A stretch of 56,310 nucleotides of DNA from Desulfofundulus salinus (lineage in GTDB: Bacteria > Bacillota > Desulfotomaculia > Desulfotomaculales > Desulfovirgulaceae), in assembly GCF_003627965.1 (NCBI RefSeq), contig NZ_RBWE01000001.1, positions 386,026 to 442,335 of the forward strand, in the 5' to 3' direction. The notes beneath the pieces were generated by a model. The model was not told where the DNA came from, made no database searches, and saw only the letters and a program-made list of their open reading frames with translations. Shown here piece after piece: positions 1 to 56,310 of the stretch. Every line of letters starts with the position of its first letter. Position 1 is the stretch's first letter. Position numbers and translations under genes: made by a program.

Positions 1-159
1 TAATACCAGGGCAGCTTCAAAGGTTGAGATCTGACCTTCCAAAACCCGCTGCAAAACCAGCATCCGCTTCAGTTCCGTCTGTGACAGGGTAACCATCTCC
101 TTCATACTGACATTTTCACTGACGGATTTTACCCTGACAATATCACAGACGGATCACAC
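1..159 (-). mobile_element. Transposase 5' remnant and IS end, copy A (runs off left edge)
   Basis: A minus-strand frame starts with ATG at 105 and leaves the window. Its N-terminus (MKEMVTLSQTELKRMLVLQ, followed by a helix-turn-helix-like stretch) resembles the start of ISNCY-type integrase-core transposases. The same stretch recurs at 55233-55391 with only about three mismatches. Upstream of the start codon are two direct 21-base repeats (107-127 and 134-154) of the form CTGACAwTwTCACwGACGGAT, as expected for transposase-binding sites near an IS end. Homology between copies stops at about 159, just before a TTGACA box in both places. Whether the part outside the window is complete cannot be seen. 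Confidence 0.7.
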
Positions 160-176
160 AGCCGCCAAAATTTCTG

Positions 177-243
177 TTGACACGGTATGGCAGCTATGCT
201 AAAATTATAATTTCTTGACAAGAACCAGGCCCCGTGTTATAAT
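177..243 (+). promoter_or_regulatory. Tandem sigma-A promoters for carD
   Basis: Two promoter-like pairs lie in front of carD. The first is TTGACA (177-182), 17 bases, TAAAAT (200-205). The second is TTGACA (215-220), 17 bases, TATAAT (238-243), a full consensus match placed 38 bases before the start codon. The upstream one begins 17 bases beyond the end of the transposase remnant. Confidence 0.8.
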
Positions 244-281
244 AATACCAGGGCAAAGTTTTGGTTTAAGGGGGTCCGGCG

Positions 282-758
282 TTGTTTAAAGTTGGTGATA
301 AAGTCGTGTACCCCATGCACGGGGCAGGGATTATCGAAGCCATTGAGGAAAAGGAAGTCCTGGGAGAGAAGAAGCAGTATTATATTTTGCGCTTACCCGT
401 GGGTGATATGAAAGTAATGATTCCCATCGCCAACTGCCGGGAGGTTGGCCTGCGGGAAGTTATCGACCGGGCGAGCGTTCCCAAGGTAATCAATATTCTC
501 AAGGGAAAAAGCACTGCCATGTCCTCCAACTGGAACCGGCGCTACCGGGCCAACCTGGAAAAAATGCGCAGCGGTGATATATATGAGGTAGCCGAAGTGG
601 TACGCAACCTGGCCAAACGGGAGAAGGAAAAAGGCCTTTCTTCCGGGGAAAGAAAAATGCTTGAAAATGCGCGACAAATACTAATCAGTGAGCTGGCTCT
701 GGCTGCTGAGCTGGAGGAAGAAAAGGCCCAATCCCTGGTGGACAGCGCTTTCGCTTGA
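282..758 (+). CDS. carD: CarD family transcriptional regulator
   Basis: 158 residues, normal for the CarD/CdnL family, which binds the RNA polymerase beta subunit through an N-terminal Tudor-like domain and stabilises open complexes at sigma-A promoters. The N-terminus (MFKVGDKVVYPMHGAGIIEA) is the classic CarD_TRCF signature, and the C-terminal half is helical and basic (about residues 60-150), matching the DNA-binding domain. Translation starts at TTG 282, preceded by AAGGGGGT at 268-275. It has tandem sigma-A promoters and its own terminator, so it is a single-gene unit at the head of the housekeeping block. The position before the PIN/TRAM gene and ispDF is the usual one in Firmicutes. 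Confidence 0.93.
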   Translation: MFKVGDKVVYPMHGAGIIEAIEEKEVLGEKKQYYILRLPVGDMKVMIPIANCREVGLREVIDRASVPKVINILKGKSTAMSSNWNRRYRANLEKMRSGDIYEVAEVVRNLAKREKEKGLSSGERKMLENARQILISELALAAELEEEKAQSLVDSAFA

Positions 759-761
759 TAC

Positions 762-793
762 ACGTCAGTCATTACTGACGTTTTTTCTTTTTT
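762..793 (+). terminator. Intrinsic terminator of carD
   Basis: Perfect 8-base stem ACGTCAGT (762-769) and ACTGACGT (774-781) around CATT, followed by a long T-rich tract to 793. Confidence 0.92.
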
Positions 794-818
794 ACAGGTA
801 AGATTCTCCATTTTTTTG

Positions 819-847
819 TTGAAGTGGCTGTCCCTTGGGACTATAAT
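819..847 (+). promoter_or_regulatory. Sigma-A promoter of the PIN/TRAM-isp operon
   Basis: TTGAAG (819-824), 17-base spacer, TATAAT (842-847), 56 bases before the TTG start at 903. Confidence 0.75.
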
Positions 848-902
848 ATAAGTGTCAACAGTGCTAATAATAAACAGCAAAAGAGAAAGGGAGGTGAAGA
901 AA

Positions 903-2042
903 TTGCTCAGGCGCATTATTTTTTTTCTGCTGATCGCCCTCTTTTCGGCATCCGGATTTTATGCGGGTTTGCTCATCCTGGACAAGAGTCTCTTTTCCCT
1001 TCCGGCCGGTTTACCCCAGCTCAAGTTTGGTATCATGGCCCTGAGCACCCTGGTGGGGCTGGTTTTGGGATTAGTGCTGACTTCTCCGATTATCCGCGGG
1101 GCGCTGCGCTTGACTTCTTTCCTGGAACAGCGCCTTTCCAGGACACCGACCCAGGATCTGGTCATGGGTTCTGTGGGCTTGATTATTGGACTCATAATTG
1201 CTAATTTATTAGGTTCAATTCTTTTCGTTCTGGGGCCTTTGGGCAGGTTAATCTGGATCCTTGGTACGCTGCTTTTAGGCTACCTGGGCATGAGTGTGGC
1301 CGTGAAAAAGCGGGAGGAATTGCTGGGCCTGTTTAGCAATTTTCCCCGTTTCGGCAAGGAGAAGGTTTCACGGGCTGAAAACCGCCAGTCCAATTACAAG
1401 CTGCTGGACACCAGCGTGATCATAGACGGCCGCATAGCCGATCTGGTTGAGAGCGGCTTCATCGAAGGCACCCTTCTGGTCCCAGCCTTTGTGCTGGAGG
1501 AACTGCGGCATATCGCCGATTCCCCGGACGTGTTGAAGCGCAACCGCGGTCGCCGGGGCCTGGATATCTTAAACCAGATGCGCAAGAATTCCCCGGTGAA
1601 GGTGCAGATTATCGACAATGTGCGGGGCCTGGATGATGTGGCCGAGGTGGACTCCAAGCTGGTTAAGCTCGCCCAGCGGTTGGGGGCCAAAATAATGACC
1701 AACGATTTTAATTTGAATAAGGTGGCCGAGCTTCACGGCGTGAAGGTGCTCAACATCAATGAACTGGCCAACGCCATCAAGCCCGTGGTTCTGCCGGGAG
1801 AAGAGATGACCGTGCAGGTGGTGCGGGACGGCAAGGAGGCTGGCCAGGGAGTGGGCTACCTGGACGACGGCACCATGATCGTGGTGGACGGGGGCAAAAA
1901 ATACATGGGGCAAACCATCAGCGTGCTGGTGACCAGCGTTCTGCAAACCGCGGCCGGACGGATGATCTTTGCCCGTCCCCGGCAGGAACAGCGCCAGGAG
2001 GCACAAAATGTGCGGTACAACGGGGTGAACGCCCTTGGATAG
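903..2042 (+). CDS. Membrane-anchored PIN/TRAM domain protein (YacL family)
   Basis: 379 residues. Four hydrophobic helices fill about residues 1-120. A PIN nuclease-like domain follows from about 155 (LLDTSVIIDGRIADL, carrying the first acidic residues), and a C-terminal TRAM domain (about 300-365) with glycine-rich strands. Family knowledge: YacL-type proteins couple a membrane segment to a PIN ribonuclease fold; substrate and role remain unsettled. The frame is open back to GTG 852, but TTG 903 with GGAGGTGA at 890-897 gives a basic start (MLRRIIFF) directly before the first helix and is preferred. It overlaps ispD by 8 bases, so the two are translationally coupled. Confidence 0.88.
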   Translation: MLRRIIFFLLIALFSASGFYAGLLILDKSLFSLPAGLPQLKFGIMALSTLVGLVLGLVLTSPIIRGALRLTSFLEQRLSRTPTQDLVMGSVGLIIGLIIANLLGSILFVLGPLGRLIWILGTLLLGYLGMSVAVKKREELLGLFSNFPRFGKEKVSRAENRQSNYKLLDTSVIIDGRIADLVESGFIEGTLLVPAFVLEELRHIADSPDVLKRNRGRRGLDILNQMRKNSPVKVQIIDNVRGLDDVAEVDSKLVKLAQRLGAKIMTNDFNLNKVAELHGVKVLNINELANAIKPVVLPGEEMTVQVVRDGKEAGQGVGYLDDGTMIVVDGGKKYMGQTISVLVTSVLQTAAGRMIFARPRQEQRQEAQNVRYNGVNALG

Positions 2043-2751
2043 TATTTTTGGCGTGGTGGTGGCCGCGGGACGTTCTGTGCGGATGGGTCAGGGAGTAAAC
2101 AAACAGTTCCTGCCCCTTTCCGGCTTGCCGGTACTGGCCCGGAGCTTGCAGGTTTTTGAGGAGGCCGTGCCGGTTAAAGGTTATGTTCTGGTAATGGCAG
2201 AGGGTGAGGTAGACCGCGCGTCCCGGCTGGCCCGTCAGGAATGGGGCTGCCGCAAGCTGCTGGCGGTGGTGCCCGGCGGCGAGCGGCGGCAGGATTCCGT
2301 GCGCAAGGGGCTGGAGGCCCTGCCTGCGGAAGCGGAAATAGTGCTCGTCCACGACGGTGCCCGGCCGCTGGTGGGGGTGGAAGAGCTGGTGGCGGTGGCT
2401 TCCGAGGCCGCCCGCTGGGGGGCGGCCACCCTGGCCGTGCCGGTGAAGGATACGGTGAAGGAGGCGGGCACCGACGGCTTTGTGGTCCGCACCCTGCCCC
2501 GGGAGGCCCTGTGGTTGACCCAAACCCCCCAGGCCTTCAGATATTCCCTGCTTCGGGAAGCGCACCAAAGGGCGGAGGCGGAAAAATTTACGGCCACCGA
2601 CGACGCTTCCCTGGTGGAGGCCCTGGGCCACCGGGTGAAGCTGGTGCCCGGTTCTTACCGGAACATCAAGATTACCACCCCCGAGGACTTAGCCGTGGCA
2701 GAGGCACTGCTCCGAGCGCCTTCCATAACAGGTGATGACCAAAGGGGGTAA
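2035..2751 (+). CDS. ispD: 2-C-methyl-D-erythritol 4-phosphate cytidylyltransferase
   Basis: 238 residues. Transfers CMP from CTP to MEP in the methylerythritol phosphate route to isoprenoids. The nucleotide-binding start [19 protein letters not shown], with the conserved G-x-G-x-R-M-G and Lys, lies at residues 7-25. [11 protein letters not shown] (about 103-113) and the later T(D)DASLVE motif are also present. The TTG start at 2035 lies inside the end of the PIN/TRAM gene. ispF follows after 5 bases, the common ispDF pairing, so two consecutive MEP steps are made from one transcript. Confidence 0.95.
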
Positions 2752-2756
2752 TAAAA

Positions 2757-3269
2757 TTGTGCGCGAAGCAAAGACATGCCGCCGGGTCTTCACCTTTGCG
2801 GGTGGGTTTTGGTTATGACGTGCACCGGCTGGTTACCGGGCGCCCCCTGATCCTGGGAGGGGTCAACGTACCCTTTGACCGGGGGCTGGAGGGCCACTCC
2901 GATGCCGATGTGCTGGTGCATGCCGTTATGGATGCCCTGCTGGGTGCGGCCGGGCAGGGGGACATCGGGCGTCATTTTCCCGACCGTGATCCCCGGTATG
3001 CCGGCATTTCCAGCCTTTTGCTCCTGGAACGGGTTGGCCGCCTGCTGGTCGAGAAGGGTTTTGCCGTGAACAACATTGATGCGGTGGTGGTGGCCCAGGC
3101 GCCCAGGCTGGCCGCGTACATTCCTGACATGGAATTTAACATCGCCCGGTCGCTCAATATTGATGCCGGCCGCATTAACGTGAAGGCCACAACTACCGAG
3201 GGCCTGGGATTTACCGGCACCGGTGAGGGAATAGCGGCTTACGCCGTGGCCGCCGTTGTCTCTTCTTGA
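2757..3269 (+). CDS. ispF: 2-C-methyl-D-erythritol 2,4-cyclodiphosphate synthase
   Basis: 170 residues, slightly longer than the usual 157-160 because of an N-terminal extension of about 13 residues before the family start [11 protein letters not shown]. The metal ligands Asp and His of G-Y-D-V-H are present, as are [11 protein letters not shown] and the C-terminal [17 protein letters not shown] motif. It cyclises CDP-ME 2-phosphate to MEcPP with loss of CMP. The TTG start at 2757 follows AAAGGGGG (2741-2748) at good spacing. Immediately downstream of ispD. Confidence 0.95.
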
Positions 3270-3381
3270 GGTCGTGCGGAAGAATCCATTCCCCACGGGA
3301 ACCCTGGATTAACCGCGCAGGGACGAAATTCTTCCGGGGGCAACCGGCATGGTTTTTATACCCGGCGAAGGGGTGGATTCT

Positions 3382-4020
3382 ATGTTGAATACTAAAGACC
3401 TCGTGATAACCCTGTTAAAAGAGCGGAAGTATGATGAAATCGCCGAAATGGTGGCCGGGGACAGGACCAGGATCAGGTACTTGAGAAGGCTCCTGTACGA
3501 GCCCGGTACGCTCCTCTGCTGGCGGGCCATCGAGGCCATGGGTGTGGTGGCCGGGCGCCTGGCCGAAGAAGACCCCCAGGCGGTGAGGTTGATTTTGCGC
3601 AACCTGCTCTGGGCCATTAACGAGGAGTCCGGGGGCATTGGCTGGGCTTCCGTGGAAGCCATGGGCGAGATAGTCTCCCGCCGGCCGGATCTATATGGGG
3701 ATTATGCTTCCATCATCCTTTTTCACGTGGATGAGGAGATGCTGCGCCGCGGGGTAATGTGGGCGGCAGGACAAATTGCCCGGGCCAGACCGGATCTGGT
3801 GAGGAGATACATACCCATGCTGGCCCCTTACGTGGACGATCCCGACCCCGTGGTAAGGGGGTACACGTTGCGTTTTCTCGGTATAATGGGCGAGAAACTG
3901 GATAGGGAGCAATACGGGCATTTGTTGCAGGATACCAGTATCGTACCCGTTTATGAAGACGGGGAAATACGCCGGGTTACCATTGCGGAGCTTGCCCTTG
4001 CCTGCACCAATTGCCGGTAG
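3382..4020 (+). CDS. HEAT-repeat protein, DVU0298 family
   Basis: 212 residues made of repeated helical pairs (for example AVRLILRNLLWAINEESGG and GWASVEAMGEIVSRRPDLY), matching the DVU0298-type HEAT-like proteins of sulfate reducers and relatives. Function unknown; such solenoids usually mediate protein-protein contacts. An ATG at 3349 is possible, but ATG 3382 has AAGGGGTGG at 3369-3377 and is preferred. The last 70 bases overlap the end of coaE on the opposite strand, so no separate terminator lies between the two genes. It is probably the last gene of the isp transcript, after a gap of about 110 bases. Confidence 0.75.
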   Translation: MLNTKDLVITLLKERKYDEIAEMVAGDRTRIRYLRRLLYEPGTLLCWRAIEAMGVVAGRLAEEDPQAVRLILRNLLWAINEESGGIGWASVEAMGEIVSRRPDLYGDYASIILFHVDEEMLRRGVMWAAGQIARARPDLVRRYIPMLAPYVDDPDPVVRGYTLRFLGIMGEKLDREQYGHLLQDTSIVPVYEDGEIRRVTIAELALACTNCR

Positions 4021-4589
4021 ACTTCTTCCACCTGCTTTCTGGTTTCTTCCAGGTTGCTGTCGTTATAAATCACAAAATCGGCCCACTTCATTTTTTCGCT
4101 CAGGGGAGCCTGGGCGTTAATTCTTTTGAGGGCTTCATCCCGGTCAAGACCCCGGGCCAAAAGCCTTTGAAGCTGCACCTCGGGGGAAGCGTAGACCACA
4201 ATGATCTTCTCCACCAGGTGTACGGCCCCCGCTTCAATCAACAGGGGGATTTCTTTAATAATCACTGCACGGGGGTCCCCGGCTAAAATCTGAGCCGTAA
4301 TTTTTTTATCCTCTTCAAAAACTGCCGGGTGGACGATCCGGTTCAATCGCGCCAGCTTTTCCGGGTCGTCAAAAACCAGGCGGCCCAGCTTTTTACGGTT
4401 GATGGTTTGATCGGGATTTAGAATTTCCACCCCGAAAAACTCGACGATTTCCTCCCAGGCCTTCAACCCCGGGCGCGTTACCTCGTGGGCCAGGACGTCA
4501 AAATCGATGACGTGGGCCCCCAGTTCTTGAAACAACCTGGCTACCGTGCTTTTGCCCGTGGCAATGCCGCCGGTAAGACCTGCGATCAT
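3951..4589 (-). CDS. coaE: Dephospho-CoA kinase
   Basis: 212 residues. P-loop GLTGGIATGKSTV at residues 4-16, followed by DFDVLAHEVTRPG and the CoaE lid and CoA-binding region (RNRIVHPAVF-like, IIKEIPLLIEAG). Catalyses ATP-dependent 3'-phosphorylation of dephospho-CoA, the last step of CoA synthesis. It is the only minus-strand gene in the housekeeping block. Its C-terminus overlaps the HEAT-repeat gene tail to tail by 70 bases. The last 15 or so residues are low-complexity and may be dispensable. Confidence 0.93.
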   Translation of the reverse strand: MIAGLTGGIATGKSTVARLFQELGAHVIDFDVLAHEVTRPGLKAWEEIVEFFGVEILNPDQTINRKKLGRLVFDDPEKLARLNRIVHPAVFEEDKKITAQILAGDPRAVIIKEIPLLIEAGAVHLVEKIIVVYASPEVQLQRLLARGLDRDEALKRINAQAPLSEKMKWADFVIYNDSNLEETRKQVEEVYRQLVQARASSAMVTRRISPSS

Positions 4590-4750
4590 CTCCCACTACC
4601 ATCCTTTTTCCCCCTCACGGCCATGAAGGCGGCCGTGCCGGGCAAAAATCCCGCCCCCAGGTGTTCGAACACCGGGGAAAGGCGCTTTTTCTACGTCATT
4701 ATTCTAACCCCGCGCGAACGGCCCGGCAAGGCCCCGATTACATTCAAAAG

Positions 4751-4780
4751 TTGCCTCTGCTCCCGGGCCGGTGATATAAT
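4751..4780 (+). promoter_or_regulatory. Sigma-A promoter of gltX
   Basis: TTGCCT (4751-4756), 18 bases, TATAAT (4775-4780), 53 bases before the gltX start. The rest of the 244-base gap back to coaE shows no gene; no T-box leader was recognised in it. Confidence 0.65.
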
Positions 4781-4833
4781 ATGGGTCGAATAATGAGGTT
4801 TTAAAAATCTCTTGAGCAGAGGAGGACTATTTT

Positions 4834-6282
4834 TTGTCCGGCGTCAGAGTAAGATTTGCCCCCAGCCCCACCGGCCCGCTGCACATCGGGGGGGCTCGTT
4901 CGGCTTTGTTTAACTGGCTGTTTGCCCGCAACCAGGGCGGCACTTTTATTGTGCGCATCGAGGATACGGATCTGGAGCGCTCTTCCCGGGAATCCGAGGA
5001 AAACATCCTGGCCGCTTTGCGCTGGCTGGGCCTCGATTGGGACGAGGGGATTGAAGTGGGCGGTCCCCACGGCCCTTACCGGCAGACGGAGAGGCTTACC
5101 ATTTACCAGCGTTATGCCCGGCAGCTTTTAGAAACCGGGTGGGCCTACCACTGTTACTGTACCGAAGAGGAGCTGGCTGCCGAGCGGGAAGCCCTTTTGG
5201 CCCGGGGCGAGATGCCCCGCTATACCGGCCGATGTCGTCACCTGTGTGAGGAGGACCGGCGCCGTTTGGAAGCCGGGGGGCGCCGGCCGGTATTGCGCTT
5301 TGCGGTCCCCTCCGGGGAAAACATTACCGTGCAGGACCTGGTCCGCGGGGAAGTATCCTTTGATGCTGACGGCATCGGCGACTTTATTATCGTTAAGTCT
5401 GACGGCATCCCCACCTACAACTTTGCCGTGGTGGTGGATGACCATACCATGGGCATTACCCACGTCATCCGGGCGGAGGAGCACCTGTCCAATACGCCGC
5501 GGCAGATTCTCCTTTACCGGGCCTTCGGATGGCCGGTGCCGCAATTTGCCCACGTTTCGCTGATCCTGGGCCAGGATCGCACCAAGATGAGCAAGCGGCA
5601 CGGAGCCACCTCCATCGAGCAGTACCGGGAGATGGGCTACCTTCCCGAGGCCCTGGTCAACTTCCTGGCCCTTTTAGGCTGGTCCCCCGGCGGCGAAGAG
5701 GAAATCTTTACTCTGGAAGAGTTAAAACGGCAGTTTTCCCTCGAGCGGGTGGCCAAAAATCCGGCCGTTTTTGACCTGGACAAGCTTAACTGGTTGAACG
5801 GCCACTACATTCGTCAAAGCTCCCTGGAGCGGGTTACCGATCTGGCCATACCCTTTTTGCAAAAGGCCGGATATATTTCCGGAGAAGTAACCCCGGAGCA
5901 GTATCAATGGTTGAAACAACTGGTGGCGACCGTACGGGATTACCTGACCAACCTGTCCGAGATTAACCAGCACGTGGATATTTTCTTTGCGCCGGAAGTA
6001 GAGCCGGAAAATGAAGAGGCCCGCACGGTGCTGGCCGGGGAGCAGGTTCCCCGTGTGCTGTCCGCCCTGGCAGAGAAAATCAGGTCGGCAGATGGATTGG
6101 ATGAAGAAACTGCCCGGAGCATATTGAAAAAGCTGCCCAGGGAACTGGGATTGGGCGCTCGCAAAGTGTACCTGCCCATCCGGGTGGCCCTTACCGGCCG
6201 GACCCACGGTCCGGAACTTTACCAGGTCATCCCTCTCCTGGGCAAGGAAAAGGTGCTGGCCCGCCTGGCCCGGGCAGGTTAA
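4834..6282 (+). CDS. gltX: Glutamate--tRNA ligase
   Basis: 482 residues, class I synthetase. The HIGH-type motif is in [20 protein letters not shown] (residues 7-26), and the KMSKS-type motif is [10 protein letters not shown] (about 250). A CxC/CxxH region (YCYCTEEEL ... CRHLC) gives a possible zinc site in the middle. TTG start at 4834, with AGAGGAGG at 4818-4825. Charges tRNA-Glu with glutamate. Whether it also charges tRNA-Gln cannot be told from this sequence. First gene of the gltX-cysE-cysS run, a conserved Firmicute arrangement. Confidence 0.95.
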
Positions 6283-6321
6283 TTGTATCCATGCTCCGGT
6301 TTGCCACTTGGAGGGTGGGTT

Positions 6322-7059
6322 ATGTTCAAGCAACTGAAGCGTGACATACAGGCGGTATTTGAACGGGATCCGGCGGCTAAAAGTCTTCTGGAAGTGCTGC
6401 TCTGCTATCCCGGCCTGCATGCCATTATTATGCACCGGATAGCCCATTTCTTTTACCGGAAGCGGCTCTTCACCATCGCCCGGTTGATTTCCCATATCTC
6501 CCGTTTTCTCACCCAGATTGAAATTCACCCCGGAGCCAGGATCGGCCAGGGACTGTTCATTGACCACGGAGCCGGGGTGGTCATCGGGGAAACGGCCGAA
6601 ATTGGCGACAATGTAACCATTTACCAGGGAGTAACCCTGGGGGGAACGGGGAAGGAAAAGGGCAAACGCCACCCCACCATCGGCAACAATGTGGTCATCA
6701 GCGCCGGTGCCAAGATTTTAGGCTCCTTTACCGTCGGGGACAACTCGAAGATCGGCGCCGGGTCGGTGGTACTCAAGCCCGTACCTCCCAACAGTACCGT
6801 GGTGGGGGTGCCCGGCAAGGTGGTCATCCAGGACGGCAAGCGGGTAGGTTCGGCCAGTGCGCCGGATATTGACCTGCGGCACGACTTGCTGCCCGACCCG
6901 GTGGCGGAAGTAATTAACTGCCTGATGCACAACATTGAGCGCCTGGAAAAACGGGTCCTGGAACTGGAGAAAAAGCTGGCGGACAGCAAACCGGGGGAAC
7001 CCTTAAAGTCCTGTGACGCCGTGGTGCAGGGCGCCTTTTCCCGGCCAAACGAGTCGTGA
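6322..7059 (+). CDS. cysE: Serine O-acetyltransferase
   Basis: 245 residues. N-terminal helical SATase region followed by left-handed beta-helix hexapeptide repeats ([39 protein letters not shown]). The catalytic His of IDHGAG and the [17 protein letters not shown] segment are typical CysE. Makes O-acetylserine for cysteine synthesis. ATG 6322 follows GGAGGGTGGG and matches the family start, although the frame is open further upstream. The C-terminal 40 residues (coiled-coil-like [14 protein letters not shown]) are longer than in enteric CysE. Confidence 0.94.
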
Positions 7060-7068
7060 GGGGGCGGT

Positions 7069-7111
7069 ACGCCGGTCCTGAAACGAAGCCCTGTGAGCTC
7101 GGGACCGGCGT
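7069..7111. other. Hairpin between cysE and cysS
   Basis: ACGCCGGTCC (7069-7078) is perfectly complementary to GGACCGGCGT (7102-7111) with a 23-base loop. No T-tract follows, so this is more likely an RNA-processing or stability element than a terminator. Confidence 0.5.
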
Positions 7112-7153
7112 GCAGGTCGTTTCATAACGTGGATTTAGAGGAGCGATTGTTCC

Positions 7154-8605
7154 ATGGAAATATACAATACTTTGACCAGACGCAAGGAAAAGTTTATTCC
7201 CCGGGAGCAGGGGCGGGTGGATATGTATGTCTGCGGGCCGACCACCTATAACTTCATCCACCTGGGCAACGCCCGCCCCCTGGTCTTTTTTGACACCGTG
7301 CGGCGGTATTTCCAGTACAAGGGCTACCGGGTGAAGTATGTTCAGAATTTTACAGACATCGACGACAAGATCATCAACCGGGCCCGTGAAGAAGGTGTCG
7401 ATGCCCTGGCCCTGGCCCGCAAATATATTGACGAATACTACCGGGACGCCGGGGCCTTGAATGTGCGGCCGGCCGATGTGCACCCCAGGGTTTCCGAGCA
7501 CCTCCCGGAAATCATCGATCTCATTAGTACCCTTATCGAAAAGAAGGCCGCCTATGTGGTGGATGGGGACGTCTACTTTGACATCAGCGCTTTTCCCGAG
7601 TACGGCAAGCTGTCCGGGCGCACCCTGGAGGAAATGCAGGCGGGGGCCCGGGTGGAGGTGGACCCCCGCAAAAAGCACCCCATGGATTTCGCCCTGTGGA
7701 AGGCGGCCAAACCCGGCGAACCGGCCTGGGACAGTCCCTGGGGTAAAGGGCGTCCCGGCTGGCACATTGAATGCTCGGCCATGGCTTTAAAATACCTGGG
7801 GAATAACTTCGACATTCACGGGGGAGGTTTTGACCTGGTCTTCCCCCACCACGAAAACGAAATTGCCCAGGCCGAGGCGGCCACGGGCCGGCCGTTTGTG
7901 CGCTACTGGATGCATAACGGCTTCATTACCGTCAACCAGGAAAAAATGTCCAAATCCCTGGGCAACTTCTTTCTGGTGCGGGAAATTCTGGACAAGTTTC
8001 CCCCGGAGGTAGTGCGTTTCTTCCTCCTTTCCACCCATTACCGCAGCCCGCTGGATTTCGACGACGAAAAGATGGCTGCCGCCGGGCGGGGACTGGAACG
8101 CTTTAAAAACAGTATCCGCCTGTTAACCGAGGCCCTGGACCGGCCGTCCCGGGAACAAATAAAACCCGAAGATGAAGAATTTATAGCCGCCCTGGAAAAA
8201 TACCACCAGGATTTTGTGGCCGCCATGGATGACGATTTTAATACCGCCCTGGCTGTGGGCATTTGCTTTGAACTGGCCCGGGAAGTGAATGCTTACCTGC
8301 ATAACGCCGCCGGGTCTCCCTGCCGGGAAGCCCTGGAAAAGGCCATGGACCTTTTCCGCTCCTTTAACGAAGTGCTGGGCCTTTTCCGGGTTGATGAAAG
8401 GACCGGGCGCATACTCATCGAGGGGCGGCATGCAAAAAGCGATGGCCTTGAGGAAGCCCTGATCGATTTGTTGCTGGAAGTGCGGCAGCAGGCCAGGGCG
8501 AAAAAGGACTGGGCCACTGCAGACCACATCCGGGATCGCCTGAAGGAAATGGGTATTATTCTGGAAGATACGCCCGGCGGCGTGCGCTGGAAGAGACAGG
8601 GATAA
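7154..8605 (+). CDS. cysS: Cysteine--tRNA ligase
   Basis: 483 residues, class I synthetase. Zinc and HIGH region [19 protein letters not shown] (HLGN variant of HIGH) at about residues 25-43; further zinc ligands in GWHIECSAM and [18 protein letters not shown] at about 265. Charges tRNA-Cys with cysteine made from the upstream cysE product. The ATG start at 7154 is preceded by GAGGAGCGA. Full length. Confidence 0.96.
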
Positions 8606-8619
8606 GGGGACCGGTTGCC

Positions 8620-9033
8620 TTGGCTATGTCCTTACCCGGGGAGATCATCCCCAACCCGGAACAGTTGCCGGCCCTCGTGCTGGCCTATATTGGAGACGCC
8701 GTGTATGAGCTGGCCATCCGTCAATATCTGGTGGCCCGGGGGATCGTTTGCGTGAATCAACTGCATCAGGAAACCATAAAATATGTACGGGCCGATACAC
8801 AGGCCCGGGTGATGCATGCCCTAAAAGATGAACTTACCGAAGTGGAGGCTGCCGTTGCCCGGCGGGGCCGCAATGCCCGGAGCGGTCACCCACCCCGGGG
8901 CTCCGATGTGATCAGCTACCGCTACAGTACGGGGCTGGAAAGTCTTGTCGGTTATCTGTATCTATCGGGGCAAAGCGAGCGCCTGGGAGAGATCCTTGCC
9001 CTTGCCCGTCAGGTGGTGGAAAAGGATGACTGA
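8620..9033 (+). CDS. mrnC: Mini-ribonuclease III
   Basis: 137 residues: a single RNase III catalytic domain with no double-stranded-RNA-binding domain, as in MrnC. The signature LAYIGDAVYELAIRQYL lies at residues 21-37, containing the catalytic Asp. Family role: maturation of 23S rRNA ends. TTG start at 8620 (an ATG two codons later is also possible). It lies 14 bases after cysS and overlaps rlmB by 8 bases, the standard cysS-mrnC-rlmB arrangement. Confidence 0.93.
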   Translation: MAMSLPGEIIPNPEQLPALVLAYIGDAVYELAIRQYLVARGIVCVNQLHQETIKYVRADTQARVMHALKDELTEVEAAVARRGRNARSGHPPRGSDVISYRYSTGLESLVGYLYLSGQSERLGEILALARQVVEKDD

Positions 9034-9796
9034 AAAGGCGGCTTGTGAAAATATCATTGCCGGCCGCCACCCGGTAAAAGAGGCCCTTGTGGCCAACCGG
9101 TCCATTAACAAGCTCCTGGTGGCTAAAGGAGCCGGCAGCGGCGCCCTGCAGGAAATCCTTAACCTTGCCCGGGAACGGGGGATACCCGTCCAGTACGTGG
9201 ACCGGTCTCATCTGAACGGGCTGGTTAAGGATGCCCCGCACCAGGGAGTTGTAGCCGTGGCAGCGGCCAAAGAATACGTTTCCGTGGACGACATCCTGGC
9301 TGCCGCGTACCCTCAAGATCCCTTTTTAATCCTGCTGAACGAAATTACCGATCCCCACAACCTGGGAGCCATTTTGCGTACAGCCGATGCCGCCGGGGCA
9401 CACGGTGTGGTTATTACCCGGCACCGTTCGGCAGCCCTTACTCCGGCGGTGGTCAAGGCTTCCTGCGGGGCGGTGGAATATGTCCGGGTGGCCCGGGTGC
9501 CCAATCTGGCCCGGACCATTACTTACCTGCAGGAGCGGGGGCTCTGGGTGGTCGGGGCCTGCGGGACGGCTCCGGACATATACTGGGATGTGCCTTTGGA
9601 CGGCCCCATTGCCCTGGTCATTGGTGGGGAAGATAAGGGCCTGGGGAGATTGGTGCGGGAAAAGTGCGATCAGCTGGTCAGACTGCCCATGGCCGGGCGG
9701 GTTGGCTCTCTGAATGCCTCGGTGGCGGCAGCCCTGCTGGCCTACGAGGCGGTCAGGCAGAGGAGACAGGCCCATGGACGAGTACCTGATCGTTGA
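9026..9796 (+). CDS. rlmB: 23S rRNA (guanosine-2'-O-)-methyltransferase, TrmH/SpoU family
   Basis: 256 residues. N-terminal substrate-binding domain (IIAGRHPVKEAL at residues 10-21) and C-terminal SpoU knot domain with motif 1 NEITDPHNLGAILRTADA, then IGGEDKGLGRLV and LPMAGRVGSLNASVAAALL. Methylates a conserved guanosine of 23S rRNA using SAM. ATG 9026 lies inside the end of mrnC, with AGGTGGTGGA upstream; a longer open frame back to 8945 is only overlap with mrnC. The yacP gene overlaps its end by 23 bases. Confidence 0.94.
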   Translation: MTEKAACENIIAGRHPVKEALVANRSINKLLVAKGAGSGALQEILNLARERGIPVQYVDRSHLNGLVKDAPHQGVVAVAAAKEYVSVDDILAAAYPQDPFLILLNEITDPHNLGAILRTADAAGAHGVVITRHRSAALTPAVVKASCGAVEYVRVARVPNLARTITYLQERGLWVVGACGTAPDIYWDVPLDGPIALVIGGEDKGLGRLVREKCDQLVRLPMAGRVGSLNASVAAALLAYEAVRQRRQAHGRVPDR

Positions 9797-10286
9797 CGGC
9801 TATAAGATCATTCATGCCTGGCCGGAACTGGAACAGCTTTCCGGGTCAAGTTTGGAGCATGCACGAACCCGGCTGGTGGATATTTTAGTTAATTATGCCG
9901 CTTTAACCGGGGAGCACGTGGTGGTAGTTTTTGATGCCCACCAGGTGAAACACGGCGGGGACCGGTCGGAAACCGTCGACGGGGTGCAGGTGATTTATAC
10001 CCCCGAGGGAGAAACTGCCGACGCGGTCATTGAGAAACTGGTTGGTGAGCTGTCCCAGCGGGGAACGGTCTACGTGGCCACCTACGACTGGGCCGAACAA
10101 CGGATGATTCTGGGGCGGGGTGCATACCGGATCACGCCCAGGGAGCTGTGGAAAAAGGTCCAGCGTACGCAGGAGGAAGGAAAAAAGCATTACGACAGCG
10201 GGCGGCCGGCCGATGCCTACTTAGAAAACCGCCTGGTGGACGAGGTTCGCATAATTTTTGAACGCTGGCGAAGAAGAAAAGACTAG
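9774..10286 (+). CDS. NYN domain ribonuclease (YacP/Rae1 family)
   Basis: 170 residues. The NYN/PIN-like fold starts with EYLIVDGYKIIHAWPEL, with the first acidic residue in VDGY, and continues with VVVVFDAHQV and IYTPEGETADAVIEKL. In Bacillus subtilis the homologue Rae1 cleaves mRNA in the ribosomal A site. ATG at 9774, inside the rlmB end and downstream of GAGGAGACAGG. Last gene of the cysS-mrnC-rlmB-yacP run, followed by the sigH promoter. Confidence 0.9.
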   Translation: MDEYLIVDGYKIIHAWPELEQLSGSSLEHARTRLVDILVNYAALTGEHVVVVFDAHQVKHGGDRSETVDGVQVIYTPEGETADAVIEKLVGELSQRGTVYVATYDWAEQRMILGRGAYRITPRELWKKVQRTQEEGKKHYDSGRPADAYLENRLVDEVRIIFERWRRRKD

Positions 10287-10324
10287 CCGGGACGATTGTG
10301 GACGAAAGCAAGTCCTAATTTTTC

Positions 10325-10353
10325 TTGACGGGTTATCGGGGCTGAGATATAAT
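10325..10353 (+). promoter_or_regulatory. Sigma-A promoter and long leader of sigH
   Basis: TTGACG (10325-10330), 17 bases, TATAAT (10348-10353). The leader to sigH is about 165 bases. It includes AAAGAAAAG (10410-10418), complementary to CTTTTCTTT (10467-10475), which is followed by more T-rich sequence: a weak terminator-like element that could affect readthrough. Confidence 0.65.
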
Positions 10354-10525
10354 TAGTTAGACAAAATTAAAGAAAGAGGTACGGGAAAATGCCTTGATCC
10401 GTTCCGTTTAAAGAAAAGAGAGTCTGGATCTATCTTTGGCCGGACTTCTGATTAGCGGCGGAAAGGCTTTTCTTTTTCTTTTGTTTTGAGCGGGAAAGCC
10501 GGACACACAAAGCGGGGGGGATATT

Positions 10526-11170
10526 GTGAGTCTGAGCGTCCAGAGGGAATGTGCGAGCTGTTATCACATGATGGACGATGAGGAAGTGGTGGAATACGCC
10601 CGCGAAGGTGATGACGCGGCCCTGGAGTATTTGATTAATAAATACAAAAACTTTGTCCGGGCGAAAGCACGTTCCTACTTCCTCATTGGGGCTGATCGGG
10701 AGGACATCATTCAGGAAGGAATGATTGGCCTTTATAAGGCTATTCGTGATTTCCGGTTAGACAAGCTTTCATCTTTCCGGGCCTTTGCAGAACTTTGTAT
10801 TACCAGGCAGATCATTACGGCCATCAAGACGGCCACCCGGCAAAAACACATCCCATTGAACTCTTATGTTTCCTTGAATAAGCCCATTTACGACGAAGAT
10901 TCCGACCGCACCCTTCTGGATGTCATCTCCGGTACTAAGATTGCCGACCCGGAGGAGTTGATTATCAGCCGGGAGGAATTTTATGATATTGAAGAAAAAA
11001 TGGGCGAGATCCTGAGCTCCCTGGAATGGAAGGTGCTGATGTCCTACCTGGAGGGTAAGTCCTACCAGGAAATTGCCGAAGACTTAAAGCGCCACGTTAA
11101 GTCCATTGACAACGCCTTACAGCGAGTCAAGCGCAAGCTGGAAAGGTATCTGGAAAAGCGAAACAATTAA
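10526..11170 (+). CDS. sigH: RNA polymerase sporulation sigma factor SigH
   Basis: 214 residues. Sigma-70 regions 2 (EYLINKYKNFVRAKARSYF, EDIIQEGMIGLYKAIRDF, about 30-75) and 4 (LEGKSYQEIAEDLKRHVKSI, about 170-205) are clear. The DREDIIQEGMIGLYKAIRDF segment and length are typical of SigH/Spo0H, which drives early sporulation genes. GTG start at 10526 behind AGCGGGGGGG. Location after yacP is conserved in endospore formers, supporting a spore-forming host. A strong terminator closes the unit. Confidence 0.94.
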   Translation: MSLSVQRECASCYHMMDDEEVVEYAREGDDAALEYLINKYKNFVRAKARSYFLIGADREDIIQEGMIGLYKAIRDFRLDKLSSFRAFAELCITRQIITAIKTATRQKHIPLNSYVSLNKPIYDEDSDRTLLDVISGTKIADPEELIISREEFYDIEEKMGEILSSLEWKVLMSYLEGKSYQEIAEDLKRHVKSIDNALQRVKRKLERYLEKRNN

Positions 11171-11179
11171 TTAGCTAAG

Positions 11180-11214
11180 AAGGGTTACTTTGTGAGGTAG
11201 CCCTTTTCTTTTTT
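11180..11214 (+). terminator. Intrinsic terminator of sigH
   Basis: AAGGGTTAC (11180-11188) pairs with GTAGCCCTT (11197-11205), with one G-T wobble, followed by a T-tract to 11214. Confidence 0.9.
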
Positions 11215-11254
11215 ATATTTGACTTCGAAGGGCAAATTCCTGCTTTCAGGTCGA

Positions 11255-11377
11255 ATGATTTACTGCCTGATTATGGCCAGCACCGCGGGTATTGATCTGG
11301 CCCGGGCGGTAAAGCAAAAAATGGCGGCCAATGCCCGGAAATACCCTACGGATACCGACCGGGGCAGGTACCAGTAG
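11255..11377 (+). pseudogene. C-terminal remnant of a MazG-like nucleotide pyrophosphohydrolase
   Basis: The plus frame from 11255 reads MIYCLIMASTAGIDLARAV, then KQKMAANARKYP and a short tail to the stop TAG at 11375-11377. This matches the last helix region of MazG-like/dCTPase-like pyrophosphohydrolases (pattern D-v-L-i-Y-c-L-x-L-A-x-x-x-G-I-D-L ... K-x-x-x-N-A-x-K-Y-P). Nothing upstream encodes the catalytic E-x-x-E part. It sits in the gap between the sigH terminator and the Nuo-like promoter and marks the left boundary of the variable region. Confidence 0.6.
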
Positions 11378-11431
11378 TTTTTGGCTATTTAAAGTAAGTG
11401 CGGAAAAATTTCTTAAAATAATTTAAGATTG

Positions 11432-11460
11432 TTGACCATTAACATGTTTAGCGTTATGAT
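11432..11460 (+). promoter_or_regulatory. Sigma-A promoter of the NuoEFG-like operon
   Basis: TTGACC (11432-11437), 17 bases, TATGAT (11455-11460). Confidence 0.65.
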
Positions 11461-11529
11461 TATGGAGAGGTTTTCAAGATAACCGGGTAATTGAGCGGTT
11501 TTTCAATAAGTCAGTCGGGAGAGATGTCC

Positions 11530-12060
11530 ATGCATTTAACGGAAGGAGAAAAAAGGGTTGCCTTAGAACAAACCGGGAACATCCTGGAAAGTTATTCCCG
11601 TGAACGGGGTAATCTTATTCCTATTTTGCAGCAGGTACAGGAAAAGCTGGGCTATGTGCCCCTGGTGGCCATGGAGGAAGTAGCGCGGCACCTGGGCATC
11701 CCACCCGTGGACGTTTACAGCGTGGCCACCTTTTACAACCAGTTTCGCCTCATTCCTCCGGGGAAACACCAGATCAAGGTATGCATGGGCACGGCCTGCC
11801 ACATGAAGGGGGGCAATATCATCCTGGACTGCTGGAAGAGACGGCTGGGCATTGACGTTAACGAGGTTACGCCGGACCGGGAATTCAGCCTGGAAAGGGT
11901 GGCCTGCGTGGGATGCTGCACCATGGCACCGGTAACGGTGATCGATGAAGAAGTGCACGGCAAGGTAACCCCCACCCGGGTGGACGGATTGCTCTTTTCC
12001 TTTGGCGTAAAAATCCCAAAAGGCCAGCAGAAAGAAGGGGAAGCAGTTGAACAGCAGTAG
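11530..12060 (+). CDS. NuoE/HndA-type [2Fe-2S] subunit of a NADH-dependent oxidoreductase
   Basis: 176 residues. Thioredoxin-like [2Fe-2S] subunit of the NuoE 24-kDa family: helical N-terminus (LIPILQQVQEKLGYVP), then VCMGTACHMKGG and RVACVGCCTMAPV supplying the four cysteines (C-x4-C ... C-x3-C). Such subunits pair with a NuoF flavoprotein in NAD(P)-linked hydrogenases, formate dehydrogenases and electron-bifurcating complexes. The frame is open from TTG 11491; ATG 11530, behind GGGAGAG, gives the best spacing (ATG 11524 is the alternative). Its end overlaps the next start by 14 bases. Confidence 0.9.
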   Translation: MHLTEGEKRVALEQTGNILESYSRERGNLIPILQQVQEKLGYVPLVAMEEVARHLGIPPVDVYSVATFYNQFRLIPPGKHQIKVCMGTACHMKGGNIILDCWKRRLGIDVNEVTPDREFSLERVACVGCCTMAPVTVIDEEVHGKVTPTRVDGLLFSFGVKIPKGQQKEGEAVEQQ

Positions 12061-13957
12061 TATAGTGGCAGAAACTTTTGCAAAATTACAACAAAAATCC
12101 AGGACTGCCTGGCAGAGCCTGCGGGACCGGCCCCTGATTCTGGTGGGCACGGCCACCTGCGGCCGCGCAGCCGGGGCCCTGGAGATTTTAAAGGTAATTA
12201 AAGAAGAGCTTGAAAAACACGGCATTGACGCCCAGGTCCTGGAAGTGGGCTGCATGGGCCATTGCTATGCGGAACCCCTGGTAACCGTTTACAAGCCCGG
12301 TTTCCCACCCATCAGCTACGGCTACGTTACCGAGGGCATTGCCGGCCGGCTGGTGCAGGATTTTTTAGGCGGTGACGACCCCTGCCTGGAATTTGCCCTG
12401 GCCGCGCTGGAGACCAACGATATGGTTCCGGCCCTCACCGACTTTCCCCGGGGAATGATTGAAAAGCCCATTATTCTGGACAAGTGTGGTCTAATTGACC
12501 CTGAGCAGATCGAGCACTACATCGCCCTGGGCGGGTATGCCGCCCAGGCCAGAGCCCTGACCCGGGAGCCTGAATGGGTGGTTGAAGAAATAAAAGCTTC
12601 TGGCCTGCGGGGGCGGGGTGGGGCCGGTTTCCCCACCGGGCGCAAGTGGGAAACCTGCCGTTTGGCGCCGGGGGAAAAGAAGTATGTCATTTGCAACGCT
12701 GACGAAGGGGACCCGGGGGCCTTTATGGACCGGGCCATCCTGGAGTCAAACCCCCACGAGGTGCTGGAGGGGCTGGCCATTGCCGCCTACGCGGTGGGAG
12801 CCCGCCAGGGCTATTTCTATATCCGCGCCGAGTATCCCCTGGCCGTGGAAAGGGTGAAAAAGGCCATCGAACAGGCGCGCCAGGCCGGCCTTTTAGGGAC
12901 CAATATCCTGGGCAGCGGTTTTAGCTTTGACGTGGATGTTTTTCAGGGTTCGGGGGCCTTTGTTTGCGGCGAGGAAACGGCCCTGATCGCCTCCATGGAA
13001 GGGGAGCCGGGCCTGCCCCGCCACCGGCCACCATTTCCGGCCACTGCCGGGTTGCGGGGCAGGCCCACGGTGATTAACAACGTAAAGACACTGGCCTACG
13101 TGCCCCATATCATTGAGCGGGGTGCCCAATGGTTCAGGGAGACCGGTACTGCCGGCAGCCCCGGTACAGCCGTCTTTGCCCTGGCCGGGAAAGTGATCAA
13201 TACCGGCCTGGCCGAGGTGCCCATGGGCACAACCCTAAGACAACTGGTTTATGACGTGGGCAGCGGTATTCCCAAAGGTAAGTCCTTTAAGGCCGTGCAG
13301 ATTGGCGGGCCGTCGGGAGGGTGCCTGCCTGAAGCGGCCCTGGATATGCCCATAGATTTCGACTCTTTAAGCCAGGCCGGGGCCATGATGGGTTCCGGCG
13401 GGATGGTCATCCTGGATGAGGACGATTGCATGGTGGAAATAGCCCGGTTTTTCCTGGATTTCACCCAGAAGGAATCCTGCGGCAAGTGCACCATGTGCCG
13501 CCTGGGAACCAGGCAGATGCTGGACATCCTGGAGGCAATTACAAAAGGACAGGGCAAACCCGGGGATATAGAGCTTCTTTTGGAACTGGCTGAAGATGTG
13601 AAGGCGGGTTCGTTGTGCGGGCTGGGTAAGACGGCGCCCAATCCCGTTTTAAGCACCATCCGCTATTTCCGGGACGAATACGAGGCCCACATCAAGGAAC
13701 GCCGTTGCCCGGCGCTGATGTGCCAGGAGTTGATTGCCTACTACATCCTGCCGGAAAAATGCGAGCGCTCCTGTGATGCCTGTGTGGGCAGCTGCCCGGT
13801 AGAGGCCATTTATACCAATGAGGACCGCGTTAAAGTTATAGACCAGCAAAAATGCGTCAAGTGCGCCAGCTGCCTGGAGGCCTGCCCGCCCCAGTACAAA
13901 GCGGTCGTCAAGCTCTCCCCGCCGGAACTGGTGGCCGAAAGGGGGCGTAAGGTATGA
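12047..13957 (+). CDS. NuoF/HndC-type NADH-oxidising flavoprotein
   Basis: 636 residues. Order: N-terminal thioredoxin-like [2Fe-2S] domain (GTATCGRAAGALE, EVGCMGHCYAEP; about 35-90); NADH/FMN domain with GLRGRGGAGFPTGRKWE and NADEGDPGAFMDR (about 185-230); SLBB; [4Fe-4S] site SCGKCTMCRLGTRQM (about 480); and two C-terminal [4Fe-4S] motifs (CDACVGSCPVEAI and CVKCASCLEACPP). This is the HndC/HydB layout rather than respiratory NuoF. It takes electrons from NADH through FMN into an Fe-S chain. TTG start at 12047 overlaps the first subunit. The physiological acceptor is not encoded next to it. Confidence 0.92.
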   Translation: MNSSSIVAETFAKLQQKSRTAWQSLRDRPLILVGTATCGRAAGALEILKVIKEELEKHGIDAQVLEVGCMGHCYAEPLVTVYKPGFPPISYGYVTEGIAGRLVQDFLGGDDPCLEFALAALETNDMVPALTDFPRGMIEKPIILDKCGLIDPEQIEHYIALGGYAAQARALTREPEWVVEEIKASGLRGRGGAGFPTGRKWETCRLAPGEKKYVICNADEGDPGAFMDRAILESNPHEVLEGLAIAAYAVGARQGYFYIRAEYPLAVERVKKAIEQARQAGLLGTNILGSGFSFDVDVFQGSGAFVCGEETALIASMEGEPGLPRHRPPFPATAGLRGRPTVINNVKTLAYVPHIIERGAQWFRETGTAGSPGTAVFALAGKVINTGLAEVPMGTTLRQLVYDVGSGIPKGKSFKAVQIGGPSGGCLPEAALDMPIDFDSLSQAGAMMGSGGMVILDEDDCMVEIARFFLDFTQKESCGKCTMCRLGTRQMLDILEAITKGQGKPGDIELLLELAEDVKAGSLCGLGKTAPNPVLSTIRYFRDEYEAHIKERRCPALMCQELIAYYILPEKCERSCDACVGSCPVEAIYTNEDRVKVIDQQKCVKCASCLEACPPQYKAVVKLSPPELVAERGRKV

Positions 13958-14610
13958 AAACAGTCACCTTAACCATAGATGGCCGGACCGTGCAGGCGCG
14001 GGAAGGGGAAAAGCTGCTCTGGGCGGCCCTGGAAAACGGCATCTACATCCCCAACCTCTGTGCCATTCCCGGGGCAAAACACCCGGCTGCCGCCTGCCGG
14101 TTGTGCTTTGTGGAGATCGAGGGCTACCCGCGCCCGGTGACCGCCTGCACCGAGCCCGTGGTGGAAGGCATGGTGGTGTCCACCCGCAGCCCGCGGGTGG
14201 ACCGCCTGGTACACACGGCCTTTGAGCTCCTTTTGTCCAATCACCACCTGGACTGCGCCAACTGCCCCCGCAACCGCTCCTGCGAATTGCAGCGGATTGC
14301 CCGGGAACGCCGCTTCCCCTTGCGGGTGAAGCGGTTGAGAAAGCTGGAACGGAACCTGCAAGTGGACGACTCCAGCCCGGTAGTGCGCTACGACCCCGGC
14401 AAGTGTGTCCTCTGCGGGCGGTGTGTGTGGGTGTGCCGGGAAAAAGGCACCGGAGTGCTGGGTTTTGCCCGGCGGGGGTTTGAGCGCAAAGTAACCACCT
14501 TTGGGGATGTTCCCCTTGGCCAATCGGGCTGCAACGGTTGCGGCGAATGTGTCAAAGTTTGTCCCGTGGGTGCCCTGACGGGAAGAGACTCCGCAGCCAT
14601 CTCAATATGA
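13954..14610 (+). CDS. NuoG/HndD-type N-terminal iron-sulfur subunit without catalytic domain
   Basis: 218 residues. [2Fe-2S] ferredoxin-like domain (cysteines in LCAIPG, CRLCFVEI and ACTEPV, about 30-65), the His-Cys [4Fe-4S] motif HHLDCANCPRNRSCELQ (about 92-108), then two [4Fe-4S] sites (CVLCGRCVWVCRE and CNGCGECVKVCPVGAL). The protein stops there, where HndD would continue into the H-cluster and FdhA into the molybdopterin domain. So it is a stand-alone electron-wire subunit. It overlaps NuoF by 4 bases. The final codons overlap the palindrome TCTCAATATGAGA that begins the duplicated kor leader, so the original 3' end may have been replaced. Confidence 0.88.
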   Translation: MKTVTLTIDGRTVQAREGEKLLWAALENGIYIPNLCAIPGAKHPAAACRLCFVEIEGYPRPVTACTEPVVEGMVVSTRSPRVDRLVHTAFELLLSNHHLDCANCPRNRSCELQRIARERRFPLRVKRLRKLERNLQVDDSSPVVRYDPGKCVLCGRCVWVCREKGTGVLGFARRGFERKVTTFGDVPLGQSGCNGCGECVKVCPVGALTGRDSAAISI

Positions 14611-14723
14611 GATAAATGCCGGGAGCGCCAAACCTGGCGGTAATGCTGCCAGAGTTTACCCCGGCGTCGCAGAATGAGACAGCTTTCCGTTTCGCTTTGA
14701 GATAAAATGCTTGAAAAGTTATG

Positions 14724-14756
14724 GCAGGAAGTGCTTTCTTCCTGCTTTATTTTTTC
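14724..14756 (+). terminator. Intrinsic terminator after the NuoEFG-like operon
   Basis: GCAGGAAG (14724-14731) pairs with CTTCCTGC (14738-14745), followed by TTTATTTTTT. The same element occurs at 28345-28377 ahead of korD. Confidence 0.88.
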
Positions 14757-14820
14757 TGCAGCCGGGATGGCTCAAGGCCCTGCCGCTTATTTCCCCAACC
14801 GCCAGCAATTACATAGGGCC

Positions 14821-14836
14821 TGGCACAACTCTTGCG
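14821..14836 (+). promoter_or_regulatory. Sigma-54 (-24/-12) promoter, copy 1
   Basis: TGGCACAACTCTTGCG fits the sigma-54 consensus TGGCAC-N5-TTGC, with GG at 14822-14823 and GC at 14834-14835 (GG-N10-GC). It faces only a 23-codon mini-ORF and the hdr scar, so it appears orphaned. The broken sigma-54 activator gene lies 240 bases downstream. Confidence 0.85.
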
Positions 14837-14861
14837 AGTATAATCAAAACTGTGCGAGGCA

Positions 14862-14933
14862 ATGGCTAAAGTTCCAGCCACCCCACAAGCTGTGAACATA
14901 GAACAAACAACATCAGTGCTTGACATGAAATAA
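14862..14933 (+). pseudogene. korD 5' remnant (23-codon mini-ORF)
   Basis: ATG 14862, behind GCGAGG, reads MAKVPATPQAVNIEQ, matching the start of intact korD (MANALAAPKAVNIEV). It then leaves homology and ends at TAA 14931-14933. None of the ferredoxin cysteines remain. It could still be translated from the sigma-54 promoter. Confidence 0.7.
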
Positions 14934-15036
14934 GGACGGTTACGGTATCCGGAAATAATTAAAGGAGCAGCCGGGAGATCATTCCACATTTATGCATGCA
15001 GTGCGATCCCCGGCCTTTATTGCTGGGGGCATAAAA
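14910..15036 (+). pseudogene. Collapsed hdrC-hdrB remnant
   Basis: Four blocks match the intact hdr locus in the same order: 14910-14968 to the hdrC leader (about 36301-36357, including TATCCGGAxATAA and AAAGGAG); a short block around CCGGG-GATCATT (36393 region); CATTTATGCATGCAGTGCG (hdrC codons for HLCMQCG, about 36443-36461); and CGGCCTTTATTGCTGGGGGC (end of hdrB, about 37627-37646). The roughly 1.3 kb of coding sequence is reduced to about 130 bases by internal deletions. Confidence 0.8.
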
Positions 15037-15077
15037 TTGCCTCGAAGGAAAAGCACTTCAAACGGATGTGAGGTCCT

Positions 15078-16702
15078 GTGTCCAGACTGGATCAGGTAAA
15101 AGAAGACTGCCAGCGGGCTGCCGAAGCCATTGCCGCCGCCCTGGGGGTCGAGGTTGAGGTAATCGACCTCGACCTGGTGCGGGTGGCCGGCACGGGCAAG
15201 GTGCGCAACGACGTGGGCTCCCGCCTCCTGCGGGGGTTTGTGAATAAGCATGTGCTCAAGACCAGCCAGCCCATTTTTATCAAAGAAGCAGGCTATCACC
15301 CCATCTGCATGTCCTGCCCCCTTACGGGAAGCTGTTTTTACAAAGCTTCCATCGTTTACCCCATCATTGCGGGGCAGAACGTCATCGGCACCATCAGCCT
15401 GATTGCCTTTAGCGACGAGCAAAAAGTAACCCTGCTTACCCGCACCGAATCTTTGATGGAATTTATCGGGCGCATGGCCGACCTGATCGCAGCCAAGGTC
15501 CTGGAAACCGAGGCCATGACCGAGAAAATGATCATGGCCAGCCAGGTCAACGCGGTCATGGATGCGGTGGGTGAGGGGGTCATTGCTATCAACAGCGAGG
15601 GGATGGTCACCCACTTCAACCTCTCCGCCGAACGGATGTTCAGCATTCCCAAAAACGAAATTCTGCACCAACGCCTGGAAGAACACTTAGCCGGCCTGCC
15701 CCTCCTCCAGGCCCTGCGCGAACCCGGAGGCTTTACTTCCCGGGAGTGTTTTGTCCAGGCCAGGGGGCGGCGGCTGCATCTTCTGGTTACGGCCCGCCCC
15801 ATAATGGGCAGCGACGGCCGGCCCGTAGGAGTGGTGGCCTCGGCCCGGGACTTCAAGGAAACCCAGAAGCTGGCCTATGAAATTATGAGAACTGCGGGGC
15901 CATACCGGAAACCCTGCTGGAAAGCGAACTGTTCGGCTATGAAGAAGGAGCCTTCACCGGTGCCCGTAAGGGGGGCAAACCGGGCAAGTTTGAGCTGGCC
16001 AATCACGGGACCATTTTCCTGGACGAAATTGGGAACATGTCCCTCTACCTGCAGGCAAAGCTTTTGCGGGTACTGCAGGAGCGCCAGGTAGAGCGCATTG
16101 GCGGCAATCGCCTGATCCCGGTGGATATACGCATCATTGCGGCCACCAACAGCAACCTGGAAGAAATGATTGCCAAGGGCCATTTCCGGGAGGACCTCTA
16201 TTACCGCCTGAGCGTTATCCCCCTGACCATACCCCCTTTACGGGAAAGGCCGGAGGATATCAAGCTGCTCCTGGAACACTACCGGGAGCACTATAACAAC
16301 CTTCTGGGCAAGAATATCCGCGGCTATACCCTCCAGGCGGAACGGGCCTGCCTTGCCTATAGCTGGCCGGGAAATGTGCGGGAGCTCATCAACGCCGTGG
16401 AATATGCCGTAAACCTGGAAGAAGGCAACCTTATTGATACCGGCAGCCTGCCCCGTGCGGTACAGGAAGGCGGTCACCGTATAGCAGAAATCCCCGGCCG
16501 CGAAAGCCGCTGGGTTACTTTAGAGCAGATGGAAAAGGAGGCCATCATCAGCGCCCTGGAACATTTCGGCTGGAACGAACAGGGCAAAACAAAAGCCGCC
16601 CGGGCGCTGGGCATAAGCCGGGCGACCATCTACCGCAAAATTGCCAAATATAACCTTTCCTCCCGCAGTGTCAGGGAAGCAATCACGGCTGAAAAACGTT
16701 AA
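15078..16702 (+). pseudogene. Sigma-54-dependent transcriptional activator, broken by deletion of the Walker A region
   Basis: Frame 1 (GTG 15078 to about 15889) encodes an N-terminal GAF-like sensor with a cysteine cluster ICMSCPLTGSCFY (about residues 75-87) and a PAS-like domain (AVMDAVGEGVIAINSEG). At 15888-15892 the frame jumps from ...KLAYEIMR straight to the AAA+ segment ([20 protein letters not shown]) in another frame. About 55-60 residues including the P-loop are missing. The rest of the AAA+ domain ([16 protein letters not shown]-finger region) and the Fis-type HTH ([17 protein letters not shown]) read cleanly to 16702. Without Walker A and in frame it cannot be a working activator. 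It was probably the cognate regulator of the kor sigma-54 promoter. Confidence 0.88.
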
Positions 16703-16709
16703 TTCCTGT

Positions 16710-16866
16710 AAAAGAGCCACTCTATGACAGAATGCTGTTATGGTGGATAAATGGAAATAGAAATGTTCATGAGGCGTACTCTATAACCCATGTATATAAT
16801 CCTTTAGCAAGAAACAAAAAACGGGGTGGGGCTACCCACCCTTTCTTCTTATGTGATATACTTTAT
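16710..16866 (+). repeat. Direct repeat flanking the 5-oxoprolinase segment, copy 1
   Basis: Matches 23241-23412 in the same orientation. Shared pieces include AAAAGAGCC, GACAGAATxCTGTTATGGTG, CCTTTAGCAAGAAACA and the terminator stem. The middle is diverged. It lies just after the sigma-54 activator stop codon. Confidence 0.85.
16824..16850 (+). terminator. Intrinsic terminator within direct repeat copy 1
   Basis: GGGTGGG (16824-16830), loop GCTA, CCCACCC (16835-16841), then TTTCTTCTT. Confidence 0.88.
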
Positions 16867-17148
16867 AGGTGCTTAAAGATTAAAGATACTTAAAGGTACA
16901 GTTGCAAAACCGCCTCCACCAAACTGAAGGTGACCCCCTGCAACGTTAATGATGCTGAACCACTGGTGTAAACATTACTCTGACCACGATATAGGGAGTG
17001 GCGGCGAAGTTGGTCAAGTTTCAGTATAGCTAATGAGGGGTTAGTCTGCCCTTTTTTGCCTGAAATGCTGGTAATAGGGAGGATGAAATGACAAAGGATA
17101 CCAGCTTTTCTCGGCATTTACATGTTAAGGAGGAGGTGTGTAGCAGGT
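16867..17148. other. Intergenic stretch before pxpA
   Basis: No gene recognised. A minus-strand open frame (17117-16890) has no family resemblance that I can see. The only functional signal is a strong Shine-Dalgarno site, AAGGAGGAGG, near 17127-17136. No convincing sigma-A promoter was found for the pxp operon. Confidence 0.4.
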
Positions 17149-17943
17149 TTGGGTTTTATGTATAATGCTAAAATTGTTGATTTAAATGCCGATGTGGGTG
17201 AAAGTTTTGGTGCATACAAAATTGGCATGGATGAGGAGGTGATAAAGTACATCAGTTCAGCCAATATTGCTTGTGGACTGCATGCCGGAGATCCGGTGGT
17301 AATGGAAAAAACAATCAACCTGGCTGCTGAGTATGGGGTGGGCGTTGGTGCACACCCGGGCTATCCAGATTTGCAAGGTTTTGGCCGCAGGAATATGGCT
17401 CTCTCTCCTGCAGAGGTAAAAGCTTATGTAATGTACCAGATAGGAGCAATAATGTCTTTTGCCAGAGCTGCAGGAGTCAGGGTTGTCCATGTTAAGCCTC
17501 ACGGTGCACTTTATAATATTGCAGCAAAAGATCCTTCCATAGCTCTGGCGATAGTGGAAGCAATAAAAGCGGTCGATGAAGAACTAATCCTTCTGGCCCT
17601 GGCCGGTTCGGAAATGGTGAAAGCTGCCCGGGCAGCAGGGTTGAAGGTGGCCCAGGAAGTGTTTGCCGACCGGGCTTATAATGCCGACGGAACTCTGGTG
17701 GCCAGGAGCAAGCCTGGTGCGGTAATCCATGATCCCGGGACGGCTATTCCCCGGGCAGTACGTATGGTCACTGAAGGTAAAGTAACCGCTATTAACGGAG
17801 AAGAGGTTTCTATTGAAGCTGATAGCATTTGCGTGCACGGGGATAACCCCCAGGCCATTGAGTTTGTACGGAAATTGAGGAAAGCCCTGGAGGCAGCCGG
17901 CGTAAGTATCAAGCCTTTAGTAGATGTGATACAGAAGTTTTAA
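17149..17943 (+). CDS. pxpA: 5-oxoprolinase subunit A (LamB/YcsF family)
   Basis: 264 residues. [17 protein letters not shown] at the N-terminus and [13 protein letters not shown], with the His and Asp ligands, are the LamB/YcsF signature. [19 protein letters not shown] and VKPHGALYN follow. With PxpB and PxpC it performs ATP-dependent opening of 5-oxo-L-proline to glutamate. The frame is open from 17122, but the Shine-Dalgarno site (17127-17136) lies inside that extension. TTG 17149 gives a 12-base spacing; ATG 17158 is the alternative. First gene of a ycsFGI-kipIA-like operon. Confidence 0.93.
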
Positions 17944-17960
17944 GAGGGGAGCAGCTGGAT

Positions 17961-18761
17961 ATGTTGGACAACCTTGGGGCCCAAAATCTTTCCCCGGCCG
18001 AGTTAAGATCTGCCATTAGAAAAGGGGATTACAACCGGCCCACGCCGGGGCTGGCATCTGGTTATGCCCAGGCCAACCTGGTAATCTTGCCTAAAGATCT
18101 GGCTTTTGACTTTTTACTTTTTTGCCAGCGCAATCCAAAACCTTGCCCGGTACTTGATGTAACTGAAGTGGGCGATCCCGAACCAAAATTTGCTGCACCG
18201 GGAGCTGATTTAAGGACGGATCTGCCCCGTTACCGGGTTTATGAATACGGGCAGATGGTTGCCGAGGTCACGAACATCACTGATTACTGGCGGGACGATC
18301 TGGTAGCTTTTTTGCTGGGGTGCAGCTTTACCTTTGAGGAAGCCCTGTTAAACGCAGGAGTTCCTGTGCGGCATATAGAAGAAGGGAAAAATGTGCCCAT
18401 GTTTATTACCGGTATTTCCTGCCGCCAGGCGGGTCCTTTTCACGGTCCTCTGGTGGTTTCCATGCGCCCTATTCCTGCTCATTTAGTAATAAGGGCGGTG
18501 CAGGTAACTTCCCGCTATCCCGCGGTACATGGAGCTCCTGTTCATATTGGCCAACCTGAGTTAATTGGTATAAAAGACCTGAACAGGCCCGATTTTGGTG
18601 ATGCTGTGACTATCTACCCGGGAGAAGTTCCCGTCTTCTGGGCCTGTGGTGTAACTCCACAAGCGGTGGCCATGGCTGCCAAGCCCGAATTGATGATTAC
18701 CCACGCACCGGGACACATGTTTATCACCGACCTGAGAGATCAAGACTTGGCAGTGATTTAA
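17961..18761 (+). CDS. Putative hydro-lyase, DUF1445/YcsI family
   Basis: 266 residues. The family runs from [20 protein letters not shown] through [27 protein letters not shown] and [18 protein letters not shown] to [12 protein letters not shown], full length for DUF1445 (related to D-glutamate cyclase). In Bacillus subtilis ycsI lies with pxpA, an NRAMP gene (ycsG) and pxpBC, as here. Family annotation suggests a lyase acting on a pyroglutamate- or glutamate-like compound; the substrate is inferred from context only. ATG 17961 follows GGGGAGCAGC. Confidence 0.88.
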
Positions 18762-18782
18762 GGTTAGGAGGAAGAAAGAAAA

Positions 18783-20021
18783 ATGAAGGCGGAAAAAAAT
18801 AATTTTTGGACCAGGTTAAAGAACGTGGGGCCGGCGGCGGTGGTGAGCGCAGCCTTTATCGGCCCCGGAACGGTAACCACCGCTACTCTTGCCGGTGTCC
18901 AGTTCAAGTATGCCCTGCTTTGGGCGATGCTATTTTCCACCATTGCCACCATGATTCTCCAAGAGATGAGCGCCAGGGTGGGCATTGTCACCGGCAAGGG
19001 CCTGGGGACAGCCATCAAAAACACCTTCGAGCAGCCGGCGGCCAGGTTGGCGGCGGTGTTACTAATCGTGGCCGCTATCGGAGTGGGCAACTCCGCCTTC
19101 CAGAGCGGCAACATCTCCGGAGCCAGTATGGGCCTGCAAGTGCTGTTCGGCGCGACCAAACAGGTATGGGTGGCAGTGATTGGGTTAACCGCCTTTGCGC
19201 TGTTATGGACCGGCAGTTACAAGCTGGTGGAAAAGGTCCTGGTGGCCATGGTAGTTTTGATGAGCCTGGTGTTCCTGACCACCGCGGTGGTGATCAAGCC
19301 CAACGTGGGCGAATTGCTCCGTGGACTTTTCGTTCCTGTAATTCCTCCGGGAGCCCTGCTTGTTACCCTGGGCATTATCGGAACCACCGTGGTACCCTAT
19401 AACCTGTACCTGCATGCGTCTGCCGCCGCTGAACGGTGGGGTGGAATAGCGGAGAAACAAGAGGCCATCAAGGCCAGCAAGTTGGACCTCCTGGTATCCA
19501 TCGGCCTGGGAGGCGTTATCTCGTTAGCTATCATTATTACCGCCTCTTCCCTGTTCGGCAGCGGAGTGGAGGTGAAGACCGCCGGTGATATGGCCAAGCA
19601 GTTGGAACCCTTGCTGGGCCCGTGGGCCAAGTGGTTCTTTGCCATCGGGCTGTTCGCCGCCGGCGCCACCTCAGCCATCACTGCACCCATGGCCGCGGCC
19701 TACGCCATTACCGGTGTGGCCGGGTGGAATACCGACATGAAGAGCGCCCACTTCCGGGCTATCTGGATAATCGTCCTGGCTATCGGTGCCGTGGTTGCGT
19801 ACGTGGGAGTTAACCCGGTGCAGCTCATTTTGTTTGCCCAGGCGGTAAATGGTATCCTGCTTCCCATTTCCGCCATCTTCCTCCTGATGGTGGTTAACCA
19901 GGAGAAGATTATGAAGAACTTTGTTAACGGAGGCGCCATGAACCTGGCAGGCATTGCGGTGGTGCTGGTCACTGTGGTGCTGGGGATACGGATGATTCTC
20001 AAAGCTTTCAAGGTTATCTAA
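18783..20021 (+). CDS. NRAMP-family transporter (YcsG-like)
   Basis: 412 residues, about 11 hydrophobic segments. The N-terminal GPAAVVSAAFIGPGTVTTAT is the NRAMP TM1 region, but the canonical metal-binding DPGN of Mn/Fe NRAMPs is replaced by GPGT. IGTTVVPYNLYLHASAAAE matches TM6, although the classic MPHN reads VPYN. The loss of the metal-ligating Asp and His suggests that, as for YcsG-type members of 5-oxoprolinase operons, the substrate may not be a divalent metal; import of 5-oxoproline or a relative is an inference from context. ATG 18783 follows GGAGGAAG. Confidence 0.85.
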   Translation: MKAEKNNFWTRLKNVGPAAVVSAAFIGPGTVTTATLAGVQFKYALLWAMLFSTIATMILQEMSARVGIVTGKGLGTAIKNTFEQPAARLAAVLLIVAAIGVGNSAFQSGNISGASMGLQVLFGATKQVWVAVIGLTAFALLWTGSYKLVEKVLVAMVVLMSLVFLTTAVVIKPNVGELLRGLFVPVIPPGALLVTLGIIGTTVVPYNLYLHASAAAERWGGIAEKQEAIKASKLDLLVSIGLGGVISLAIIITASSLFGSGVEVKTAGDMAKQLEPLLGPWAKWFFAIGLFAAGATSAITAPMAAAYAITGVAGWNTDMKSAHFRAIWIIVLAIGAVVAYVGVNPVQLILFAQAVNGILLPISAIFLLMVVNQEKIMKNFVNGGAMNLAGIAVVLVTVVLGIRMILKAFKVI

Positions 20022-20056
20022 AAACTGTTGCTAAGCTATTGAAATAAGATTGGAGG

Positions 20057-20088
20057 GCGCGCCTGCGGTTTAAAACCCGCTGGCGCGC
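20057..20088. other. Strong hairpin between the NRAMP-like gene and pxpB
   Basis: GCGCGCC (20057-20063) pairs with GGCGCGC (20082-20088), with an inner stem GCGG/CCGC. There is no T-tract, so it is more likely an mRNA stability or partial-termination element that sets pxpBC levels. Confidence 0.6.
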
Positions 20089-20120
20089 TTCATTCCTGAG
20101 TACAGCAGGGGGTGATAAAA

Positions 20121-20858
20121 GTGTATGACAGGCCCAGATTTCTTCCGGCAGGTGACAGGGCGATAGTGGTGGAATTCGGCAATGAAATTAATCCAGAAAT
20201 CAACCGGCGAGTGCGTAACCTGTACCTGGCTTTACAAAGGAGTGGTATTGGTGGGATAGGAGAAATGATTCCCACCTATCGTTCCCTGCTTATTTATTAT
20301 GACCCTATGCAGCTACCCCTGAACCAGTTGATCGATTATATTCAAGAAGTAGAAGCTGATATGGAACGGCTGAAATTACCCCACCCAAAGATTTATGTAA
20401 TACCGGTAATTTATGGTGGAGAATACGGCCCGGATCTGGAAGATGTAGCAAGATACAATCAACTTACACCCGGAGAAGTAATCCAGATTCATACCGCCAC
20501 TGATTATCTCATTTATATGCTGGGGTTCGCTCCTGGTTTTCCTTATCTGGGAGGGATGTCTTTGCGCATTGCCACCCCCCGTCTAAAAACACCTCGTACC
20601 CATATACCCGCCGGGTCGGTGGGTATTGCCGATAAACAGACAGGTATTTATCCCATAGATAGCCCTGGTGGGTGGCGGATTATTGGTCGCACGCCTGTAA
20701 AACTGTACGATCCTTACCGGGAGCCACCGGTTTTACTGTCGGCAGGCAACTATGTGAGGTTTGTCTCTATAACTGCCGAAGATTACCATAAGATAAAGGC
20801 AGCAGTGGAACAAAATACTTACACGCTCCAAGAGCTGCCTGTAGAGCTGGGGGGATAG
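20121..20858 (+). CDS. pxpB: 5-oxoprolinase subunit B (KipI family)
   Basis: 245 residues. AGDRAIVVEFGNEINPEINRR at the N-terminus, ATDYLIYMLGFAPGFPYLGG in the middle and PAGSVGIADKQTGIYPIDSPGGW near the C-terminus are KipI/allophanate hydrolase subunit 1 hallmarks. Partner of PxpC in 5-oxoproline opening; the Bacillus homologue KipI also inhibits the sporulation kinase KinA. GTG 20121 behind AGGGGGTGA is preferred over GTG 20112. PxpC follows after 7 bases. Confidence 0.93.
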   Translation: MYDRPRFLPAGDRAIVVEFGNEINPEINRRVRNLYLALQRSGIGGIGEMIPTYRSLLIYYDPMQLPLNQLIDYIQEVEADMERLKLPHPKIYVIPVIYGGEYGPDLEDVARYNQLTPGEVIQIHTATDYLIYMLGFAPGFPYLGGMSLRIATPRLKTPRTHIPAGSVGIADKQTGIYPIDSPGGWRIIGRTPVKLYDPYREPPVLLSAGNYVRFVSITAEDYHKIKAAVEQNTYTLQELPVELGG

Positions 20859-20865
20859 AAACTGC

Positions 20866-21897
20866 ATGGCTGTCTTGAAAGTGGAAAAGCCGGGCATGCT
20901 AACTACCATTCAAGATCTGGGGCGACATGGTTTTCAAGAATTCGGAATGCCGGTGGCTGGGGCGGCTGACGAGTTCTCTTTTAAATTAGCCAACATGCTG
21001 GTGAGGAACCGGCCAGAAGAGGCGGCTCTGGAATTAACCCTCGCAGGTCCTACTTTAAAGGTACTGGAAGAAGGAGTAATTGCCATTACCGGAGCTGATA
21101 TGGGACCCCAACTTAATGGCCGCCCGCTGGTGATGTGGGAAGCAGTACTGGTCTACCCGGGTGATGTGTTAAGTTTCGGGTGGTCCAGACAGGGGTGCCG
21201 TGCATACTTGGCTGTAGCTGGGGGTATAAACGTGCCGCCGGTAATGGGCAGCAAATCCACTTACCTGCGCGGAAGTATTGGCGGATTTGAAGGTAGGGCG
21301 CTAAGGGGGGGCGATATAATAAGCTCCGGAGTGCCTTCTTATCCACTGGATGAACTGGTTGGACGCAGTATCCCACCAGAGTATATATCATCCTATAACG
21401 GAAAATGGGAGGTAAGGGTAGTGCTGGGCCCTCAGGACGATTACTTCACGGCAAAGGGTATCCAGACCTTCCTCCAGAGTGAGTATAAAGTAACCCCCGA
21501 GTGTGACCGCATGGGATGCCGTTTGGAGGGTCCCCCCATTGAACATCAGAAGGGAGCAGATATAATTTCCGATGGGATACCTGCGGGTGCAGTACAGGTT
21601 CCCGGGCACGGTCAGCCCATTATTATGCTGGCCGATAGGCAGACCACGGGTGGTTATGCTAAAATAGCCACTGTCATCTCATCCGATTTATGGAAAGTAG
21701 CCCAGGCTAAGCCGGGTGATATTATCCACTTCCGGGCCGTTACCCTTCCCGAAGCTCATCAGGCCTACCGTATCTACCGGGAAAGGTTGCAGTCTCTTCC
21801 TACGGTAATTCAAATACTCTGGAACCGGAAGAAACATTATCGAATCCAGGTAAATGGTAAAATATACCGGGTATGTGTGGAAAAGATGGAATATTGA
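20866..21897 (+). CDS. pxpC: 5-oxoprolinase subunit C (KipA family)
   Basis: 343 residues. VEKPGMLTTIQDLGRHGFQ at the N-terminus, ALELTLAGPTL, ITGADMGPQLNG, YLAVAGGINVPPVMGSKSTY, SDGIPAGAVQVPGHGQPII and LMADRQTTGGY-like motifs place it in the KipA/allophanate hydrolase subunit 2 family. Acts with PxpA and PxpB. ATG 20866 is preceded by GGGGGATAG. The gene is intact; seven bases later the chimeric pseudogene region begins. Confidence 0.93.
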   Translation: MAVLKVEKPGMLTTIQDLGRHGFQEFGMPVAGAADEFSFKLANMLVRNRPEEAALELTLAGPTLKVLEEGVIAITGADMGPQLNGRPLVMWEAVLVYPGDVLSFGWSRQGCRAYLAVAGGINVPPVMGSKSTYLRGSIGGFEGRALRGGDIISSGVPSYPLDELVGRSIPPEYISSYNGKWEVRVVLGPQDDYFTAKGIQTFLQSEYKVTPECDRMGCRLEGPPIEHQKGADIISDGIPAGAVQVPGHGQPIIMLADRQTTGGYAKIATVISSDLWKVAQAKPGDIIHFRAVTLPEAHQAYRIYRERLQSLPTVIQILWNRKKHYRIQVNGKIYRVCVEKMEY

Positions 21898-21904
21898 ACT
21901 TTCA

Positions 21905-22249
21905 ATAATGGCACGGTCATGGAAATTTTTGCCCGGGCCATCCACGCCGCCAGCCCGCGGAAAAACAAGCCCTTTGTGGCCATCAACTGCGGGGCCATAC
22001 CGGAAACCCTGCTGGAAAGCGAACTGTTCGGCTATGAAGAAGGAGCCTTCACCGGTGCCCGCAAAGGGGGCAAACCGGGCAAGTTTGAGCTGGCCAATCA
22101 CGGGACCATTTTCCTGGACGAAATTGGGAACATGTTCCTCTACCTGCAGGCAAAGCTTTTGCGGGTACTGCAGGAGCGCCAGGTGGAACGCGTCGGTGGC
22201 AACCGCCTGATCCCTGTGGATATACGCATCATTGCGGCCACCAACATCT
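21905..22249 (+). pseudogene. Fragment of a sigma-54 activator AAA+ domain
   Basis: Reads through the AAA+ core from within Walker A ([44 protein letters not shown]) to RIIAATN. The bases before ATG 21919 (GGCACGGTCATGGAA) look like the G-T-G-K-E codons of a P-loop with two substitutions. From 21985 onward it is about 96% identical to the broken activator at 15890-16154. It has no sensor domain, no Walker A lysine and no HTH. Confidence 0.9.
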
Positions 22250-22352
22250 TCCGTACCTGGTACGTGAGGAGGGCCAGCGAACAAAAAGAAAGAACCATGG
22301 TCATACCCACGGCGGTATGGGCATCATAGGTCAACACCAGCAGGGGTACGAG
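22247..22352 (-). pseudogene. Fragment of a TauE/SafE gene fused to the sigma-54 fragment
   Basis: On the minus strand this encodes [20 protein letters not shown] followed by ALLTYQVRK. It matches the intact TauE/SafE gene (38368-38474, residues about 38-62) at roughly 90% identity. The junction with the sigma-54 fragment lies at ACCAAC/ATCTTCCG near 22244-22247. Only one transmembrane helix of the transporter remains. Confidence 0.88.
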
Positions 22353-22442
22353 AATCTTAGAGGGTCAGCCCGCAGGGTGTACCAGGCAGGGAAAAGTTGA
22401 TGTAACTGGGTCTAGAAGACGTTAAGCTGAAGGAGGTTGCAA

Positions 22443-23201
22443 ATGGGACTCTCAATTAGGCCTTTACGGGTAGGGACATTAGCTGGTTTCGAAAAATCCA
22501 AGTTTACTTACGGGTTTAATTTTGGTGAGAAACTTGATGCACCATGTTTGGTTTGGTTAATTGAAGGGGCTTCGCGTAAGATCTTGGTTGATTCCGGTCC
22601 GTCCGGACCGGAATGGGCCGCCAAATACCATACAGCTATGAAATGGGACGCCGAGGATGCATTGGACAGAAGGCTCCGTTCGGTTGGGGTTGATCCCGCG
22701 GATATTGACCTGGTGATCTTGACGCATCTACACTGGGATCACTGCTTCAATACCGAACTATTTCCTAAAGCCAAATTCCTTGTTCAAAAGGAAGAACTGA
22801 AGTATGCGATTGCTCCTTTACCGGTTCATCAACGTGCATACGAAGTAGACATGCCCGGAATTAAACCTCCCTGGTTTCAGGTCTTTGATCGAATGGTAGT
22901 CCTGGACGGAGATACGCCGGTGGAACCAGGAATTCAGGTAATACTGTTACCTGGACATACGCCCGGCTTGCAGGGCGTACGGGTGGAAACAGAGACAGGA
23001 GTCTACCTTATTGCCAGTGATCTCATACCTCTCTTCGAGAACTGGGAAGGTTCACCTGATATGAAGCATATACCGCCGGGTATTCATGTGAGTCTGGCGG
23101 AGTGTTTCGAGACTTTCCGCAAGGTAGAAGCTATTACTGATCAGATACTTCCGGGACATGACCCCATGGTGCTGGATAGAGAGGTTTATGGTAAAAGGTG
23201 A
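22443..23201 (+). CDS. Metallo-beta-lactamase-fold hydrolase (lactonase-like)
   Basis: 252 residues. Zinc motif THLHWDH at about residues 97-103 (H-x-H-x-D-H), a later metal-binding His in LLPGHTPG, an Asp in IASDLIPL and a final His in ILPGHDPM. The N-terminal region and spacing resemble the N-acyl-homoserine-lactonase-like subgroup (PF00753), but a signalling substrate is not implied in this organism. ATG 22443 has GAAGGAGG upstream. It lies between the chimeric pseudogene and direct repeat copy 2, so it belongs to the bracketed segment. Confidence 0.85.
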   Translation: MGLSIRPLRVGTLAGFEKSKFTYGFNFGEKLDAPCLVWLIEGASRKILVDSGPSGPEWAAKYHTAMKWDAEDALDRRLRSVGVDPADIDLVILTHLHWDHCFNTELFPKAKFLVQKEELKYAIAPLPVHQRAYEVDMPGIKPPWFQVFDRMVVLDGDTPVEPGIQVILLPGHTPGLQGVRVETETGVYLIASDLIPLFENWEGSPDMKHIPPGIHVSLAECFETFRKVEAITDQILPGHDPMVLDREVYGKR

Positions 23202-23240
23202 AAATAATGGTTCTTCGCTGGGTCTTCCTCTTTAGGCGAG

Positions 23241-23412
23241 AAAAGAGCCTCCAGCAGCGGGATAATTGACAGAATACTGTTATGGTGGATAAATATTTGG
23301 TCTGGTTATAAATCCATTTAACCGTACTCTACAACCCATGCGTATGATCCTTTAGCAAGAAACAGAAAACGGGGTGGGGCTACCCACCCTTTTTTATTAT
23401 GATATACTTAAA
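23241..23412 (+). repeat. Direct repeat flanking the 5-oxoprolinase segment, copy 2
   Basis: Same-orientation match to 16710-16866, ending in GATATACTTxAA. The two copies enclose about 6.4 kb (pxpA to the lactonase-like gene). Confidence 0.85.
23372..23397 (+). terminator. Intrinsic terminator within direct repeat copy 2
   Basis: GGGTGGG (23372-23378), GCTA, CCCACCC (23383-23389), then TTTTTTATT. Confidence 0.9.
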
Positions 23413-23483
23413 GATACTTAAAGTGTTTTTATTTTGTTCAAAGGAATAAATTATTTTAAAAGTATTGGTGGGGAGGACAGCCG

Positions 23484-24602
23484 ATGGCAAAAAAACGGGT
23501 GGCGGTCATTTTTGGCGGGCGTTCGGGAGAGCACCAGGTCTCCTTAAACTCGGCGGCTTCGGTGATTGGCGCCCTGGATAAAGACAGGTACGAGATTATT
23601 CCCGTGGCTATTACTCCGGAAGGAAAATGGTTCGCAGGCGTTGAGCCGGCACAAATGCTGGCCGGAGAGGACCCGGAGCAACTGGGACAAAGGGTCGCTC
23701 TGCTGGCGGACCCCACTTATGGTGGCCTGGCTCCTGTGGGGGACGGGTGCGTAAGGGTGGAACAGTTGCAACCTATCGACGTGGTTATCCCGGTACTGCA
23801 CGGCACTTTTGGCGAGGATGGTACCGTTCAGGGGCTTCTGGAACTGGCCAACATCCCCTATGTAGGGGCGGGGGTGATGGCTTCGGCAGTGGGCATGGAT
23901 AAAGTAATGATGAAGACCGTCTTTGCCCGGCACGGCCTGCCCCAGGTACGTTTCTGCCACTTCCTGCGCCGTAATTGGGAGCGGGACCCGGAGGCGGTGC
24001 TGGACCGGGTAGAACAGCTGGGTTATCCCGTCTTTGTCAAGCCGGCCAACCTCGGTTCCAGCGTGGGCATATCCAAGGCGAGGGACCGGGAGGAACTGCG
24101 GCGGGCCATAGACCTGGCCGCCAGCTATGATCGCAAGATTATCGTGGAGGAGTTTGCGGATGTCCGGGAGGTGGAGGTAAGCGTCCTGGGGAACGATGAT
24201 CCGGTGGCTTCCCTGCCGGGGGAAATTATTCCTTTAAACGAATTCTACGATTATGAAGCCAAATATGTGGAGGGAAAGTCCCGGCTGGTTATCCCGGCCC
24301 GGCTGCCGGAAGAAACCATGCTGGAGGTGCAAAGATTAGCCATTCAGGCTTTCAAAGCCCTGGACTGTGCCGGGTTGGCCCGGGTAGACTTTTTCCTGCG
24401 CCGGGATAACGGGGCCGTGCTGATCAATGAAATCAATACCATTCCCGGTTTCACCCGCACCAGCATGTATCCCAAGATGTGGGAAGCCAGTGGTATTCCC
24501 TATCCGGAGTTGCTGGACCGGCTTATTGACCTGGCCCTGGAAAGGCACCGGGAAAAGAACCGGTCCCGGACTACCTTCCAGCTTCCGGGGGGCGCGGGTT
24601 GA
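23484..24602 (+). CDS. ddl: D-alanine--D-alanine ligase
   Basis: 372 residues. Start [19 protein letters not shown], then [23 protein letters not shown]-grasp segments ([24 protein letters not shown]) and the C-terminal [20 protein letters not shown]. Forms the D-Ala-D-Ala dipeptide of peptidoglycan precursors from ATP and D-alanine. Full length for the Ddl A type. ATG 23484 follows GGGGAGGAC. It stands alone after the direct repeat. Confidence 0.95.
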
Positions 24603-24739
24603 AACCGGCCCGGTGTAATCTGGTGTAGGGGATTGGAGCTGCCGACCATGGGGTTTGGGGCCGCTCTGTTCTGCCTGCATAACTCTTGCCCGGGGCGAAA
24701 AAATACCATTGCACACAACGTCGTAGAGGAGCTGGTAAT

Positions 24740-25855
24740 GTGTTTACCCGCCTGGAATCAAAGCTTTGCCCGGTCAAATCAGAAGGAAGGGACGGCTGGC
24801 AGAGGGCGGCCCGGCTGGTTTTAATAGGACGACTTCTTTTCCTGGCCTTTCCCGGGGTGGCCCGGGAGTTAAAAAACTGGCGGCAAATGGCATCACGCTG
24901 TCCGGCTCCGCAGCTAAGGGAGATGGCCCTGGCCAGCATTGGCGCCAAGACATTTCACTGCCAGGGAGGCAGCGTTTTCAGCGCCTGGACCGGAAACCAC
25001 CGCCGGGAGTTGATCCGGGCCATTGTGGCCCTGCAGACGATCAGTGACTACCTGGACAATTTGTGCGACCGCGCGGGGGTGCAGGACGGGGAGGCTTTCC
25101 ACCAGCTGCACCGGGCTTTTATGGATGCCCTTTGCCCCGGGGCGTTCCCTCGGGACTATTATGCCCTCTACCCTTACCGGCAGGATGGAGGGTACCTGCA
25201 GGAACTGGTACGCTCCTGCCAGCAGGCCCTGGCTCTGCTGCCCGCCTACGCACCACTGCGCGAAAGGGTCTGCCAGCTGGCCGAACTCTATTGTCAGCTG
25301 CAGGTGTACAAGCACATCCAGTGGCCTCTACGGGTGAAGAGCCTGACCACCTGGCTGGAACCCTTGCTGGAAAGCCTCCCGGAAAGGCTCTACTGGTGGG
25401 AACTGGCTGCGGCCACCGGTTCAACCATTGGCATCTTTGCCCTCTTCGCCCTGGCGGCCAGGGGGAATTATACCGCGGACGAGGTGGAAAGAGTCGTGTC
25501 AGCCTATTTTCCCTGGATCTGCGGGTTGCACATTTTACTGGATTACTTTATCGACCAGCAGGAAGATATGGAAGGCGGCGACCTAAACTTTGTTTCCTAT
25601 TACCGGGACGGGCAGCAGGCCGCCGGGCGCCTGAAGTATTTTGTGGACCGGTCCCTGGCCCTGGCTGCGGAACTGCCCGACCCCTTTTTCCACGTAACCG
25701 TGGTGCAGGGTCTTTTAGCCATGTACCTGTCCGATGAAAAGGTAGACGGACAGGGCCTTCAGGCCACCCGCCGCCTGCTTTTGGACAGCGGCGGCCCCGC
25801 TACCCGCCGGCTGTACCGCCTGTGCGCTTTTTTACGGAAAGTGGGGATTGTTTAA
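24740..25855 (+). CDS. DUF2600 family terpene synthase (tetraprenyl-beta-curcumene synthase-like)
   Basis: 371 residues, mostly alpha-helical. TISDYLDNLCDRAG (about 103-116) carries a D-x-x-x-D-like acidic stretch, and LLDYFIDQQEDMEGGDLNF (about 272-290) a second; both are typical of the YtpB/DUF2600 family. In Bacillus YtpB makes tetraprenyl-beta-curcumene, precursor of C35 sesquarterpenes (sporulenes) found in spores. GTG 24740 with GAGGAG at 24727-24732 is chosen; an open frame from 24686 lacks a ribosome binding site. Function here is inferred from family only. Confidence 0.8.
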   Translation: MFTRLESKLCPVKSEGRDGWQRAARLVLIGRLLFLAFPGVARELKNWRQMASRCPAPQLREMALASIGAKTFHCQGGSVFSAWTGNHRRELIRAIVALQTISDYLDNLCDRAGVQDGEAFHQLHRAFMDALCPGAFPRDYYALYPYRQDGGYLQELVRSCQQALALLPAYAPLRERVCQLAELYCQLQVYKHIQWPLRVKSLTTWLEPLLESLPERLYWWELAAATGSTIGIFALFALAARGNYTADEVERVVSAYFPWICGLHILLDYFIDQQEDMEGGDLNFVSYYRDGQQAAGRLKYFVDRSLALAAELPDPFFHVTVVQGLLAMYLSDEKVDGQGLQATRRLLLDSGGPATRRLYRLCAFLRKVGIV

Positions 25856-26016
25856 ACAAGGCCTATAACTGCGGATTCTGGCCCCAAAGGCCCTGGGGAA
25901 AAGTCTATAAACACGGCTGGTTGTTGAGTGAACGAATTGTGATTTATTTCATTGTCCGTTCTAATTTAAATTCCTATAATGGGCCCTGATAAGTACCAGA
26001 CCAACGGGAAAAAAGG

Positions 26017-26535
26017 ATGATGCAGATGAAATGGACCAAAGAGGCCTTGCAGTACATGAACAACGTTCCCTTTTTTGTGCGGGAAAAGGCCAGGAAAAAG
26101 GTGGAGGAGTGGGCCAGGCAAAAAGGGGTCGGGGAAATCACCATGAACGAGGTTATGGAAGCCCGGAGCAAAATGACCGCCCGGGACCCCAATGCCCCCC
26201 CGCCGGCCAAACCCAGGATTGCCGTGGTGCGCTGCAACATTGTTTCCGAGGTCTGCCCGGGCGTGGGTTGTCTTAACAGCTTCAACAAAAGGGAGCAACA
26301 CTTTGCCCGCTACGGTCCCGATGCCGAGCTGATCGGCTTTTTCACCTGCGGGGGATGTTGCGGGCGCCGAGTTTCCCGGCTGGTGGAAAAATTGCTGCCC
26401 TACGATCTCACCCATGTTCATTTGAGCTCATGCATGCTTTTGGAGGGGGACTACCCCAGGTGTCCTTTCAAGGAGCAGATCAAGAAGACCATCCAGGCTA
26501 AAGGTGTGGAGGTCGTCGAGGGGACGCACCACTGA
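26017..26535 (+). CDS. PCP_red-like plus CGGC domain protein
   Basis: 172 residues with two parts. Residues 5-55 (WTKEALQYMNNVPFFVREKA, then EITMNEVMEARSKM) resemble the PCP_red helical domain found at the C-terminus of the light-independent protochlorophyllide reductase B subunit and as stand-alone units in anaerobes. Residues 68-165 form a CGGC domain (VRCNIVSEVCPGVGCLNSF, FFTCGGCCGRRV, HLSSCMLLEGDYPRCPF), rich in conserved cysteines that may bind metal or an Fe-S cluster. Molecular function unknown. It stands alone between the terpene synthase and fprA. Confidence 0.78.
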   Translation: MMQMKWTKEALQYMNNVPFFVREKARKKVEEWARQKGVGEITMNEVMEARSKMTARDPNAPPPAKPRIAVVRCNIVSEVCPGVGCLNSFNKREQHFARYGPDAELIGFFTCGGCCGRRVSRLVEKLLPYDLTHVHLSSCMLLEGDYPRCPFKEQIKKTIQAKGVEVVEGTHH

Positions 26536-26711
26536 TGCACCGCGTGCCAGTTCTGCCAAAAAATTTTTTCGGGTGTACAGGAAATCAGTTATCAATCTTG
26601 AATTTTATATCATGTAAGAAAGCAAAAACGTTTTTGCTGTAGCTTTGTACGGTTTAGCGGTAGGATAAAACAAACTGGCTCATCTATATAACAAAGGGGG
26701 AATACAATGTC

Positions 26712-27884
26712 ATGCAACCGGTGGAAATCAAAACGAAAATATACTGGGTGGGCGGCATCGATTGGGACCTGCGTTACTTTCATGGCTATCTCACTCCGCG
26801 GGGAACCACCTACAATGCTTACCTGATTGTGGATGAAAAAATTGTGCTGGTGGATACAGTCAAACACTACCTGTTTGATGAAATGTTGAGCAGGATTAAA
26901 AAAGTTGTGGATCCGGCCAAAATCGACTACCTGGTGGTCAATCATGTGGAAATGGATCATTCCGGCAGCGTCCCCAAAATAATGGATCTCGCCCCGGGTG
27001 CCAAAGTCGTAACTTCGCCCCAGGGGAGAAAGGGTTTGGAGCGGCATTACAAAAGGAATTGGGACTTTGTGGTTGTTAATTCCGGTGACGAACTCAACAT
27101 CGGCTCCCGCACTTTAAAGTTTGTGCACACTCCCATGGTGCACTGGCCCGACTCAATGGTCACCTATATCCCTGAAGAGAAACTGCTTTTGCCCAACGAT
27201 GCCTTTGGACAGCACATTGCCAGCATCGAACGTTTTGATGATGAGCTGGGGTGGGATGTGGTTCACGAGGAAGCGGCAAAGTACTACGCCAATATCGTTT
27301 TGCCCTACGGCGACCAGGTAAACAAGGCCCTGGATGTTGTTTCCCAGTTGCCCATTGACGTAATCGCCCCCAGCCACGGGGTGATCTGGCGCTCCTTCCT
27401 GCCCCGGATTTTGCAGGTTTACCGCCGGTGGGCCAATCACGAAACCGGGAAAAAAGCGCTTATAGTATACGATACCATGTGGGGTTCTACGAAGAAAATT
27501 GCTCTGGCCCTGCAGGACGGCCTGGAGGATGCCGGTATTCCCGTTACGGTCAGGTTCCTGCAGACCAATCACATCTCGGAGATTATGTCCGACGTGCTTG
27601 TATCGAAAGCCATTTTAATTGGCACGCCCACCTTAAACAACGGCATGCTGCCCAGCGTGAGTGCTTTTCTCACCTACCTTAAAGGACTGAGGCCGAAAAA
27701 CCGGATCGGGTTTGCCTTTGGTTCTTACGGCTGGGGTGGTCAGGGTGCGAAAGAAGTAAAGGCGTTTATGCAATCGATGGGCTGGGAAGTGCCGCTGGAT
27801 GTCGTCAACCTGCAGTATGTCCCCGGTGAGGACGAACTGGAAGCGGTGAGGGATATGGGACGTAAGCTGGGGGAGGTGCTGTAG
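26712..27884 (+). CDS. fprA: Flavodiiron protein FprA (A-type flavoprotein)
   Basis: 390 residues. N-terminal diiron metallo-beta-lactamase domain (VNHVEMDHSGSVP at about 78-90, further ligands in HTPMVHWPD and APSHG) and C-terminal flavodoxin domain (YDTMWGSTKKIA at about 256-267, GSYGWGGQGAKE). Class A flavodiiron proteins reduce O2 to water and/or NO to N2O, with electrons from rubredoxin or F420-like donors. ATG 26712 follows AAAGGGGG. A perfect terminator hairpin closes the unit. A 30-codon remnant of a second flavodiiron gene lies at 38830. Confidence 0.95.
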   Translation: MQPVEIKTKIYWVGGIDWDLRYFHGYLTPRGTTYNAYLIVDEKIVLVDTVKHYLFDEMLSRIKKVVDPAKIDYLVVNHVEMDHSGSVPKIMDLAPGAKVVTSPQGRKGLERHYKRNWDFVVVNSGDELNIGSRTLKFVHTPMVHWPDSMVTYIPEEKLLLPNDAFGQHIASIERFDDELGWDVVHEEAAKYYANIVLPYGDQVNKALDVVSQLPIDVIAPSHGVIWRSFLPRILQVYRRWANHETGKKALIVYDTMWGSTKKIALALQDGLEDAGIPVTVRFLQTNHISEIMSDVLVSKAILIGTPTLNNGMLPSVSAFLTYLKGLRPKNRIGFAFGSYGWGGQGAKEVKAFMQSMGWEVPLDVVNLQYVPGEDELEAVRDMGRKLGEVL

Positions 27885-27977
27885 CAGTTTGCGGGGTGGG
27901 CAAAGAGGAGTTTGAGAAGGAAAGGTAACTTTTTCCTCTAAATAGATTATAGCCAAGATCGTTCCATATACGTTCCC

Positions 27978-28008
27978 AAAATCGCCTTACCCGTGGTAAG
28001 GCGATTTT
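27978..28008 (+). terminator. Terminator hairpin after fprA
   Basis: AAAATCGCCTTACC (27978-27991) pairs perfectly with GGTAAGGCGATTTT (27995-28008), loop CGT. The T-tract is short because a group II intron begins four bases later. Confidence 0.85.
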
Positions 28009-28011
28009 CCC

Positions 28012-28200
<189 letters not shown>

Positions 28201-28344
28201 TTTCCGGCGCCGGGTGCCTTCTCAATTTGAGATCAATGCCGGAAGTGTCGAATTTAGCGGTAATGCTGCCAGAGTTTACCCCGGCGTCGCAGAATGAGAC
28301 AGCTTTCCGTTTCGCTTTGAGATGAAATTCTGAAAAATGCTGCC

Positions 28345-28377
28345 GCAGGAAGTGCTTTCTTCCTGCTTTATTTTTTC
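28345..28377 (+). terminator. Terminator inside the kor leader
   Basis: GCAGGAAG (28345-28352) and CTTCCTGC (28359-28366), then TTTATTTTTT. It lies upstream of the sigma-54 promoter, insulating it from fprA readthrough. Confidence 0.85.
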
Positions 28378-28441
28378 TGCAGCCGGGATGGTTCAAGGCC
28401 TTGCCGCTTATTCCCCCAACCGCCAGCAATTACATAGGGTC

Positions 28442-28457
28442 TGGCACAACTCTTGCG
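28442..28457 (+). promoter_or_regulatory. Sigma-54 (-24/-12) promoter of korDABC
   Basis: TGGCACAACTCTTGCG fits TGGCAC-N5-TTGC, with GG 28443-28444 and GC 28455-28456, 43 bases before the korD start. A TATAAT-like string lies just after it but has no -35 partner. Confidence 0.87.
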
Positions 28458-28499
28458 TGTATAATCAAGTAAAGGTTCCAAACGCGCGAGGTGATGGCA

Positions 28500-28721
28500 A
28501 TGGCTAATGCTTTAGCTGCTCCAAAAGCTGTGAACATAGAAGTGCGCCAAAGCTGGTGCAAGGGGTGCGGGATTTGTGTTGCCCTTTGCCCCAGGGAAGT
28601 GCTCTCCCTGAATGGTTCGGGCAAGGTTGCGGTGGTGAATCCCGACCGCTGCGTTGGTTGCGGCCGGTGTGAAATCCACTGTCCGGACTTTGCCATCGGC
28701 ATAGAGGTGAAGGAACAATGA
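28500..28721 (+). CDS. korD: 2-oxoacid:ferredoxin oxidoreductase delta subunit (2x[4Fe-4S])
   Basis: 73 residues. Two complete [4Fe-4S] motifs, WCKGCGICVALCPREVL and CVGCGRCEIHCPDFAI. It carries electrons between the thiamine-diphosphate site of KorAB and ferredoxin. ATG 28500, with GAGGTGAT at 28488-28495, is preferred over ATG 28494. First gene of a delta-alpha-beta-gamma operon; overlaps korA by 4 bases. Confidence 0.92.
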   Translation: MANALAAPKAVNIEVRQSWCKGCGICVALCPREVLSLNGSGKVAVVNPDRCVGCGRCEIHCPDFAIGIEVKEQ

Positions 28722-29878
28722 GCGATGTGGTGGAAATGGCCCGCCTGATGCAGGGCAACGAGGCTGTGGTGGAAGGGGCCCTGGCGGCAGGGGTACGCTT
28801 TTTTGCCGGCTACCCCATCACCCCCTCCACGGAGATTGCCGAGCTGATGGCTGAACGCCTGCCCGGGTTAGGCGGTAAGTTCATCCAAATGGAAGACGAG
28901 ATCGCCAGTATGGCCGCGGTAATCGGTGCTTCCCTGGCCGGGGTGAAGGCCCTTACGGCCACCAGCGGGCCGGGCTTTTCGCTGAAGCAGGAAAACATCG
29001 GCTATGCGGCTATGGCTGAAATTCCCTGCGTGATTGTCAATGTGCAGCGCTGGGGTCCCAGTACGGGTATTCCCACCGCTCCCGCCCAGGGGGATGTAAT
29101 GCAGGCCAGATGGGGAACCCACGGCGATCACCCGGTTATCGTCCTCTGCCCTGCCTCGGTGCGGGAGGCGTACATGCTGGCCATCCGGGCAGTCAACCTA
29201 TCGGAAAAGTACCGGGTGCCGGTGATCCTGCTCATGGACGAAGTGATCGGTCACATGCGGGAACGTGTGGTGCAGCCCCATGCCGAAGAAGTGGAAGTAA
29301 TTGAGCGTAAAAAGCCGGCGGTGGAGCCAAAAGATTATTACCCCTACCGTCCCGGCGATGACGGTGTACCGCCCATGGCCAACTTCGGAGATGGTTACCG
29401 TTACCACGTAACGGGGCTGGTGCACGATGAAAAAGGCAATCCCACCACCGACCCTCAGGTTGCTGAAAGCTTAATTCTGAGGTTGCACCGGAAAATTTAC
29501 GATCATCTGGATGATGTGATTACCGTAGAGGGTTATCAACTGGAGGATGCGGAAATAGTTGTGGTCGCCTATGGTGCGGTGGCCAGATCGGCTAAACGGG
29601 CGGTCAAGGATGCCCGGGCGGCGGGTATCAAAGCGGGGCTGTTCCGGCCGGTAACCATCTGGCCCTTTCCGGAAAAAGAGGTAGCGGAACTGGCCGGCCG
29701 GGTGCGGCACATCATCGTGGCCGAAATGAACCTGGGCCAGCTCAAGGGAGAAGTGGAACGGGCGGTGCAGGGCCGGGTGAGGGTGACGGGGGTTAACCGG
29801 CTGAACGGGGAACTGATCACCTTTGACGAAATCCTGTCCGCCATCAAGGAGGTGACAACGGATGCTCAGTCAGGTTGA
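28718..29878 (+). CDS. korA: 2-oxoglutarate:ferredoxin oxidoreductase alpha subunit
   Basis: 386 residues. Pyrimidine-binding and hinge domains of the PFOR superfamily: MQGNEAVVEGALAAGVRFFA, GYPITPSTEIAELMAE, then TSGPGFSLKQENIGYA and VQRWGPSTGIPTAPAQGD, all characteristic of KorA. The C-terminal domain (about 280-380) is the transketolase-like C domain. Interconverts 2-oxoglutarate and succinyl-CoA + CO2 with ferredoxin; a different 2-oxoacid substrate cannot be excluded from sequence. Under the sigma-54 promoter. Overlaps korB by 17 bases. Confidence 0.92.
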   Translation: MSDVVEMARLMQGNEAVVEGALAAGVRFFAGYPITPSTEIAELMAERLPGLGGKFIQMEDEIASMAAVIGASLAGVKALTATSGPGFSLKQENIGYAAMAEIPCVIVNVQRWGPSTGIPTAPAQGDVMQARWGTHGDHPVIVLCPASVREAYMLAIRAVNLSEKYRVPVILLMDEVIGHMRERVVQPHAEEVEVIERKKPAVEPKDYYPYRPGDDGVPPMANFGDGYRYHVTGLVHDEKGNPTTDPQVAESLILRLHRKIYDHLDDVITVEGYQLEDAEIVVVAYGAVARSAKRAVKDARAAGIKAGLFRPVTIWPFPEKEVAELAGRVRHIIVAEMNLGQLKGEVERAVQGRVRVTGVNRLNGELITFDEILSAIKEVTTDAQSG

Positions 29879-30683
29879 ATCCCACCTGCGATCTGACCGG
29901 TTTCCCCATATCTGGTGTCCCGGTTGCGGCAACGGCATAGTTTTATCGGCGCTGGTCAGGGCCATTGAAGAGCTGGGGTACGACCCGGACAAAACCGTGG
30001 TGGTTTCCGGCATCGGCTGTTCCTCCCGGGCGGCGGGTTACCTGGATTTCAACACCCTGCATACCACCCACGGTCGTGCGCTGGCCTTTGCCACCGGTAT
30101 CAAACTGGCCAGGCCTGAACTGGATGTCTTTGTCCTGATGGGAGACGGCGACGCCACAGCCATCGGCGGCAATCACTTTATACACGCTGCCAGGCGCAAT
30201 ATAGACCTCACGGCCATCATTTTTAACAACAGCATCTATGGTATGACCGGGGGGCAATATTCACCCCTCACTCCTCCCGACAAAAGGGCAACTACCGCCC
30301 CCTACGGGAATATAGAGCGAAGCTTTGATATTGCCGAACTGGCTAAAGGTGCCGGCGCCACCTATGTGGCCCGGGCCACCACCTATCATGCCACCATGCT
30401 GGAAAAATTGATTGTGGCCGGAGCCAGAAACAAGGGCTTCAGCGTCATTGAGGCCATCACCGCCTGCCCGGTAGGATACGGGCGGCGCAACAAAATGGGC
30501 AACGGGCTGCAAATGCTTCTCTGGCAGAAGGAACATGCGGTAACGGTGAAACAGGCGGAAAAAATGAGCCCGGAGGAGCTGCAGGATAAAATAATCATTG
30601 GTGAGTTATACAGGGGGGAAGCTCCCGAATACACCGCCATGTACGAAGAAATCATTGCCAGGGCAAAGGGCAAAAACCGGTGA
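29862..30683 (+). CDS. korB: 2-oxoglutarate:ferredoxin oxidoreductase beta subunit
   Basis: 273 residues. Thiamine-diphosphate subunit: HIWCPGCGNGIVLSALVRAI at residues 14-33, TTHGRALAFATGIKLARP, the ThDP-Mg motif MGDGDATAIGGNHFIHAARR (G-D-G ... N) and NNSIYGMTGGQYSPLTPP. ATG 29862, with AAGGAGGTGACAACGG upstream. Forms the catalytic dimer with KorA. Confidence 0.94.
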   Translation: MLSQVESHLRSDRFPHIWCPGCGNGIVLSALVRAIEELGYDPDKTVVVSGIGCSSRAAGYLDFNTLHTTHGRALAFATGIKLARPELDVFVLMGDGDATAIGGNHFIHAARRNIDLTAIIFNNSIYGMTGGQYSPLTPPDKRATTAPYGNIERSFDIAELAKGAGATYVARATTYHATMLEKLIVAGARNKGFSVIEAITACPVGYGRRNKMGNGLQMLLWQKEHAVTVKQAEKMSPEELQDKIIIGELYRGEAPEYTAMYEEIIARAKGKNR

Positions 30684-30703
30684 GAGCAAAGGAGATGAGT
30701 AAA

Positions 30704-31261
30704 ATGTCCAGAACGATAGAATTCAGGTTGAGCGGTTCAGGTGGTCAGGGCCTGATCCTGGCGGGCGTTATCTTGGCCGATGCGGCCATCCGGGAGGGCA
30801 AAAACGCCGTGCAGGCCCAGTCCTACGGCCCGGAAGCCCGGGGTGGCGCCAGCAAGGCGGAAGTGATTATCAGTGACGGTGAAATTGATTACCCCAAGGT
30901 GGTCTTGCCCGATGTGGTGCTGGCCATGAGCCAGGAAGCAGCCAATAAATATGCCGCTCGTGTAAAAAAAGGAGGCCTTTTAATTGTTGACAGCACCTAC
31001 GTAAAAAATATACCGGCCACCCCGGGGCGGGTGTACGTTTTTCCCATCAGCCGCCTGGCCCGGGAAAAGGTGGGCAAGGAACTGGTGGCCAATATCGTGG
31101 CGCTGGGAATCCTGGCCGGACTGACCGGTGTTGTTTCCCGCCAGGTCCTGGAGCAGGCGCTGCTTTCCCGCATCCCCAAAGGTACCGAAACCTTGAATAT
31201 GCAGGCCCTGGAAGCGGGGTTTGAAATGGCGAAGGCCTCTTCGGTAAAGGTTCCGGCTTAA
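30704..31261 (+). CDS. korC: 2-oxoglutarate:ferredoxin oxidoreductase gamma subunit
   Basis: 185 residues. RLSGSGGQGLILAGVILADA (about 8-27), QSYGPEARGGASKAEVIIS and KGGLLIVDSTYV are gamma-subunit signatures of CoA-binding PFOR domains. ATG 30704 behind AAAGGAGATG is preferred over GTG 30680. Last gene of korDABC. Confidence 0.92.
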   Translation: MSRTIEFRLSGSGGQGLILAGVILADAAIREGKNAVQAQSYGPEARGGASKAEVIISDGEIDYPKVVLPDVVLAMSQEAANKYAARVKKGGLLIVDSTYVKNIPATPGRVYVFPISRLAREKVGKELVANIVALGILAGLTGVVSRQVLEQALLSRIPKGTETLNMQALEAGFEMAKASSVKVPA

Positions 31262-31328
31262 AAAGAAAGAATGGTTGTTTTGGGCTGGGAACACATTTCC
31301 AGGGGAATTGTTTAGCTGTCAGAATCTG

Positions 31329-31440
31329 CCGGAGGAAAAACACTTCCGGTGCAGAAGAAATAAATAGGGCTGTAATTGATACTGTCGCCAGTCCGGGGAA
31401 GATTTCCTTCCGGCTGCTTTTGCGACAGTATCTTATTTCG
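31329..31440 (+). terminator. Structured region after korC
   Basis: Hairpin CCGGAGG/CTTCCGG (31329-31350) is followed by an 11-base perfect inverted repeat GATACTGTCGC (31378-31388) / GCGACAGTATC (31422-31432) enclosing a smaller CCGG/CCGG stem, then TTATTTC. Probably a terminator or 3'-stabilising element of the kor transcript; the T-tract is weak. Confidence 0.55.
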
Positions 31441-31479
31441 GGGTGAATTGGACCACGGGGGCCATCGGGGGGAAAAAGA

Positions 31480-32694
31480 TTGCTATGGAAGAAAAATTTA
31501 TATGTCATGTGCCTGGCGCAGTTTCTGGCCATGTCTTCAATGCAGTTGATCATGCCCTTTCTTCCCTTCTATATTGAGAAACTGGGCGTTACAGAACCAG
31601 GAGCCGTAACCGTCTGGACGGGTATCATTGCCTCGGCCAATTTTCTGGCTTCGGCCATTATGTCCCCGGTGTGGGGAAACATGACGGATCGCCTTGGTTG
31701 TAAAATTATGGTTCTGCGTTCACTGGTTGCCCTGGCGACATTTGCCGTCTTTTTAAGTCTGGCGCAGAATGTTTACCAGTTTACGGCCATCAGAGCTTTG
31801 ATGGGGGCCTTTAGTGGCTTTAATGCGGCAGCCATTGCCCTGGTGGCGGTGAACACGCCCGAACAGCACCTGGGTTATGCCCTTGGGCTTTTGCAAACGG
31901 CCCAGGTGGCGGGAACCATAACAGGCCCCCTGTTTGGTGGAATAATAGCCAGCCTTTACGGATACCATCAGGTTTTCCATCTGATTACATTGATTAACGC
32001 CCTGGCTGCGGTAATGGTTTATGTTTTGATCAGGGAAAGTTTTGGCCCTGGCTGCACCGTACGGGATATTCACGATCCGGCGGAGGAAAGTGGATCTTCC
32101 CCCGGACAAACCCCTCTCTGGGTTGTTTTTGTCGTTATTTTCATTGCCCAGCTATCCGTACGCGTTGCGGAACCAATGGTACCTATCTTTGTGAAATCCT
32201 TATACCAGGATGAGCGCTTTCTGTCCTTAATCGCCGGGATAATCATTGCTTCCACGGGTGTGGCCAATGTGCTGGGAGCCCCTGTGCTGGGGCGTCGCAG
32301 TGACAGATCCGGCTATAAGTTAACCCTGGTGCTGTCCCTTACCGGTGCGGGTTTTCTGTATCTGGCCCAAACTCTGGCCAGTTCCCCATGGCAACTGGGC
32401 ATTTTAAGATTTCTCCTGGGCTTTTGCATGGCCGGCATTTTCCCGGCCGCCAATGCCATAGTGGGGCACCTTTTCCCGAAGGAAAAGCGGGGGAAGGCCT
32501 ATGGCATAATTTCCAGCGCCACTTTTTTGGGCAATTTTGCCGGGCCGCTGGCCGGAGGATTGATTGCCGCCCGGTTTAGTGTGCATGCCGTTTTCCCGGT
32601 TACCGGTGCGCTGTTACTGATCAATGCGGTGTGGGTGGTTAAATCCCTGGTGGAACCCAGAAAAATTTTTAACCCCGGGCAGCAGGAAAATTAA
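31480..32694 (+). CDS. MFS multidrug-type exporter
   Basis: 404 residues, 12 predicted membrane helices with the long central loop near residues 190-210. Motif A variant GNMTDRLGCKIMVLRS between helices 2 and 3 (about 68-83) and its repeat LGRRSDRSGYKLTLVL in the second half. Resembles drug:H+ antiporters of the DHA1 type; substrate unknown. The TTG start at 31480 follows GGGGGGAAAAAG. It has no obvious partner genes. Confidence 0.85.
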   Translation: MLWKKNLYVMCLAQFLAMSSMQLIMPFLPFYIEKLGVTEPGAVTVWTGIIASANFLASAIMSPVWGNMTDRLGCKIMVLRSLVALATFAVFLSLAQNVYQFTAIRALMGAFSGFNAAAIALVAVNTPEQHLGYALGLLQTAQVAGTITGPLFGGIIASLYGYHQVFHLITLINALAAVMVYVLIRESFGPGCTVRDIHDPAEESGSSPGQTPLWVVFVVIFIAQLSVRVAEPMVPIFVKSLYQDERFLSLIAGIIIASTGVANVLGAPVLGRRSDRSGYKLTLVLSLTGAGFLYLAQTLASSPWQLGILRFLLGFCMAGIFPAANAIVGHLFPKEKRGKAYGIISSATFLGNFAGPLAGGLIAARFSVHAVFPVTGALLLINAVWVVKSLVEPRKIFNPGQQEN

Positions 32695-32734
32695 ATGTTT
32701 GTATCGAATAGGTTACTACCATCAATTGTTTTCA

Positions 32735-32758
32735 AAAAATTTGCAACAAGGGCTATAA
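32735..32758 (+). promoter_or_regulatory. Sigma-A promoter of the orphan leader RNA
   Basis: TTCAAA followed after 17 bases by TATAAT ending near 32758, preceding the structured leader. Confidence 0.5.
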
Positions 32759-32763
32759 TGCTT

Positions 32764-32905
32764 GCAGCGGGATAGTATGTCAGTGTCCCGTAATTAGGGT
32801 CGTCAACTGTAATATCTGCAATCGCCCAAGCGATCGGGCGGTGCGAGTAGATAGGTAGCCAGTTGTACGCCGGGCGTAAACGGTTACCTATTTTTTATTT
32901 TTAGA
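32764..32905 (+). ncRNA. Structured leader RNA with terminator, class not recognised
   Basis: After a TATAAT box, the RNA would form hairpin CGGGAT/GTCCCG (near 32767-32792), then a stem ATCTGC ... GTAGAT closing an inner CGCCC/GGGCG hairpin, and end in a terminator AGGTAGCC ... GGTTACCT followed by TTTTTTATTTTT (to about 32902). The layout (aptamer-like domain then terminator) is riboswitch-like. The only coding remnant behind it is a TRAP-transporter piece. I could not match it to a known class. Confidence 0.45.
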
Positions 32906-33012
32906 TTTTTGTTTGGTTTGGACTTTTACTTATATTCGTGCAGGGGGTGATGTTTAGGGAAAAGAGATGCAGAGAAAAAACTTTGGCAATTTAAAAGTCC
33001 ATCGGTAAACTG

Positions 33013-33096
33013 TTTATGGCTGGTGTGTTACCGGGCATTTTACTGGGCGGCGTACTCCTGATAACATCTATCATTTATGCACGCATGAAAAATTAC
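33013..33096 (+). pseudogene. TRAP transporter large permease (DctM) C-terminal fragment
   Basis: Reads FMAGVLPGILLGGVLLITSI then IYARMKNY, matching the last helix of DctM-type permeases (pattern F-x-A-G-x-x-P-G-x-L-L-g). No other part of the transporter is present; the frame runs straight into the tnpA remnant. Confidence 0.55.
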
Positions 33097-33099
33097 GAC

Positions 33100-33272
33100 A
33101 GTAGCTCCTACCGACATTGTCAGGAGACTTAAAAGCATCACCGCCAACAAAATATTTGCTATTTTCCCCAGCCTTAAGAAGAAATACTTTTGGGCACAGC
33201 CGGTAATGTAAGCGTTGAAACTATCCGTAAATGCATCGAAGCCCAGAAATCATCCCGGAGGGAGGTGAAACC
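33100..33272 (+). pseudogene. IS200/IS605-type tnpA (Y1 transposase) C-terminal remnant
   Basis: One frame reads SPTDIVRRLK-like APTDIVRRLKSITANKIFAI then FPSLKKKYFW. After a small deletion the next frame continues with GTAGNVSVETIRKCIEAQK. These are the closing motifs of Y1 TnpA; the HUH motif and catalytic tyrosine region are not found. Adjacent to tnpB as in IS605-type elements. Confidence 0.68.
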
Positions 33273-33455
33273 AAGTGAGCCGGTGCAAAAACAATGCGGT
33301 CAAGAAACTAAAAACTTGCTCTGATGAGCAGTCCATTAACATTCTGGTGGAAAAGTTTCCCCTGCGCCTTACTAAAAGGCAAATTGCGGGCGTATGTTGA
33401 GACTTTCCAACTTGACTTTGACACCTAAAATTTAGAAAGCCTTGAGGCTGTAGGA

Positions 33456-34373
33456 ATGAGGTTACTTCCAATTCCTGGACCCCTTAAATTGTGCCACGCG
33501 AAAAGTCGAGTAATGACAAGGGTTTCAGGGATCGCTGTCAAAGTCCAGTCCAACGGTTGGGGCAGAGAACCGCTGATGGTAAAGCTCCCTAAAAGGCTTA
33601 CCAACGCCGCAATCCTGCAAGCGCAACTGGTCTGGCACCGTAATCAATACTGGCTGCACGTAACCGTAGAGAAACCGGCCCTGTTAAAAGTTCAGGGCGA
33701 CGTTTGTGCCGCCATTGACCCGGGGGAAGTGCATGCCCTGAGCATCACCGACGGCGATGAAGCTCTGGTGATCAGTGGCAGGCTGCTTCGTTCGCTCAAC
33801 CGCTTGAGGAACAAGGTGCTGCGGCAGTTGCAACGAGCTATCTCCAGAACATCGAGCGGCTCCAGGAAGCGCAAGAAACTCCTGGCTAAAAAGTACCGGT
33901 TCCTCAACTGGATCGAGCGGCGGATAGAACATATTCTGCACAGTATTTCGGCCCAGGCCGTCCGCTGGTGCCTGGAAAAGTACGTCAAGGTGGTCTACAC
34001 CGGCAACCCGGAAGGCGTGCGCGAGAAAAACTGCGGCAAAAAGCACAATCAGCGCATGGGCCAGTGGGCCTTCGGCAAATTGCGCGCTTTGCTGGAATAC
34101 AAGCTCAAGCGTCACGGCATAGAGCTGATTCCGGTGGATGAGCGCGGCACTTCCGGTACCTGCCCGGTATGCGGGGAATATACCAAACAGACCGGACGCG
34201 TATTCCGGTGTGGAAATGCTTCCTGCGGGATTTCGGGTATCCACCGGGACGTGCTGGGAGCCAGCGGCATTTTGGATAAAGCTGTGAACGGAAATTTCAC
34301 TAAAGGCCGTAAGCTACCCGGAAAAGTGGAATACCTGCGGCCGCAGGTGCTGGCGCCGCAAAAAGCGGCATGA
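33456..34373 (+). CDS. tnpB: TnpB RNA-guided nuclease, N-terminally truncated
   Basis: 305 residues against about 370-400 for the family. The RuvC acidic residues appear kept: D in CAAIDPGEVHALSITDG (residue 88, where about 190 is usual), E in YTGNPEGVREKNCG, D in GIHRDVLGASGIL. The zinc ribbon CPVCGEYTKQTGRVFRCGN plus ASCG is intact. About 100 N-terminal residues (WED/REC part, which recognises the TAM and guide RNA) are missing or degraded upstream, where short stop-broken frames occur (33259-33440). So the RuvC half is preserved but the protein is probably not a full nuclease. Confidence 0.8.
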   Translation: MRLLPIPGPLKLCHAKSRVMTRVSGIAVKVQSNGWGREPLMVKLPKRLTNAAILQAQLVWHRNQYWLHVTVEKPALLKVQGDVCAAIDPGEVHALSITDGDEALVISGRLLRSLNRLRNKVLRQLQRAISRTSSGSRKRKKLLAKKYRFLNWIERRIEHILHSISAQAVRWCLEKYVKVVYTGNPEGVREKNCGKKHNQRMGQWAFGKLRALLEYKLKRHGIELIPVDERGTSGTCPVCGEYTKQTGRVFRCGNASCGISGIHRDVLGASGILDKAVNGNFTKGRKLPGKVEYLRPQVLAPQKAA

Positions 34374-34538
34374 CGTATCTACGACGAGTAGTAGACGCCC
34401 ATGGACCGGGCCTTCCCGGCAAGTGCCGGGATGTAGCTCACGAGGAAAGCGTAAGACCTGCGATTTTGCAGGCGGCTTTCCGATGACATGAGAAACCTTC
34501 GGGACGAAGCCCCCGGGCTTGTCCCGGGGGAGGTTCAC
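34374..34538 (+). ncRNA. Candidate omega RNA / right end of the IS605-type element
   Basis: The sequence after tnpB contains several hairpins, ending with CCCCCGGG (34511-34518) paired to CCCGGGGG (34523-34530) and the end motif AGGTTCAC (34531-34538), the common right end of tnpB elements in this bacterial group. In such elements the 3' region gives the guide RNA scaffold and the flanking host sequence supplies the guide. Here the flank is the aconitase gene start (GGCTACAATCTCACC). Confidence 0.65.
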
Positions 34539-34539
34539 G

Positions 34540-35953
34540 GGCTACAATCTCACCCAGAAGATCCTGCTCAATCACCTGGTTTCCGGTACCCTGCAGCCGG
34601 GTCAGGAGATCGCCATCAGGATAGATCAAACTCTTACCCAGGATGCTACCGGTACCATGGCTTACCTGCAGTTTGAGGCTATGGGCATCCCCCGGGTCAA
34701 AACCGAACTTTCTGTATCTTACGTGGATCATAATACCCTGCAGACCGGCTTTGAAAACGCCGACGACCACCGGTTTTTACAAAGTACGGCGGCTAAATAC
34801 GGGGCTTATTTCTTCAGGGCGGGTAACGGCATCTGCCACCAGGTTCACCTGGAAAGGTTCGGCGTACCCGGCAAAACCCTGCTGGGATCGGACAGCCATA
34901 CCCCCACGGCCGGGGGCCTGGGCATGCTGGCCATTGGGGTGGGCGGTCTGGACGTGGCGGTGGCCATGGGCGGAGGTCCTTTCCATATGATTATGCCCAG
35001 GGTGGTCAACATCCGGCTGCACGGCCGGCTGGCGCCGTGGGCCACGGCCAAGGATGTGATCCTGGAGGTTTTACGCCGCCTTACCGTTAAAGTGCGCCTG
35101 CGGGCCGTGCATTGGCATGGGGCAGGCTCCCCCTTCCGGCGGGGTTTCGGTGCGCACCATCAACCGGAACTTCAAGGGGCGCAGCGGTACGGCCGATGCC
35201 CGGGTGTACCTGGCAGGCCCGGAAACCGCGGCAGCAACTGCCCTTACGGGCAGGCTGACCGATCCAAGGGAACTGGGTGACCCTCCGGTAATCGCGCTGC
35301 CTGAAAGATTCCATGTAGACGACCGCATGATTTTACCCCCTGCCGATAACTCGGATGACGTGGAAATCGTGCGCGGTCCAAACATAAAGCCCCTGCCGGT
35401 GGCTGAATCTCTACCCCGGAGCATACAGGGCCGGGTGCTCATTAAGGTAGGCGACAACATCACCACCGACCACATTATGCCGGCCGGAGCCAGGGTATTG
35501 CCCCTGCGTTCCAATATCCCGGCCATGGCCGAGTATGTTTTTGCCGCCGTGGATCCTTCTTTCCCCCGCAGAGCCAGGGAGGCCGGAGGCGGGATTATCG
35601 TGGGCGGGGAAAATTACGGCCAGGGCTCCAGCCGGGAGCATGCCGCGCTTGTTCCCATGTACCTGAGTGTGAAAGCCGTGCTGGCCAAATCCTTTGCCCG
35701 CATTCACCGGGACAACCTGATCAACTTTGGTATTCTGCCCCTTACCTTCATTGAGCCTGCAGATTACGACAGGTTGGAGCAGGACGACGTGCTGCAGATT
35801 GATCAGGTACACCAGGCCCTGCAAGAAGGAGCGGAACTGGAAGTTAAAAACGTCACCCGCAACATAACCTTTAAAGTCCGGGCGCAGCTAACGCCCCGGC
35901 AGGTGGAGATCATCCTGGCGGGAGGTTTGCTTAATCATACGCGCAGGGGTTAG
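34540..35953 (+). pseudogene. acn: Aconitate hydratase, 5'-truncated with internal deletion
   Basis: The frame from 34540 (GYNLTQKILLNHLVSGTLQP, DQTLTQDATGTMAYLQFEAM, GSDSHTPTAGGLGMLAIG) runs to RRLTVK near 35090. It then joins, in another frame, to [20 protein letters not shown], followed by [38 protein letters not shown] and [18 protein letters not shown], up to the stop at 35951-35953. About 230 residues are missing at the junction and the frame changes. The start codon and first few codons are replaced by the right end of the tnpB element. Would have interconverted citrate and isocitrate next to kor. Confidence 0.92.
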
Positions 35954-36037
35954 AACATGCGTAACTTGAAGTCAGCCGTGTAGCATTTAAGTTGATACCC
36001 ATGACGATTTTGGTCCTACCAACACAGGATGAAAATG

Positions 36038-36249
36038 GCTGCCGGTTTGCACGGAAGCGAGCGACCTTGAGCCGAGCAGATGCCAAACTTAGCGAGACCG
36101 AGGGCGGAGGCGGGGCCGAGGGCATGGATGCCCGAGGCCGGCCCCTGAGGCATGGATGCCGAATGGGCCGGGAACCCCGCCGGAGCCTGAGGTCGAGCGC
36201 TAGTTTTGGCCTGCGAGGCGAACGGAGCGAGCGCGTGCAAACGGCAGGC
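36038..36249. repeat. MITE-like element with terminal inverted repeats
   Basis: GCTGCCGGTTTGCACG (36038-36053) is the inverted complement, with two mismatches, of CGTGCAAACGGCAGGC (36234-36249). The 212-base interior is GC-rich, has GCGAGCGA/GGAGCGAGCGC arms and two GGCATGGATGCC-type palindromes (about 36122 and 36149), and no coding capacity. Second copies are not seen in this window. Confidence 0.6.
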
Positions 36250-36368
36250 AAGTGCTATTTTCTCGGGATAGAGTTACCTGCCGAGTCTTGACACCAGAGA
36301 TCATCAGTTCTTGGCATGAGATAAATACGGAACGTTATCCGGAGATAACTAAAGGAGCCCGATGCACA

Positions 36369-36770
36369 ATGGCTATGGAACTATCAAACAAAATGAGCCG
36401 GGGAATCATTGAGCGGATTAAGGAAATTAGCGGGCAGGATCCGCATTTATGCATGCAGTGCGGCACCTGCAGTGCGGGATGTACGGGCAGGGAGGTCATG
36501 GAACTGTTACCCCGGCAGGTCATGCGCCTGATCCAGCTGGGTGACGCCCGAGTCCTGCACTGCCGCTCCATTTGGGTCTGCAGCACCTGTTTGCTCTGTA
36601 CGGCCCGCTGCCCGCGGGGTATAGATCTGGCCCGGTTAATGGAAGCTCTACGGGTAATCAACCTGCGTTCGGGCAGGGAAGTGCTGGTGGCCGAAAAAAT
36701 ACCGGTGGAATTGCTCACCCGGGTTCCCCAGATGGCCTTGACCAGTGGTATGCGCAAGCTGAGCGCTTGA
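36369..36770 (+). CDS. hdrC: HdrC-like iron-sulfur protein
   Basis: 133 residues. Two [4Fe-4S] motifs: HLCMQCGTCSAGCTGREV (about 27-44) and VCSTCLLCTARCPRGIDL (about 73-90), the order and length of heterodisulfide reductase subunit C. Electron-transfer partner of HdrB. ATG 36369 lies 11 bases after AAAGGAG (36351-36357). The leader is shared with the scar at 14910. No hdrA is adjacent, so electrons may come from another flavoprotein such as the NuoEFG-like module (inference). Confidence 0.9.
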   Translation: MAMELSNKMSRGIIERIKEISGQDPHLCMQCGTCSAGCTGREVMELLPRQVMRLIQLGDARVLHCRSIWVCSTCLLCTARCPRGIDLARLMEALRVINLRSGREVLVAEKIPVELLTRVPQMALTSGMRKLSA

Positions 36771-36786
36771 AAAGGGGGGCATAGGG

Positions 36787-37665
36787 ATGAAAATACCATA
36801 CTTTCCGGGATGTACGCTATACAATAAAGCAAGAGGTCTGGATAATTCTACCCGGGCCTCCCTGGCCGCTCTGGGGGTGGAACTGGCCGAGCTGCCCCGG
36901 TGGACCTGCTGCGGAACGGTGTTTCCCCTGGCCCGGGATAATTACATGGGCATGGTCGCAGCGGCGCGTATTTTGGCCGGTGTCGCCGGAGAAGGAGAAG
37001 ACAGGCTGCTTACGGTATGCTCCTTCTGCTATAACGTTCTAAAACGGGTAAATTATGAAATGCAACATAATTTAGAGGCCAGGCAAAAGCTCAATAATTA
37101 CTTAGAAGAAAATTATACCGGGGAAATACAGGTGGTCCATCCACTGGAAATTTGCAAGGAACACGTGGGGTTTGACGCCATTCGGGCCAGAGCGGGCCGC
37201 AACCTGAAAGGGCTTAAAGTGGCCTGTTATTACGGTTGCATGCTTGTGCGGCCTGCTCTGGAGATGGGTTTTGACGATCCGGAAAACCCCACCATCATGG
37301 AAGAGCTGGTCGCCGCCCTTGGCGCAGAAGTGGTGGAATACCCCCATAAAACAACCTGCTGTGGTTCCTACCAGGTGCTGCACGAAAATGACCTGGTGAT
37401 GCAAAGGGTACAGGACATTCTCAACTCCGCCGTTGCTAAAGGGGCAGAAGCAATCATCACCAGTTGCCCCTTGTGCCAGTTTAACCTGGACTGGCTGCAG
37501 GAAAAAATCCTGGAACAAGACACCGGCTTTCGCCAAATTCCCGTTCTGTATTTCACCCAGCTTCTGGGGGTGGCCCTGGAACTCCCCCGGGAAAGCCTGG
37601 GACTGGAGCAGCATTACGTAGACCCCCGGCCTTTATTGCTGGGGGCTATGCCTCATCTTCGCTAA
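36787..37665 (+). CDS. hdrB: HdrB-like CCG-domain protein
   Basis: 292 residues. Two CCG domains: PYFPGCTLYNKARGLD ... PRWTCCGTVFPLA ... TVCSFCYNVLKR (about 4-90) and CYYGCMLVRPALEMG ... TTCCGSYQVLHEN ... ITSCPLCQFNLDW (about 145-240), providing cysteines for the noncubane clusters that reduce disulfides. The substrate in bacteria lacking CoM/CoB is unknown. Ten bases of spacing after hdrC and a Shine-Dalgarno site AAAAGGGGGG. Confidence 0.9.
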   Translation: MKIPYFPGCTLYNKARGLDNSTRASLAALGVELAELPRWTCCGTVFPLARDNYMGMVAAARILAGVAGEGEDRLLTVCSFCYNVLKRVNYEMQHNLEARQKLNNYLEENYTGEIQVVHPLEICKEHVGFDAIRARAGRNLKGLKVACYYGCMLVRPALEMGFDDPENPTIMEELVAALGAEVVEYPHKTTCCGSYQVLHENDLVMQRVQDILNSAVAKGAEAIITSCPLCQFNLDWLQEKILEQDTGFRQIPVLYFTQLLGVALELPRESLGLEQHYVDPRPLLLGAMPHLR

Positions 37666-37774
37666 AGGCGGCGAGAACCTCCCGTGCCTCCTGGATTCTT
37701 GCCGCAGGGACCCATATTTCCAGGGCGACCACCGGACCCATGATAACCTTCAAGCAGCGGTTGATGCCGGAGTA
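37646..37774 (-). pseudogene. DUF2007-type small protein, C-terminal remnant
   Basis: The minus frame from 37774 reads SGINRCLKVIMGPVVALEIW then VPAARIQEAREVLAAFSED, resembling the end of DUF2007 putative signal-transducing proteins. No start codon with a ribosome binding site and no N-terminal half. It overlaps the end of hdrB by 20 bases on the opposite strand. Confidence 0.45.
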
Positions 37775-37832
37775 TTATTTTTTAATTATTCTCTCCGGCC
37801 GGCCGCATTTTTTGTATCCTAATTTGTAGCCA

Positions 37833-38567
37833 TTAGAGTAACGTCGTGGCCAGGGAGTAAAGGGCCACGGCGGTGACCAGCAGGGGTACCCCCCGGCGAA
37901 AAAGTTCCTGGGATACCCGGGGAAAAATGCCGAGACCCACCATCTGGCCCAGCAGGGCAAAGGGGACCAGGGAAAGGGCGGTCAGGATGGTCTGCCGGTC
38001 CAGGGCCTGCACGGCCAGCAAAAGGAGCAGGCTGGCCGGGTAAACCAGGCAAAAGTAGGCGGCGGTGGTGGCCCGGAACTGCTCCTTGGGCACTCCCTGG
38101 TGATTTAAAAAGAGCACCACGGGAGGACCGGGCATGCTTACGCTGGCTCCCAGAAAGCCGCCTGCGGCTCCCACTGCGGCTTCGGTCCAGGAACCAAAAG
38201 ACCTGCGGGGTACCCAGTCCAGGAGGAGGGCCAGGGCAAAGGCCAGGGTAACCAGGGCAATGATGATTTTGAGCCGGGTGACGTCAAAGTGGATAAAAAC
38301 GTAGGCTCCCAGGGGAATGCCGGCCAGACCGCCCAGGGACAGGTTTCTGGCCATCGGCTTGATGATGTTCTTCCGTACCTGGTACGTGAGGAGGGCCAGC
38401 GAACAAAAAGAAATGACCATGGTCATACACACGGCGGTGTGGGCGTCGTAGGCCAGCACCAGCAGGGGGACGAGTACGAGGGCTGCGCCAAAACCGGTCA
38501 CGGCCTGCAGGGTAGTGGCCATGGTTACGGCCAGGGCAGCTACCAGCCAGGAAACGGAAAACAACAT
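37833..38567 (-). CDS. TauE/SafE family sulfite/sulfonate exporter-like permease
   Basis: 244 residues, about 8 hydrophobic helices in two repeats. First repeat TLQAVTGFGAALVLVPLLVL, second AAGGFLGASVSMPGPPVVLF, both standard for TauE/SafE (PF01925). Probably moves a sulfur-containing anion or another small anion; substrate unproven. ATG 38567, with TCGGAGGG at 38575-38582 on its strand, is preferred over ATG 38573 or 38609. A fragment of a second copy lies at 22247-22352. Confidence 0.88.
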   Translation of the reverse strand: MLFSVSWLVAALAVTMATTLQAVTGFGAALVLVPLLVLAYDAHTAVCMTMVISFCSLALLTYQVRKNIIKPMARNLSLGGLAGIPLGAYVFIHFDVTRLKIIIALVTLAFALALLLDWVPRRSFGSWTEAAVGAAGGFLGASVSMPGPPVVLFLNHQGVPKEQFRATTAAYFCLVYPASLLLLLAVQALDRQTILTALSLVPFALLGQMVGLGIFPRVSQELFRRGVPLLVTAVALYSLATTLL

Positions 38568-38829
38568 CGCCATCCCTCCGAGTCGGTCATATGAGAATAG
38601 GAAAAACATATATAATTATACACTACATTGAGATGACCAGGTGTGTTTTTTTGAAGCCGCGTCCGGGAAGAGACGGGGTGTTTCTTTTTTGTGGCGAGGC
38701 ACAGTCATGGAAGGCATAAATGTACGAGTTGTGACAAATGTATTAAGACATTATACGGTACAATTATGGCAATTACAGGAAGTCAATCCTTGCCTTTAAA
38801 GTCTCATAAAATGAAATGGAGGGATTTCA

Positions 38830-38922
38830 ATACCTGTTGTGGAAGTACTAAAAGACATTTACTGGGTGGGGGCAGTGGGCTGGAACATCCGCTATTTCCA
38901 TGGCCCAGCCTATATTAATTAG
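38830..38922 (+). pseudogene. Flavodiiron protein N-terminal remnant
   Basis: The 31 codons from ATA 38830 read PVVEVLKDIYWVGAVGWNIR then YFHGPAYIN and stop, matching the first residues of FprA (compare KIYWVGGIDWDLRYFHGYL in the intact gene). A GGAGGG sits 7 bases before the ATA, as if ATG had mutated to ATA. The remainder of the 390-bp gap between TauE/SafE and lapA holds no other recognisable gene. Confidence 0.72.
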
Positions 38923-38957
38923 CGGATTTCGTTAGCAAAAAATAGGGGGCGAAGAGC

Positions 38958-39323
38958 ATGAGTAAAACGCAGGTTTACTTTATCCTGGCCCTGGCTTTAG
39001 CCGTGCTGATGGCGGTTTTTGCCTTGCAGAATCTTGAACCGGTTAGCATCAACTTTCTGTTCTGGCACCTGGACGGCATCTCCAAGGTGCTGGTGATCCT
39101 GTTTTCTACCCTAGCGGGGGCCCTGGCGGTGTTGTTCCTGGGTGTGTGGTGGCAGTTCAGGAGGTACCTTTACATCAGGCGCCTGGAAGGGGAAATTCAG
39201 AAACTGCAGAGCGAGCTTGACGATCATAAAAAGAGTGCCGGAGTTTCCCCCGCCGGTCAGCTGTCGGCCGGAGCAACCGGCCCGGCCAAAGCAGGACCGG
39301 AAAAGAACAACGTTTATCATTAA
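38958..39323 (+). CDS. LapA-domain (DUF1049) membrane protein
   Basis: 121 residues. Two membrane helices (about 6-25 and 43-67) separated by the LEPVSINFLFWHLDG motif of the LapA/DUF1049 family, then a charged coiled-coil-like stretch (IRRLEGEIQKLQSELDDHKK) and a disordered Ala/Gly/Pro-rich tail. Family members help lipopolysaccharide assembly in Gram-negatives; the role in a Firmicute is unknown. ATG 38958. Confidence 0.82.
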   Translation: MSKTQVYFILALALAVLMAVFALQNLEPVSINFLFWHLDGISKVLVILFSTLAGALAVLFLGVWWQFRRYLYIRRLEGEIQKLQSELDDHKKSAGVSPAGQLSAGATGPAKAGPEKNNVYH

Positions 39324-39440
39324 TCCTAAGCGGTGAATTCAAGGCCAGAAATTCGAACGCATCGCTCTATAGCTTGTTCCCGGGAGGAAATTTGCCCGGC
39401 CCGTTGAATGTTAAAAGCATTAAGTTTAAAATTTTAAATA

Positions 39441-39487
39441 AGGAGGTGTGCGCAACGCCCTGCCCCCCGGGGGGCTTGCGCTTTTTT
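39441..39487 (+). promoter_or_regulatory. Terminator-like hairpin between a Shine-Dalgarno site and the MFS start codon
   Basis: AGGAGGTG (39441-39448) is followed by a stem GCGCAA (39450-39455)/TTGCGC (39476-39481) with inner GCCC/GGGC and C-G-rich loop, then TTTTTT (39482-39487) abutting ATG 39488. The terminator sits exactly between the ribosome binding site and the start codon, suggesting attenuation or translation control of the exporter. Confidence 0.6.
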
Positions 39488-40879
39488 ATGAACGATAACG
39501 AAAGCATGAAAAAATACGTTTTGCTGGCGGCCACTCTGGCTTCCTTTTTAACTCCCTTTATGGGCAGTGCCGTTAACCTGGCCGTTCCGGCCATTGGACG
39601 GGAGTTTCACCTGGAAGCATTGATGCTCAACTGGATTGTTACTTCCTATCTCCTGGCCTCCTCTGTTTTCTTGCTTCCCTTTGGCCGGGCTGCGGATCTG
39701 TACGGCAGGAAAAAAGTCTTTCTGGCCGGGATCATTACTTATACCTTGCTGTCCCTTTTAAGCGGTCTGGCCACTTCAGGGGAAATGCTGATCCTTTTCC
39801 GCATCCTGCACGGGATTGGCGGGGCCATGATCTTCGGCACCGGCGTGGCCATCCTGACCGGCGTATTTCCTCCCCAGGAACGGGGGAAAGTGCTGGGCAT
39901 CAACGTGGCGGCTGTTTATACGGGGCTATCCCTGGGGCCGGTGGTGGGCGGGTTCTTAACCCACCAGCTGGGCTGGCGTTATATTTTCCTCCTGAACTTT
40001 TTGCTTGGCTTGATTGTGGTCCTGGTCACCGTGTTTAAACTCAAGGGAGAATGGAGGGATGGGCGGGGTGAAAAATATGACCCGGCGGGGGCGGTCCTTT
40101 ACAGCCTGGGCATGACGGCGTTGATGTACGGCATAGCGGCCGTTAATTCTGCCCCCCATGCCCCGTGGGTTCTGTTACTGGGCGTGGTTTTGCTGGCCTC
40201 CTTTATCCGGCAGGAGTTGCGTTACCGGTATCCCTTGTTAAACCTCAATCTTTTCCGCAACCTGGTTTTTGCCTTTTCCAACCTGGCGGCGCTCATTCAC
40301 TATAGCGCCACCTTTGCGGTGGGGTTTTTGCTTTCCCTGTACCTGCAGGTGGTCAGGGGGCTGGATGCCCAGACTGCCGGCTTTATCCTCCTGGCGCAGC
40401 CCATTCTGATGGCCCTTCTTTCCCCGCTGGCCGGCAGGCTTTCCGACCGTGTTGAGCCGCGGTTGCTTGCTTCCCTGGGGATGGCTTTGAGCTTTGCCGG
40501 GCTTTTCCTTTTTTCCCTTATAAACAAAACCACTCCTCTGTGGACGATAATGGGATATCTGGTGTTGCTTGGCATTGGTTTTGCTCTGTTTTCTTCGCCC
40601 AATACCAATGCGGTAATGAGTGCAGTGGAAAAACGCTATTACGGGGTGGCTTCGGCCACCCTGGGTACCATGCGTCTGGTCGGCCAGGCTTTAAGCATGG
40701 CCCTGGTCACCTTCTTCTTTGGCCTTTATCTGAAGGGCACGGCCATCACTCCGGCTGCGAGTCCGCTCTTACTGAAAAGTATGCATATATCGTTTTTGCT
40801 CTTTGCCGTGCTCTGCGCCGGCGGCGTGTTTTTCTCCCTGGCCCGGGGGGAGGTCCGTGAAAAAGAAGGGCGGCTGTAA
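39488..40879 (+). CDS. MFS drug exporter, DHA2 (EmrB/QacA) type
   Basis: 463 residues, 14 predicted membrane helices. LNWIVTSYLLASSVFLLPFG and GRAADLYGRKKVFLAG (motif A, about 70-85), then AVYTGLSLGPVVGGFL (motif C) are typical of the EmrB/QacA family, which exports hydrophobic or cationic compounds by proton antiport. ATG 39488 directly follows a hairpin/T-tract; ATG 39506 is an alternative without a ribosome binding site. The frame is open further upstream. Confidence 0.85.
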   Translation: MNDNESMKKYVLLAATLASFLTPFMGSAVNLAVPAIGREFHLEALMLNWIVTSYLLASSVFLLPFGRAADLYGRKKVFLAGIITYTLLSLLSGLATSGEMLILFRILHGIGGAMIFGTGVAILTGVFPPQERGKVLGINVAAVYTGLSLGPVVGGFLTHQLGWRYIFLLNFLLGLIVVLVTVFKLKGEWRDGRGEKYDPAGAVLYSLGMTALMYGIAAVNSAPHAPWVLLLGVVLLASFIRQELRYRYPLLNLNLFRNLVFAFSNLAALIHYSATFAVGFLLSLYLQVVRGLDAQTAGFILLAQPILMALLSPLAGRLSDRVEPRLLASLGMALSFAGLFLFSLINKTTPLWTIMGYLVLLGIGFALFSSPNTNAVMSAVEKRYYGVASATLGTMRLVGQALSMALVTFFFGLYLKGTAITPAASPLLLKSMHISFLLFAVLCAGGVFFSLARGEVREKEGRL

Positions 40880-40897
40880 ACGCGCCACCCGGATTTT

Positions 40898-41176
40898 TTA
40901 ATCAAACAGATCTTCAAATAACTCGAAGATGCTGCGTTTCTTTTTGTGCTTGTGGTAGCCGTGATGGCCGTAGTGGTCGTGATGGTGATGGCGGTGGTGC
41001 TCGTCGTAATCCTTATAATGCTGAAATTCGCCGTGGAACTCCCGGGCCAGGGCAATCACCTTTTCCAGTTCTCCGCCGTCGAGCCACACCCCGTGGCAGC
41101 GGGAGCAGACATCCAGCAAAACCCCGAAGCGGGGCACTTCCCTCAGGGGTACATGGCATACCGGGCATTCCTTCAT
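40898..41176 (-). CDS. zf-TFIIB domain zinc-ribbon protein
   Basis: 92 residues. One TFIIB-type zinc ribbon, CPVCHVPLREV ... DVCSRCHGVWLDGGELEKV (about 4-42), followed by a His-rich stretch (about 62-84, with runs of HHRHHHHDHYGHH) and a basic/acidic tail. The His run might bind metals. ATG 41176 is chosen because AAGGAGG lies 10 bases upstream on its strand. Convergent with the MFS gene. Function unknown. Confidence 0.78.
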   Translation of the reverse strand: MKECPVCHVPLREVPRFGVLLDVCSRCHGVWLDGGELEKVIALAREFHGEFQHYKDYDEHHRHHHHDHYGHHGYHKHKKKRSIFELFEDLFD

Positions 41177-41268
41177 CAAGACAAGACCTCCTTCAAACAC
41201 ATTTTGCTTCCATTATAACCGGAACTGGTCATGATGTAAGCATGGCTTTTCCCATGGCCCTGGTATTA

Positions 41269-42030
41269 CTACTGGCTGTTGGGCGATGATTCCAGCCACC
41301 GGGCGTTCTCTATAGCGGTGAGAAATTTTTCCCGGATGTCGGGATAGGCTTTCGCCATCAAGCCGACCAGGGTGCGTATTTCTTCCCGCTTCGTTTTACC
41401 GCTGGCAGGACAGGGGTTGTCCATCACGGGAAGATTTTCCGCCCGCGCAATGCCGGCCAGGGTGGCTTCCGGCAGATAAATAAGGGGGCGGATGAGTACC
41501 AGGCCGCTTCTGGCCAGATGGGTCACCGGTGTAAAGGTGGCCAGGCGGCCGGTATAGACCCAGTTTAAAAGAAAGGTTTCCAGGAGATCATCCAGGTGAT
41601 GCCCCAGGGCCACCTTGTTGCAACCCAGCCGCCGGGCCGCTTCGTGCAGGGCACCCCGGCGCAGGTGGGCACACAGGGCGCAGGGGTTTTCCTCCCGGCG
41701 GTGTTCAAAGACGATGGCTCCGATGGCCGTTTGTTCCACGTGAAATGGTATGTCCCGTTCCCGGCAAAAGGAGGCCAGCGGGGCGGCATCCACCGGCCAG
41801 CCCAGGTCAAGAAAGACGGCGTGAAAGTCAAAGGAAAGCGGGGAATAGTTTTTAAGCAGCCACATTATGTACAGGAGAGCGGAACTATCCTTGCCCCCCG
41901 AAACACCTACGGCAATTTTATCGCCTGCCGTGATCATGGAGTACCGGTAGATTGCCCGTTTCACTTTCGTCAGGAACCATTTCCCGTAGGTGCGCTTGAT
42001 TTGGTAGACTGCCTTACCCTGGCCCTTCAT
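41269..42030 (-). CDS. TtcA/TtuA-like tRNA thiolation PP-loop ATPase
   Basis: 253 residues. PP-loop AVGVSGGKDSSALLYIMWLL (about 41-60), the C-x-x-C of ENPCALCAHLRRGALHEAA (about 114-132), LGHHLDDLLETFLLN, and a third Cys in NPCPASGKTKREE. This is the TtcA group, which adds sulfur to a tRNA cytidine or uridine using a [4Fe-4S] cluster held by three cysteines. ATG 42030 behind CGGAGG. Stand-alone. Confidence 0.88.
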   Translation of the reverse strand: MKGQGKAVYQIKRTYGKWFLTKVKRAIYRYSMITAGDKIAVGVSGGKDSSALLYIMWLLKNYSPLSFDFHAVFLDLGWPVDAAPLASFCRERDIPFHVEQTAIGAIVFEHRREENPCALCAHLRRGALHEAARRLGCNKVALGHHLDDLLETFLLNWVYTGRLATFTPVTHLARSGLVLIRPLIYLPEATLAGIARAENLPVMDNPCPASGKTKREEIRTLVGLMAKAYPDIREKFLTAIENARWLESSPNSQ

Positions 42031-42182
42031 GCCTTACCTCCGGTTTTCCTGACAAAGGTCATTTAACCATATATATATCAAGGTTAGAAACCTCCGATTC
42101 TTGCCATTCTATTTAGACTTAAAATCGTGTAATATTAAAGAGCAATGGTAAATACCATTAATTCTTTGTAGAGGGTGAGCCA

Positions 42183-42554
42183 ATGAGTCTCTTTTATGGT
42201 GATGTACAAAAAATTGTTGTACCGCGCATTGTTCGCCTGGCCCGGGAGATGAATCTCGGCGCCGGCCAGGCCGTAGAGCTGGACTGCCCGCGGGCGACCC
42301 TTTTGAACATTGCCTTTCGCATCCGCACTACCGGGACCGTGAATCTCTTTGTAGAGGAGCACAACGGGCAGGAATGGGAGACCACCGGCAGGCTGGAGGT
42401 CGAAGAAGGGGAAACTGTGTGGCACCACATATTAAAGCACCCCGGCTTCCGGCTACGCGTGACAAATCCCTCGCCAGCCGATGCCGTGGAGGTTTCCATT
42501 GAAGCCAACCTGCCCTGCCTGAAAGAACTTGGTGAAATAAATAGCATAAAATAG
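42183..42554 (+). CDS. Hypothetical protein, DUF6385-like beta-rich
   Basis: 123 residues. Predominantly beta-strand pattern with alternating hydrophobic residues (VVPRIVRLAREMNLGAGQAV, VNLFVEEHNGQEWETTGRLE). No signal peptide or catalytic motif; the overall sequence recalls small DUF6385-type proteins of clostridia, which I cannot confirm. ATG 42183 follows GAGGGTGAGCC. Single gene. Confidence 0.6.
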   Translation: MSLFYGDVQKIVVPRIVRLAREMNLGAGQAVELDCPRATLLNIAFRIRTTGTVNLFVEEHNGQEWETTGRLEVEEGETVWHHILKHPGFRLRVTNPSPADAVEVSIEANLPCLKELGEINSIK

Positions 42555-42629
42555 CCGGTGTCAAAAAAACTCGGCGGGACAAGCCGTGTCACAGTAAAGC
42601 CACCGTAATAGAATCTTAACGCGTAAATG

Positions 42630-42850
42630 TTTCAGTCAACTTGCTTAAGGCACGGTGTTGTCCCTCTCACTCATATGTTCCCCAGCACTCACTGAAAAAG
42701 CTATACTGGAAAGAGCAGCGTTTACTACTTGTTACATCAGTCTTAAAAAGAGCAGCATTTCCGGTGAGTGCTGGGTTACCGGCGCTCCGCAAAATCGTTC
42801 GTTCTGGACAACGCCGTGCTTTTGGAGTAATCAGAGCGGTTTTACTGAAC
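42630..42850. repeat. Nested inverted-repeat element (MITE-like)
   Basis: Outer ends TTCAGTCAAC (42630) and the complement of GTTTTACTGAA (about 42839-42849); next, GCACGGTGTTGTCC (42650-42663) against GGACAACGCCGTGC (42807-42820); inner CCCAGCACTCAC (about 42680) against GTGAGTGCTGGG (about 42763). Between them are two copies of AAAGAGCAGCrTTT. No reading frame of interest. It fills the gap between the hypothetical gene and DUF763. Confidence 0.6.
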
Positions 42851-42864
42851 TTTTACCCTTAGCG

Positions 42865-43956
42865 CTAAAACGCGTGGCGGGGCCACCGGCCCAGGCGGCG
42901 GAACGCTTCTATTTTTTCCTGGCGGCCCAGGCGGCTTTCGGCCAGGGCTTTCTCCAGAAAGGCTATGGAGTGATCATAGGTAGCCCGGTCTACGGGATAA
43001 GGGTGGCCGTCCTTGCCCCCGTGGGCGAAACTGAACCTGGCCGGATCCCTGAAGCTGGGCGGTGTTCCGTAGGCCAGTTCCGAGAGCAGGGAAAGAGCCC
43101 GCAGCGCTTTGGGTCCCACTCCCTCGGTGGCCACCAGGGCGGCAAAACTCTCCGGCTGCCGTTCGTAACTTTTCAGGAGCACCCGGTGCAGCCTGGCCGG
43201 ATTCAGGTCGGCCAGTTCCACCCGGTGCCGGGCCGGCAGGTTCAGGGCATCCTGCTGCAACCGGGTCAGATCCCGGAGCAGGTTTTCCGGTTTTTCCCGG
43301 GCCAGTTCGGTAATCACCTTACGGGCCGGGTCGCTTTCCAGGGCCACCAGGTTAAGGGTTTCGCCTTTGTGGTCGCAGCATACCGCCGTGTGGGGTTCGC
43401 AGACAAAATCCTTTACCGTGGTGCTCAACCAGTGATAGCGGCGGGCCCAGCGGGCGGTTTCGTTCATACCCTGCTGGATGATTGCCCAGCGTCCGGAGGA
43501 AGTAAAAAAGAAGGTATGGTGGTAGAGCTGGTAGCCGTCCTGGACGGCGGCGTTGTCCACTTTTGCGGCCATTTTGCTCGCAAAAACCAGTTCCCCGGGA
43601 TCTCTGGCCAGGGGAAACCTTTCCCCTATGGCCAGGATTTCGCCGGGTGTCTGGCGGGATGTCTTTCCTTTGCCGCCCGCCACAAAAAGCCCCAGCTGGC
43701 CGGCCCGGTCCCGCAGGGCTTCCTTTAACGCACCGCAGACGGTGGTGGTTAAACCAGAAGAATGCCAGTCAAATCCCAGCACGCAACCCAGGGCCTGAAA
43801 CCAGAAGGGGTCGGCCAGCCTGGCCAGGATTCCGTCCGGGCCGCCTTCCACCACCATTACTTCAATTAAGGCGCGGCTCATTTTGACCATCCGTTCAAAG
43901 AGCCAGGGCGGGCATTTCCCTCCGTGCAGGGGCAGATTGGCCGTCCCGGTTCGCAT
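42865..43956 (-). CDS. DUF763 domain protein
   Basis: 363 residues. Starts RTGTANLPLHGGKCPPWLFE, the DUF763 signature, and continues with FFFTSSGRWAIIQQGMNETA, RRYHWLSTTVKDFVCEPHTA and a C-terminal helix-hairpin-helix-like segment (ATEGVGPKALRALSLLSELA). The family occurs in archaea and thermophilic bacteria; nucleic-acid binding is suspected, function unknown. ATG 43956, 6 bases after GGAGGA on its strand, is preferred over ATG 43962. A plus-strand open frame over the same region is its shadow. Confidence 0.85.
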   Translation of the reverse strand: MRTGTANLPLHGGKCPPWLFERMVKMSRALIEVMVVEGGPDGILARLADPFWFQALGCVLGFDWHSSGLTTTVCGALKEALRDRAGQLGLFVAGGKGKTSRQTPGEILAIGERFPLARDPGELVFASKMAAKVDNAAVQDGYQLYHHTFFFTSSGRWAIIQQGMNETARWARRYHWLSTTVKDFVCEPHTAVCCDHKGETLNLVALESDPARKVITELAREKPENLLRDLTRLQQDALNLPARHRVELADLNPARLHRVLLKSYERQPESFAALVATEGVGPKALRALSLLSELAYGTPPSFRDPARFSFAHGGKDGHPYPVDRATYDHSIAFLEKALAESRLGRQEKIEAFRRLGRWPRHAF

Positions 43957-43977
43957 GTGCATTCCTCCAGCAAATAA

Positions 43978-44008
43978 GGGGGCGTCTTTCCCGACGCCCC
44001 TTGTTTTT
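43978..44008. terminator. Hairpin between ferredoxin and DUF763
   Basis: GGGGCGTC paired with GACGCCCC around TTTCCC (43979-44000). T-tract CCTTGTTTTTT on the plus side and CCTTATTT on the minus side. On the minus strand it ends the ferredoxin transcript. Confidence 0.7.
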
Positions 44009-44022
44009 TGCTTTAGTTCTTT

Positions 44023-44220
44023 CTATTCCTCTTTCCAGTGGATGCACTGGGCAGGGCACATATCAATGGCTTCCTGAATTTCATCTTCACTGGCACCCTG
44101 GGGGTTAACCACCTCGGCGAAGCCCAGGGTTTCATTCATCTGGAAGACATCCGGGCAAACATCTGCGCAGGAGCCGCAGGCCAGGCATTCTTCCGATTCG
44201 ATGTACGGGATTTTGGCCAC
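44023..44220 (-). CDS. [4Fe-4S] ferredoxin
   Basis: 65 residues. One [4Fe-4S] site: ECLACGSCADVCPDVF (about 10-25), with the fourth ligand in DMCPAQCIHW near the C-terminus (single-cluster, thermophile-type). Soluble low-potential electron carrier; could serve KorABCD or other oxidoreductases. GTG 44220 with AAGGAGGGGAAAACC. Own promoter and terminator. Confidence 0.92.
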   Translation of the reverse strand: MAKIPYIESEECLACGSCADVCPDVFQMNETLGFAEVVNPQGASEDEIQEAIDMCPAQCIHWKEE

Positions 44221-44268
44221 GGTTTTCCCCTCCTTAACTTTTCCGTTTGTGGCTGTACCGCCGGGGAT

Positions 44269-44297
44269 ATTATATCATCTTCACCAATCATTTTGAA
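44269..44297 (-). promoter_or_regulatory. Sigma-A promoter of ferredoxin
   Basis: On the minus strand TTCAAA (44297-44292), 17 bases, TATAAT (44274-44269). Confidence 0.6.
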
Positions 44298-44413
44298 TAG
44301 AGAGGTAACTGGATCCTCTTTTGTATTTTGTATGCACTATGCAGGAAAATGAAAAATTTCCTTGAATAATTATTAACATAAATTTACGAAAAATATCGGA
44401 AGGTGGACTGAGC

Positions 44414-45955
44414 ATGGAAGAATTTCGCCGCAGAGTTGTAGCAGGCGAGGAAATAACCAATCCTTCGCCGGAAATTTTAAGGGCACTGGCCTCCCATGAG
44501 GAACAGGTCACCGTTTACGGTAGTGTCAATTATATCACCCTGGTCCGCAACCGCAGCGCCAAATTCACCTATATCGTAGAAGACGGAGTGCGGCTGGGAG
44601 TGGACCAGCAGGGCATTTCCCGGCAGCGGGCGCTGGAGCTGGTGGACCAGGTGCATGCCTATCTGAAGCGAAAATCGGTCATCCGCCTGGACCGGCAGAT
44701 GGGCACCCATCCCGATTTCCGCCTGCACTGCCGTTTATATATCACCGCTGAATATGCTCGCATCCCGCTACAGTGGCGCTTGATGCTCTTTGAGCCGGAA
44801 AACCCGGACAAAGAGCCCGATTTAATGAGCATCTATGTTCCGGAGTGGCCCGAACGGATTATTTTTTGCCACCCCGAAGCCGGTGTTACCTACATTTTGG
44901 GAACGGACTACTTCGGGGAATGCAAGAAATCCTTTTTGCGCATGGCCATGTACGTGGTGAAAAAGCAGGGCTGGCTGGGCCTGCATGCCGGGAGCAAGGC
45001 TTTAAGGGTGCGGGACAGGGACGGCCAATTAAAAGAGGTCGGCTTTATTCTCTTTGGCCTTTCCGGTACGGGAAAAACCACCCTCACCATGCATGATCAC
45101 GGCTTGACCGGGGAGGAAGGGGTGGCCATCCGCCAGGACGACGTGGTGATGATGGATGGCCGGGGTTACTGTTACGGTACGGAAAATGGTTTTTATATTA
45201 AAACGGAAGGTTTGGATGAGTCCCAGCTGGTCCTCTACCGGGCGGCCACCGCTCCCGGGGCCATCTTTGAAAACGTGAAGGTGCTGGAAGATGGGCGGAT
45301 TTTGTTTGATGATACCGGGCTGACTTCCAACGGCCGGGGAGTGATCCTGCGCCGGGACGTGCTCAATACCGATTACCGCATTGATCTCGACAAGGCTCAC
45401 CGGCTCATCTTTATCACCCGCCGGAATACCATTATCCCTCCCGTGGCCAGGTTAACGGCGGAACAGGCGGCGGCTTATTTTATGCTGGGGGAATCTATTG
45501 AAACCTCGGCGGGAGATCCCACCCGTGCCGGCCAGTCGAAACGGGAGGTGGGCACCAACCCCTTTATCATTGGTCCTGAAGAAGAGGAAGGTAACCGCCT
45601 GCTGGAAATACTGCGGGCCAACCCGGACATGGAATGCTACCTGTTGAACACCGGCAGTGTGGGTGCGGGACCCGGCTTCCCCGGCGAAAAAATCACCATT
45701 GCCGTTTCCACCCACATCTTGCGGGAAATTGCCCGGGACAGCATTACCTGGCAAACCGATCCCGACTGGGGCTACCAGGTGCCTTTACAGGTGCCGGGGG
45801 TGGACCTGGACCGCTATAACCCCGTTACTTACTACAGCCCGGAAGTTTACCGGCAGCTGGTGGAAGAACTGCGCCGGGAGCGCCGCCAGTGGCTGGCTAA
45901 GTACCGGGGTTTGAAGCCGGAAATTGTTGCCGCCATTGAACCGCCGGGGAATTAG
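44414..45955 (+). CDS. pckA: Phosphoenolpyruvate carboxykinase (ATP)
   Basis: 513 residues. P-loop LFGLSGTGKTTLTMHDHGL (about 214-232), preceded by DYFGECKKSFLRMAMYVVKK and followed by RQDDVVMM and the adenine-binding TSNGRGV region: the ATP-type PEPCK family, somewhat divergent from the E. coli type. Interconverts oxaloacetate and PEP with ATP/ADP, linking C4 metabolism (aconitase/kor branch) to gluconeogenesis. ATG 44414, with GGAAGGTGG upstream. Confidence 0.9.
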   Translation: MEEFRRRVVAGEEITNPSPEILRALASHEEQVTVYGSVNYITLVRNRSAKFTYIVEDGVRLGVDQQGISRQRALELVDQVHAYLKRKSVIRLDRQMGTHPDFRLHCRLYITAEYARIPLQWRLMLFEPENPDKEPDLMSIYVPEWPERIIFCHPEAGVTYILGTDYFGECKKSFLRMAMYVVKKQGWLGLHAGSKALRVRDRDGQLKEVGFILFGLSGTGKTTLTMHDHGLTGEEGVAIRQDDVVMMDGRGYCYGTENGFYIKTEGLDESQLVLYRAATAPGAIFENVKVLEDGRILFDDTGLTSNGRGVILRRDVLNTDYRIDLDKAHRLIFITRRNTIIPPVARLTAEQAAAYFMLGESIETSAGDPTRAGQSKREVGTNPFIIGPEEEEGNRLLEILRANPDMECYLLNTGSVGAGPGFPGEKITIAVSTHILREIARDSITWQTDPDWGYQVPLQVPGVDLDRYNPVTYYSPEVYRQLVEELRRERRQWLAKYRGLKPEIVAAIEPPGN

Positions 45956-45968
45956 TCTTTTGGAAAGC

Positions 45969-47183
45969 TTAAGACAGGATTTTCTTTGCCTTTAGCGTTT
46001 CTTGCAGGCGGGCCATCACTCCTATGGCAGTGGCCCCCAGCAGGGCGGAGTAGAGCAGCATGACCGTGAGGACGTCCCAGCGCTGGGCCAGGAAAGTGCC
46101 CACCAGGGGACCGGCGAGCAGCCCCACGGAATAGGCGGTATTGGCTATGCCGTAGGTGGTGCCGTAAAGGCCGTTTGCCTGGCCTGTCTTTCCGTCCGTG
46201 GGGTGTTTGGGGTGAATTTTCTCCATGGATTCCGCCAGCAAAGGCAGCGCGGGGGTGGAGTAGGCCCCAGTGGTAAGGCCTAGCAGGGCCATGGTCGCCG
46301 TTACCAGTTTAACATTTGGCGCCACCACCAGCCACGGCACGGTGGCCGCCGTGCTGATCAATCCAGCTACGATCAGAGGTTTACGTCCCAGCCGGTCGGA
46401 AAGGATCCCGAAAAGGGGCTGGAACAGGGCGAAGGAGAGGCTCAAGGCGCCAAAGAGCAGTCCCACGCCGGCACTGCCGAGACCAAAACGTTTTTGCAGG
46501 TCAATGGGCAGAAGGGGCTCCAGCATGCCAAACCCAAAGCTGCCCGTGACGGTTATTAACACTACCCAGAAAATGTTCCGGTTGAATAAAAACTGCTGCC
46601 AGGGCGGCTGCTGCCGCCCGGCAGGGTTGCTGTTTCTCGGCAGGGGGCTGAACCAGAGCAAAAGGGTCAGCAAAGCCCCTGCGCCCGCCGTTACCAGAAA
46701 GGGGAAGGCGTAACCGGCAAACTGGTAAAGAGTACCGCCCAGCACCGGGCCGATAATGGTACCCAGGCCGGTGCTGGTCATGACTATCCCCATTTTTTGT
46801 CCCCTTAGATGGGGCGGGTACAGGATCGCCACCAGGGCCAGGCCCGCAGACCAGGTGGCCGCTGCGGCTATTCCCTGGAGTAAACGGCTGATAACCAGAA
46901 GCCAGACCGAGCGGGAAATTATGAAAATTAGCGTGGATATGGTCAGGCCAGCCATACCCAGAACCATGACCGGCCTGTAGCCGTACCGGTCACAGGCCAG
47001 CCCCGCGGGTACGCTGGCCAGCAGGAGGCCGGCGGAAAGGGCGGCAAAAATTAGCCCCAGTTCGGTGGTGGAAGCACCTACGCTGGTGGCGTAATAGGGC
47101 ACCACGGGGACGATGATGCCGTACAACACGGTATCCAGAAAAACGGCCAGGTTGATCAGCGTAAACAAGTAGCCGGTATTCAT
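45969..47183 (-). CDS. MFS transporter, DHA1 type
   Basis: 404 residues, 12 helices. N-terminus MNTGYLFTLINLAVFLDTV; motif A PAGLACDRYGYRPVMVLG between helices 2 and 3 and LSDRLGRKPLIVAGLI in the second half; motif C-like GLGTIIGPVLGGTLY. Drug or metabolite export is likely, substrate unknown. ATG 47183 with GCGAGGC upstream is chosen; the frame is open 75 codons further back without a ribosome binding site. Convergent with pckA, 14 bases apart. The 296-base gap to the divergent sigma-54 activator holds no gene. Confidence 0.85.
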   Translation of the reverse strand: MNTGYLFTLINLAVFLDTVLYGIIVPVVPYYATSVGASTTELGLIFAALSAGLLLASVPAGLACDRYGYRPVMVLGMAGLTISTLIFIISRSVWLLVISRLLQGIAAAATWSAGLALVAILYPPHLRGQKMGIVMTSTGLGTIIGPVLGGTLYQFAGYAFPFLVTAGAGALLTLLLWFSPLPRNSNPAGRQQPPWQQFLFNRNIFWVVLITVTGSFGFGMLEPLLPIDLQKRFGLGSAGVGLLFGALSLSFALFQPLFGILSDRLGRKPLIVAGLISTAATVPWLVVAPNVKLVTATMALLGLTTGAYSTPALPLLAESMEKIHPKHPTDGKTGQANGLYGTTYGIANTAYSVGLLAGPLVGTFLAQRWDVLTVMLLYSALLGATAIGVMARLQETLKAKKILS

Positions 47184-47479
47184 AATTTGCCTCGCTTGCA
47201 ACCCTCCCCAAAAGCTTCTAAGAAGACCTGTGCCCTTTTGGTTTTCCTTTATTGCACCGGTTTTTTTCTGATACTCATATTCTGGTTGGTAACCTGTCTT
47301 CCCTTCTTTCACGAAGATATGAAGGTAAAATGATGCATTTATATCTACGGACCGCAGGCAGGCAAAACCTGCCTTTTGTTTTTCGCTGGTTGAGCTGGAG
47401 GAAATCATATTGCAATGTCGAAATTATGAAGTGTCTAAATATTTTTAACGTAACTTATCGGGGAGGGAGGAGAAAGCAT

Positions 47480-48943
47480 ATGCTTTTTAAAGAAGGCCTT
47501 TCTCGTTACCTGCCGGAATGTTGGAAAGATGGAAGCGATCATATACTCGCTTTACATAAGACAAATCTTTTAGAAAAAAATACCCCGGGGTCCAAACAAA
47601 GGACAGGGAATTATCAGGGCAGGTCGTTACGTGTTACCGATACTGAAACCGGTTTTTACTACACCAACGGGCAGGCTTATACCCTGGGCGTGAACAGTGC
47701 CTACGAATGTTTAACCGGCCTGCATGGCGACGAACTGTTCGGACGCAACATGAATGAACTGGTGGATAACCGCTACTTCGACCGGTCGGTTTCTCTGATG
47801 GTACTGGAACAGGGGCGCTCCGTTACCATTCCCCAGCACGTGCTTAAAACCGGCCAGAAAGTGATGGTAACCGGAAATCCCGTTTTTGACGAAGAGGGTA
47901 AAATTCTTCTGGTAGTAACTACGGTGAAACCGTTACGAAACAATAAAGGAAAGAAAGTAAACGGGCCGACCCAGGCAAATCACCTGGTGGAACTGGAAGG
48001 CATTGGAACTGTGGTGGCGGAAAGCGAGGCCATGAAGCAGGTGGTGAACAGGGCCATTCGTGCCGCGTATTCCGACGCCACCGTCTTGATCCAGGGCGAG
48101 TCCGGCGTCGGCAAAGAAGTCGTGGCCAGGATTATCCATGAATACAGTCCAAGGAAGCACAAACCCTTTATGGTGGTAAACGCGGCTGCCATTCCGGGGG
48201 AACTTTTTGAGGCGGAATTATTCGGTTACCGTCCGGGGGCCTTTACGGGTGCCCGGCGGGAAGGTTATCCCGGGTTGGTCAAGGCTGCCGAGGGAGGGAC
48301 CCTGTTTCTGGATGAGATTAGTGAGGTGCCCCTTTCCGCCCAGGTGAAATTATTACGGCTGATTCAAAATAAGGAATTATACCCTTTAGGTAGTGGACAA
48401 CCGGAAAGAATAGATGTGCGCATTGTGGCTGCATCCAATCAGAACCTGGTAAGGCTGGTGCGTGAGGGGCGTTTTCGTCAGGATCTATACTACAGGTTGA
48501 ATGTCATACCAATTTACATTCCTCCCCTGGCAAACCGGCGGGAGGATATTATCCCCCTGGCCAGCCACTTTTTTAACCTCTACCTGGACCGCTACAATAT
48601 AAAAAAGATTCTTACCCCGGAAGCCTGCCGGGAATTGCAGAGCTACCGGTGGCCGGGAAACGTGCGGGAGCTGCAGAACTTGATGGAGCGCCTGGTGGTT
48701 CTCAGTAGCGGAGTAAAAATTACTGCCCACATGGTAGCCAGGGAACTGGAGGCACAGGTAGAGCAATCCACCACTTGCTTTTCGCCTAAAACTCCGGAGA
48801 ACCTGGAAAAGGCGTTGGAAGAATTCGAAAAGGATCTTATCCAGCATGCTTTGCAGGTATATTCCACGCAAGAGGAGGCGTCCCGGGCGCTGGGTATTCA
48901 CCGGAGTACCCTGGCCCGGAAAATAAAAAAATACTTTTCTTAA
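47480..48943 (+). CDS. Sigma-54-dependent transcriptional activator (PAS-AAA+-HTH)
   Basis: 487 residues. PAS-like domain at about 55-140 (NGQAYTLGVNSAYECLTGLH, ITIPQHV-like VTIPQHVLKTGQKVMVTGNP); AAA+ at about 170-400 with intact Walker A LIQGESGVGKEVVARIIHEY, GAFTGA loop in YRPGAFTGARREG, Walker B LFLDEISEV; Fis-type HTH at the C-terminus (EASRALGIHRSTLARKIKKY). Opens sigma-54 holoenzyme promoters on a signal sensed by PAS. Start ATG 47480 behind GGAGGGAGGAG; the frame is open from 47252. Probably controls the following dehydrogenase and permease genes. Confidence 0.9.
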   Translation: MLFKEGLSRYLPECWKDGSDHILALHKTNLLEKNTPGSKQRTGNYQGRSLRVTDTETGFYYTNGQAYTLGVNSAYECLTGLHGDELFGRNMNELVDNRYFDRSVSLMVLEQGRSVTIPQHVLKTGQKVMVTGNPVFDEEGKILLVVTTVKPLRNNKGKKVNGPTQANHLVELEGIGTVVAESEAMKQVVNRAIRAAYSDATVLIQGESGVGKEVVARIIHEYSPRKHKPFMVVNAAAIPGELFEAELFGYRPGAFTGARREGYPGLVKAAEGGTLFLDEISEVPLSAQVKLLRLIQNKELYPLGSGQPERIDVRIVAASNQNLVRLVREGRFRQDLYYRLNVIPIYIPPLANRREDIIPLASHFFNLYLDRYNIKKILTPEACRELQSYRWPGNVRELQNLMERLVVLSSGVKITAHMVARELEAQVEQSTTCFSPKTPENLEKALEEFEKDLIQHALQVYSTQEEASRALGIHRSTLARKIKKYFS

Positions 48944-48944
48944 G

Positions 48945-48968
48945 AACGCGCAGAGTTGCGCGTTTTTT
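48945..48968 (+). terminator. Terminator of the sigma-54 activator gene
   Basis: AACGCGCA (48945-48952) and TGCGCGTT (48957-48964) around GAGT, then TTTT. Confidence 0.92.
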
Positions 48969-49138
48969 GTCGCAATCTTGCTGCATCCAGAGGCAGGTGT
49001 CAGAGGATAAAAGGGAGAGCGGCGGGAATCAAGCCGGGAAATTAAAAGGCTTGACGGCCATGAAAGCAAGAAATTTCAAGCAGGCATGAAATTTGAAAAA
49101 TTACAGCACCGACAGAAAAATTTCTGGAGGTGCATGAT

Positions 49139-50293
49139 GTGAAAGTAAGCTATTTCTGGACGGCAAGCACAATCATTACCGGTAGGGGTAGCCTTGGTCG
49201 GATTGCCGATGAGGCTAAAAACCTTGGCGCCACCAAAATCCTGCTGGTTACCGACCCCGTACTTTTAAAAACCGGCCTGGTGAACAAGGTGAAAGAGGCC
49301 CTGGCTCCCGCCGGTCTGGAAGTAGGGGTTTTTAGCGAAGTGGAACCCGAACCACGCCTGCAGGTGGTGACCAAATGCCAGGAGGCCATTAAAGAAGGCG
49401 GTTATGACCTGCTGGTGGCGGTGGGTGGAGGCAGTTCCATGGACGTGGCCAAGGCCGCTTCTATTTTGATGACCAACCCCGGTACCATTAAAGACTACCT
49501 TGGCGTGAACCTGGTACCCAATCCGGGTATACCGGTAATTGCCGTGCCGACCACGGCCGGCACGGGCAGCGAAGTAACGCCCATAGCCATCCTTTCCGAT
49601 GTTGATGAACAGCTGAAAAAGGGAGTGGTCAGCCCGTACCTTCTCCCCAAAGTGGCCATTGTGGATCCGGAGCTAACGGTTACCATGCCTCCCCACATTA
49701 CTGCGGCCACCGGTATGGATGCCCTGACCCACGCCGTGGAAGCGTATATCTCCGTTAATGCCACTACCATTACCGATACATTGGCTCTGGAAGCCATAAG
49801 ACTCATTGCCCGGCACCTGCGTACCGCGGTGGCCAACGGTGAGCATATGGAAGCCAGGGAGAACATGGCCATGGCCAGCCTGCTGGCAGGGATTGCCTTC
49901 GCCAACGCCGGTGTTGCTGCCGTCCATGCGCTAGCCTATCCCCTGGGTGCCCAGTTCCATGTTCCCCACGGTGTAGCCAATGCCGTCCTGCTGCCTTATG
50001 TCATGGAATCAAACCTGCTCGGAGCTCTGCCCAGGTTCAAGATTATGGCTCTGGCCATGGGTGAAAAGGTGGAGGACCTGTCTGACCGTGAGGCGGCCGG
50101 TAAATTCATTGAGGCCATTAAACAGCTGTCCACCGATGTTAGAATTCCTTTGCATCTGCGCGATCTCGGTGTAACTGCCGAAGCCATACCGGGTATGGCC
50201 GAGGGTGCCATTAAAGTGACCCGCCTGCTGGCCAACAACCCGAGGAAGCTCACGGTGGACGACATCAGGGAAATCTACGAAAGGGCATTTTAA
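49139..50293 (+). CDS. Iron-containing alcohol dehydrogenase
   Basis: 384 residues. Rossmann part with AVGGGSSMDVAKAASILMTN (about 90-109) and VPTTAGTGSEVTPIAIL; the metal site residues lie in ATGMDALTHAVEAYIS (Asp and His), AVHALAYPLGAQFHVPHG (two His), giving the group III Fe-ADH pattern. Oxidises an alcohol or reduces an aldehyde with NAD(P)(H). GTG 49139, 8 bases after TGGAGG, is preferred over GTG 49130. A loose sigma-54-like string (AGGCATGAAATTTGAA, 49082-49097) precedes it. Followed after 42 bases by the permease. Confidence 0.9.
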   Translation: MKVSYFWTASTIITGRGSLGRIADEAKNLGATKILLVTDPVLLKTGLVNKVKEALAPAGLEVGVFSEVEPEPRLQVVTKCQEAIKEGGYDLLVAVGGGSSMDVAKAASILMTNPGTIKDYLGVNLVPNPGIPVIAVPTTAGTGSEVTPIAILSDVDEQLKKGVVSPYLLPKVAIVDPELTVTMPPHITAATGMDALTHAVEAYISVNATTITDTLALEAIRLIARHLRTAVANGEHMEARENMAMASLLAGIAFANAGVAAVHALAYPLGAQFHVPHGVANAVLLPYVMESNLLGALPRFKIMALAMGEKVEDLSDREAAGKFIEAIKQLSTDVRIPLHLRDLGVTAEAIPGMAEGAIKVTRLLANNPRKLTVDDIREIYERAF

Positions 50294-50335
50294 AGGCAAG
50301 AAGTTTTAAAAAGAACAAAAAGGAGGAATAAAAAG

Positions 50336-51745
50336 ATGAAAAACTGGCGGGCTATAAGACCAGATGGTGTCGAAGTGCCGTACTGGCCTTTGGGCCCCTT
50401 TAAAATGAGACTGCCTGGGGTGCACTACCGTTGGGAGTGGGCGGATTACATTCAAGGGCTGGTCATGTGTGCCGTCTGCCTGTCCATTATCCCCGTTTTG
50501 CAGGATACCCTGGGCATGCCCTTTGAGGTAGCCCTGGCCATTGTGGTGTTAAACGGCATCTTATATTGTTTGCATGCCCTGTTGGGCGACCCTGTGGTAC
50601 CCGGGTGGGTAACTCCCGCTATACCGCTCCTTATAGCCTATGTTTCAAGCTATCCGGCAGGGCCGGAACGCATGCACGCGTTAATTGCCTTTGAACTTTT
50701 GCTGGGATTGTGGTGCATCTTTTTAGGCATTACGGGACTGGCCAACAGGGTAATTGCTTCCATTCCCCCCGCCATTAAATCGGGAGTGATTATCGGGGCC
50801 GGTATTTCGGCCATTTATATGATTTTCCAAAAAGGAGGGCGTTTTGAAAAATTCCCCATTACCATTACCATCGCCATTGGTCTGGCTTTCTGGATGATGT
50901 ATGCCGAATCCTTTAAAAAGCTGGCGGAAAGAAACAAAATTGCCCGTGTCATTTCCAACCTGGGTATTTTACCATCTATCTTGCTGGCGGTATTTGTAGC
51001 AGCTCTGGTCAAGGAAAGTGGCTTCCCGGCCATTGAGTGGGGTATTTCCCGGCCCGACTTTGCCACCCTGTGGACCGATTGGGTGCCCTGGGGTAAACTT
51101 GGCTGGCCGTCAATTGACTATTACATTAAAGCTCTTCCCCTTGTTTTGGCGGCTTATATAGTGATATTTGGAGACGCCGTCCAGTGTCAGGCCATTATCC
51201 GGGATGCTCAAAAATTCCGGCCGGACGATCCGGTGGACTATAACCCCAGCCGGGCACACCTGGTAGTTGGTTTGCGTAACGCCGGAATGAGTATTCTCGG
51301 TCCCGACATCTCCATGTGCGGCCCAATCTGGGCGGCTATGACCGTGGTGACCTATGAACGGTGGAAAAATGGCCGGGCGGCCATGGATTCTTCCATTGGT
51401 GGGGTAGGTGCTTTCCGGTTCGGGACTCTGACGGGTTACTTTATTTTACCTATAGTCAGCCTGGTAAGACCAATTCTGCCGGTGGCCCTCTCCCTGACCA
51501 TGCTCATCCAGGGATTCGTTTCCCTTTATGTGGGTGTTAAAGAATCCAGAAATATCAAGGATCTGGGTATTGCCGGCATTGTGGGCGGTGTGTTGCTGGC
51601 CAAGGGTGCTGCTTATGCTTTTGGTGCAGGAATAATTATGTGTTTACTGGTTTACGGACGCAACTTCTTCAAAGGTGACTCTACTCCCAACCTGTTTGCG
51701 GAAGAAAAAGTGCTCCAGCCGGCTGAAAAGGCTACCGGCTGTTAA
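50336..51745 (+). CDS. NCS2-like (solute carrier 23-type) membrane permease
   Basis: 469 residues, about 12-14 hydrophobic segments. Segments like ASIPPAIKSGVIIGAGISAI, IVIFGDAVQCQAIIRDAQKF and ISMCGPIWAAMTVVTYERWK recall the conserved helices of nucleobase/ascorbate (NCS2) transporters, but similarity is distant. The substrate is unknown; the neighbouring alcohol dehydrogenase and PAS sigma-54 activator suggest an organic nutrient handled by that enzyme. ATG 50336 behind AAAGGAGGAATAAAAAG. A terminator closes the two-gene unit. Confidence 0.65.
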   Translation: MKNWRAIRPDGVEVPYWPLGPFKMRLPGVHYRWEWADYIQGLVMCAVCLSIIPVLQDTLGMPFEVALAIVVLNGILYCLHALLGDPVVPGWVTPAIPLLIAYVSSYPAGPERMHALIAFELLLGLWCIFLGITGLANRVIASIPPAIKSGVIIGAGISAIYMIFQKGGRFEKFPITITIAIGLAFWMMYAESFKKLAERNKIARVISNLGILPSILLAVFVAALVKESGFPAIEWGISRPDFATLWTDWVPWGKLGWPSIDYYIKALPLVLAAYIVIFGDAVQCQAIIRDAQKFRPDDPVDYNPSRAHLVVGLRNAGMSILGPDISMCGPIWAAMTVVTYERWKNGRAAMDSSIGGVGAFRFGTLTGYFILPIVSLVRPILPVALSLTMLIQGFVSLYVGVKESRNIKDLGIAGIVGGVLLAKGAAYAFGAGIIMCLLVYGRNFFKGDSTPNLFAEEKVLQPAEKATGC

Positions 51746-51776
51746 AGTTCGTGGTTCCAAAAATTTTTCGGTTCGG

Positions 51777-51809
51777 AAGGCGGTGGGAGAAGTTCTCGCC
51801 GCCTTTTTG
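51777..51809 (+). terminator. Terminator of the adh-permease unit
   Basis: AAGGCGG (51777-51783) pairs with CCGCCTT (51799-51805) with an inner GAGAA/TTCTC stem, then TTTTT. Confidence 0.9.
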
Positions 51810-51894
51810 CTTTCATTAAATATAATCTGGCAGGATTTATCAATTGGGAAAACGAATTTCCAACCCTGGGAGCAATAAAGGGGAGGGCGCTGCC

Positions 51895-52938
51895 ATGCAC
51901 CTGTATCTTGTGGATGACGGGACCCTTACCGCGGGGGCTTTGCGCCGGGAATTGCCGGCGGCGCTGGCCGGGTGGCCGGTGGCCATAACAGTATTGAATA
52001 TGGGTTTGGAGCATGAATGCATTGACCCCGCCCCGGTGGATGGAAGAGTGGTCAAGGAATTTTACGGATCTCCGGCGGAGCTGGCCGGTAAGCTGGCCGG
52101 GGCCGACATACTGGTGGTGCACAAGGCACCTGTGACTGGAGAGGTGATCGAGGGCGCACCCGGGTTGCGCCTGATTGCCTGTGCCCGGGCGCACCCGGTG
52201 AATGTGGATGTCCGGGCGGCCTTAAGCCGGGGGATCCCCGTGGTGCATGCCCCGGGGCGGGCGGCCGACTCTACCGCCGATTTAACCATGGCCCTTTTGC
52301 TTTTTCTGGCCCGCAATATGGGGGAGACCTGCCGTCTGGTAAGCCGCCTGGGGGCCGGCGCCTGGCAGTACGACTGCCGCAGCCGGCTGGAGGGAGTAGA
52401 ACTGGCCGGGAAGATCCTGGGCATTATCGGTTTCGGGCATGTGGGCCGCCGGGTGGCGGTCCGGGCGCAGGCCTTTGGTATGAACCTCCTCGTACACAGT
52501 CCCCATGTGAATCCCGCTGAAATTCTTGCCGCGGGCGGCCGGCCCGTAACTCTGGAAGAACTCCTGTCAGCTTCTGATTTTGTCAGCCTCCATACCCGGC
52601 CCGCTCCCGAAAAAATAGGCTTAATTGGCGCACCCCAGCTGGCGCTGATGAAGAACTCGGCCTGCTTGATCAATACCGCCCGGGGTGAACTGGTGGATGA
52701 GGATGCCCTTTACCGCGCTTTAAAGGAAAAAAGGATCCGGGCTGCGGCGCTGGATGTTTTAATTTCGGAGCCCCCGCCGCCGGATCATCCCTTTTTTACC
52801 CTCCCCAACGTCGTCCTGACCCCCCACCTGGGAGGCAAGACGGAAGCTGCACCAGTTAGGGCGGCAAAGATAATCACAGAAGAGATCATTAACTTTCTGA
52901 GCGGAAAGTCCCTGCGCCATGTTATAAACAGGGTCTGA
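51895..52938 (+). CDS. D-isomer-specific 2-hydroxyacid dehydrogenase
   Basis: 347 residues. NAD-binding GIIGFGHVGRRVAVRAQAFG (about 181-200), catalytic Arg/Glu/His set in NTARGELVDEDAL, LDVLISEPPPPDHP and LTPHLGGKT. Resembles SerA-like or FdrA-type dehydrogenases of the family, with an N-terminal extension of about 60 residues instead of a standard one. Substrate undetermined. ATG 51895 behind GGGGAGGG; open frame upstream to 51844. Confidence 0.85.
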   Translation: MHLYLVDDGTLTAGALRRELPAALAGWPVAITVLNMGLEHECIDPAPVDGRVVKEFYGSPAELAGKLAGADILVVHKAPVTGEVIEGAPGLRLIACARAHPVNVDVRAALSRGIPVVHAPGRAADSTADLTMALLLFLARNMGETCRLVSRLGAGAWQYDCRSRLEGVELAGKILGIIGFGHVGRRVAVRAQAFGMNLLVHSPHVNPAEILAAGGRPVTLEELLSASDFVSLHTRPAPEKIGLIGAPQLALMKNSACLINTARGELVDEDALYRALKEKRIRAAALDVLISEPPPPDHPFFTLPNVVLTPHLGGKTEAAPVRAAKIITEEIINFLSGKSLRHVINRV

Positions 52939-53041
52939 AGTTTGATACCACTCCTGCCAGAAATTTTACCTTGCACTGCGAACATAATTTCATTTACACT
53001 TATCAATAAATAGGTCCTCTAATTAAAGCATTCATAAGTGT

Positions 53042-53068
53042 CCGGCCTTTGCCGGCTCTTTTTTTGCG
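53042..53068 (+). terminator. Terminator after the hydroxyacid dehydrogenase
   Basis: CCGGC (53042-53046) and GCCGG (53051-53055) with CTTT loop, followed by a 7-T tract near 53059-53065. Confidence 0.75.
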
Positions 53069-53090
53069 TTCGGGAAGGAGGATGTGGATA

Positions 53091-54002
53091 ATGAAGAGAC
53101 GTCGCCTGTTAAGCATAATGATGTTCTTAATTGCCCTGCCGTTTCTTGTCGCGGGTACAGGAGGTTCTTTAAACGGTCCGGACCCGGATGTTTCGCTGGC
53201 GCAGGCGACCGGAGATAAGGATTGGTCTTTCCGGCAGGTGCCGGATTACCAGCCGCTGCAAGAACAACTGAAAGACTACCTGGCCCAGCAGCCGGGAGTT
53301 TACGGCATCTACTTTAAGGACCTGCACTCCGGGGCCAGCTTTGATATCAACGGTGATGAGCCCATAACCGCCGCCAGCACGGTGAAGGTGCCCGTGGTCC
53401 TGTACCTGAATCATCTCGTCGCCCAGGGCAAGTTGAATTGGGATGACCGGGTGGTTTATGACAGCAAACAGGACTATCAAGGGGGAGCCGGTATCCTGCA
53501 GTTTTCCGCCCGGGACGGCGATAGCTATTCCCTGCGGGTACTGGCCAACCTGTCCATAACCATCAGCGACAACATCGCCTACCGCATGCTGGTGCGCCAC
53601 CTGGGTAAGGACAACGTGGCCCGGTTTATGCGCGACCTGGGCGGGCAAACCGTGTTCCCCGGCGGGGAGAATATCACCACTGCCCGGGACATGGGCCGGT
53701 ATATGGAGGCGGTGCTGGAATTCAGCCGTGAGCATCCTGCCCTGGGAGAACGCCTGTTGGATGATATGGCCAACCCCATTTATCACGTGGGTCTGCCCGG
53801 CAAGCTCCCGCCGGAGGTAAGGGTGGCCCATAAGGAAGGAGATGTCTGGGGTGTGGCCAACGATGCCGGGATTGTTTTTGCCGAACACCCTTACATCCTG
53901 GTGGTGCTGTCCAGAGGGGAAACGGATGTGGATAAAGGATTTGCCCGCATTGCGGAGATTTCCCGGATGGTCTATGATTACCAGGTAAATCTGAAGCGGT
54001 AA
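53091..54002 (+). CDS. Class A beta-lactamase-fold serine hydrolase
   Basis: 303 residues. Signal peptide (MKRRRLLSIMMFLIALPFLV) then a class A-type fold: S-x-x-K in AASTVKVPVVLYLN (about 98-111), SDN in ITISDNIAYRMLVRH, and K-x-G as HKEGDVWG near the C-terminus (KTG replaced by KEG). Family PF13354 includes true beta-lactamases and cell-wall peptidases; activity against beta-lactams is not shown. Secreted. ATG 53091 with AAGGAGG 9 bases upstream; ATG 53082 also possible. Convergent with the deacetylase. Confidence 0.87.
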   Translation: MKRRRLLSIMMFLIALPFLVAGTGGSLNGPDPDVSLAQATGDKDWSFRQVPDYQPLQEQLKDYLAQQPGVYGIYFKDLHSGASFDINGDEPITAASTVKVPVVLYLNHLVAQGKLNWDDRVVYDSKQDYQGGAGILQFSARDGDSYSLRVLANLSITISDNIAYRMLVRHLGKDNVARFMRDLGGQTVFPGGENITTARDMGRYMEAVLEFSREHPALGERLLDDMANPIYHVGLPGKLPPEVRVAHKEGDVWGVANDAGIVFAEHPYILVVLSRGETDVDKGFARIAEISRMVYDYQVNLKR

Positions 54003-54010
54003 TGCCGCAC

Positions 54011-54052
54011 AAAAGGCCTGGCGTTATTCAAATTGCGCCAGGCCCTTGTTTT
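54011..54052. terminator. Bidirectional terminator
   Basis: GGCCTGGCG (54015-54023) pairs with CGCCAGGCC (54036-54044); tails CCTTGTTTT (plus) and TTTTGTGC (minus). Serves both the beta-lactamase-fold gene and the deacetylase. Confidence 0.82.
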
Positions 54053-54067
54053 AGTACCGGCAAATCA

Positions 54068-55033
54068 CTAAGATTCTTTCGCTACCAGATCATCCAGCGT
54101 CTTAAAGGTGTACCCCTGGGCCCTGGCGTCTTTAAGGATGCGGTCCAGGGCTTCGGTGTTGTCCCTGGATACGGCGTGCAGCAATATTACCGCCCCGTTG
54201 TGCAGGTTATCCATTACCGACTGGTAGGCTTCCTGGGGACCTCCGGGCATGGGTACCCAGTCCACCAGGGCCAGGCTCCAGAAAATATTGTAATATCCCA
54301 GTTGTCTGGTTACGGCCAGGGTGCGCTCACTGTATTCCCCCTTGGGCGGGCGCAGGTATTTCATCTTCTTCCCCGTCAGCTTTGTGAAAAGTTCTTCCAC
54401 CGATTGCAGCTCTTTCTTGATCTCCTCATCGCTGATGTCGGGCAGGCTGGGGTGATTCATGGTGTGGTTGCCCACGATGTGCCCTTCAGCCACCATGCGC
54501 TTGACCAGCTCCGGCTGGGTTTTGACGTAGTGCCCGGTCACAAAGAAGGCGGCTTTGACGTTGTTGGCTTTGAGAATGTCCAGTATTTTAGCCGTGTAGC
54601 CGTTTTCGTAACCTTCGTCAAAGGTCAGGTAAAGCACCTTTTCACCGGGACTGCCGATCCAGTAGGCGTCATACCGGGCCAGGGTGTCGCGGATTGCTTT
54701 GGGCATTTCCGGCTGCTGGTGTTTGTCATTGCGTTTAATGCCCCAACCGCGGCGTGCGTTGGACAAGGAGGTAGTGGTCTGAACGGTCTTTTTATCGCCG
54801 GTGGCACCTTTCTTTTCATTAACATTTTCCGGGGTTTGAGCCTTTGCCTCATTTTTTGCCGGTTGTGAAGGGGATATATTTGCCGTTGCTTTTTCCCCCG
54901 CAGGCTGGGAAGAATAGACCCCAGCGACAGTGGATTTTGGATTGTCCGCCGCCAGGTACATCCTGCCGGCGTAAAATCCACCGGCAATTACAGCCATTAT
55001 AAGTGCCACGGTTGCTTTAGCATATCGGGACAA
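54068..55033 (-). CDS. Polysaccharide deacetylase, PdaA-like
   Basis: 321 residues. N-terminal membrane anchor (ATVALIMAVIAGGFYAG), a linker of about 70 residues rich in Lys/Pro/Thr, then the NodB domain: LYLTFDEGYENGYTAKILDI (D-E of motif 1), VGNHTMNHPSLPDIS (HxxxH), LRPPKGEYSERTLAV (R-P-P). Resembles PdaA-type N-acetylmuramic acid deacetylases that make muramic delta-lactam in spore cortex, fitting a spore former. TTG 55033 behind AAGGAGG. Confidence 0.88.
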   Translation of the reverse strand: MSRYAKATVALIMAVIAGGFYAGRMYLAADNPKSTVAGVYSSQPAGEKATANISPSQPAKNEAKAQTPENVNEKKGATGDKKTVQTTTSLSNARRGWGIKRNDKHQQPEMPKAIRDTLARYDAYWIGSPGEKVLYLTFDEGYENGYTAKILDILKANNVKAAFFVTGHYVKTQPELVKRMVAEGHIVGNHTMNHPSLPDISDEEIKKELQSVEELFTKLTGKKMKYLRPPKGEYSERTLAVTRQLGYYNIFWSLALVDWVPMPGGPQEAYQSVMDNLHNGAVILLHAVSRDNTEALDRILKDARAQGYTFKTLDDLVAKES

Positions 55034-55150
55034 CGGATTTTCCTCCTTATAGTAAAAATGTTTAGCATTAGCTTGGGCAGGGAGATAAGGAATTATTCCC
55101 GGGTCTTGATTGGCAAAAATTCGACACCTTCTGCCATCAACCTTCTTTTG

Positions 55151-55391
55151 CTATACTATTTTTAAAGGCGTTTCACGGGAAGACCGGCTACCTGCTGAAC
55201 TTTGCCTGTATACCTGACGTTCACTTAAGCTTAATACCAGGGCAGCTTCAAAGGTTGAAATCTGACCTTCCAGAACCCGCTGCAAAACCAGCATCCGCTT
55301 CAGTTCCGTCTGCGACAGGGTAACCATCTCCTTCATACTGACATTTTCACTGACGGATTTTACCCTGACAATATCACAGACGGATCACACG
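55151..55391 (-). mobile_element. Transposase 5' remnant and IS end, copy B
   Basis: The minus frame from ATG 55336 encodes 61 residues (starting MKEMVTLSQTELKRMLVLQ) with the same N-terminal HTH as copy A; beyond residue 35 the frame leaves the transposase (SSAGSRSSRETPLKIV tail) and stops at 55151. The two binding-site-like repeats upstream of the start are also present. Homology ends near 55391, 16 bases before the tRNA promoter. Truncated, inactive. Confidence 0.8.
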
Positions 55392-55406
55392 GCTGCGGTG
55401 GGGGTA

Positions 55407-55435
55407 TTGACACGACCGGGGTTTTCTGTTATTAT
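55407..55435 (+). promoter_or_regulatory. Sigma-A promoter of the tRNA cluster
   Basis: TTGACA (55407-55412), 17 bases, TATTAT (55430-55435), 30 bases before tRNA-Thr. Confidence 0.75.
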
Positions 55436-55464
55436 AATAACTGCGCCTGAAGCAAGTGAGCCAT

Positions 55465-55540
55465 GCCGGCGTAGCTCAATTGGTAGAGCAGCTGACTTGT
55501 AATCAGCAGGTTGCGGGTTCGAGTCCCATCGCCGGCTCCA
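55465..55540 (+). tRNA. tRNA-Thr(UGU)
   Basis: Cloverleaf complete: acceptor GCCGGCG/CGCCGGC, D-loop TAGCTCAATTGGTAGAGC, anticodon loop CTTGTAA with anticodon TGT, T-loop GGTTCGAGTCC, encoded CCA at 55538-55540. Confidence 0.96.
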
Positions 55541-55553
55541 GTGCCTTTCTCGT

Positions 55554-55639
55554 GGAGGGGTTCCCGAGTGGTCAAAGGGAGCAGACTGTAAATCTGCCGG
55601 CTGACGCCTTCGCAGGTTCGAATCCTGCCCCCTCCACCA
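55554..55639 (+). tRNA. tRNA-Tyr(GUA)
   Basis: Acceptor GGAGGGG/CCCCTCC, anticodon loop CTGTAAA with anticodon GTA, long variable arm (CGGCTGACGCCTTCG), T-loop GGTTCGAATCC, CCA encoded. Confidence 0.96.
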
Positions 55640-55683
55640 AATGCCAGCTTATACTCAGGACCGGACTTCTTCAAATAAAGGGT

Positions 55684-55711
55684 TTGAAAAGTTCCGGTTC
55701 TGTGTTATAAT
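55684..55711 (+). promoter_or_regulatory. Promoter-like pair before tRNA-fMet
   Basis: TTGAAA (55684-55689), 16 bases, TATAAT (55706-55711). May start a separate transcript for the last three tRNAs. Confidence 0.5.
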
Positions 55712-55723
55712 ATAACTTGCCGA

Positions 55724-55799
<76 letters not shown>

Positions 55800-55801
55800 A
55801 T

Positions 55802-55877
<76 letters not shown>

Positions 55878-55991
55878 ATTTCAGAGGTCAGAAGTCGGAG
55901 GTCTGAGGTTGGAAGGAGCCGCTTGGCGACAGGGGAACTCAGGTGGAAAGCAATTCTGACATCCGACATCCGACATCTGACTTCCGCTCAT
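55878..55991. repeat. Repeat-rich spacer between tRNA genes
   Basis: Contains GAGGTCAGAAGTCGGAGGTC and, near the end, three direct CCGACATC-type repeats followed by CTGACTTCCG, partly the inverted complement of the first block. No promoter or gene. Unusually long for a spacer inside a tRNA cluster. Confidence 0.6.
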
Positions 55992-56068
55992 GGCGGCGTA
56001 GCTCAGTTGGTTAGAGCAAGCGGTTCATACCCGCTGTGTCCGGGGTTCGAGTCCCTGCGCCGCTACCA
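55992..56068 (+). tRNA. tRNA-Met(CAU), elongator-like
   Basis: Acceptor GGCGGCG/CGCCGCT with G1-U72 wobble, D-loop TAGCTCAGTTGGTTAGAGC, anticodon loop TTCATAC (CAT), T-loop GGTTCGAGTCC, CCA encoded. A lysidine-modified tRNA-Ile with the same anticodon cannot be excluded by anticodon alone. Confidence 0.88.
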
Positions 56069-56073
56069 CCAGA

Positions 56074-56107
56074 AAATCACCAGTGCAAAAGCTGGTGATT
56101 TTTATTT
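56074..56107 (+). terminator. Terminator of the tRNA cluster
   Basis: AAATCACCAG (56074-56083) pairs with CTGGTGATTT (56092-56101), then TTATTTTT. Confidence 0.92.
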
Positions 56108-56217
56108 TTGGGAGCAGGAATTTTAAGCCCTTTAGCGAATTTTGAGTTCTGTGGTTTATTGCATGATTTAAAGAAAAGTGGTAATAATTTAGAAGTGTGT
56201 AAAAAAGTGGGTTTTAA

Positions 56218-56310
<93 letters not shown>

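Follow-up and report, generated by a model that had tools for sequence, protein, structure and literature searches.

An hdrCB pair without hdrA in Desulfofundulus salinus as the probable remainder of a fumarate reductase-type gene cluster

The stretch of 56,310 nucleotides analysed here (the window) belongs to the Desulfofundulus salinus genome (G000; 2.89 Mb, 99.98% complete, a draft in 10 contigs) and lies inside a contig of 2.86 Mb. It carries an hdrC-hdrB pair of the heterodisulfide reductase type with neither hdrA nor any other flavoprotein gene beside it. This had been recognised in the initial annotation, and both genes are indeed intact; the NADH-oxidising module reported from the same window is also present, as is the duplicated flank said to be shared with hdrC. 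The features are given below in window coordinates, followed by a related operon of the same genome; loci and genomes are cited by L and G numbers.

11491..14610, + strand: NuoE/NuoF/HoxU-like NADH module, with NuoF of the HydB/NfnB type, at the head of the ancestral run (family models and relatives)
14858..15030, + strand: fossil after nuoG (alignment to relatives and to window copies), made up of the start of a korD-like gene for a ferredoxin (14858-14903), an hdrC leader (14911-14968) followed by scraps of hdrC, and the last 26 nt of hdrB (15005-15030)
15078..16702, + strand: PAS/sigma-54-activator gene in two frames, lacking 196 nt at 15889/15890 when compared with L032
28216..28541, + strand: second occurrence of the sequence that follows nuoG (first at 14596-14903), at the join of an inferred tandem duplication
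28494..31261, + strand: korD-like ferredoxin gene (28494-28721), korA, korB and korG, the 2-oxoacid:ferredoxin oxidoreductase of the ancestral run
32791..33097, + strand: two short remnants of the stretch between MFS and dctM of relatives (matching L109 9339-9541 and 11707-11808)
33456..34373, + strand: IS605-type TnpB, where relatives have prpF-idh-frdBA
34534..35953, + strand: aconitase gene (acn), broken; compared with the orthologue it lacks 506 nt at 35090/35091
36369..36770, + strand: hdrC-like subunit, 133 aa, two 4Fe-4S clusters, intact (family models and cysteines)
36787..37665, + strand: hdrB-like subunit, 292 aa, two CCG domains, intact (family models and cysteines)
C1:1785960-1789566 (L008 8961-12566): paralogous operon hdrC-hdrB-frdB-frdA, 1.4 Mb from the window, its HdrB 81% identical to that of the window

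The best NCBIfam model for the window HdrC is TIGR03290 (HdrC, E 3.3e-17) and the window HdrB matches TIGR03288 (HdrB, E 2.6e-54), both below the curated cut-offs. HdrB contains two PF02754 CCG stretches that exceed the Pfam cut-off (E 4.7e-24), and it matches five solved HdrB sequences (E 1.9e-45 to 4.1e-36) as well as the SdhE model NF042965 (E 1.5e-51, below the model cut-off). All ten CCG cysteines of HdrB (9, 41, 42, 78, 81, 151, 191, 192, 227 and 230) and all eight ferredoxin cysteines of HdrC (28, 31, 34, 38, 71, 74, 77 and 81) are invariant relative to the four other copies of the genome. The pair has the two CCG motifs of HdrB and the two 4Fe-4S motifs of HdrC that characterise HdrABC; the HdrA that is adjacent to or co-encoded with HdrCB in that system is missing, as no hdrA adjoins it.

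The four further full-length HdrB copies of this genome, besides which there are two weak partial matches, comprise the 81% identical one at C1:1.786 Mb and three that are 28-43% identical, at C1:1.805, 1.881 and 2.708 Mb, each with its own HdrCB. It had been suggested that hdrA and mvhD be sought elsewhere in the genome, and both are found: genes for HdrA-like proteins lie near all three distant HdrB loci (HdrA2 is the best model, with E 4e-153 to 0 and scores below its cut-off; the distance to hdrC in L011 is about 1.8 kb), and there are 8 sites with an MvhD domain. In-frame TGA codons, likely specifying selenocysteine, are seen within an HdrA (L010 10770-10772, CSA-TGA-I) and within MvhD (SG/GG-TGA-HPGDCHY in L014 and L015, CCHY-TGA-AY in L017); a fourth MvhD (L016) was also flagged with TGA.

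The origin of the pair is best approached through its relatives. In G002 (3601386 bp), which we take to be D. kuznetsovii, and in G005, D. thermosubterraneus (L033; NZ_FQZM01000018.1, 78636 bases), the genes nuoE-nuoF-nuoG-korA-korB-korG-MFS-dctM(TRAP)-prpF-idh-frdB-frdA-acn-hdrC-hdrB form one co-directional run. G004 and G006 have the same run as far as the stretches examined reach (frdB and frdA, respectively), and L043 of G008 and L045 have dctM-prpF-idh-frdBA-acn-hdrCB, nuoEFG-korAB lying on a different contig from hdrCB in G008. The order frdB-frdA-acn-hdrC-hdrB is common to L033, copy A of G002, L043 and L045. The presence of prpF, idh, acn, kor and TRAP suggests that the cluster may have served tricarboxylate use or a branch of the TCA cycle. 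Copy B of hdrCB in G002, nearly identical to copy A (hdrB dS 0.024), ends an operon with succinyl-CoA-ligase-type, prpD-type, third frdB and frdA, and fumarase genes and with an additional FrdA-like flavoprotein adjoining hdrC; the third FrdA (L106 8762-10392) is split between two frames. Other relatives retain less of the run. G003 retains NuoEFG, acn, fragments of frdA and hdrB and the hdrC leader, and G001 retains NuoEFG, kor, acn and a trace of sequence like the 3' end of hdrB, with no frdBA match. In G007 no HdrB was matched at E<=1e-100, and its NuoEFG is followed by neither kor nor hdrCB within 12.9 kb downstream. NuoEFG directly adjoins korAB in seven of the eight other genomes of the family, and it stands beside hdrCB in none of the stretches examined from those eight.

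The window locus appears eroded relative to this run. The alignment of acn to L033 covers 34539-35090 and 35091-35965, and the loss of the 506 nt between them breaks the reading frame. No match to prpF, idh or frdBA was found between the MFS gene and acn, and the two remnants at 32791..33097 correspond to sequence of L109 that precedes its dctM match, which starts at 11874. Past a 329-nt insert before hdrC, hdrCB and tauE align to L033 through 38579. This G+C-rich insert (35966-36294), absent at that point in L033, lies between acn and hdrC, and parts of it recur at L008 3320-3461 in this genome and at L106 3660-3935 in G002. When the lost FrdA (FrdA2) was queried against the whole genome, the best match was only its 58% identical paralogue FrdA1, indicating that an FrdA2-type protein is absent from this 99.98% complete genome; the remaining aconitases are 38-40% identical to the window acn. 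It is very likely, as part of the explanation developed below, that the window hdrCB is the intact remainder of a cluster that lost frdBA.

The flank shared with the NADH module appears to have the same origin. The stretch 14911-14968 aligns with the window hdrC leader at 36302-36358 and agrees with the orthologous leader of D. thermosubterraneus in 57 of 58 bases, and 15005-15030 is identical to the hdrB 3' end in 25 of 26. The fossil runs from the start of the ferredoxin gene through the hdrC leader and the hdrB tail to the regulator, and in L032 the PAS/sigma-54-activator gene likewise comes after hdrB. By its order of parts, the duplicated flank is evidently what deletions have left of a second hdrCB. 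A functional promoter or leader common to the NADH module and hdrC was considered and rejected, the stretch being a chain of deletion scraps. The simplest reading of the gene order, with no intermediate seen, is that the run was duplicated in tandem and that the two copies then lost complementary parts, which would be why the NADH module and hdrC share a flank. Copy 1 would have lost nearly everything from the korD-like gene to the hdrB end, and copy 2 the part from TRAP to frdA at the TnpB element together with the 506 nt of acn. Just before the duplication join, at 28096-28214, there is a fragment of a group II intron (RF02001, 51 bits), and sequence matching the intron (to window 28165) is also found after fprA in G003 (L111 18375-18654, contig end); thus intron copies may have mediated the rearrangement. 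Between the two modules, a second partial copy of the PAS/sigma-54-activator gene at 21910-22246 is followed by a tauE fragment (22224-22355). Genes for a pxpABC-type 5-oxoprolinase, D-glutamate cyclase and an Nramp transporter occupy 17122-21897, and in G008 pxpABC adjoin korAB and the same regulator as in the window.

The partner of this HdrB type was sought by scanning named genomes with two HdrB sequences, which gave 68 loci; as two short patterns were used, loci may have been missed. Among the 15 loci outside this genome with HdrB identity of at least 63%, 13 have FrdA 0.7-2.6 kb away and the other two meet contig ends (L032 on a contig of 3.7 kb, L046 where the contig stops at the match), and HdrA is present in a single one (L039, 5.8 kb off). 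The 53 more distant loci have HdrA in 49 cases and FrdA in 12, within the stretches examined, and in L058-L065 FrdA, HdrCB and HdrA occur together. In an HdrB tree of 73 rows (short search without bootstrap; partial L099 dropped, L009 not included), the window falls inside a 19-row clade with SH-aLRT 97, which consists of 15 FrdA-linked rows, one row with both partners, the two contig-end rows and the window itself. Of 41 HdrA-labelled rows, 28 form a separate clade that includes this genome's own L010 and L011; the deepest split leaves the other 13 on the same side as the window, which counts against FrdBA as the partner, yet they are outside the 19-row clade. Taken together, the partner that goes with the window HdrB clade is most likely FrdBA, rather than HdrA or NuoF, and the 15 close loci and the tree make HdrA unlikely as the missing one. 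The expectation that electrons enter through an HdrA-type or NADH-oxidising flavoprotein is therefore not borne out.

FrdBA of the paralogous operon (FrdB1 and FrdA1, C1:1.787 Mb) would be the only such partner left in this genome for the window pair. Both FrdA1 and FrdA2, which lie outside the window, keep the QxHPTG/TE/RG/HY/NRLxGNS site residues in alignment to solved SdhA 7d6v; the His of QxHPTG, Glu of TE, Arg of RG, His of HY and Arg of NRLxGNS are what we take to be the dicarboxylate-site residues of succinate dehydrogenase. In the HT-AEGG motif both have Asn where 7d6v has a His, presumably its covalent flavin ligand, although covalent FAD is typical rather than strictly defining for SQR flavoproteins. 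No Succ_DH_flav_C domain was found in either, L-aspartate oxidases are the solved proteins that match them best after SdhA, and the best NCBIfam model of FrdA1 is TfrA (E 9e-103, below cut-off). Given the prpF and TRAP neighbours, a tricarboxylate-related compound is possible as the putative substrate of the flavoprotein. FrdB2 matches both a 2Fe-2S and a 4Fe-4S dicluster domain, and FrdB1 the 4Fe-4S dicluster domain, its 2Fe-2S motif having been read by eye. On the TfrB model, FrdB, HdrC and HdrB of the paralogous operon align to positions 17-162, 121-223 and 262-483 and the window HdrB to 262-475, all below cut-off; TfrB was not listed for the window HdrC. A membrane anchor was rejected, as 19-residue hydropathy windows above 1.6 are absent from window HdrC, window HdrB, FrdB1 and FrdA1, compared with 54 in the TauE control. 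The lack of such peaks in the four proteins, together with the family matches, points to a soluble or peripheral FrdA-FrdB-HdrC-HdrB chain as the best reading.

According to these data, we consider it very probable that HdrCB makes up the iron-sulphur/CCG part of a fumarate reductase/succinate dehydrogenase with four subunits (FrdA-FrdB-HdrC-HdrB), which would in effect be a thiol:fumarate reductase with TfrB split into three proteins. As judged from the families, the electron path would have the FAD of FrdA at one end and, at the other, the two CCG sites of HdrB as the place of reaction with a thiol/disulfide or a quinone; in between would lie the clusters of FrdB (2Fe-2S and 4Fe-4S) and of HdrC (two of the 4Fe-4S type). 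The genes of the module would have closed a cluster of the TCA type (nuoEFG-kor-MFS-TRAP-prpF-idh-frdBA-acn-hdrCB), and in this genome the region would have been duplicated in tandem and then eroded, leaving the window hdrCB either as a spare pair of subunits for FrdBA of the paralogous operon or as an early relict.

The substitution pattern is compatible with both outcomes. Compared with four orthologues, the window hdrB has a dN/dS of 0.13-0.16, whereas orthologue pairs from different genomes give 0.09-0.13 and the two copies in G002 give 0.06; the values of hdrC are 0.13-0.27, with 0.12-0.14 among orthologues. Nonsynonymous/synonymous counts at private codons, all of them small, are 7/8 in the window hdrB versus 4/10, 3/14 and 2/4 in relatives, and 4/4 in the window hdrC versus 2/4, 1/5 and 0/2. 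Six of the seven private HdrB changes are clustered in residues 126-137. The window departs at none of the columns invariant in 16 other rows (88 in HdrB and 48 in HdrC). The somewhat raised amino-acid change would fit a spare subunit pair for FrdBA1 as well as a recent relict, and a pseudogene in plain decay is not indicated, both frames being open and the invariant columns kept. Between the paralogous operon and G002/G005, dS is 0.30-0.37 for hdrB and 0.06-0.07 for frdA, which suggests that the hdrCB part was exchanged by itself; swapping of hdrCB seems to occur more freely than that of frdA.

The alternative nearest to this explanation is that HdrCB, although of fumarate-reductase origin, is already functionless and persists only because the loss of frdBA is recent. 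We give it somewhat less than an even chance, and it overlaps with the preferred explanation as one of its two outcomes. The loss of frdBA, the broken acn and regulator, the erosion of the same cluster in G003 and G001 and the raised replacement rate with its concentration in one HdrB segment all favour a functionless pair, but no stop, frameshift or change of an invariant column has appeared and the dN/dS of hdrB to orthologues is 0.13-0.16. That the losses are assembly errors is hardly credible: the assembly is a draft, but the window is inside a single large contig of a nearly complete genome, FrdA2 is nowhere else in the assembly, and G001 and G003 are eroded too.

The two remaining alternatives supply a different source of electrons. 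It had been proposed that HdrCB is served by the NADH module at 11491-14610, the two forming a complex of Nuo-like and Hdr-like parts that connects NADH, ferredoxin and a thiol or menaquinone acceptor. Part of this stands, as G002 and G005 have both modules in a single ancestral run and, together with the fossil flank, this indicates a shared history. A joint complex is nevertheless very unlikely: NuoEFG adjoins kor, with korA directly after it in all but one of the eight other family genomes, and HdrCB adjoins FrdBA/aconitase; NuoEFG persists with neither kor nor hdrCB in the 12.9 kb downstream in G007, with only the hdrB 3' trace in G001 and with only the hdrC leader and hdrB fragments in G003; the common flank is a deletion fossil; and no NADH module was found around the paralogous hdrCB-frdBA operon (L008 5500-14500) in open frames of 110 aa or more. 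That FlxABCD-HdrABC adjoins genes for fumarate reductase in P. thermosuccinogenes and in tubeworm symbionts, according to the accessible portions of two reports (PMC7282089, PMC6315080), speaks for such a link. An HdrA encoded elsewhere (C1:1.80, 1.88 or 2.71 Mb) is an extremely unlikely partner; HdrA-like and MvhD proteins do exist in this genome, but each of these loci has its own HdrCB with an HdrB only distantly similar to that of the window, and the tree, in which L009 is not included, sets L010 and L011 apart from the window clade.

A wider version of the preferred explanation would see in the whole ancestral run one integrated machine or metabolon of sulfate reducers, in which HdrA-free FrdBA-HdrCB works with Kor and the HydB/NfnB-type NADH module. 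We regard this as improbable. If it were true, succinate would be oxidised (or fumarate reduced) against thiol/disulfide or menaquinone, NADH, ferredoxin and the thiol/quinone pool would meet in a TCA branch, and the window HdrCB would be a swappable electron outlet for the remaining FrdBA.

The four-subunit enzyme proposed here resembles the thiol:fumarate reductase TfrAB, reportedly of Methanothermobacter. In TfrAB, TfrB is one chain and the substrates are CoM-SH and CoB-SH. The likeness consists of an FrdA-like flavoprotein, of FrdB, HdrC and HdrB of the paralogous operon covering successive parts of TfrB, and of the lack of a hydropathy peak for a membrane helix in window HdrC/HdrB, FrdB1 and FrdA1; the differences are three genes in place of one fused chain and scores below the TfrA and TfrB cut-offs. 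HdrABC shares the HdrB family with its CCG motifs, but the window clade is FrdA-linked and lacks HdrA. Among the literature matches listed, in which subscription papers are mostly outside coverage, we recognised no description of the HdrA-free frdBA-acn-hdrCB cluster of Desulfofundulus.

In the available part of one report, the SdhE anchor of non-classical enzymes is HdrB-like, and the type E SQR/methylmenaquinol:fumarate reductase SdhABE has FrdA, FrdB with a 4Fe-4S dicluster and this SdhE (PMC2680327). Compared with SdhABE, the enzyme proposed here has an extra HdrC subunit and does not reach the SdhE model cut-off. HdrCB occurs beside QmoAB, without qmoC, in some Desulfotomaculum, and complete qmoABC is credited to D. 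kuznetsovii and Desulfovirgula thermocuniculi, as far as the accessible text of that study goes (PMC4149029); these are related sulfate reducers with HdrCB, but the partner there is QmoAB and here FrdBA/acn. The excerpts cited above for P. thermosuccinogenes and the tubeworm symbionts place FrdAB beside HdrABC and Flx (PMC7282089, PMC6315080), and here FrdBA and HdrCB likewise lie in one cluster with TCA genes (cf. L058-L065).

An HdrCB without HdrA in a sulfate reducer can be explained without a new complex, and the lesson is to consult the gene neighbourhood in relatives before proposing a partner. Moreover, the HdrA-free FrdBA-HdrCB of Desulfofundulus and its relatives would be a tractable model for linking succinate oxidation to thiols or quinones. 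Judged by its gene content, the parent cluster is of a known kind and the window pair is its apparent survivor; the cluster differs from the known FrdAB-Hdr systems in that no HdrA is seen in 14 of the 15 close loci and in that TfrB is split in three.
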